A stretch of DNA of 34,194 bases from Candidatus Pullichristensenella excrementigallinarum (lineage in GTDB: Bacteria; Bacillota; Clostridia; Christensenellales; Aristaeellaceae): contig DVMU01000058.1 in NCBI GenBank assembly GCA_018714825.1, positions 1 to 34,194 on the forward strand. Direction: 5' to 3'. This document shows, in pieces, positions 1-34,194 of this stretch (within the stretch, counting starts at the first letter, position 1; each line of letters opens with the position of its first letter). The translations under genes were made by a program, and so were the position numbers. The notes under the pieces are model-generated. The model was not told the DNA's origin. It searched no databases and saw only the letters and a program-made list of their open reading frames with translations.

Positions 1-15
1 GCTCCGGCTTGTATT

Positions 16-564
16 TTATCCCAAGAGGCGCGCCGCCTGTTCCCGCTCTCCCTGCGCGATCAAGCGGCGAATGCGCGTGGAGGACACTGTCTCTCCCCCT
101 ACGGACACGGGCGGAACGATTTCCGCGCGAACGCCCATCTGCACGCAGACCCGTCGAATCAGCGCGGCATCTCCCCCTCCATCCCGGCCAAAGCGGTGAT
201 TTTCGCCCACCACCACGCAGACCGCGCGCAGCGCCCGGATCAGTTCCCGCAAATACTCTTCCGCGGGCGTCCGAGCAAGCGCCAAGGTAAACGGGCGCAC
301 ATACGCCCAATCCGCGCCCAACTTTTCAAATCGACGCAGCCGTTCCTCCAAAGACATCAGCTCCATCGGCTCGCTGCCGGGCTTCAAGACCGCCAGGGGG
401 TGCCTATCAAAGGTACAGACCACGCTTTCCGCCCCCTGCGCGCCGGCAATGTCCACGGCGCGGCGGATCAGCGCCGCGTGTCCGATATGCACGCCGTCAA
501 AATTCCCCAGCGCCAGCACCGATCGTCTCCCCGAAAATTCCTCCGGACTGTAAATGACGCGCAT
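16..564 (-). CDS. ribF: FAD synthetase / FMN adenylyltransferase domain protein (RibF N-terminal domain only)
   Basis: MRVIYSPEEFSGRRSVLALGNFDGVHIGHAALI... with GNFDGVHxGH and STRIRRLI motifs; start ATG (cat at 562-564) inside the longer ORF 16..1410; stop taa (tta at 16-18) directly after AARLLG. Confidence 0.85.
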   Translation of the reverse strand: MRVIYSPEEFSGRRSVLALGNFDGVHIGHAALIRRAVDIAGAQGAESVVCTFDRHPLAVLKPGSEPMELMSLEERLRRFEKLGADWAYVRPFTLALARTPAEEYLRELIRALRAVCVVVGENHRFGRDGGGDAALIRRVCVQMGVRAEIVPPVSVGGETVSSTRIRRLIAQGEREQAARLLG

Positions 565-566
565 AC

Positions 567-1460
567 CTACTCCTTCGGCAGCAGCATACAGCGGAATCGC
601 ACCGATCCGTCTTCCTGCGTTTGCCCGATTCCGGCAAATTTCTCTCCCACATATACCCGCAACGCTTCGCCCGTGGGCGCGGGCGTGTCCAGCCAGGCGG
701 GTTTGACCGGATTTCCATTTTCTACCCAACGCCGCCGGTCCTCTGGCACGCATACCCGAGGCAAATGCCGAATCGGAAAATCCATGGGAAGAAGTCGCCT
801 TTCCAATTCCTCCAAAGAGGCGTCCGCAATTTCTTCCAGCGTCATCGCTTCTTCCAGGGAAAACTCCCCCGCGCGCGTGCGCGAAAGCGACGCCATGTGC
901 CCGCCGCATTCCAACGCCTGTCCGATATCGTGGCAAAGCGTGCGGATATACACGCCCTTTCCGCAGGCGATTTCCAGGCGATAGCGATTTTCTCCGGTCT
1001 GTTCCAACAAGCGGAGCGCGTCCACCCGGCAGGGACGCGGCTGCAATTCCACGGTTTCCCCCCTGCGGGCCAATTCGTAGAGGCGCTTGCCTCCGCTGTG
1101 CAGCGCGGAATACATGGGCGGAATCTGTAAAATTTCTCCCGTAAAGCGCGGCAGAACCGCTTCGATTTCCGTCCTTCCCGCAAAAACCGGCCGTTCCCGG
1201 ATCACCTGACCCGTGGCATCCTGGGTGTCCGTCTCCTGCCCAAGCTGCAATTGGGCGACATAGACCTTTTTCTTCTCGATGATGTAATCGAAAAGCCGCG
1301 TCGCCGCTCCGATGCAGATCGGCAAAACACCCTCGGCCTGGGGATCGAGCGTCCCTCCATGGCCCACAGCGCTGCCTCGGGGAAGGCGTTTGCGCACGCG
1401 CACCACGCACGCGCTCGAGGACATGCCCAGCGGCTTATTCAGCACCAAAAATCCGTTCAC
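567..1460 (-). CDS. truB: tRNA pseudouridine(55) synthase TruB
   Basis: MNGFLVLNKPLGMSSSACVVRVRKRL..VGHGGTLDPQAEGVLPICIGAATRLFDYI; canonical GGTLDPxAxGVLP motif. Confidence 0.95.
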   Translation of the reverse strand: MNGFLVLNKPLGMSSSACVVRVRKRLPRGSAVGHGGTLDPQAEGVLPICIGAATRLFDYIIEKKKVYVAQLQLGQETDTQDATGQVIRERPVFAGRTEIEAVLPRFTGEILQIPPMYSALHSGGKRLYELARRGETVELQPRPCRVDALRLLEQTGENRYRLEIACGKGVYIRTLCHDIGQALECGGHMASLSRTRAGEFSLEEAMTLEEIADASLEELERRLLPMDFPIRHLPRVCVPEDRRRWVENGNPVKPAWLDTPAPTGEALRVYVGEKFAGIGQTQEDGSVRFRCMLLPKE

Positions 1461-2404
1461 AAGATCCCTCCGACCGCCTCCAGCACCGTTTTCATGGCTT
1501 GATCCAGCGGCAGAGACAGGCTCACGCCCGCCGCACGCTCGTGCCCCCCGCCGCCAAGGCTTTGCGCGAGCTTGGCCACGTCGTACCCCTCGGAGGATCG
1601 CAGGGAAAATTTCACCGTGCCATCCTCGACTTCAATTCCCAAAATCGCAATTTCGACGCCCTGGATCTCGCCCAGATAATTGACGATCTGTTCCGTATCC
1701 GATCGCACCGCTCCAGCCTGGCGGAACATATCGCGCGTCACCCGCGCGCAGGCCACGCGTCCGTCCATTACCAAGCGTGCGTCGCTTAAGGCCAGGCCCA
1801 AAAGCTTCGTGCGCGCAAAGGTGCGGGTGCGATAGAGGCGTCGGGTAATCCCATCCACATCCGCTCCCGCGGTCACCAATTTCGCCGCGGACACAAACGT
1901 CTCCGGCGTGACATTGGAAAAGTTGAAATTCCCGGTATCCGAGGAAATCGCCGTGTACAGGCAATTCGCCATATCCCGATTTACGGGCACGCCCAGCGCC
2001 TCGATCAGCTCCAGCGCAATTTCGCCCGTCGCCGCACGGCGCGGCGCAATTACAAAAACCTGCCCATACCCCGCGTTGCTATCGTGATGATCCAACACCG
2101 CGTTCTCCGCAAGGGATTCGAAAACTTCCCGATTTTCTCCGAGCATTCCGGGGGCGGAAACGTCCACCGCCAATCCACACTGGACCGCAAAAGGCACTTC
2201 TCCCTCCGCCACCAATTCCATGCCCGGCAGAAAGCGGAGATATTGCGGAACCCCGCCCGGAACTTTTACGCAGCAGCGCTTTCCCTTCTCCCGAAGCGCC
2301 AGGGCAATCGCAAGGCTGCTTCCGATGGTATCCCCATCGGGCGCGACATGGCAAAAGAGCAGGAAATTATCCCTACCCAGCAGCCAATCGGCCAGTTCAC
2401 GCAT
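1457..2404 (-). CDS. nrnA: DHH-family oligoribonuclease/phosphoesterase (NrnA-like)
   Basis: MRELADWLLGRDNFLLFCHVAPDGDTIGSS..DHHDSN..; DHH motifs and C-terminal GGGGHERAAG (DHHA1). Start chosen at the internal Met, overlapping the rbfA end. Confidence 0.88.
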   Translation of the reverse strand: MRELADWLLGRDNFLLFCHVAPDGDTIGSSLAIALALREKGKRCCVKVPGGVPQYLRFLPGMELVAEGEVPFAVQCGLAVDVSAPGMLGENREVFESLAENAVLDHHDSNAGYGQVFVIAPRRAATGEIALELIEALGVPVNRDMANCLYTAISSDTGNFNFSNVTPETFVSAAKLVTAGADVDGITRRLYRTRTFARTKLLGLALSDARLVMDGRVACARVTRDMFRQAGAVRSDTEQIVNYLGEIQGVEIAILGIEVEDGTVKFSLRSSEGYDVAKLAQSLGGGGHERAAGVSLSLPLDQAMKTVLEAVGGIL

Positions 2405-2753
2405 CGTGTTTCCCCTCAGTTTCCTTGAGTATTTTGTTGATGTGCGCGGCGTACTCGATATTGGTATCCAATTCAAATTGGATTTCCGGCACATAGCGCA
2501 GATCCATCCGATGTCCCAATTCGCGGCGCATGAATCCCGCAGCGGATTTGAGCGCCGCCATCATGCCGGGACGCTTGTCCTCCTCCAAAATGCTCACGCG
2601 CACTTTGCACAATCTGAGATCCCGCGTGACTTCGCATCGCACGATCGACCATGTGCCGCCCACGCGCGGGTCCTTGATCTCCTCGCGCAGGATCTGATCC
2701 AATTCGCGGCGCACTTCCTCGGAAATGCGGTCTATGCGGTCAAAACCCGCCAT
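2397..2753 (-). CDS. rbfA: 30S ribosome-binding factor RbfA
   Basis: MAGFDRIDRISEEVRRELDQILREEIKDPRVGG...; RBS ggagg upstream of the ATG at 2753; lies between infB and nrnA. Confidence 0.92.
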   Translation of the reverse strand: MAGFDRIDRISEEVRRELDQILREEIKDPRVGGTWSIVRCEVTRDLRLCKVRVSILEEDKRPGMMAALKSAAGFMRRELGHRMDLRYVPEIQFELDTNIEYAAHINKILKETEGKHDA

Positions 2754-2820
2754 GCAAATTCCTCCCTTCGTTGGAAAACGGGCGTTCCGTGGAACGCCCG
2801 GAGAAAAATTGTGTTTGGGA

Positions 2821-5754
2821 CTACTGCTCGATCTCTTCCATCTGGAAGCATTCGATCTCGTCGCCCTCCTTGATATCATTATACCCTTCCAGGCCGATGC
2901 CGCATTCATATCCCTGCGCAACTTCCTTGGCATCGTCCTTGAAGCGCTTCAGGGAATCGATCTTTCCTTCGTGCACGATCACGCTGTCCCGCAAGAGGCG
3001 CACCTGCGCGTTGCGCACGATCTTGCCGTCCGTGACATAGGAGCCGGCGACCGTGCCCGCGCCGGTGATCTTGAACACCTGGCGCACCTGCGCGCGGCCC
3101 AGCACATTTTCCCTGTACTTGGGCGCAAGCATTCCCTTCATGGCCTTCTGAACGTCCTCGATCGCCTCGTAGATGACGCGATAGAGCCGGACATCGATCT
3201 TCTCGCGCTCCGCGATGTCGCGCACCGCGTTATCCGGACGCACGTTGAAGCCGATGATGATGGCGTTGGAAGCGGAGGCGAGCATGATATCCGTCTCGGT
3301 AATCGCGCCGACGCCGCCATGAATGCACTTGACGCGCACTTCGTCGTTGGAAAGTTTCTCCAGCGATTGCTTGACCGCCTCGACCGATCCCTGCACATCC
3401 GCCTTGACGATGATGTTGAGATCCTTGATCTGGCCGGCCGAAATCTGGCTGAACAGATCGTCCAGAGATGCCTTCTGCTGGTTCTTGATCAGCGCCGCGC
3501 GCAATTTGTCCTTGCGCTCTTCCGCGACCTTGCGCGAGAGGCTGTCGTCATCCACGGCGTTGATGATGTCGCCCGCTTCGGGCACGTCGTTAAAGCCGAT
3601 GACCTCCACAGGATCGCTGGGGCCGGCCGATTTGACGCGTTCGCCCCGATCGTTGACCATGGCGCGCACGCGGCCGTAGGCCGTGCCTGCGACGATGGTG
3701 TCACCCACATTGAGCGTGCCGTTTTTGACCAGAACCGTAGCCACAGGGCCACGGCCCTTGTCCAGGCGAGCCTCGACGATGATTCCCCGCGCCTTGCGGT
3801 TAGGATTGGCGCGATAATCCTGCACTTCCGCCACCAGCAGGATCATCTCCAGCAATTGATCCACGCCCTCGCCGGTCAAGGCGGAGACGGGAACCATGAT
3901 TGTATCGCCGCCCCACTCTTCCGCAATCAGGCCGTATTCCGTCAGCTGCTGCTTGATGCGATCGGGGTTGGCGCCGACTTTGTCCATCTTGTTGATGGCA
4001 ACGATCGTCTGTACCTCCGCGGCCTTGGCATGGTTGATCGCTTCGATGGTCTGCGGCATGACGCCATCGTCCGCCGCGACTACGAGGATCGCAATATCCG
4101 TAGCCTGCGCGCCGCGTGCGCGCATGGCGGTAAAGGCCTCGTGGCCCGGGGTGTCCAGGAAGGTGATCTGCTGGCCCTTGACGTTTACCGTGTAGGCGCC
4201 GATATGCTGGGTAATGCCTCCCGCTTCTCCAGCCGTCACGCGGGTCTTGCGGATATAGTCCAGAAGGGAGGTCTTGCCGTGATCGACGTGGCCCATGATT
4301 GTGACCACCGGCGGACGGGGAAGCAGATCCTCCTTGGCGTCCTCCACATCCTCGTTCTTCAGGGCGTCCTCGGCGGTCTCCGCCAGTTTCATTTCCAGCT
4401 CCACGCCGAATTCGGAGCACACCAGTTGCGCCGTGTCAAAATCCAGTTCGTTGTTGATGGTGGCGATAATTCCCAGCATCATCAATTTCTTGATAATCTC
4501 TCCGGCGGGCTTTCCGATGCGCTCGGTCAGATCGCGCACGGTGATGGTTTCGGCGGTCATGTACGCCTTCTCGATCTTCACCGGTTCGGGCCGGAACGCC
4601 GCGGCCTGCTGGCTCTTCTTCTTGCGCTTTCCGCGGACGATCTCGTCATCGTATCCGGTCATGTTCACCGCGCGCTGCTTGCGCCCCTTGTTCTGGTTAC
4701 GCTCGGGATCGTTCTGGCGAATATATTGCTTTTTGTTGGGATCGTAATTGCTGACCCGCTCTTTTTCCACGGCGGGCGCCAAATCCGCCATCTTGCCGCG
4801 GCCGAATCCGCCCTGACGCGACGCCTGCCCTCCAAAGCGGCCGCCTCCCTGCTGGGGACGCGGCGCGCCCGCCGGCGCGGGACGCTGGCCCGGCTGCGCC
4901 GGACGGGCAAACTGCCCACCCTGCTGCGGTGCGCCTGCCGGACGCGCAAACGAACCCTGCGGATTGGCCGGACGACCATACGGTCCCTGCGGATTGACCG
5001 GGCGGCCATAGGGTCCCTGCGGGTTGGCCGGGCGGCCATACGGTCCCTGTGCCTGCGGGTTGGCCGGACGGCCATAGGGGCCCTGCGGGTTGGCCGGGCG
5101 ACCATAGGGCCTCGCAGGCGCAGGCTGCTGTGCCTGCTGTTGCGCACGCTGCTGCATTGCCTGCCGACGGCGCTGTTCTTCAATTTCCACCTCTGCCTTG
5201 GTGCGCACCACGCGAATGGTGTTCACCGGCGCGGGCCGGGTAGCCTGAACGGGCGCGGCCTGCTTTTCCGGCTGCGCCGCAGCCGGTTTTTCCGCTACTG
5301 TGGCAACGGCAGCCTTGGGCTCCTCCGCGACTGCGGCAACCTGCTGCGGTTTTTCGCTCTCCATCTGTTGCGCGGGCATCTTCTGCGGTTCAGAAACCTC
5401 AGGCATCTGCGCAACCGGGGCCGATACGGGGGAATCCTGTTTGGGCTCGGACGCCGACTGCGGCGCTTCGGGCACGGGGGAAGCTTCCTCTGTAGGAATT
5501 TCCGGCGCCTGCTCGCTGGAGTAGGCGGTCATAAACTGCGCCGCCTCGGCGTACTGCTGCTGCAAAGCCTCCTTGGCCTCGCGCTCCTGCCGTTCACGCT
5601 CCTCGCGGGCAAAGCCCTCTGAAATTTTGCGCAGCGAACCCAGCACGTCCTGCGACTGCTTGCGCAGACGCGAAACGTTCTCCAGCACCCTGCCGGTATT
5701 TGCGCTCAGTTCTCTGGTCGCATCCTGCACCCTGACTTTCGCCATTGACTTCAT
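2821..5754 (-). CDS. infB: translation initiation factor IF-2
   Basis: 977 aa; G domain [31 protein letters not shown]; long low-complexity N-terminus. Confidence 0.97.
4957..5109 (-). repeat. in-frame ~30-bp tandem repeat in infB ([10 protein letters not shown] units)
   Basis: Translation [52 protein letters not shown], about five units; boundaries approximate. Confidence 0.85.
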
Positions 5755-6068
5755 GCACCCCCGATAGTATTCTGTACCCCGTACAGTTCATCCAACCTCT
5801 TTGCAAAGCCCTCGTCCGCAGTGGCGGCCGCCATCCTTCCGGGTTTTCCGATGGCCGCTCCCAGCCGCCCCTCCGGGACAAAAATGAGCTTGACCGCGTG
5901 GCTATGGCAGGCGTCCCGGACGGATTTGCTCGTGTTGCGCGCCGCGCCCAGATCCAGAATCGCCAGGCGCGCCTTGCCGGAACGGATCAATTTGACCGCC
6001 TTGGCCTCTCCGGAGGCCAACCGCCCCGCCCGCGCGCACAACCCGAGCAGATTAAGTATCCTGTCCAT
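5751..6068 (-). CDS. L7Ae/L30e/S12e/Gadd45-family ribosomal protein (YlxQ-like)
   Basis: [59 protein letters not shown]; position between ylxR and infB. Confidence 0.88.
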
Positions 6069-6333
6069 TTTCCGCCATCTGACTTTCCAATGCCGCGAAG
6101 ACCTCCTCGGAAATCCGGCATTCCAGCGCCCGTTCCAGAGCGCGGGATTTTTTCGCCTTTTTCAGGCACTCCACACTGGGACACACATATGCGCCCCGTC
6201 CCGCCGCCTTGCCGGTGAGATCCCATCGGGCGTCCGACTCGGCGGGCTTAACCACACGCAAAAGCTCTTTTTTGGGCCGCATTTCCCGGCAGCCCACGCA
6301 CATGCGCATGGGGATTTTTTTGGGTTTAAGCAT
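6052..6333 (-). CDS. ylxR: YlxR family RNA-binding protein (RnpM)
   Basis: MLKPKKIPMRMCVGCREMRPKKELLRVV..GRGAYVCPSVECLKKAKKSRALER; GGAGG upstream of the Met at 6333. Confidence 0.9.
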   Translation of the reverse strand: MLKPKKIPMRMCVGCREMRPKKELLRVVKPAESDARWDLTGKAAGRGAYVCPSVECLKKAKKSRALERALECRISEEVFAALESQMAENGQDT

Positions 6334-7483
6334 TTTCGTCCTCCGGATTAGAGACATCCGCTCCGGAGAACTCCGCGATTTCCGCGCCTCCCTCCTCCGG
6401 CGGAATCTCTCCCGCCTGCTCGGCCATCATCTGCTCGATTTGGCTCTGGGACTTGATATCGATCTTCCAACCGGTAAGCTTGGCGGCCAGGCGGGCGTTT
6501 TGCCCCTCCTTGCCGATGGCCAGGGAAAGCTGGTTGTCCGGCACGATCACGCGCGCGGACCGCTCGGTATCTGAAATAAATACGCTGATCACCCGCGCCG
6601 GATTGAGCGCGTTGGCGATGTACTCGGCCGGATCGTTCGACCATTTGATAATATCGATCTTCTCGGTCTTCAATTCGCTTACGACATTCTCCACACGCAT
6701 TCCGCGGGGACCCACGCACGAGCCAACCGGATCGATCAGCGGATCTGTGGAAAACACGGCCATCTTGGTGCGGAATCCCGCTTCCCGGGCAATGGACTTG
6801 ATCTGCACCACGCCGGAAACCAATTCCGGAACTTCCAATTCAAACAGGCGCTTGACCAGTCCCGGATTCGTGCGCGAGACAAAGACCTGCGGTCCCCGCC
6901 CCATGCGCGAAACTTCCAGAACATAGACCTTGATGCGATCGTTGGGATTGAGTTCCTCGCCGGGCATCTGCTCCTTGGGCTCAATAATGCCCTCCGTACG
7001 GCCCAGTTCCACATAGACCTGGCGATTCTCCACGCGCTGAACAATGGCGGTGAGAATCTCGTTTTCCTTCTGGCTGTATTCGTCGTAAATAACGCCGCGC
7101 TCGGCCTCGCGCAGATGCTGCACCACCACCTGTTTGGCGGTCTGCGCGGCAATGCGGCCAAAGTTCCTCGGAGTCACGGGAACCTCCACCAAGTCGCCCG
7201 TTTCATAACGGGGATCAATGGCGCGCGCCTCCTGCAGGGTCATTTCCGAAATGGGATCGGTAACCTCCTCCACAACCGTCTTTCTCGAGAGCACTTCAAC
7301 CATGCCCTTTTCGCGATCGATGCTGGCGCGCACGTTCGCGGTTTTTCCGTAATTCTTTTTGTAAGCGGAGATCAGCGCGGCCTCAATCGCGGAAAAGAGC
7401 ACTTCCTTGTTGATTCTTCGCTCCTTGGCCAATTCGTCCAAAGCGCTGATGAACTCGCCGGAGTCAATGCCGCCATTTGCCAT
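6326..7483 (-). CDS. nusA: transcription termination/antitermination factor NusA
   Basis: S1/KH domains: DPVGSCVGPRGMRVENVVSELKTEKIDIIKW, LAIGKEGQNARLAAKLTGWKIDIKS. Confidence 0.96.
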   Translation of the reverse strand: MANGGIDSGEFISALDELAKERRINKEVLFSAIEAALISAYKKNYGKTANVRASIDREKGMVEVLSRKTVVEEVTDPISEMTLQEARAIDPRYETGDLVEVPVTPRNFGRIAAQTAKQVVVQHLREAERGVIYDEYSQKENEILTAIVQRVENRQVYVELGRTEGIIEPKEQMPGEELNPNDRIKVYVLEVSRMGRGPQVFVSRTNPGLVKRLFELEVPELVSGVVQIKSIAREAGFRTKMAVFSTDPLIDPVGSCVGPRGMRVENVVSELKTEKIDIIKWSNDPAEYIANALNPARVISVFISDTERSARVIVPDNQLSLAIGKEGQNARLAAKLTGWKIDIKSQSQIEQMMAEQAGEIPPEEGGAEIAEFSGADVSNPEDENA

Positions 7484-7486
7484 AAA

Positions 7487-7972
7487 TTAAACCTCCTCTT
7501 CGCCCTCGGGCCGGTCGTCCTTGAGATCGTCTTCGTCAAATTCTATGTTCGGACGCACCACAGCCACGTCCTTTTTCGCAAAGGAGATCTTCTCATCCCC
7601 AATCTGCAGGGTAATCTCCCCATCCTTATACCCCAGCAAAAAGCCGATAAAGCGCTTCTGACCGTGAACCGGTCGATACGTCTTCAATTCCACTTCCATG
7701 CCCTCGGCCTTTTCAAAATCCCGCTGCGTCTTCAACGGCCGATCCGCTCCCGGGGAAGAAACCTCCATATAATCATAGTCCACCCGCTCTACCAGCGGCT
7801 GGATTCTCTTGTGGAACGCCTCCAGGTCATCCAGCGCGATGCCTTCCGGCCGTTCGATATAAAAGCGCAAAAAGCGCCCGGCCGGTTCTTTGACCAGCTC
7901 GACGTCCACCAATTCCACCTGTAATTCATCCGCGAGCTTTTGCGCGATTCGCGCGGCATCCTTCACCGGCAT
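7487..7972 (-). CDS. rimP: ribosome maturation factor RimP
   Basis: MPVKDAARIAQKLADELQVELVDVELVKEPAGRFLRFYIERPEGIALDDLEAFHKRI..YMEVSSPGADRPLK; upstream of nusA. Start chosen at Met 7972. Confidence 0.88.
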   Translation of the reverse strand: MPVKDAARIAQKLADELQVELVDVELVKEPAGRFLRFYIERPEGIALDDLEAFHKRIQPLVERVDYDYMEVSSPGADRPLKTQRDFEKAEGMEVELKTYRPVHGQKRFIGFLLGYKDGEITLQIGDEKISFAKKDVAVVRPNIEFDEDDLKDDRPEGEEEV

Positions 7973-8090
7973 TGTCTGCCTGTTGGGCAACCAAACCCCT
8001 CCAAACCTGTTCGTCACGTTAAAAACGCCCCGGACGGTCAATCGCGCGTCACGGCGGCATTTTTCGTCTAAAAGACTTATACCATATTTT

Positions 8091-8119
8091 ATTATACCAC
8101 GCTTCCTGCCATATTACAA
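8091..8119 (-). promoter_or_regulatory. sigmaA-type promoter of the rimP-nusA-infB operon
   Basis: Minus strand TTGTAA-17 bp-TATAAT with extended -10 (TGG before TATAAT); about 115 bp upstream of rimP. Confidence 0.6.
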
Positions 8120-8286
8120 CCGAATTTGGAAAGAAAAACAAGACTTAATCTTCGGATTTGGGCGAAATTTGCGTTGATTTCGGGTTTTTCGAGTTTCAAA
8201 ACGGGGATTTTCGCCTCATCCGCGTCGTTCGCCGTCCGCGGACGCCGCGATATCCGACGGCCTTACGAGGGACGGCATAAAGGAAA

Positions 8287-8333
8287 GAAAGCGCCCTCCC
8301 CGTAGACCCGGAGAATGGCGCTTCTTTTTTACT
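8287..8333. terminator. bidirectional Rho-independent terminator
   Basis: aagcgccctcc ccgtagaccc ggagaatggcgctt stem with cttctttttt on + and ctttctttcctt on -; downstream of the minus-strand GatZ-like gene. Confidence 0.7.
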
Positions 8334-8474
8334 TTGGACAAAGGTGCAAGCGCGGCGCTTCCCTTCGATATCGTTACAGATGTCGAACGCCCGTGGATGC
8401 CCTTTGGGTCTTTTCCCCTGCGCGGCGCAGCAGGCCACTTCCGGAGCCGGCAGGCCGCCATTTGGCGCTGAAGA

Positions 8475-9740
8475 TTACTTTTCTTCCGCGCAGGCGCGCA
8501 GACGGCTGGTCAGGCCGCGCAGGTTATAGGCAGAAACGTACTTGCCGATGCTGCGCTTGATCTTATCCAGAACAAAGCGGCGGGCGGGCACGTTCGCGGC
8601 CTCCAAATTATCGAGCATCTTCTTCAATTCGGGCGCCACAGCCTCGGATTCATAGGTGTAATGTCCGCTGATATCCAGGATCAGATTGGCCAGCTCCTCG
8701 TCAGCCAGCACCTGCTCCACGGTCAGTTCCGCCTGCTCTCCGACCATCCACTTGCGCCAGCGATTGGTCTCCACGGCTGTCTTGCGCATGACTTCAAAGA
8801 GGTTGCTCTTCTGCGGCACAATGCCCTTTTCGAACAGTTCCGCTTCCAGTTTGGCGAGGGTGACATACGCGCGGGTTTCATCCACGCCGAATTCCGGCGC
8901 GACGTTCGAGGACCCCACCTTCAGCGCCGGATGCATCAAAAGCAGGCGATCGGGCAGGTAGTCGCCGTTGTGCTCCTTGAGCTCCATGCCGTACTTTGCC
9001 GCCACGGACGCCAGAAGCTGCGCGTTCTCGGTGGAATAGTGGCCGATATTCTCCGTCAGGCGGGTCAGGGTTCCGGTCTGCCCCACGATGAAATTGGGCG
9101 TGGGCAATCCCTTCTCCGTGAGCATCTTGCACAAGCGCTCGATAAACTCCGCGAATTCCTTGGTGCCGGTCAGGCCGCCGTTGGTTTCCTCTGTTCCCAC
9201 CTCATAGCCGATGGGCGGAAGGTTTTTCTCCAGGCGATACTTCTCCACGGCCTCGATCAATTCCACCGTGCGCCGAAGCACGATATCCATCGGAACGGTT
9301 CCCTTGATGTGCGGATCCTTGGTCGGATCAATGTGCAAAAGATCAAATCCCGCGTCCAGATCCGCCAGGTAGCTCTTCAGCCCGCGCGCCATGGCTTCCT
9401 CCTCGGGAAGCGCGGCCCTGCGCTCTTCATCGCGCTGCCAGGGACCGCCGTGATCGCGGCAGACATAGTACAATCCGTCATAATCGATCTTCCTGGCCAT
9501 GTCCGCGATGGCCTGGCAGAACTGCTTCTGATCCCATCCGGAAACATATCCGCCGCCGAATTCCTGAATATCGATCTGATTGCGGCTGGCAATAAAGAGA
9601 ATCGGGAAATCCTGCTCTTTGGAAAGCTCCAAAGTCGCCTGCAAAAGCATGGGCGACATCGGGCCAATGCCCAGCAACGTGGAAAATCCGCCCATCTCCC
9701 GGGCCTTGGGCAACGCATGTACCATTTGAATAATGTTCAT
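8475..9740 (-). CDS. GatZ/KbaZ-like family protein (D-tagatose-1,6-bisphosphate aldolase non-catalytic-subunit family, or related epimerase)
   Basis: MNIIQMVHALPKAREMGGFSTLLGIGPMSPMLLQATLELSKEQDFPILFIASRNQID..GYVSGWDQ..; DHGGPW..LLHIDPTKD..YEVGTEETNGG; RBS agagga upstream. Confidence 0.82.
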   Translation of the reverse strand: MNIIQMVHALPKAREMGGFSTLLGIGPMSPMLLQATLELSKEQDFPILFIASRNQIDIQEFGGGYVSGWDQKQFCQAIADMARKIDYDGLYYVCRDHGGPWQRDEERRAALPEEEAMARGLKSYLADLDAGFDLLHIDPTKDPHIKGTVPMDIVLRRTVELIEAVEKYRLEKNLPPIGYEVGTEETNGGLTGTKEFAEFIERLCKMLTEKGLPTPNFIVGQTGTLTRLTENIGHYSTENAQLLASVAAKYGMELKEHNGDYLPDRLLLMHPALKVGSSNVAPEFGVDETRAYVTLAKLEAELFEKGIVPQKSNLFEVMRKTAVETNRWRKWMVGEQAELTVEQVLADEELANLILDISGHYTYESEAVAPELKKMLDNLEAANVPARRFVLDKIKRSIGKYVSAYNLRGLTSRLRACAEEK

Positions 9741-9843
9741 CTGATAATCCTCTCTTCCCGGTTCATGAATTTGGTGGAAAATATCGCGCACGAGGCGCGC
9801 CATTCCCTTTTTCTCGTTTTCAATCCGCCCCTCTTGCGCATCT

Positions 9844-10779
9844 TCAAAGCGCCTGCGCGGCCAGAAGCGCGGCTCCTACCAATCCAGCATCCGGCGCGAG
9901 GCGCGCCTTGCGCAGCCATTTCTCCGATTCCGCTCCCCAATAGCTCAACGCCTCCACCGTCCGCACCAGACTGGGCGCGAACAGATCGAAGGCATGGACC
10001 ACCGATCCGCCCAACACCACGCATTCGATATCCACCAGCATCTGCAGGGCCGCGATGCCTCGTCCCAATTTTTCCCCGGCCTCCCGATAAATTGAGAGAC
10101 AGAGAGCGTCCCCTTCCCGCGCGCACTGGGCGACCTCCCTGGCCGTAACGGACGCATATTGGGAAAGCGCGGTGGGTTCGATTTTCATGCGTTCCCGCGC
10201 CATGGCGGCGATCCCGGTGCCGGAAGCGTATGCCTCCAGGCATCCCGTGCGGCCGCACAGGCAGGGCCGTCCTCCCTCCGGCACGACGTTCAGATGCCCG
10301 AATTCTCCTGCGGATTCATGAAATCCCTGAAGAATTTTTCCATCCAGAACCAATCCGCAGCCCACGCCCGTGGAAACCGTCAGATAGGCCAGGCTCGAGC
10401 TTCCCCTGCCCGCGCCCAACCGGTATTCTCCATATGCGGCGGCGTTTGCGTCGTTTTCCAAGATCACCGGGCAATCAAATTGCTGGGAAATCCTCCTGGT
10501 AATGGGCAAATTCCGCCACCCCAGCGTAGGAGCAAAAATTACTTCTCCTCGCGAAGGCGAAAGCGGACCCGGACACGCGACGCCGATGGCCTCCGGCGCC
10601 TCTTCCCCCGCCAAGGCAAGCGCCTCCCGAATCGTCCGGCAAATGCGCTCCACCACGGCGTCCGGCCCCTGACGGGCCTCTGTCGGCGCTTCGCTGCGAG
10701 TACGCATGACGCCGTCCGGCCGAAATACTCCCGCCGAAATCTTGGTCCCTCCAATATCCAGCGCCACAATTCCCGCCAT
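9844..10779 (-). CDS. ROK family sugar kinase (glucokinase-like)
   Basis: MAGIVALDIGGTKISAGVF..VILENDANAAAYGEYRLGAGRG..CLCGRTGCLEAYASG; Zn-binding CxCGxxGCxE; RBS gaaggag. Confidence 0.92.
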   Translation of the reverse strand: MAGIVALDIGGTKISAGVFRPDGVMRTRSEAPTEARQGPDAVVERICRTIREALALAGEEAPEAIGVACPGPLSPSRGEVIFAPTLGWRNLPITRRISQQFDCPVILENDANAAAYGEYRLGAGRGSSSLAYLTVSTGVGCGLVLDGKILQGFHESAGEFGHLNVVPEGGRPCLCGRTGCLEAYASGTGIAAMARERMKIEPTALSQYASVTAREVAQCAREGDALCLSIYREAGEKLGRGIAALQMLVDIECVVLGGSVVHAFDLFAPSLVRTVEALSYWGAESEKWLRKARLAPDAGLVGAALLAAQAL

Positions 10780-10847
10780 CGTTCTCTCCTTCTCTCCCGC
10801 GCACAACGGAAATCCTGCAAATTTTTCCGGAAAGAAGTTGTGTAATC

Positions 10848-10876
10848 TTGCTATTTATATCTTATTATGATATATT
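10848..10876 (+). promoter_or_regulatory. candidate divergent promoter of the HAD-led operon
   Basis: TTGCTA-17 bp-TATATT; the shared operator lies across the spacer and -10. Confidence 0.45.
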
Positions 10877-10879
10877 ATA
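10859..10879 (-). promoter_or_regulatory. candidate operator overlapping the -10 (TATAATATATCATAATAAGAT)
   Basis: 20/21 identical to the block at 17028..17048; contains near-palindrome ATCATAATAAGAT. Confidence 0.6.
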
Positions 10880-10902
10880 TATGGATGCATGTCATTCGTC
10901 AA
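10874..10902 (-). promoter_or_regulatory. promoter for the ROK kinase/GatZ-like operon
   Basis: Minus strand TTGACG (10897-10902) -17 bp- TATAAT (10874-10879). Confidence 0.7.
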
Positions 10903-10971
10903 GTAAATTGTGGAAACGACCGGGGCAGAAGCATTGCATCCTCTATTTTTTGCGTGTTACAGGAGGCTTGT

Positions 10972-11790
10972 ATGACGGGCGGAATAGAGTTTGTCCGCGA
11001 GGGCCGTACCGGAAATTTCCGGTATGCGGTTCTGGATTTTGACGGGACCATTTCCCTGGTTCGCGAAGGCTGGCAGCAAATCATGATTCCCTATTTTGCC
11101 GATGAGCTGGCAAAGACTCCGGTAGGGCGCGACATGCCCTGGGATGCTTTGGAACTCAAGGCGCGGGAATTTATCACGCTTCTTACCGGCAAGCAGACCA
11201 TCTACCAGTGCATCCATCTCGCGGAAGAAATCACCGCCATGGGGGGAAAGCCCGAAGATCCGCAGGCATATAAGGACGAATACCACCGCCGCCTGCTCGT
11301 GCATATCGACGATCGCCTGAAGGGCCTTGCCTCGGGCACGATCGATCCGGAGACGCTGGTTGTCCCCGGAAGTTACGATTTGCTGGAAATGCTGCTGCGG
11401 CACAATGTCACCCCCTACCTGGCTTCGGGAACCGACGAAGTCTATGTCCTGGAGGAAGCGCGGCTGATTCGGGTGGACAAGTACTTCGGCCCGCATATCT
11501 ACGGCGCGCAGCGCGAGTACAAGACCTTCTCCAAGAAGATGGTCATCGAGCGCATCCTGCGGGAAAACCATCTCTCCGGCGAAGAACTTCTGGGCTTTGG
11601 CGACGGATATGTCGAAATCGAAAACATCCGCGATGCCGGCGGCTTTGCCGTGGGCGTGGCCTCCAACGAGGCAGAGCGCCAGGGCATCGACGAATGGAAG
11701 CGCGAGCGCCTCATCCGCGCGGGCGCAAATCTCATCATTCCCGACTATCGCGACATCGCGTCGCTGGAAGCGGCGCTGTTTGACAGGTAA
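10972..11790 (+). CDS. HAD superfamily hydrolase/phosphatase
   Basis: FRYAVLDFDGTISLVREGW..; motif I DFDGT, motif II-like SGTDE, GFGDGYVEIEN motif IV; AGGAGG upstream of the ATG at 10972. Confidence 0.85.
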   Translation: MTGGIEFVREGRTGNFRYAVLDFDGTISLVREGWQQIMIPYFADELAKTPVGRDMPWDALELKAREFITLLTGKQTIYQCIHLAEEITAMGGKPEDPQAYKDEYHRRLLVHIDDRLKGLASGTIDPETLVVPGSYDLLEMLLRHNVTPYLASGTDEVYVLEEARLIRVDKYFGPHIYGAQREYKTFSKKMVIERILRENHLSGEELLGFGDGYVEIENIRDAGGFAVGVASNEAERQGIDEWKRERLIRAGANLIIPDYRDIASLEAALFDR

Positions 11791-11804
11791 GGAGGCGAAA
11801 ATAT

Positions 11805-12773
11805 ATGCCCTTTGCAATGTTTGATCGTTCCCGACTCAACCTTCTTCCCCTGGGCGAACGCATTCACGATCTGGACCTGAGCATCATGCAGGCTCCGGTG
11901 CAGGACAACGGCTATCGTCATCCGACCATCGACATCCTCGCCGAGCGCATCCGCGCGGCCAGGGAAAAGAGCGCGAACGTCACCATGATGCTGGGCGGAC
12001 ACGTCATCCGCGCGGGCGTTGCGCCCTGCATGATCGCCATGATGGAAGCCGGTTACATCACGCACTTTGCCATGAACGGCGCGGCGGCGATTCACGATTT
12101 TGAACTGGCCCTGATCGGCGCGACCACCGAAAGCGTCGCCAAGTACATCTCCGAAGGGCAGTTCGGCCTCTGGAAAGAGACGGGGCTGTACAACGACGCC
12201 GTCAACGAGGGCGCGCGCGACGGGCTGGGTTTCGGCGAATCGCTCGGCCGTTATATCGAAGAACACAATTTCCCCTACAAGCAGTATAGCCTTCTGGCCG
12301 CGGGATATCGCAACCAGGCGCCGGTGACGGTGCATGTAGGCGTGGGGTGCGACATCGTCCACGAACATCCCAACGCGGACGGCGCGCGCATCGGGGAAGC
12401 CACTTATCGCGATTTTCTGATTTACGCGCATCAAATGGAAAGCCTGGAAAACGGCGTATTTATGGATTTTGGTTCCGCGGTCATCGGCCCGGAGGTCTAT
12501 CTCAAGGCGCTGGCCATGGCGCGCAACGTCGCCCATCAGGAGGGCCGCCGGATTGTGCATTTCACCACCGCCGTGTTCGACCTTCTGGAACTCGAAGGCA
12601 AAAACGTGCACGAAGCGCCGCCCAAATCCGATCCGAGATACTATTTCCGTCCCTGGAAGACCATCATGGCGCGGACCGTTGCCGACGGGGGCGAAAGCTT
12701 CTATGTACAGGGCGTGCATAAAGATACCGTCCCGGCGCTTTCCTGGGCGCTGCTTGGGGAGGGAAAGGCATGA
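11805..12773 (+). CDS. conserved protein of unassigned function, possibly deoxyhypusine synthase-like fold
   Basis: 322 aa, RBS ggaggc; TMMLGGHVIRAGVAPCMIAMMEAGYITHFAMNGAAAIHDFELALIGATTESVAKYI..GQFGLWKETG..HVGVGCDIVHEHPNADG. The NGAxxIHDxExALxG pattern is reminiscent of DHS-superfamily proteins; family not confirmed. Confidence 0.5.
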   Translation: MPFAMFDRSRLNLLPLGERIHDLDLSIMQAPVQDNGYRHPTIDILAERIRAAREKSANVTMMLGGHVIRAGVAPCMIAMMEAGYITHFAMNGAAAIHDFELALIGATTESVAKYISEGQFGLWKETGLYNDAVNEGARDGLGFGESLGRYIEEHNFPYKQYSLLAAGYRNQAPVTVHVGVGCDIVHEHPNADGARIGEATYRDFLIYAHQMESLENGVFMDFGSAVIGPEVYLKALAMARNVAHQEGRRIVHFTTAVFDLLELEGKNVHEAPPKSDPRYYFRPWKTIMARTVADGGESFYVQGVHKDTVPALSWALLGEGKA

Positions 12774-13789
12774 ATCGCGCGCGGCTGCAAGAACTGTTAA
12801 GCCGGTTCTCCCAACTGCGCATCGTCGTGGCCGGGGATCTGTTTTTGGATCGCTGGTATGAGATCGATACGCAGCTAAACGAGCCTTCTTTGGAAACCGG
12901 GCTGACCGCCTACCAAATTGTCAAAAAGCGCTCTGCGGCGGGCGCGGCCGGAACGGTTCTGAACAATCTGAGCGAAATGGGCATTGGCCACCTGGAAGTC
13001 ATTTCCCTGGTGGGAGAAGACGGTGACGGTTGGGAAATGCTCCAGCGGCTCAACGAACGCGGCGTGGACACTTCCAAAGTCCTGCAAAGCGACCGCGTGG
13101 TTACCCCCGCATACATCAAGCCGCTCTTCCCCGAGGAGGGCAATCGCTTCGACGTCAAAAACTTCTCCCCAACCCCGGAAGATTTGCAGGAGGAAATCAT
13201 CCGCCGCATCGAGGCGTCGCTTGCCGATGCGGACGCGCTGGTGCTTCTCGAGCAGGTGTGCGAGGTGGATACGGGCGTGATCACCTCCCATGTGCGCAAC
13301 GCTATCCGGCAAATGGCCCTGCGTCATCCGGACAAATTGATTTACGCCGATTCGCGCGCATTCATCCATCTCTATCGCGATGTGGTCATCAAGTGCAACA
13401 ACCTCGAGGCCGCGCGCATGACCGGGCGCGAGGCAGACGAGGAGCATTTCGATAGGGAGGAAGTCTTCCGCTGCATGGACGAGCTCAAACAAATTACGCA
13501 CCGTCCGGTTATCATTACCTGCAACCGGCACGGCGTGGCCGTGGAGGAGGGGGGCAAAAAGCTCCTGGTCCCCGCGGTTCGCCATTCCTGCCCCATCGAC
13601 ATCTGCGGCGCGGGCGACGCCTGCACCGCCGGGTTGGTCAGCGCGCTGTGCGCGGGCGGCAGTTACGCGGAAGCCGCGTTTCTGGGGAACCTCTCCTCAG
13701 GCGTCACCGTGCGCCAGATCGGGCGTACCGGAGCCGCCGGCCAGGAGGCCATGCTGCGCCTGTATGACGAACAGTGGAAGGAGGAATAG
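12770..13789 (+). CDS. PfkB family carbohydrate kinase, HldE/RfaE N-domain-like (no nucleotidyltransferase domain)
   Basis: LRIVVAGDLFLDRWYEID..GAAGTVLNNLSEMG..CPIDICGAGDACTAGLVSALCAG; GAGDA signature; 4-bp overlap with the upstream gene. Confidence 0.87.
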   Translation: MNRARLQELLSRFSQLRIVVAGDLFLDRWYEIDTQLNEPSLETGLTAYQIVKKRSAAGAAGTVLNNLSEMGIGHLEVISLVGEDGDGWEMLQRLNERGVDTSKVLQSDRVVTPAYIKPLFPEEGNRFDVKNFSPTPEDLQEEIIRRIEASLADADALVLLEQVCEVDTGVITSHVRNAIRQMALRHPDKLIYADSRAFIHLYRDVVIKCNNLEAARMTGREADEEHFDREEVFRCMDELKQITHRPVIITCNRHGVAVEEGGKKLLVPAVRHSCPIDICGAGDACTAGLVSALCAGGSYAEAAFLGNLSSGVTVRQIGRTGAAGQEAMLRLYDEQWKEE

Positions 13790-13791
13790 CC

Positions 13792-14709
13792 TTGGATTGC
13801 TATTTATGCCTGGACATTGGCGGTTCGAAGTATATCGTGGGCCTCATTGATCGCGCGGGCAACGTGCTTGCCGAAAAGCGCGGGGTATGGCCGGTTCTGA
13901 GCGAGCGCTGTGTCCTCGAGCAGACCCTGACCGCCGCGCGCGCGTTGATTGCCGAAACCGGGAAAACGCCCCTGGCCTGCGGCATCACCATTCCCGGCCT
14001 GGCCGATCCTCAAAACGGAATGTGGGTGGAGGCTTCCTTTTCGGGCATCCGCAATTTCCCCATTTGTCAAGAAGTGGAAAAGGCGCTGGGGATTCCGACC
14101 TTCTGCGATAACGACGGCCAGGCATACGCGTTGGCGGAAATGCTCTTCGGCGCGTGCCGGGATGTAAAGGACTTTCTGTATGTCAACGTCTCCAACGGCA
14201 TCGGCGGTTCCGTGGTCATGGGCGGCAAGCTTCAGTACGGCGCCAGCGGAAACGCCGGGGAAATCGGCCACAGCGTGGTGGTGGAAAATGGCCGCCGCTG
14301 CAAATGCGGCCTGAACGGCTGCCTGGAAATGCACGCGGCCGGTCCCGGAATCGCCCGCAACTATGCCGAAATGGGCGGCGAAACCCCCGCTGATGCCAAG
14401 GAAATCGCCCGGCGCGCCCGCGAAGGCGAAAAGATCGCCCAGGATGTCTGGCAATTAGAAGGGGAATTGCTCGCCAAGAACATCGCTGTGGCAATCAATG
14501 TATTGAATCCGGCAAAGGTCGTCCTCGGTGGCGGAGTTTCTTTGGCCTTCGATCTGTTCGGCCCGCCTTTGAAGCAGGCCATTCACGAGAGGATCTACCG
14601 CGCCGCCAATCCCGATCTGGAAGTGTTGCCCACGCCGTTGGGATACCTGGCCGGCCTGTACGGCGCGGCGGCCATCGCCGTCTCGCGCACGGAACATCTG
14701 TTTTCCTAA
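13792..14709 (+). CDS. ROK family sugar kinase, second copy (divergent)
   Basis: TTG start after gaaggagg: MDCYLCLDIGGSKYIVGLIDRAG..FCDNDGQAYALAEM..CKCGLNGCLEMHAAGPGIA. Confidence 0.88.
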   Translation: MDCYLCLDIGGSKYIVGLIDRAGNVLAEKRGVWPVLSERCVLEQTLTAARALIAETGKTPLACGITIPGLADPQNGMWVEASFSGIRNFPICQEVEKALGIPTFCDNDGQAYALAEMLFGACRDVKDFLYVNVSNGIGGSVVMGGKLQYGASGNAGEIGHSVVVENGRRCKCGLNGCLEMHAAGPGIARNYAEMGGETPADAKEIARRAREGEKIAQDVWQLEGELLAKNIAVAINVLNPAKVVLGGGVSLAFDLFGPPLKQAIHERIYRAANPDLEVLPTPLGYLAGLYGAAAIAVSRTEHLFS

Positions 14710-14746
14710 TTTCCATCCCATAAACTCAATTGCAAGGAGGAATACC

Positions 14747-15316
14747 ATGAATCCTGTCCTGGACGCCTATCGCGAGGAACTGATTTCGGAAATTCAAAAA
14801 ATCGATACCGCCGAATTCCAAAAGTGGATCGACATTCTCCTGGACGCCTATAAAAACGATCGCCAGATTTTCCTGGCCGGAAACGGCGGCAGCGCCGGAA
14901 CCGTAAACCACTTTGTCTGCGATTTTGGCAAGAACGCCGTGCAGGGCGACAAGCGCCGCTTCCGCGTGCATTCGGTCTGCGACAATGTCGAAGTCATCAC
15001 CGCATTGGGCAACGACATCGCCTTTGAGGAGATCTACCGCTTTCAACTGGGCAACGCCATGCGCCCGGGCGACGTGCTCATCGTCATCAGCGCCAGCGGC
15101 AATTCGCCTGATCTGGTCAATGCCTGCCAATATGCCAAGCAAATCGGCGGCAAGGTGGTGGCGCTCTCCGGCTTTGGCGGCGGCAAGATCTGCAACGGCG
15201 CGGACGCAGTCCTCGCAACGGACATGACCAGCTATGAACGCATCGAGGATTTGCACCTGATCCTCTTCCACATGGTGGTCTGCTGGTTCAAAGCCAATCA
15301 GGACAAGCTCGCCTGA
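14747..15316 (+). CDS. SIS-domain sugar-phosphate isomerase, GmhA (phosphoheptose isomerase)-like
   Basis: FLAGNGGSAGTVNHFVCDFGKNA..ITALGNDIAFEEIYRFQLGNAMRPGDVLIVISASGNSPDLVNACQYAK; aaggaggaa RBS. Confidence 0.87.
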   Translation: MNPVLDAYREELISEIQKIDTAEFQKWIDILLDAYKNDRQIFLAGNGGSAGTVNHFVCDFGKNAVQGDKRRFRVHSVCDNVEVITALGNDIAFEEIYRFQLGNAMRPGDVLIVISASGNSPDLVNACQYAKQIGGKVVALSGFGGGKICNGADAVLATDMTSYERIEDLHLILFHMVVCWFKANQDKLA

Positions 15317-15334
15317 TTCCCCCAAAATTCCGAA

Positions 15335-15356
15335 AGGAACCGCGCAAACGGTTCCT
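15335..15356. repeat. 22-bp palindromic repeat, copy A (AGGAACCGCGCAAACGGTTCCT)
   Basis: Identical to 15580..15601; stem AGGAACCG/CGGTTCCT. Confidence 0.9.
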
Positions 15357-15397
15357 CAGACTGTCGAAAAGCTCTGTGGGGAAGAATCTTTTCAATC

Positions 15398-15432
15398 GAG
15401 CGCGGCGGCGTGTACGTCGCGCTCGGTTTTTC
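15398..15432 (+). terminator. Rho-independent terminator of the HAD...SIS operon
   Basis: GAGCGCGGCG-GCGTGTA-CGTCGCGCTC stem followed by GGTTTTT. Confidence 0.75.
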
Positions 15433-15463
15433 CGGAGCACAAGCGAAGGAAAAACAATTCCGC

Positions 15464-15578
15464 CCGTCAGGAAATCGCCCGGAAAATCCGCAGATTTTCA
15501 GATTTCCGCAGTTCTCTTCCTCCTCCATGAAAATCCGCAGATTTTCATGGAGCGTGTCAAAATCCCTTTTGACACGCA
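15464..15578. repeat. dispersed palindromic intergenic element, copy 1 (with internal duplication)
   Basis: CGTCAGGAAATCGCCCGGAAAATCCGCAGATTTTCA ... GAAAATCCGCAGATTTTCATGGAGCGTGTCAAAATCCCTTTTGACACGCA; shared with 23108..23175. Confidence 0.85.
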
Positions 15579-15579
15579 G

Positions 15580-15601
15580 AGGAACCGCGCAAACGGTTCC
15601 T
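15580..15601. repeat. 22-bp palindromic repeat, copy B
   Basis: AGGAACCGCGCAAACGGTTCCT, identical to 15335..15356; followed by ttattttgttg on +. Confidence 0.9.
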
Positions 15602-15614
15602 TTATTTTGTTGTT

Positions 15615-16865
15615 CTATTGTTCCTGCGCATCCTCCCGATTCCCTATCGGACGCAACAGCCCGCCCATCTGCCGCGCAATACCGTCGCTGAGAACCTGCT
15701 CGGCGAGCATCAACGTCGCCCCAACCGCCGCGGCGTCCGTTCCAAGGGAGGAAAGCTCAATCTGAATCCGGCTCCCATTCCAGACGTTGTGGAAGAGCAC
15801 CTTGCGCACGTTATCCAAAAACAAATCGCTGTACGCGGTCAAATCCCCGCCAATGACGACAATTTCCGGATTGAGCATGATGATGAGGTTGGCAATTCCC
15901 ACGCCCAGATACATGCCCATCGTCTCAAACAGGCCCTTTTCGAAAGCCGAACCCTCGCGGGCGGCCCGGGCGATCATTTGCAGATCCTTGTTTTCCTCGT
16001 TCAGCGTCAGAGGCAAATCGCACAACCCCATCTTTTTCCCTTCGCGCGCCCTCTGCAAAATCGTCCGTCCGGACGCATAGGCCTCCATGCATCCGTAATT
16101 TCCGCAGGTGCATTTGGGCCCGTCCGGGTTCACCACCATATGCCCAAACTCTCCCGCTCCCCCGTCCGCGCCGGTATAGATGCTGTTGTCCACCACAAGC
16201 GACATGCCCAGCCCCATGTCCAGGCGGATGAAGACCAGGTTTCGCGCGCTGCGGGCTTTTCCGCTCCATTTTTCCGCCAGCACCATGGCGTTGGTATCGT
16301 GCACCAGCACGCACGGCAGATGCAGCCGATTTTGGAAAAATTCGCATACAGGCACATCGTTCCATTCCGGGAGATGAGGCGAATGCAGGGAAATCCCATT
16401 GGCCGTGTCCACCGTGCCCTGCACGGCCACGCCAATGCCAATAAATTTGCTCGCCTCCACTCCTGAAGCCAGAATTGCCTCCTCAATCATGCGCGCGGCC
16501 TGCTCCAGCAGGCCGGTTCTGCAAAAGTTTTCGATATTTTCCCGGCTGGAGACGATCGTGCGCGCCCGCATGTCCGTCACCACGCAGGAAAGTCCCTGCG
16601 CGTGCAGATCCATTCCTATCAATAAATTGCTCTGCTGATTTATATCCAAGGCAAAGGGCGTGCGTCCGGGATGGCACAATTGCATGGGTTTTTCCGTCAA
16701 CAGCCCCATGGCAAGGAAATCCGAGACGATGCTGGATACCGCGCCCCAACTCAGCCCCGTTTTCTCCTGCAATTCATGGCGCGTCAGCGGTCCAAATTCC
16801 CGCAGGCATTGAAAGAGCACGGACGCATTCTGACTGCGCATAGTCTCATGTTTTGCTGTTCGCAT
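15615..16865 (-). CDS. ROK family transcriptional regulator (NagC/XylR type)
   Basis: N-terminal wHTH MRTAKHETMRSQNASVLFQCLREFGPLTRHELQEKTGLSWGAVSSIVSDFLAMGLL plus ROK domain VLVHDTNAMVLAEKW..CTCGNYGCMEAYASG. Confidence 0.9.
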   Translation of the reverse strand: MRTAKHETMRSQNASVLFQCLREFGPLTRHELQEKTGLSWGAVSSIVSDFLAMGLLTEKPMQLCHPGRTPFALDINQQSNLLIGMDLHAQGLSCVVTDMRARTIVSSRENIENFCRTGLLEQAARMIEEAILASGVEASKFIGIGVAVQGTVDTANGISLHSPHLPEWNDVPVCEFFQNRLHLPCVLVHDTNAMVLAEKWSGKARSARNLVFIRLDMGLGMSLVVDNSIYTGADGGAGEFGHMVVNPDGPKCTCGNYGCMEAYASGRTILQRAREGKKMGLCDLPLTLNEENKDLQMIARAAREGSAFEKGLFETMGMYLGVGIANLIIMLNPEIVVIGGDLTAYSDLFLDNVRKVLFHNVWNGSRIQIELSSLGTDAAAVGATLMLAEQVLSDGIARQMGGLLRPIGNREDAQEQ

Positions 16866-16904
16866 GTTCAAACCTCTTCCCCGGCAATTGGCCGTATTGC
16901 TTAT

Positions 16905-16933
16905 ATTATAGCGGAATTTATTTTTAAACGCAA
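16905..16933 (-). promoter_or_regulatory. promoter of the ROK regulator
   Basis: Minus strand TTGCGT-17 bp-TATAAT. Confidence 0.6.
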
Positions 16934-17004
16934 CCGTTCTTGGCCATTCCGTGCAAATAAAAGCGCATTCAACTATTGTCATCGGACAATTTTGTAAATT
17001 GGTA

Positions 17005-17033
17005 TTGACACCCTTGGTTTTTCCGCTTATAAT
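17005..17033 (+). promoter_or_regulatory. consensus sigmaA promoter of the sugar ABC transporter operon
   Basis: TTGACA (17005-17010) -17 bp- TATAAT (17028-17033). Confidence 0.8.
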
Positions 17034-17048
17034 ATATCTTAATAAGAT
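17028..17048 (+). promoter_or_regulatory. candidate operator overlapping/abutting the -10 (TATAATATATCTTAATAAGAT)
   Basis: Perfect palindrome ATCTTA-A-TAAGAT at 17036..17048; 20/21 match to the minus-strand block at 10859..10879. Confidence 0.62.
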
Positions 17049-17316
17049 GAAATGTTTTCGATCGCACGGATGAAAACATGAAGTTACTTAATTTTCCGCT
17101 TATGGCCTATCTTTTGTGGAAGAATTGCGGCAATGCCGCGCTTCCCGCAAGGATCTCCTCTGGTAAATAAAGGCGTGTTTTGTCCGTCATGCATCTCAGG
17201 ATCGCCGAATTCTTCTTGTCGCGTCTGTTTCTTCCCGGGGCGCCGGATACATGTTCAGAAAGTGATTTTGTGCGGATACGCACTGGATCAAAATAAAAAA
17301 GGGGGACACTGGAACT

Positions 17317-18315
17317 ATGAAGAAACTCGCAACTATCCTGTTGGTCGCCGTTATGCTGCTCGCCATGGTCGGCAGCGCAAGCGCCATCACCATCGGCGCG
17401 TCCATCCGTAAGTATGACGATACCTTCCTTACGGAAATGCGCAACCACATGCAGGCCAAGGCCGACGAATTGGGCGTGGAAGTGGACTTCACCGACTCCA
17501 AGGCGGATCAGACCACCCAGAACAACAACATCGACCTGTATCTGACCAAGGGCTATGAGGCTCTGGCGGTCAACATGCAGGAGCGCTCGGCTGCAGACGT
17601 TGTCATCCAGAAGGCCATGGCCGACGACGTGCCGTGCGTGTTCTTCAACACCGAGCCCTTTGCCGAGGCTTTGGATCTGTGGGACAAGGTCTACTATGTC
17701 GGCGCGAAGGCCGAAGAGTCCGGCACGATGCAGGGCGTGGCCATGGCCGCCTACTGGGATGCGCATCCGGAAGCCGATAAGAACGGCGACGGCATCATTC
17801 AGTATGTGCAGATCACCGGCGAGCCCGGCCACCAGGATGCCGAGCTGCGCAGCGAATATTCCATCAAGTATCTGACCGACAACGGCTACCAGGTCGAGTG
17901 CCTCGCGCAGGACACCGCCATGTGGGACCGCGTCAAGGGCCAGGATAAGATGGCGACCTTCCTCGCCGCGCACGGCGACAACATCGAAGCCGTCTTCTGC
18001 AACAACGACGATATGGCTCTGGGCGCCATCGAGGCCCTGAAGGCCGCGGGTTACTTCACCGAGGGCGGCAAGTACGTCCCGGTCATGGGCGTGGATGCCA
18101 CCGAGCCCGGCAAGATGGCCATCAAGGACGGCACCATGCTTGCCACCTCGCTCAACGACGCCAAGGGCCAGGCCTACGCGACCATCGAGCTGTGCAACCT
18201 GCTGGCCAACGGCGAAACGCCGACCGAGGAGAACTTCTCCTACACCATCACCGACGGCAAGTACATCTGGATCCCCTATGTGGCCGTGAACGCGGATAAC
18301 GTGGACGAGTTCTAA
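17317..18315 (+). CDS. sugar ABC transporter substrate-binding protein (MglB-like, Peripla_BP_4)
   Basis: Signal peptide MKKLATILLVAVMLLAMVGSASA; NGDGIIQYVQITGEPGHQDAELRS resembles the MglB calcium-loop region; AVFCNNDDMALGAIEALK. Confidence 0.9.
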   Translation: MKKLATILLVAVMLLAMVGSASAITIGASIRKYDDTFLTEMRNHMQAKADELGVEVDFTDSKADQTTQNNNIDLYLTKGYEALAVNMQERSAADVVIQKAMADDVPCVFFNTEPFAEALDLWDKVYYVGAKAEESGTMQGVAMAAYWDAHPEADKNGDGIIQYVQITGEPGHQDAELRSEYSIKYLTDNGYQVECLAQDTAMWDRVKGQDKMATFLAAHGDNIEAVFCNNDDMALGAIEALKAAGYFTEGGKYVPVMGVDATEPGKMAIKDGTMLATSLNDAKGQAYATIELCNLLANGETPTEENFSYTITDGKYIWIPYVAVNADNVDEF

Positions 18316-18355
18316 AATTTCAAAATCAACGGCGTTGATCATTGAAACCAGGGCG

Positions 18356-18379
18356 TCGGGAGGGGTATACCCCTCCCGA
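18356..18379 (+). other. perfect 24-bp inverted repeat in the SBP-ATPase intergenic region
   Basis: TCGGGAGGGGTA|TACCCCTCCCGA; no downstream T-run. Confidence 0.85.
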
Positions 18380-18406
18380 TAGCCGATCTAAGAAGGGGAC
18401 AAGAGT

Positions 18407-19912
18407 ATGAGCCAGAGGGAATTTGTTCTTGAAATGAAGAATATTTGCAAGGAATTCCCCGGCGTGCGTGCGCTGAACAACGTCAATTTCAATCTTCGCC
18501 CAGGTACGGTACACGCGCTTATGGGAGAGAACGGCGCCGGGAAATCGACGCTGATGAAATGCTTGTTCGGCATTTACGCCAAGGATTCCGGAAGTATTCT
18601 GCATAACGGCAAGGAAGTAAATTACACCTGTACGCTGGACGCTATCAAGGACGGCGTAGCAATGATCCACCAGGAGCTGTACCCCGAACCGCATCTGAGC
18701 GTTCAGGAGAATATCTGGCTCGGAAGGCTCCCGCTCAAGCACGGCATTGTCGATAAAAAGCGCCTTTACACGGATACTAGGGAGCTTTTGGACCGCCTGA
18801 GCCTCGATCTGAACCCCAAGGCGTTGGTTCGCACGCTTTCCGTTTCCAAGATTCAGTCCATTGAAATCGCCAAGGCTGTCTCTCACGACGCCGAAGTGAT
18901 TATCATGGACGAGCCCACTTCTTCGTTGACGGAAAATGAGGTTGACCACCTCTTTGGCATCATCAATGACCTCCGAAGCAAGGGCGTGGCCATTGTCTAT
19001 ATTTCCCACAAGATTGAGGAAATCAAGCGCATCGCCGATGAGATCAGCATCATGCGCGACGGCAACATGATCGGCACATGGCCGGCTTCCGAATTGGATA
19101 CGGACGATATCATCAGCCGCATGGTCGGTCGCGACATGAGTATGCGCTTCCCGCCCAAAACCAGCACCCCCGGCGAGGTATACTTGGAAGCGGAGGATCT
19201 GACCTCCGTCAATGATCGCAGTTTCCAGCATGTCTCCTTCAACCTTCGCAGGGGAGAAATTCTCGGCATCGGCGGACTGGTCGGCGCGCAGCGCACGGAG
19301 CTAATCGAGAGCATCTTCGGTCTGCGCGCGCTCAAAAGCGGCGTGATCAAGATCCATGGGAAACCCGTCAAAATCAACAACCCCACCGATGCCATGAAAA
19401 ACGGCATTGCGCTTCTGACCGAGGAGCGCAAGCGCACGGGGCTTTTCCCCGTCCTTAGCGTGGGTGAAAACATCTATGTGGCCATCTACAAGCGGATTGC
19501 CAAGTTCCTTGGCTATATCAGCGCCAAGACCTGCAACAGGCTTGCGGAGGACAGCATCGCGCAGCTCGGCATCAAAACGCCTTCCCGGAAAACGCCCATC
19601 AACAGCCTCTCCGGCGGAAACCAGCAAAAGGCGCTGTTTGCGCGCTGGCTTCTGACCGAGCCGGATATCCTCTTGCTGGATGAGCCGACTCGCGGCATCG
19701 ACGTGGGCGCCAAATATGAAATCTACAAAATCATGGATTCTCTTGCCGCCCAGGGAAAGTGCGTGGTCATGATTTCCAGCGAAATGCCGGAGTTGATCGG
19801 CATGGCGGACCGAATCATGGTCATGTGTGAGGGCAAATTGGCGGGCATCGTCGAAGGCGAAGATATGCAAGAAGAACCCATCATGCGCTTGGCCACCAAA
19901 TTCATGGTTTGA
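18407..19912 (+). CDS. sugar ABC transporter ATP-binding protein (MglA/RbsA-like, two ABC domains)
   Basis: Walker A GENGAGKST, IIMDEPTSSLTENE, degenerate second NBD GLVGAQRTELIES, LSGGNQQKALFARWL. Confidence 0.95.
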   Translation: MSQREFVLEMKNICKEFPGVRALNNVNFNLRPGTVHALMGENGAGKSTLMKCLFGIYAKDSGSILHNGKEVNYTCTLDAIKDGVAMIHQELYPEPHLSVQENIWLGRLPLKHGIVDKKRLYTDTRELLDRLSLDLNPKALVRTLSVSKIQSIEIAKAVSHDAEVIIMDEPTSSLTENEVDHLFGIINDLRSKGVAIVYISHKIEEIKRIADEISIMRDGNMIGTWPASELDTDDIISRMVGRDMSMRFPPKTSTPGEVYLEAEDLTSVNDRSFQHVSFNLRRGEILGIGGLVGAQRTELIESIFGLRALKSGVIKIHGKPVKINNPTDAMKNGIALLTEERKRTGLFPVLSVGENIYVAIYKRIAKFLGYISAKTCNRLAEDSIAQLGIKTPSRKTPINSLSGGNQQKALFARWLLTEPDILLLDEPTRGIDVGAKYEIYKIMDSLAAQGKCVVMISSEMPELIGMADRIMVMCEGKLAGIVEGEDMQEEPIMRLATKFMV

Positions 19913-19927
19913 TGTGAGGTGCGAAGA

Positions 19928-20968
19928 ATGAATACAAATCAGTCCTCCCAAGTTGTCCAGTCCAAGAAGAAGCCAATGCAATCCATCGGCCAATTTGTCA
20001 CAAACAACGCGATCATGTTGTGTCTGATCGTAATGGTGCTTGTGATCATCTGTATCGAGCCTAACTTCGCCTCTCTGCGCGTGTTGCGGAATGTGGCGGA
20101 GCAGAACTCTACCAAGTTGATCATGGCTTGCGGCATGGCGTTTGTCCTGATTGTCGGCGGCGTGGACCTTTCCGCAGGCCGCGTCATGGGCTTTGCCGCC
20201 GTCATCACCGCTTCTCTTGGCCAGACCATCGAGTACACCCGCCTGTTCTATCCCAACATGGGCCAGCTTCCCTTCTTTGTTCCGTTGCTGGCGGCCATGG
20301 CGGTCGGTGCACTGTTCGGTGCGTTTAACGGCTTTATCATCTCCCGATTTAAGATCACCGCGTTTATCGTAACCTTGGGCACGCAGGTCATCGCCTGGGG
20401 CGTAAACCTCCTGTATTTTGACATCGAGCCGAACTCCTCGCAGCCCATCGGCGGCGTACAGCAAAGCATCACCAATCTGGGTTCCGGGTTGATTGCGAAC
20501 AACATTCCGATCGTCTTGTTGATCGCCATTGCGGTATGCCTGCTGTGCTGGTTCATCCTCTCCAAGACGCGCTTCGGCCGCAACACTTACGCAATCGGCG
20601 GCAATGCCGAAGCCGCGTTGGTTTCCGGCATTCGCGTGCAGCGCGTGCAGATCGGCGTATACGCCCTGGCGGGCGTCCTGTACGGCTTGGCCGGTTTCCT
20701 CGAGTGCGCTCGTACCGGCGGCGCGACTTCCGCGTATGGCCTGAACTATGAATTCGACGCCATCTCCGCCTGCGTGGTCGGCGGCGTTTCCAACACCGGC
20801 GGTATCGGAACGGTTCCGGGCATGATCCTCGGCGTTCTGGTATTCGGCATCATTAACTACGGCTTGACCTTCATCGGCGTCAACCCGTATTGGCAGCAGA
20901 TCATCAAGGGCATCATCATCATCGCCGCTGTCGGCGTCGATATGAGCAAGAACCGCAAGAGGAAGTAA
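19928..20968 (+). CDS. sugar ABC transporter permease (MglC/RbsC-like)
   Basis: Multi-TM; AFVLIVGGVDLSAGRVMGFAAVITA, ITAFIVTLGTQVIAWGVN, TYAIGGNAEAALVSGI. Confidence 0.94.
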   Translation: MNTNQSSQVVQSKKKPMQSIGQFVTNNAIMLCLIVMVLVIICIEPNFASLRVLRNVAEQNSTKLIMACGMAFVLIVGGVDLSAGRVMGFAAVITASLGQTIEYTRLFYPNMGQLPFFVPLLAAMAVGALFGAFNGFIISRFKITAFIVTLGTQVIAWGVNLLYFDIEPNSSQPIGGVQQSITNLGSGLIANNIPIVLLIAIAVCLLCWFILSKTRFGRNTYAIGGNAEAALVSGIRVQRVQIGVYALAGVLYGLAGFLECARTGGATSAYGLNYEFDAISACVVGGVSNTGGIGTVPGMILGVLVFGIINYGLTFIGVNPYWQQIIKGIIIIAAVGVDMSKNRKRK

Positions 20969-21096
20969 TTCCCCGAGCGTTCTCCAGAAAAGGCCAGCGC
21001 GTTTTTCATACCGCCGGCCTTTTCGCATGAAATCGCCTGCATTTGCCAAAAGAGAACAAAGAATCCCCCATAAGATGTGCGATTAGCGCGAAAACC

Positions 21097-21125
21097 TTGC
21101 AATATTTCCGGTAAAAGTTTATAAT
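21097..21125 (+). promoter_or_regulatory. promoter of the fucI-like gene
   Basis: TTGCAA-17 bp-TATAAT, about 60 bp upstream of the GTG start. Confidence 0.6.
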
Positions 21126-21184
21126 ATTTGGTAGAAGGGTCTTTCAACCCGCAAGCCCAAAATCAATTCAATGGAGGGGATATC

Positions 21185-22978
21185 GTGAGCAAGAATCGAA
21201 CCATTGGCGAATACCCGGTCATCGGAATCCGCCCCGTGATCGACGCCCGCCGCGGCGCGCTTCGCGTCCGCGAGGGTTTGGAAGAGCAGACCATGAACAT
21301 GGCGCGCTCTGCGGCCAAGCTCTTTGAGGAAAACCTTTGCTATTCCAATGGAGAACCGGTCAAGGTCATCATCGCGGATACCACCATCGGCCGCGTGGCC
21401 GAGGCCGCCGCGTGTGAGGCGAAATTTGCGCGCGAGGGCGTCATGATCACCCTCACCGTAACTCCCTGCTGGTGCTATGGCTCCGAAACCATGGACATGA
21501 ACAAAATGACCATCAAGGGCGTCTGGGGCTTCAACGGTACCGAGCGTCCGGGCGCTGTGTACCTGGCCAGCGTGCTCGCCTCCCATGCGCAGAAGGGCCT
21601 GCCCGCCTTCGGCATCTACGGCCATGACGTCCAGAACGCGGACGATACCGAGATCCCCGACGACGTGCGCGAAAAGCTGCTTCGGTTCGGTCGCGCGGCG
21701 GTCGCCGTGGCTTCCATGCGCGGCAAGAGCTATCTGCAGATCGGTTCGATCTGCATGGGCATCGGCGGCTCGATCATCGATTCCGCCTTCATCGAGGAGT
21801 ATCTGGGAATGCGCGTGGAATCCGTGGACGAAGTCGAAATCATTCGCCGCATGACCCAGGGCATCTATGACGAGGCCGAATACCAGAAGGCGCTGAAATG
21901 GACGCGCGAGAACTGCATCGAGGGCTTTGACAAGAACCCCGAAGACCTCCAGCACTCCCGCGAACAGAAGGACAAGGATTGGGAATTCGTGGTCAAGATG
22001 ATGGTCATCATCAAGGACCTGATGAACGGCAATCCCAACCTTCCCAAGGGCCGCGAAGAGGAAATGTGCGGCCACAACGCCATCGCCGCCGGCTTCCAGG
22101 GACAGCGTCAGTGGACGGACTTCTATCCCAACTGTGACTTCGGCGAGGCGCTGCTCAATACCAGCTTTGACTGGAACGGCGCGCGCGAACCCTATATCCT
22201 GGCCACCGAAAACGACGTGCTCAACGGCCTGGGAATGCTGTTTATGAAGCTGTTGACCAACCGCCCGCAGATGTTTGCAGACGTGCGTACCTACTGGAGC
22301 GGAGACGCGGTCAAGAAGGCCACCGGCTATACCATTGAGGGCAAAGCCAAGGAGGCCGACGGCTTTATCCACCTGATCAACTCCGGCGCCTGCTGCCTGG
22401 ACGCCAACGGACAGGCCAAGGATGAAAACGGCAATCCGATCATGAAGCGCTGGTGGGAAGTCACCGAAGAGGATCAGAAGGCCATCCTCGAAAATACCAC
22501 TTGGAACTACGCGGACCTCGGCTACTTCCGCGGCGGCGGATATTCTTCGCGCTTTGTGACCGATGCGGAAATGCCGGTGACCATGATCCGCCTCAACCTC
22601 GTCAAGGGCCTGGGGCCGATGCTCCAGATCGCCGAGGGCTGGACGGTCAAGCTGCCCAAGGAAGTCAACGACATCCTCTGGAAGCGCACGGACTACACCT
22701 GGCCGTGCACCTGGTTCGCACCGCGCGTTACCGGAGAGGGCTTCTTCAAGGATGCCTATACGGTCATGAACAAGTGGGGCGCCAATCACGGCGCGATCAG
22801 CTACGGCCATATCGGCGCCGACCTGATCACCATGTGCTCCATGCTGCGCATCCCGGTCGCCATGCACAATGTGCCGGAAGAGAAGATCTTCCGTCCCAAC
22901 TGCTGGAATGCCTTCGGCATGGATCCGGAAGGAGCCGACTATCGCGCCTGCGCGACCTACGGCCCCCTGTTCAAGTAA
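21185..22978 (+). CDS. fucI: L-fucose isomerase (L-fucose/D-arabinose isomerase family)
   Basis: GTG start after ggagggg: [99 protein letters not shown]. Confidence 0.92.
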
Positions 22979-22989
22979 AAACTTCTCTT

Positions 22990-23027
22990 TGGCCGCTCTT
23001 CGCCCGTTGGCGGAGGGCGGCCTTTTT
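22990..23027 (+). terminator. Rho-independent terminator of fucI
   Basis: ggccgctcttcgcc cgtt ggcggagggcggcc followed by tttttgtc. Confidence 0.8.
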
Positions 23028-23107
23028 GTCTTCTTCCTTACCCTATAAATCCGGGACGCGGCAATCCCCAAAAAGAAAAGAGCGCGGATTCGTCCGCGCC
23101 CAGCCTG

Positions 23108-23175
23108 CCGTCAGGAAATCGCCCGGAAAATCCGCAGATTTTCATGGAGCGTGTCAAAATCCCTTTGGACACGCA
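23108..23175. repeat. dispersed palindromic intergenic element, copy 2
   Basis: CCGTCAGGAAATCGCCCGGAAAATCCGCAGATTTTCATGGAGCGTGTCAAAATCCCTTTGGACACGCA; near-identical to parts of 15464..15578. Confidence 0.85.
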
Positions 23176-23224
23176 AGGGCGCGAGGAGGAATCTTCCCTC
23201 GCCCGCGCCCCTTGGTTTGTCTGC

Positions 23225-23863
23225 TTACGCCAAATATTCCTCGATTCCGTCCGCCAACGCGCACAGGATCAGGCAGCAGCTGGTCGCGCCCGCGTCCAGC
23301 ACGCCGCGGGAACGCTCGCCCAGGCGGCTCGCGCGGCCGAGCTTGGCAACCAAATCCTTGGTGGAATCGCGGCCCGCCTCCGCGGCGGCCTTCATCTTAT
23401 GCAGCGCTTCCGGGAACGTCGCGCCGCCGTCGATCGCGGCCTGATACGCGTCCGCCGCCGGAGAAAGCGCGTCCATGAGGGTCTTGTCGCCGACCTTCGC
23501 GCCGCCCAGTTCCGTAATGCCGTCGCGCGCGGCATTGAGCATGACGGCGAAGTCTTCCTTGGAAAGTTCCTCCTTGCCCTTTGCCTTGCGGGACATCTGG
23601 ATAAAGAAGGTTCCGTACAGAGGGCCCATGGAGCCGCCGATATCGCTCATCAGGGTGCGACTGAGCGTCTTGAACGCCTCGGAGAGGTTCATCTGCGTGT
23701 CCCCCACCTTGTCGGCGAACATGGTAAAGCCCTTGTTCATGTTGATTCCGTGATCGCCATCGCCAATCAGGCCGTCCACCTCGGAAAGGTAATCCTTGTT
23801 GGCCTGAATCGTGTGCGCAATTTTCAGCGCGACCTGCGCGCCCTTATCGCAGGGAAAAGTCAT
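23225..23863 (-). CDS. dhaL: dihydroxyacetone/tetrulose kinase subunit L (DhaL-like)
   Basis: MTFPCDKGAQVALKIAHTIQANKDYLSEVDGLIGDGDHGINMNKGF..DIGGSMGPLYGTFF; GDGDHG and GGSxGPLYG motifs. Confidence 0.88.
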   Translation of the reverse strand: MTFPCDKGAQVALKIAHTIQANKDYLSEVDGLIGDGDHGINMNKGFTMFADKVGDTQMNLSEAFKTLSRTLMSDIGGSMGPLYGTFFIQMSRKAKGKEELSKEDFAVMLNAARDGITELGGAKVGDKTLMDALSPAADAYQAAIDGGATFPEALHKMKAAAEAGRDSTKDLVAKLGRASRLGERSRGVLDAGATSCCLILCALADGIEEYLA

Positions 23864-24873
23864 TTTGCGTCCCTCCCAAACTGCGTGAGGCCCATGCTCT
23901 CGCATTCCATATCCAAAAGCTGCTTGAGTTCCTCATCCAGCTTCATGACGGTCAGCGTCACGCCCATCATTTCCAGCGAGGTGAAGTAATTGCCCACATA
24001 CGAGCGGTACACGGAAATGCCCTTTTCGGCGAGCAGCTCTTCGACCTTGTTATAGACGATGTACTGTTCCATGACCGGAGTCGCGCCCAGGCCGGAGAGC
24101 AGCACGCAGACCTCGTCGCCCTTTTCGAAGGGCAGATCGGGGAGAACCACATCCAGCATGATCTCCGCCATCTCGTCCGCGGTGGCCAGTTTCTGCACGC
24201 GGATGCCCGGCTCGCCGTGATGGCCGATGCCCAGTTCCATGGTGCCCGGCTCGATGGTGAAATTCGGATGGCCGACCGCCGGAATCGTGCACGGCGCGAC
24301 GCCGATGCCGATGGAGCGGGTGTTGTCAATCGCCTTCTGCGCGGCCGCGATGACCTCGTCCAGACTCGCGCCGGTTGCGGCCTTGGCGCCGCCGATCTTC
24401 CACATGAGAATTTCGCCCGCCACGCCGCGGCGCTTTTCGGGAGTATCCTTGGGAGCGGACGCCGCATCGTCATTGGCCACGACCTTCTTGACGACGATAT
24501 CGTCATCCTCGGCCATCTCAATGGCCATCTTGACGTTCATGTTGTCGCCCGCATAGTTGCCATACAGGCAGGCCACGCCCGCGCCGTTGTCCGCCGCCAC
24601 GAACGCATCGTAGAACGCCTGCGCCGACGGAGAAGAGAAGATCTCGCCCACCGCGACTGCGTCCACCAGATTCTTGCCGAGATAGCCGATGAACGCGGGC
24701 TTGTGTCCGGAACCGCCGCCCGTCACGATGCCGACCTTGCCGGGCTTGTTCGCATGCTTGGATTTGAGGACGCGGGGATTGTCGGTGGCCTCCACGATGT
24801 CCTTATGGTTCTTGACAAAACCCTTGAGCATATCCTCCACGACATAATCGGGATTGTTGATGATTCTCTGCAC
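23860..24873 (-). CDS. dhaK: dihydroxyacetone/tetrulose kinase subunit K (DhaK-like)
   Basis: NKPGKVGIVTGGGSGHKPAFIGYLG..NYAGDNMNVKMA..MELGIGHHGEPGIR; substrate-binding His motif GHHGEPG. Confidence 0.92.
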   Translation of the reverse strand: MQRIINNPDYVVEDMLKGFVKNHKDIVEATDNPRVLKSKHANKPGKVGIVTGGGSGHKPAFIGYLGKNLVDAVAVGEIFSSPSAQAFYDAFVAADNGAGVACLYGNYAGDNMNVKMAIEMAEDDDIVVKKVVANDDAASAPKDTPEKRRGVAGEILMWKIGGAKAATGASLDEVIAAAQKAIDNTRSIGIGVAPCTIPAVGHPNFTIEPGTMELGIGHHGEPGIRVQKLATADEMAEIMLDVVLPDLPFEKGDEVCVLLSGLGATPVMEQYIVYNKVEELLAEKGISVYRSYVGNYFTSLEMMGVTLTVMKLDEELKQLLDMECESMGLTQFGRDAK

Positions 24874-24874
24874 T

Positions 24875-25342
24875 TTACTTTACCCCCTCGCGCATGAATT
24901 GCTGTTCGTATTCCATGATGCGTTCGACCTTCGCCGTCGATCCGCCGCCCGCGAAATCGCAGGTCAACCAATGGGAAACCAGGAGCTTGGCCAATTCCAT
25001 GCCAATCACCCGCGCGCCCATGCACATGACCTGGGCGTTGTTGGACTTGCGCGAACGCTCGGTGGAGAACATATCGTGGCAAACGGCCGCGCGAATGCCC
25101 GGCACCTTGTTCGCGGACATGGCCATTCCGATGCCGGTTCCGCACATGAGAATTCCGCGTTCGGCATTGCCGTTCAGGATCTCCTTGCAGACCGCAACCG
25201 CGATGTCGGGATAGAGCACGGGCGTCTTATCGTACACGCCCTTATCGATCACTTCATACCCCTTGCTTTCCAGAAGCGCCTTGATCGCTTCCTTCATTTC
25301 CAGGGCCGCCTCGTCGCAGCCCACGGCAATTCTCTTATCCAT
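24875..25342 (-). CDS. RpiB/LacA/LacB family sugar-phosphate isomerase
   Basis: MDKRIAVGCDEAALEMKEAIKALLESKGYEVIDKG..ERGILMCGTGIGMAMSANKVPGIRAAVCHDMFSTERSRKSNNAQVMCMGARVIG. Confidence 0.9.
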   Translation of the reverse strand: MDKRIAVGCDEAALEMKEAIKALLESKGYEVIDKGVYDKTPVLYPDIAVAVCKEILNGNAERGILMCGTGIGMAMSANKVPGIRAAVCHDMFSTERSRKSNNAQVMCMGARVIGMELAKLLVSHWLTCDFAGGGSTAKVERIMEYEQQFMREGVK

Positions 25343-26199
25343 CAGTGCAATTCCTCCGCAATCTTCTTCAAATTCCGCAGTCCGTCGATGGCCAGCGCCT
25401 CTCCGGTCGGCGCGAAGCTGCGCCAAATCGCACAGTTTCCGCTCAGCTCTTCGAAGCTCGGGTCAAAGGACTCAATGACCAGCGGTCCGTCGTATCCGAT
25501 CTCTTCCAGCGCCAGGAAGAACTCCTTGAACGGCACAAGGCCCGTTCCCGGGATGCCGCGATCGTTCTCGTTGACATGCACATAGCCCAGATATTCCTTG
25601 CCGCAGGTCCTGACCGCGCCGGCAAAGCTCTTCTCCTCGCGGATCATGTGGAAGCAGTCCAGATGCACCTTCATGTTGGAATTGCCCACGGCCTTGCAGT
25701 ACTTGACCGCATCCTCGGCAATATTGAGGAAGTGCGTCTCAAAGCGGTTGACGCATTCCACGGCGATCACGCCGTCCCATTCATTTTTGGCATAATCGGA
25801 GATTTCGCGCATGGCGGTAACCGACCAATCCCACTCCTGCTCGGTGCGCGGCTTGCGCGTGAGATAGCCCCAACCCGCGTAATTGACGCCGCCGGTAATC
25901 TTGCTGCCCAGTGCGACGTTGATGTCGATCATCTTCTTCATGTGCCGGATCGCATTTTTGCGAATTTCCGGATCGGGAGAGATCATATTGGTGTCCAATC
26001 CCAAGGTGGTGGTCGTCACCAATTCCAGGCCGGTCTCCTTTTTCTTCTCCAGCACGCCCTCCAGGGGGAACGTCTCCGGGTGCGCAATCGCAAGGTCCAC
26101 TACCTCAAAGCCCAATTCCTTGGCCTTGGGGATGATCCACAGGTCTTTTTCCGAAAAAACTTCCGTCCAGATAAAGCTGTCCACACCAAATTTAAACAT
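25342..26199 (-). CDS. TIM-barrel sugar (phosphate) isomerase/epimerase
   Basis: MFKFGVDSFIWTEVFSEKDLWIIPKAKELGFEVVDLAIAHPETFPLEG..HLDCFHMIREEKSF..YVHVNENDRGIPGTGLVPFKEFF; RBS ggaggaaa; stop overlaps the RpiB-like start. Confidence 0.87.
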   Translation of the reverse strand: MFKFGVDSFIWTEVFSEKDLWIIPKAKELGFEVVDLAIAHPETFPLEGVLEKKKETGLELVTTTTLGLDTNMISPDPEIRKNAIRHMKKMIDINVALGSKITGGVNYAGWGYLTRKPRTEQEWDWSVTAMREISDYAKNEWDGVIAVECVNRFETHFLNIAEDAVKYCKAVGNSNMKVHLDCFHMIREEKSFAGAVRTCGKEYLGYVHVNENDRGIPGTGLVPFKEFFLALEEIGYDGPLVIESFDPSFEELSGNCAIWRSFAPTGEALAIDGLRNLKKIAEELH

Positions 26200-26314
26200 C
26201 CGGTTTCCTCCTTTACCTCTGTTGCCCGCCGCACGGCAGGGCCAGTATTCCCAAAAACAAATGCGAAAAAGACGACACACTCCATCCCTGCGGGATTTTT
26301 TGTCTCTATAAAGA

Positions 26315-26320
26315 ATTATA
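26315..26320 (-). promoter_or_regulatory. candidate -10 (extended) of the TIM-barrel/RpiB/DhaKL operon
   Basis: Minus strand TGG-TATAAT; no good -35, so possibly activator-dependent. Confidence 0.4.
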
Positions 26321-26443
26321 CCACAACATGCCGCCCGAGGGAAGAGGCACGCCGGAAAAAGATCGCGGAGAAACCCGCAAAAAAGGAATCGCTTCTCCCC
26401 TCTTTGCCAGAACCTTTCAAATGCGTCTGCCGCAAAACAACCA

Positions 26444-26477
26444 GCCGCGATCTCGCTTGGAGATCGCGGCTGGTCTT
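26444..26477 (-). terminator. Rho-independent terminator of the peptide ABC operon
   Basis: CCAGCCGCGATCTC-gcttg-GAGATCGCGGCTGG perfect 14-bp stem; minus strand continues ttgtttt. Confidence 0.8.
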
Positions 26478-26494
26478 GCTCCCGCGAGCGGAAA

Positions 26495-28066
26495 TCAGGC
26501 CTCCTTGGGGGTGATCCAGCACAGATGCGGGTTACCGGCCGGCTGCAGTTCCATGCCCGTGAGCGTGGAACGGATGCCGTAGGTATACGTTCCGCAAGCC
26601 AGCGGAATCCAGGGCAGATCATGACGAATGATGCTCTGCACCTTGTCGTAGCACTCCTGGCGGACCGCCGGATCGGAGGACACGCGGGCCATATCGATTG
26701 CCTCGTCGTACTCCGGATTCTTATAGGCCTGCTTATTGCGGGTGTAGTCATAGGTGGAATAGAACATGTCGTGCAGGTAATCGCCGTCATCGCCGGCCGA
26801 GACAAAGCCCAGCATATAGATATCGTGCTCGCCGTTGGCCAGCTTCTCCAGATAGCTGCCGAACTCCATAATCTGCACATTGGCCTTCACGCCGATGGCG
26901 CCCCAGGCATTTTGCAGCATCTCGCACATGTCGATACGGGACTGGTTCTCATTGGCCCACAGGTTAACTTCAAAGCCGTCCGGATATCCGGCCTCGGCAA
27001 GTAGTTCCTTTGCCTTTTCCGGGTTATAGGAATAGGTTTCCTCTTCAGACGGCGGCGTATAGCAGGAAAGCGAGGTGGTATACGGGCCGTCGGCCATGGT
27101 TGCGGTTCCGGAGAAGGCGATCTCCACCATCGGCTCCAGATCCAGCGCATACCGGAGCGCCTGGCGCACGCGGACGTCAGCAAGCGGTCCGTCAACGCAG
27201 TTGATGCCGAGATAGTTCAAAGTGTAGCTGGGAATGGTGAACAGGTCCACGATCGGAACCTCGCGAAGGGCTCCCAACTGCGCGCCGGGCACGTCGATGC
27301 AAACATCGATATCGCCGGACTCCAGGGAAAGCGCGCGCGTGGTATCATCGGTGATGTTGCGGATCACCAGGTTCGAGAAATAGGGCTGTTCTCCCCAGTA
27401 GTTCTCATTGCGCGTGAGCACGATGCGGTCGCCCGCGACCCACTCAACGAACTTGTAGGGGCCGGTCGCGCCCACGGGATTGCGGCCATACGCATCCTCA
27501 CCGAGATCTTCCACAGCCTTCTGGGTCACCATGAGAGCCGCGTTGTTGGTCAAATAGTCCAGCATCGGGCCAAAGGGCTCCTTGGTGCAGATATCGATCG
27601 TGTAATCGTCGATCACGGTCGTGGCCTCTCCATCGAACACGCCCCAGCAATAGGACTTGAGGGCAGATTCAATGCCGCGCTGGATGGTGAAGTACACGTC
27701 ATTGGCCGTAAAGGGATTGCCCGCATGATCCGTCACGCCCTGGCGAATGTGGAACCGCACGGTGCGATCGTCGATCTGCTCCCAGCTTTCCGCCAGCATA
27801 GGCTTGAACTCGCCGGTTTCGCTGTCCTTGTACAGGAGCGTCTCATAGAGCTGGAATACAGCGAAGGTGCTGGGCTGGTCGTTCTGCATCTGCGGGTCCA
27901 GGGTGGTCGGCTCGCCGCGGCTGCCGACGGTCAGCGTGTCCTCCACGGCCGTTACCGAGAGCCCGGACGGCGGAGTGTGTACGACAAAATCGTCGCTCTC
28001 CTCCGCAAAAGCGCCGATGGAGAGAAGCATCGAAAGGGTCAGGATGAGTGTCAGCACGCGCTTCAT
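26495..28066 (-). CDS. peptide/nickel-type ABC transporter substrate-binding protein (SBP_bac_5)
   Basis: MKRVLTLILTLSMLLSIGAFAEESDD..LTVGSRGEPTTLDPQMQNDQPSTFAVFQLYETLLYKDSETGEFKPMLAESWEQIDDRTVRFHIRQGVTDHAGNPFTANDV. Confidence 0.93.
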   Translation of the reverse strand: MKRVLTLILTLSMLLSIGAFAEESDDFVVHTPPSGLSVTAVEDTLTVGSRGEPTTLDPQMQNDQPSTFAVFQLYETLLYKDSETGEFKPMLAESWEQIDDRTVRFHIRQGVTDHAGNPFTANDVYFTIQRGIESALKSYCWGVFDGEATTVIDDYTIDICTKEPFGPMLDYLTNNAALMVTQKAVEDLGEDAYGRNPVGATGPYKFVEWVAGDRIVLTRNENYWGEQPYFSNLVIRNITDDTTRALSLESGDIDVCIDVPGAQLGALREVPIVDLFTIPSYTLNYLGINCVDGPLADVRVRQALRYALDLEPMVEIAFSGTATMADGPYTTSLSCYTPPSEEETYSYNPEKAKELLAEAGYPDGFEVNLWANENQSRIDMCEMLQNAWGAIGVKANVQIMEFGSYLEKLANGEHDIYMLGFVSAGDDGDYLHDMFYSTYDYTRNKQAYKNPEYDEAIDMARVSSDPAVRQECYDKVQSIIRHDLPWIPLACGTYTYGIRSTLTGMELQPAGNPHLCWITPKEA

Positions 28067-28078
28067 TGGTTCTACCTC

Positions 28079-28879
28079 CTAAACATTTTCTCGATTTGCG
28101 GGCAAAGCGGCCCGGTTGCACTTGTCCACCCTGGCGGCGAGATATCCAAATGCCGTATTCCATTTTTTGTCGCCCAGCTGGAGAATCTGGTCGATGACAG
28201 CATTGGACTTTTCCATCTCCCCGCGGAAAAAATAATAGTTGGACAGGCCATAATACCGGGTGATCGCCTGTAAATCGTCCTCTACGCCTTGCGTCAGTTC
28301 TTCGGGCGTCTTCAAGCCCTTGTAGAGCAGAAGCTGCAGGTAATAGGCCGTGTTCGCTCCTGCGTCCATATCCGTGCGAATGCCGTCGAGCAGCTTTTGG
28401 GCCTCCTCTTTGCGGCCCAGGCGCATCAGCGTCATCCAGTACCAATCGCACACCGCTATCAATTTGTCGTCGCTCGCGCTCAATTCGTAACAGGCTCGAT
28501 AGGCTTTGGCAGCTTTTTCATATTCCCCAAAGAGATAGTGGCAAAGGCCCAGATGGTACCACACGTCCCAATCTTCGGGAATCAGGCGGGTAGCCGTCAC
28601 AAAATCCGCCCGCGCCTGTTCAAATTCCCAGCACGCGAGGTACCGGTGCCCGCGATGGCGATAAAAGATTCCCGCAAAGGGTTCAAGCGCAATGGCGTTG
28701 GAAAAGGCCTCCACCGCCTCCTGCTGCATGTTGATCGCCGCAAGATGCAAACCGCGTTCCATCCACAATTGCGCATTGTCCGGATTGCTCTTGAGCTGCT
28801 GATCAACCGCCTGCACCTCGGGTGAAAGTTCGATTTGGCCCAGCCGTGAATCCACCGCCCGTTGTCCCTCAAAGATCAT
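28079..28879 (-). CDS. tetratricopeptide repeat protein
   Basis: LWMERGLHLAAINMQQEAVEAFSNAIALEPF..VWYHLGLCHYLFGEYEKAAKAYRACYEL; RBS aaaggaga. Confidence 0.85.
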   Translation of the reverse strand: MIFEGQRAVDSRLGQIELSPEVQAVDQQLKSNPDNAQLWMERGLHLAAINMQQEAVEAFSNAIALEPFAGIFYRHRGHRYLACWEFEQARADFVTATRLIPEDWDVWYHLGLCHYLFGEYEKAAKAYRACYELSASDDKLIAVCDWYWMTLMRLGRKEEAQKLLDGIRTDMDAGANTAYYLQLLLYKGLKTPEELTQGVEDDLQAITRYYGLSNYYFFRGEMEKSNAVIDQILQLGDKKWNTAFGYLAARVDKCNRAALPANRENV

Positions 28880-28912
28880 GGCCTTTTCTCCTTTCCTGTT
28901 TCCACATTCTCC

Positions 28913-29863
28913 TCAGCGGCCTGCGCGCACGCACGCCACCCAATGGTTGTCCGCCACCTGCCTCAGTTCCGGGTCCTTTTCAGAGCAGGCAGCCGTGGCA
29001 TAGTTGCAGCGCTGCGCAAACCGGCAGCCGGGCTTGGGGTTGATCGGCGAGGTGATCTCTCCGCGCAAAAGGATGCGGTTGCGCGGAGCGTCCGGATCGG
29101 GAATCGGAATCGCGGAGAGCAACGCCTGCGTATAGGGATGCAGCGTATTTTCAAACAACTCGTCCACATCGCCGATCTCCATTACCTTTCCCAAATACAT
29201 CACGCAGATGCGATTGGAAAAGTGTTTGACTACGGAAAGGTCATGCGTGATGAACAGATACGTCAGCTGCATTTCCTCCTGCAAATCCTGCAGGAGATTG
29301 AGAATCTGCGCCTGAATGGACACGTCCAACGCGCTGACTGGCTCGTCGCAGACAATAAAGCGCGGTCTGAGCGCCAAGGCCCTGGCAATGCCGATGCGCT
29401 GCCGACGTCCGCCGTCCAGCTCATGCGGATAGGATCTGCGCAGTCTCTTGGCCAATCCCACCACGTCCATCAATTTCTCGACATGCCGATTCCTCTCGTC
29501 GCTTTCGCGATAGAGGTTGTAGATCCGCAAGGGTTCCTCGATGATTTCTTCCACGGTCATGCGCGGATTCAGCGAAGAAAACGGGTCCTGAAAGATGATC
29601 TGCATCTGTTTGCGCAGTTCCTTCAATTGCGCGGAGGAAACGGAGGTAATGTCCTCCCCGTCATAGAAGATCTTTCCCTCCGTGGCGTCGAGCAGGTGCA
29701 ACACCACGCGGCCCAGCGTGGATTTTCCGCATCCGCTTTCTCCCACCACGCCCAAGGTTTCCCCGGCCCGGATCGAGAAGGACACATCGTCCACCGCGTG
29801 CAGATACCCGTCCGTGGTTTTGAAATACTTTTTCAGCCCTTCTACTCTCAGAAGTTCGCTCAT
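28913..29863 (-). CDS. oligopeptide/dipeptide ABC transporter ATP-binding protein (DppF/OppF)
   Basis: [22 protein letters not shown]-loop [31 protein letters not shown]-terminal Cys motif [14 protein letters not shown]. Confidence 0.94.
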
Positions 29864-30837
29864 GCCGTTTCACCGCCCGTCAAGCATTTGCACCGCACCC
29901 AGTGGCCGGGCGTGGCCTCCACAAACGGCGGTTCGCCCTGCTTGCAGGCGTCCGTCCGGTGGTCGCATCGATCGTAAAAGCTGCAATAGTTCGGAAGCGC
30001 GGTCGGATCGGGCATCAGCCCCTTGATCGGCTTTAGGCGCGTCAGCTTCTTGGAAATATCCGGAAGCGATCCAAACAGGCCCTTGGTATAGGGATGCAGC
30101 GGGTTTTTGTAGATTTCGTGGAGATTGGAAAATTCCACAATCTGGCCTGCATAGAGAATGCCGACCTTGTCGCATGTTTCCGCAACCACGCCCAAATCAT
30201 GTGTGATGAGGATGGTGGCGGTATGCAATTCCTTCTGCAATTTGAGGATCATGTCCAGCACCTGCGCCTGAATGGTCACATCCAGCGCGGTCGTCGGCTC
30301 GTCCGCAATCAGGAGCTTGGGCTTGCAGGCCAGGGCGATCGCGATCACCACGCGCTGCTTCATGCCGCCGGAAAACTGATGTGGGTATTCCATATACCTT
30401 GATCCCGGAATTCCCACCATTTCCAGCATATCCACGGCCTGGCGCAAAGCTTCCTTGCGGGAAAGATGGTTGTGCAGGCGGATGACCTCGCTGATCTGCT
30501 CGCCTACGGTCATCACCGGGTTGAGAGAAGTCATCGGATCCTGAAAGATCATGGAAATCTGGTTTCCGCGAATCTTGCGCATCTGCGTTTCGCTCTTCTG
30601 GAGCAAATCCTCGCCCATGAAGCGGATGCTGCCCTGGACAATGTGTCCCGGAGGGGTCTGGATCAGCCGCATAATGCCCAGAGCGGTCGTGGTCTTGCCC
30701 GCGCCGGTTTCCCCCACCAGGCCCACGGCCTCGCCTTCGAACACATCGAAGCTCATCCCGTTGACCGCTTCCACCACGGACTGTTCCATCTCGTAATGAA
30801 TGGTTAAATCCCGGATGCTGAGAAGTGGATCATTCAT
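29860..30837 (-). CDS. oligopeptide/dipeptide ABC transporter ATP-binding protein (DppD/OppD)
   Basis: [56 protein letters not shown]. Confidence 0.94.
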
Positions 30838-30851
30838 CGGCTCATCCTCCG

Positions 30852-31763
30852 TCATCTCTTCAGCTTCGGGTCGAGCGCGTCGCGCAAGCCGTCACCCAAA
30901 AGGTTGAGGGCAAAGACCGTCAGCATAATCGTCAGGCCCGGAAAGGTGACAATGTTCCAGTTGGTGCGAATGTACTGTTTTCCCGAACTGAGCATGGAAC
31001 CCCATTCCGGCGTGGGCGGTTGCACGCCCAGGCCGATAAAGCTCAGGCCCGCCGCGGAAATGATCGCGCCCGCCACGCCCAGGGTCGCCTGCACGATGAT
31101 CGGCGCCAGCGCGTTGGGGATCATGTGGCGAAACACAATTCTGCGATCGGCGGCGCCAATGGCGCGCGCGGCTTCCACATATTCCAAATCCTTGACCGTT
31201 AGAATCGCGGCTCGCGTGACACGGGCGTAATTTGGAATGCCGCCAAAGGCAATGGCGAAGATGACGTTCATCAACCCCGGCCCCAGCGCGGCCGCGATCG
31301 CGATCGCCAGGAGGAAGCTGGGCAGCGCGATCAGGATATCCATCACGCGCATGATGACATTGTCCGTCTTTCCCCCATAAAAGGCCGCCGCGGCTCCCAA
31401 AAGTCCTCCGATCACCAGCGAAAGCGCGACGGAAATCAGGCCGATCACCAGCGACACTCTGGCTCCATAGATAATTCGGCCGAGAATGTCACGTCCCAAA
31501 TTGTCCGTGCCGAACGGATGCCGCAGGCTGGGGAATTGGAAGGCTTCCGAGTAATTCTGCTCATCCGGCCCATAGGGCGTCAAAAGCTGCGGACAAATGG
31601 AGCAGATGATCAGGACCAGCAGAATGATCAATCCCGCGATCGCCATGCGATTTCTTCTCAATCGCCGCCAAGCCTCGATCCACGGCCCGGTCTTCTCATA
31701 TTGCTTGGCCTTTTTGGAATTCTTGGCCAACTTCTGCGCATAGGGCGTCATCAGCTTGGGCAT
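30852..31763 (-). CDS. peptide ABC transporter permease (DppC/OppC)
   Basis: RNRMAIAGLIILLVLIICSI..HPFGTDNLGRDILGRIIYGARVSLVIGLI..ARAIGAADRRIVFRHMIPNALAPIIV. Confidence 0.93.
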   Translation of the reverse strand: MPKLMTPYAQKLAKNSKKAKQYEKTGPWIEAWRRLRRNRMAIAGLIILLVLIICSICPQLLTPYGPDEQNYSEAFQFPSLRHPFGTDNLGRDILGRIIYGARVSLVIGLISVALSLVIGGLLGAAAAFYGGKTDNVIMRVMDILIALPSFLLAIAIAAALGPGLMNVIFAIAFGGIPNYARVTRAAILTVKDLEYVEAARAIGAADRRIVFRHMIPNALAPIIVQATLGVAGAIISAAGLSFIGLGVQPPTPEWGSMLSSGKQYIRTNWNIVTFPGLTIMLTVFALNLLGDGLRDALDPKLKR

Positions 31764-31777
31764 ACTTCCCGACTCCT

Positions 31778-32737
31778 TTAATTTTTGATTCGGACCGTCT
31801 TGCGGTACATGGACTTCAGCCGCGGGTCAATATACGAGTAGAGAATGTCTACCAGCAGATTCACCACGCTGAAGACCACCGCCAACACCAGCACGCCGCC
31901 CTGTACCACCGGATAGTTGCGCGCCTTAATCGCGTCCACCATGAATTTCCCCAATCCCGGGATCGCGAAGACCGTCTCGGTAAGCACCGCGCCGCCCAGC
32001 AATCCGCCGAACTGGATGCCCACGACCGTCACGATCGGGATCAGCGCGTTCTTCAGCGCGTGCTTGATGATGATCACGTTTTCCTTCTGGCCCTTGGCCC
32101 TGGCGGTGCGAATATAGTCCTGATGGATGACCTCCAGCATACTCGAACGCGTCATGCGCGTAATCATGGCCGCCGAGCTGGTTCCAATGGTCACTGCCGG
32201 GAGAATCCAATATTGCCATCCGTAAAATCCGGAAGCCGGAAGCCATCCCAACCAGATGGAAAATACAATGATGTTTAAAAGCCCTTGCCAGAAGTTCGGC
32301 ATGGATACGCCCACCAACGCCACGACCATACTCGTGCTGTCAATCCACGAATATTGCCGGATCGCGGAGATAATGCCCGTCGGAATGCCGATTAAGATGG
32401 AAAACAACATGCTGACCAACGCGAGCAACAGCGTGGTGGGGAATCGATCCGCGATTTCCTGAATGACCGGCTGCCCCGTCTGATAGGAAACGCCCAGATC
32501 GCCCCGGGTAACCAGCCCCGTCAGATAGGAAAAAAACCTCTCCAAAAACGGCCGGTTTAATCCCAGCTCCTCGCGGATGGCCTGCACATCCTCCTCACTC
32601 GCGAACTCGCCCGCAAGCTGGCGCGCCGCGTCTCCGGGAGTGATTTCGCTGAGTATAAAGATGATGAGCAATACGCCCAAAAGAACCGGCAAAAGCATCA
32701 ACAACCGCTTGAGTATGTACCTGTACATTGCCTTCAC
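31778..32737 (-). CDS. peptide ABC transporter permease (DppB/OppB)
   Basis: MYRYILKRLLMLLPVLLGVLLIIFILSEITPGDAA..YIRTARAKGQKENVIIIKHALKNALIPIVTVVG; actual start may be 32728. Confidence 0.93.
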   Translation of the reverse strand: MKAMYRYILKRLLMLLPVLLGVLLIIFILSEITPGDAARQLAGEFASEEDVQAIREELGLNRPFLERFFSYLTGLVTRGDLGVSYQTGQPVIQEIADRFPTTLLLALVSMLFSILIGIPTGIISAIRQYSWIDSTSMVVALVGVSMPNFWQGLLNIIVFSIWLGWLPASGFYGWQYWILPAVTIGTSSAAMITRMTRSSMLEVIHQDYIRTARAKGQKENVIIIKHALKNALIPIVTVVGIQFGGLLGGAVLTETVFAIPGLGKFMVDAIKARNYPVVQGGVLVLAVVFSVVNLLVDILYSYIDPRLKSMYRKTVRIKN

Positions 32738-33014
32738 TCCCTCAACGCGCGGATATTCGGGGGTTGTTATAGGTTAATTCTAGCGAATTGTCCCCACAAA
32801 AAAAACCGTCTATTTTACACTATCCCCCGCAATTTTTAGTTCTTTGAATTTCACTCCTTTCCTGGTTGCATTGTTTCATTTCCTTCCCAGATATCTCCCT
32901 TTGTTTTGCAGGAAACAATTCACAATTATGCGGATTTAAATTTTTATTTTCTTTTAAAGTCCCCATATCCTCTTCTTTCCATGTTTAGCCTATACGGAAA
33001 TTGTCGGAAAAACC

Positions 33015-33042
33015 TTGACAGCACCCCCCGGCATTGTATAAT
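33015..33042 (+). promoter_or_regulatory. sigmaA-type promoter upstream of the sensor gene
   Basis: TTGACA-16 bp-TATAAT. Confidence 0.65.
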
Positions 33043-33255
33043 GAAATTGAGACAATTCCGTACAATAATTTATCCGCGCCAATCGTCGCGTTGCCGCCGG
33101 GGTCCATCGGCAAGATTTTCGCAAAAATGTTCGTGCGTTTCTCCTCGTCGCAGGCCGGTTTCGGCATCGTTCTCGGCCTTGGCCGTTGTGCAGGATTGCC
33201 TTGGGAGAAAATCCATCCGCAACGGCATCCATTCTCAGGAGGAGCGAGGACAGAT

Positions 33256-34194
33256 ATGCTTGGCAACATGAACATTAAAAAGCGGCTGATGTTGACCATC
33301 TATGCGTATCTGTTCATTATTTTGCTGCTGCTTCTGATCATCACTTATTTTGTCGTGCAGAACATCTTCCTGCGCCAAGTGCGCACCTCCTCGCAAAACA
33401 GCGCGATCAACGGAAACCTCCTCATCGAAAAGGAACAGCAATATCTCTACGGCATGGCCGCCTATTACGGCATTACACCGGAGATTCAAAGAATCCTCGC
33501 GCAGAGCAATCAGCATTTGGATCCCGGCGGGCTGACCAACGAATTGTTCGCGGTCAGCGAGGCGCGCATGTATGTGCTCAACCTGGCTCTCTACAATTTG
33601 CAGGGAGATTGCGTGGACTACATCTCTATCGACGATTCCTTTGGGCCGGTCAATCAATTGCTCCTGCCGGGCGAACGCCCGTTTGACCGCCTGCTGGCGG
33701 GACAGCGCACCTTTGAATGGGAATTTATCGACAGCAATGAAACCCTGCTCTTTGAGCGCGACAATTCTCCGAAGATGTGCCTGTGGTATGTGATCAAGAG
33801 CACAACCAGCATGAAGCCCATCGGCGTCCTCGCCATCTCCATCGACACGCGCAAGCTCCTGACCGCGGATAACCTCACCAACGAGATGTACAACAACGCC
33901 GTCATTCTCGATTCCAATGCGCGCACGCTCTTTGTCAAGGGCACGTCTCGTTCCATGCTAAATACGGACATGGCTTCGCAGCTTCTGGGGAACATACAGC
34001 CCTATCAATCCTCGGGCAGCTTTCTTTTTACAAATTCCGGGAACAAATATGTGGCTGCGTATGCTCGCGTGTCGAACAGTCCCTTTGTCACCTTTATTGT
34101 CAAATCGCGCGACAATTTAAATTGGAACCCCAGTACCATGCGGATTTACTTCGGCGTGTCGCTTGCGCTTGCCCTGTTGATGCTGCCGGTGGGC
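33256..34194 (+). CDS. N-terminal part of a membrane sensor protein, probably a YesM-type sensor histidine kinase (3'-truncated by the window)
   Basis: Open frame ATG 33256 to window end (313 codons, no stop): MLGNMNIKKRLMLTIYAYLFIILLLLLIITYFVVQ ... extracellular domain ... second TM IYFGVSLALALLMLPVG; RBS aggagg. Not in the supplied ORF track because no stop is reached. Confidence 0.6.
   Translation, partial: MLGNMNIKKRLMLTIYAYLFIILLLLLIITYFVVQNIFLRQVRTSSQNSAINGNLLIEKEQQYLYGMAAYYGITPEIQRILAQSNQHLDPGGLTNELFAVSEARMYVLNLALYNLQGDCVDYISIDDSFGPVNQLLLPGERPFDRLLAGQRTFEWEFIDSNETLLFERDNSPKMCLWYVIKSTTSMKPIGVLAISIDTRKLLTADNLTNEMYNNAVILDSNARTLFVKGTSRSMLNTDMASQLLGNIQPYQSSGSFLFTNSGNKYVAAYARVSNSPFVTFIVKSRDNLNWNPSTMRIYFGVSLALALLMLPVG

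Follow-up and report, generated by a model that had tools for sequence, protein, structure and literature searches.

A candidate sugar-phosphate module with a deoxyhypusine synthase-like protein beside an Mgl-type importer in Candidatus Pullichristensenella excrementigallinarum

Sugar kinases of the ROK and PfkB families, a SIS-domain isomerase, a HAD phosphatase and a protein resembling deoxyhypusine synthase (DHS) are encoded together in a 34,194-nucleotide stretch of DNA from Candidatus Pullichristensenella excrementigallinarum, referred to here as the window. The locus raises the question of which sugar these proteins act on, and whether they break it down or build an envelope heptose from it. 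The first-pass annotation favored catabolism or salvage of an unusual, possibly heptose-type sugar and knew of no characterized pathway with this combination of enzymes; none was found in the literature searched for this study.

Gene organization and shared operator

Based on ORF calls and family scans of the window, all genes named in the first-pass annotation are present (Table 1). The HAD, DHS-like (DHSL), PfkB, ROK2 and SIS genes form the tightly coupled plus-strand operon that had been described, including its 4-bp overlap (ATGA), which joins the DHSL and PfkB genes. The divergent pair was likewise recovered, both of its genes lying on the minus strand; the GatZ-like gene follows ROK1 after 40 bp, a gap which suggests that the two are probably co-transcribed. 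The GatZ-like protein scored 47.3 bits against TIGR02810, under the equivalog cut-off of 568.8, and 56.8 bits against the broader Pfam family PF08013, over its cut-off of 26.7. Both ROK kinases were over the PF00480 cut-off (231.6 and 212.6 bits). The likely start of ROK1 is the ATG at 10779, and that of the HAD gene, for which the mechanical ORF spans 10867-11790, is the ATG at 10972, preceded by AGGAGG. For ROK2, the TTG at 13792 behind AAGGAGGA is a more likely start than the GTG at 13774.

Table 1. Features of the locus; position 1 is the first letter of the window.
Feature	Position	Strand	Remark
GatZ/KbaZ-like TIM-barrel protein	8475..9803	-	Remote match; outside the interval 9844-15316
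ROK1	9844..10779	-	ROK-family sugar kinase, 311 aa; divergent from the module operon
Operator ATATCTTATTATGATATA	10857..10874		Palindromic; directly 3' of the -10 box of the ROK1 promoter
ROK1 promoter	10902-10874	-	
HAD phosphatase	10972..11790	+	272 aa; C1-capped beta-PGM/AlnB-like fold
DHSL	11805..12773	+	DHS-like protein, GSU2086 family (NF052581)
PfkB	12770..13789	+	PfkB-family kinase, kinase-only
ROK2	13774..14709	+	ROK-family sugar kinase
SIS	14747..15316	+	SIS-domain isomerase, GmhA-like (remote)
ROK repressor	15615..16982	-	ROK family, N-terminal winged helix; putative regulator of both operators
Promoter in front of MglB	17005-17033		12/12 sigma-70 match
Second operator copy ATATCTTAATAAGATGAA	17034..17051		Directly 3' of the -10, ahead of MglB
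MglB	17317..18315	+	Sugar-binding protein; best PDB match MglB 8fxu, 3.9e-114
MglA	18407..19912	+	ABC ATPase
MglC	19919..20968	+	Permease
FucI	21182-22978		True L-fucose isomerase; directly downstream of MglC

The first operator also overlaps the putative HAD promoter, and the second sits at the promoters of the ROK repressor and MglB. The two copies agree at 17 of 18 positions, a match reached in none of 200 shuffles, and they are the only two sites in the 2.18-Mb genome (control, 0). This genome-unique element, common to the ROK1/HAD and ROK-repressor/MglB promoters, supports the suggested co-regulation of the cluster with a sugar ABC importer. The ROK repressor, assigned by position only, would be the regulator of both operators. 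The MglB-type protein scored 310 bits against the NCBIfam MglB equivalog model, under the cut-off of 420. Its sugar-contact motifs are largely conserved. The protein is of the glucose/galactose-binding type, and the sugar imported here may therefore be a hexose.

The DHS-like protein and its conserved partners

DHSL is a full member of the GSU2086 family (380 bits over residues 6-313; cut-off 250). It has no match to the Pfam DS family (PF01916) at 1e-3, its sole match being ArgZ-like_C_2nd, and no DS match was found in the whole genome. The predicted model (pLDDT 93) has the DHS/AgrE/LOR-SDH fold, with a Foldseek probability of 1.00 to 3c2q, AgrE/ArgZ and DHS (TM 0.45-0.56) and E-values of 1e-8 to 1e-5 against DHS-fold structures. 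When aligned to a DHS homologue, DHSL keeps the N-G-A-x3-H-D motif of the N-terminal NAD site, and the protein is predicted to be NAD-dependent. The profile alignment with DHS spans the N-terminal half only and does not place the catalytic lysine of DHS. No function for the family was found in the literature searched, and a search for phage or viral homologues found none.

Conservation of the module extends across Bacillota and as far as Chloroflexota, and the DHSL family occurs in Geobacter and Solidesulfovibrio as well. Among 58 homologous loci, PfkB is co-operonic with DHSL in 43, HAD in 41 and SIS in 25, with HAD and PfkB both present in 38, so the genome-neighborhood analysis proposed in the first-pass annotation revealed a widely conserved HAD/DHSL/PfkB grouping. 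Across 391 genomes of the class, the HAD family is present in exactly 24, the same 24 that carry a DHSL gene, and the HAD is thus a strict genomic partner of the DHSL gene. Because the grouping is repeated in most of the loci and the HAD and DHSL genes co-occur in 24 of 24 genomes, it is not due to chance. Gene fusions join SIS to HAD (L073, L074, L080, L087), HAD to DHSL (L050, L088) and DHSL to SIS (L079); an apparent DHSL-PfkB fusion in L091 was treated as a frameshift because its DHSL sequence is spread over two reading frames. SIS and ROK are absent in over half of the operons, and therefore the ROK phosphorylation and SIS isomerization steps are not universal. DHSL stands without a co-operonic kinase and HAD in L059, L060, L065, L067, L069, L072 and L075.

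ABC importers, ROK regulators, and GH38 or Gfo/Idh plus TIM enzymes adjoin the module in each of the two clades as well as in Chloroflexota, and glycosidases are among the neighbors. The importer is not fixed, since the closest orthologous cluster (L028) adjoins a different MglB, 31% identical; at some loci (L051, L063) importers are absent. Two loci, L027 and the Solidesulfovibrio locus, are surface-glycan clusters in which DHSL is accompanied by HldE-like nucleotidyltransferases, GmhA-like isomerases and split transketolases. The L027 protein is 60% identical to the DHSL of this locus and nests in the tree within the importer-linked clade 1, so the two kinds of loci probably share their chemistry. 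A sialic-acid reading of L053 was discarded: its aldolase is a DHDPS-family member of generic type that scores far below the NanA equivalog cut-off, and its BNR protein has no NCBIfam match.

The HAD phosphatase had been taken as the GmhB-like third activity of heptose synthesis, a claim that did not survive. It has no NCBIfam family match, its model is closest to the C1-capped beta-PGM/AlnB phosphatases and not of the HisB/GmhB type, and L027 carries a HAD of a different kind, which is HisB/GmhB-like.

Proposed pathway and alternative explanations

The operator common with a sugar importer, and the recurrence of the module beside sugar importers or surface-sugar genes, make degradation or salvage of an imported sugar the probable role of the module. 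We give about even odds to a conserved sugar-phosphate module that this organism uses to catabolize or salvage a sugar brought in by the neighboring Mgl-type ABC importer. The preference for such a role over envelope heptose synthesis is upheld by this operator, by the importers, glycosidases and ROK regulators at homologous loci, and by the lack of any HldE-C match over the cut-off in the genome.

In the proposed pathway, the ROK repressor would bind both operators until the sugar or its phosphate frees both transcription units. An aldopyranose would be imported by MglBAC and phosphorylated by a ROK kinase, the GmhA-like SIS protein would interconvert the aldose-phosphate and ketose-phosphate, and the HldA-like PfkB kinase would add a second phosphate, probably at C1, to give a bisphosphate. 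DHSL with NAD+ would then carry out a redox-neutral conversion of the phosphorylated sugar via transient oxidation, which may be an epimerization, a cyclization or an internal elimination and re-reduction. The HAD would strip one phosphate from the resulting intermediate, and the product would enter central metabolism. In surface-glycan clusters, DHSL with the HldE-like kinase/nucleotidyltransferase and GmhA-like isomerase would feed an NDP-sugar. More tentatively, the GSU2086 family may represent a novel class of sugar-phosphate enzymes, NAD-dependent and redox-neutral, that epimerize or rearrange their substrates and are built on the deoxyhypusine-synthase fold; together with its dedicated HAD, the family would define an undescribed higher-sugar pathway that both builds surface sugars and, with importers, eats them.

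A heptose-type substrate is possible from the sequence resemblances. In its specific form, the module would interconvert heptose phosphates (e.g., manno-heptose 7-phosphate isomers and sedoheptulose 7-phosphate) and eat the heptoses of other bacteria's surface polysaccharides, with DHSL as a heptose-phosphate epimerase and SIS providing the link to sedoheptulose 7-phosphate. The best solved relative of PfkB is the heptose-7-phosphate kinase HldA (7.2e-32; next 2.4e-22), those of SIS are GmhAs, and a GH38 alpha-mannosidase adjoins the module in four loci. The HldE-like, GmhA-like, DHSL and split transketolase genes grouped in L027 and Solidesulfovibrio also fit, as does the Geobacter sulfurreducens operon GSU2085 hldE - GSU2086 - GSU2087 gmhA, termed sugar biosynthesis, whose three genes show similar Tn-seq electrode-growth defects (-3.1, -3.2 and -3.7, respectively) (PMC5585712). 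However, PfkB scored 115.6 bits against TIGR02198 (HldE-N; equivalog cut-off 345), and SIS 92.7 bits against PRK13936/GmhA (cut-off 276) and 90 against TIGR00441 (GmhA; cut-off 209), so the HldE-N-like and GmhA-like labels given earlier describe a real but remote resemblance. In the SIS clade of this locus, two of the four residues presumed to bind zinc in GmhA show conservative changes. Furthermore, simple heptose catabolism needs neither PfkB nor HAD, transketolase homologues are limited to the surface-glycan loci, and MglB is of the glucose/galactose type. The heptose-type chemistry suggested at first thus keeps the support of PfkB, SIS and the heptose-like gene sets around DHSL relatives and loses that of the importer, and its heptose-specific form is rather unlikely.

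Amines are the substrates of characterized DHS-fold enzymes (DHS, AgrE/ArgZ), which makes an amino sugar possible as the substrate of DHSL. In such an Amadori-type salvage, DHSL would use NAD+ to oxidize a C-N bond in a phosphorylated amino sugar, with loss of ammonia or an amine and re-reduction of the carbon. A carbon-nitrogen hydrolase after PfkB in six loci, and an amidohydrolase with a nucleoside-phosphorylase-family gene after DHSL-SIS in L026, are consistent with this. We consider it improbable, as no amine-specific gene is consistently present at the loci, and SIS and PfkB are closer to heptose-type enzymes than to FrlB/FrlD (PfkB scored only 38.6 bits against fructoselysine kinase).

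Use of L-fucose or D-arabinose, with import by MglBAC, isomerization by FucI and the module kinases standing in for FucK, is more doubtful still. FucI is genuine (1041.6 bits against NF008220; equivalog cut-off 775), but it has its own promoter-like site with no operator, an inverted repeat lies between it and MglC, it is absent from the other 57 homologous loci, and elsewhere the genome encodes numerous FGGY kinases as well as two class II aldolases. Since neither conservation nor promoter layout fits, FucI was dropped as a module member.

Envelope NDP-heptose biosynthesis with a nucleotidyltransferase encoded elsewhere is very unlikely: the GmhA-like, HldE-N-like, HAD and ROK set and the homologues in surface-glycan clusters agree with it, but the HAD is not GmhB-like, the operator is common with a sugar importer, and the HldE-C-type nucleotidyltransferase, noted from the start as missing from the operon, was not found over the cut-off anywhere in the genome (92% complete). 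The sole and best match (66.7 vs 181.5 bits) is an SDR-fused nucleotidyltransferase, read as TagD-like and rejected as the enzyme in question.

The preferred reading, a catabolic or salvage module, is directly testable through its strict partner phosphatase, gene fusions and genome-unique operator. If DHSL acts on sugar phosphates, a fold of polyamine and arginine chemistry would be extended to carbohydrates, and GSU2086, an unassigned gene that contributes to the growth of Geobacter on electrodes, would be explained.

Comparison with known systems

The importer has the MglB/A/C gene order of the Mgl galactose/glucose system and a close solved relative in 8fxu; it differs in the operator common with the DHSL module and in an MglB under the equivalog cut-off. 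Compared with NDP-heptose biosynthesis (GmhA, HldE/HldA, GmhB, HldC/HddC, HldD), the module has remote homologues of the isomerase and kinase, whereas it lacks a nucleotidyltransferase, has a HAD of another structural class and contains an additional DHS-fold enzyme. The fructoselysine pathway (FrlD PfkB kinase and FrlB SIS deglycase) also combines PfkB and SIS proteins in a catabolic operon, but the families are only distantly related, and that pathway has neither a DHS-fold enzyme nor a HAD of the module type. In the Geobacter operon, a GSU2086-family protein likewise stands beside HldE-type and GmhA-type genes; HldE there is bifunctional with a nucleotidyltransferase, whereas the PfkB of the present locus is a kinase only, the HAD is a different one, and there are two ROKs and an operator linked to the importer. 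DHSL itself resembles deoxyhypusine synthase/homospermidine synthase and the ornithine cyclodeaminase AgrE/ArgZ in predicted fold and N-terminal NAD-site motif, but is 10-15% identical to them and without a Pfam DS match, and it is set among sugar-phosphate genes, whereas DHS and AgrE/ArgZ are set among polyamine or arginine genes.

The conserved module

The sugar-processing cluster recognized in the first-pass annotation is real and stronger than first reported: it is a conserved and widespread module built around an uncharacterised enzyme of deoxyhypusine synthase (DHS) fold. The five-gene plus-strand operon is tightly packed: its ribosome-binding sites are strong, and the DHS-like (DHSL) and PfkB genes overlap by 4 bp (ATGA). 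Its divergence from ROK1 and a GatZ-like gene is present as described. DHSL is a full member of NF052581 ("GSU2086 family"; NCBIfam, 380 bits vs. a cut-off of 250); PfkB scores low against the HldE-N equivalog (115.6 bits, cut-off 345), as does SIS against GmhA (92.7 bits, cut-off 276).

Features of the module and its surroundings
Feature	Position	Strand	Remark
GatZ/KbaZ-like gene	8475-9803	-	Diverges from + operon; 47 bits vs. equivalog cut-off 569
ROK1	9844-10779	-	Diverges from + operon; Pfam/NCBIfam family confirmed
Promoter	10902-10874	-	11/12
HAD	10972-11790	+	Pfam/NCBIfam family confirmed
DHSL	11805-12773	+	Pfam/NCBIfam family confirmed
PfkB	12770-13789	+	Pfam/NCBIfam family confirmed
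ROK2	13774-14709	+	Pfam/NCBIfam family confirmed
SIS	14747-15316	+	Pfam/NCBIfam family confirmed
Repeat region	15335-15601		Palindrome-rich
ROK repressor	15615-16982
Sigma-70 promoter	17005-17033		12/12
MglB	17317-18315	+
Repeat region	23108-23175		Palindrome-rich
Separate cluster	23225-26247	-	Psicose-3-epimerase-like TIM protein, RpiB, DhaK, DhaL

Homologous loci (L numbers) were collected by contig scan and whole-genome searches and represent many Bacillota families. Among the 58 loci analysed, DHSL shares an operon with PfkB in 43, with HAD in 41, with SIS in 25, and with HAD and PfkB together in 38, which are lower bounds because many contigs end early. Single ORFs join SIS and HAD (L073, L074, L080, L087), HAD and DHSL in either order (L088, L050), and DHSL and SIS (L079). 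A module-HAD profile matched, among 391 genomes of the class, exactly the 24 with over-cut-off DHSL; in genomes G070, G105 and G108 both genes are present on different contigs. Identical 24-member sets would arise by chance at ~1e-38 assuming independent genomes; these genomes are related, which makes that figure too extreme. In 60 relatives the presence sets differ by one genome, which is 70% complete. Overall, HAD and DHSL look like an obligate pair.

Operator and importer

Unbiased comparison of six intergenic regions revealed that those of ROK1/HAD and ROK-repressor/MglB share a sequence matching at 17/18 positions, which none of 200 dinucleotide shuffles reached (highest, 15). The 2.18-Mb genome holds this palindrome nowhere else (control hits, zero). 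In both places it follows the -10 box of a promoter, directly so at the 12/12 promoter, a classic position for a repressor. The ROK repressor encoded between both sites is the natural candidate to bind it. The nearest solved structure to MglB is the glucose/galactose-binding MglB 8fxu (3.9e-114); most sugar-contact motifs of E. coli MglB are conserved, with Arg in place of Tyr10. FucI, downstream, was not counted in the module because it is preceded by a promoter-like site of its own and by an inverted repeat, and is absent from all other homologous loci.

The two repeat regions, both intergenic, share 50-nt (98%) and 37-nt (100%) copies, and a 22-nt palindrome occurs twice in the first; these dispersed repeats have the look of a short interspersed element. 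The separate minus-strand cluster is reminiscent of tetrose/erythrulose (LerI/DerI/LerK) or dihydroxyacetone pathways; its RpiB scores 151 vs. 240 for DerI. Elsewhere in the genome, L110 (G000:C120:41924-42325) encodes a short-chain dehydrogenase fused to a TagD-like nucleotidyltransferase.

Enzyme predictions and a proposed pathway

The predicted DHSL model (pLDDT 93) matches the LOR/SDH protein 3c2q, the ornithine cyclodeaminase AgrE/ArgZ and deoxyhypusine synthases (1e-8 to 1e-5, TM about 0.5), and the family profile aligns with a DHS homologue across the N-G-A-x3-H-D region, a segment found at the NAD site in DHS. Of the family's columns, 44 are invariant, with many His, Asp, Glu, Lys, Arg and Tyr residues among them, as would be expected of an enzyme. 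Since DHS and AgrE use NAD+ transiently and redox-neutrally, the same is predicted for DHSL, on a phosphorylated sugar. As HldA is the best solved relative of PfkB (7.2e-32; next, 2.4e-22) and shares S-x-E, K and R-x-D with it in the alignment, the PfkB substrate is probably already phosphorylated and its product a bisphosphate. SIS matches GmhAs. HAD was rejected as GmhB, its model being instead a C1-capped phosphatase nearest AlnB and beta-phosphoglucomutase.

The analysis establishes gene content, linkage, co-occurrence, the operator and the predicted folds; every catalytic step in the following scheme is inferred. The sugar would be imported by MglBAC, phosphorylated by ROK, isomerised (aldose/ketose) by SIS and given a second phosphate by PfkB; DHSL would then carry out an NAD-dependent redox-neutral conversion, and HAD would dephosphorylate the product for central metabolism. 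The DHSL/HAD order is a guess, made because the two are strictly paired and sometimes fused. For the cluster as a whole, the reading first proposed, catabolism or salvage, is supported.

Neighbours and comparison with known systems

Genes in or near module operons encode ROK regulators, CUT2 sugar importers (L023-L026, L028, L029, L074, L077, L080, L085), Gfo/Idh and xylose-isomerase-like TIM proteins (L024, L074, L079, L080), GH38 alpha-mannosidases (L049, L050, L057, L088) and a BNR/DHDPS pair (L053). One stretch of a Chloroflexota plasmid carries ROK, GntR, a sugar-phosphate isomerase, Gfo/Idh, DeoC, an ABC importer and HAD-DHSL-PfkB-SIS, where PfkB, annotated "hypothetical protein", is assigned by position and size; L029 has DeoC (55%) and Gfo/Idh (54%) in common with it.

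The DHSL tree has two clades, each fully supported. Both stand in tandem in a sheep-ileum MAG (L020:124-5067), as HAD-DHSL(81%)-PfkB-HAD-DHSL(41%). Clade-2 paralogues lacking co-operonic PfkB, HAD or SIS (L059, L060, L065, L067, L069, L072, L075) are mostly flanked by acetyl-xylan-esterase-family and GH42M-domain genes, in some cases also near an FAD oxidoreductase, and their genomes additionally carry a clade-1 module. At L061, L062, L064, L066, L068 and L071 a carbon-nitrogen hydrolase follows PfkB, and in most of them the next gene encodes a protein of 491-493 aa that matches no Pfam family.

In contrast to the importer-linked loci, DHSL of L027 (Lachnospiraceae) and Solidesulfovibrio pDCAR1 lies in surface-glycan-like clusters that also encode radical SAM proteins, split transketolases, a GmhA-like SIS and a fusion of an HldE-like nucleotidyltransferase and kinase. 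The Geobacter gene GSU2086 is flanked by hldE and gmhA, and Tn-seq gives comparable defects on electrodes for the three (PMC5585712). The L027 DHSL nests within importer-linked clade 1, with 60% identity to the window DHSL. Our inference is that anabolic and catabolic settings draw on one and the same chemistry.
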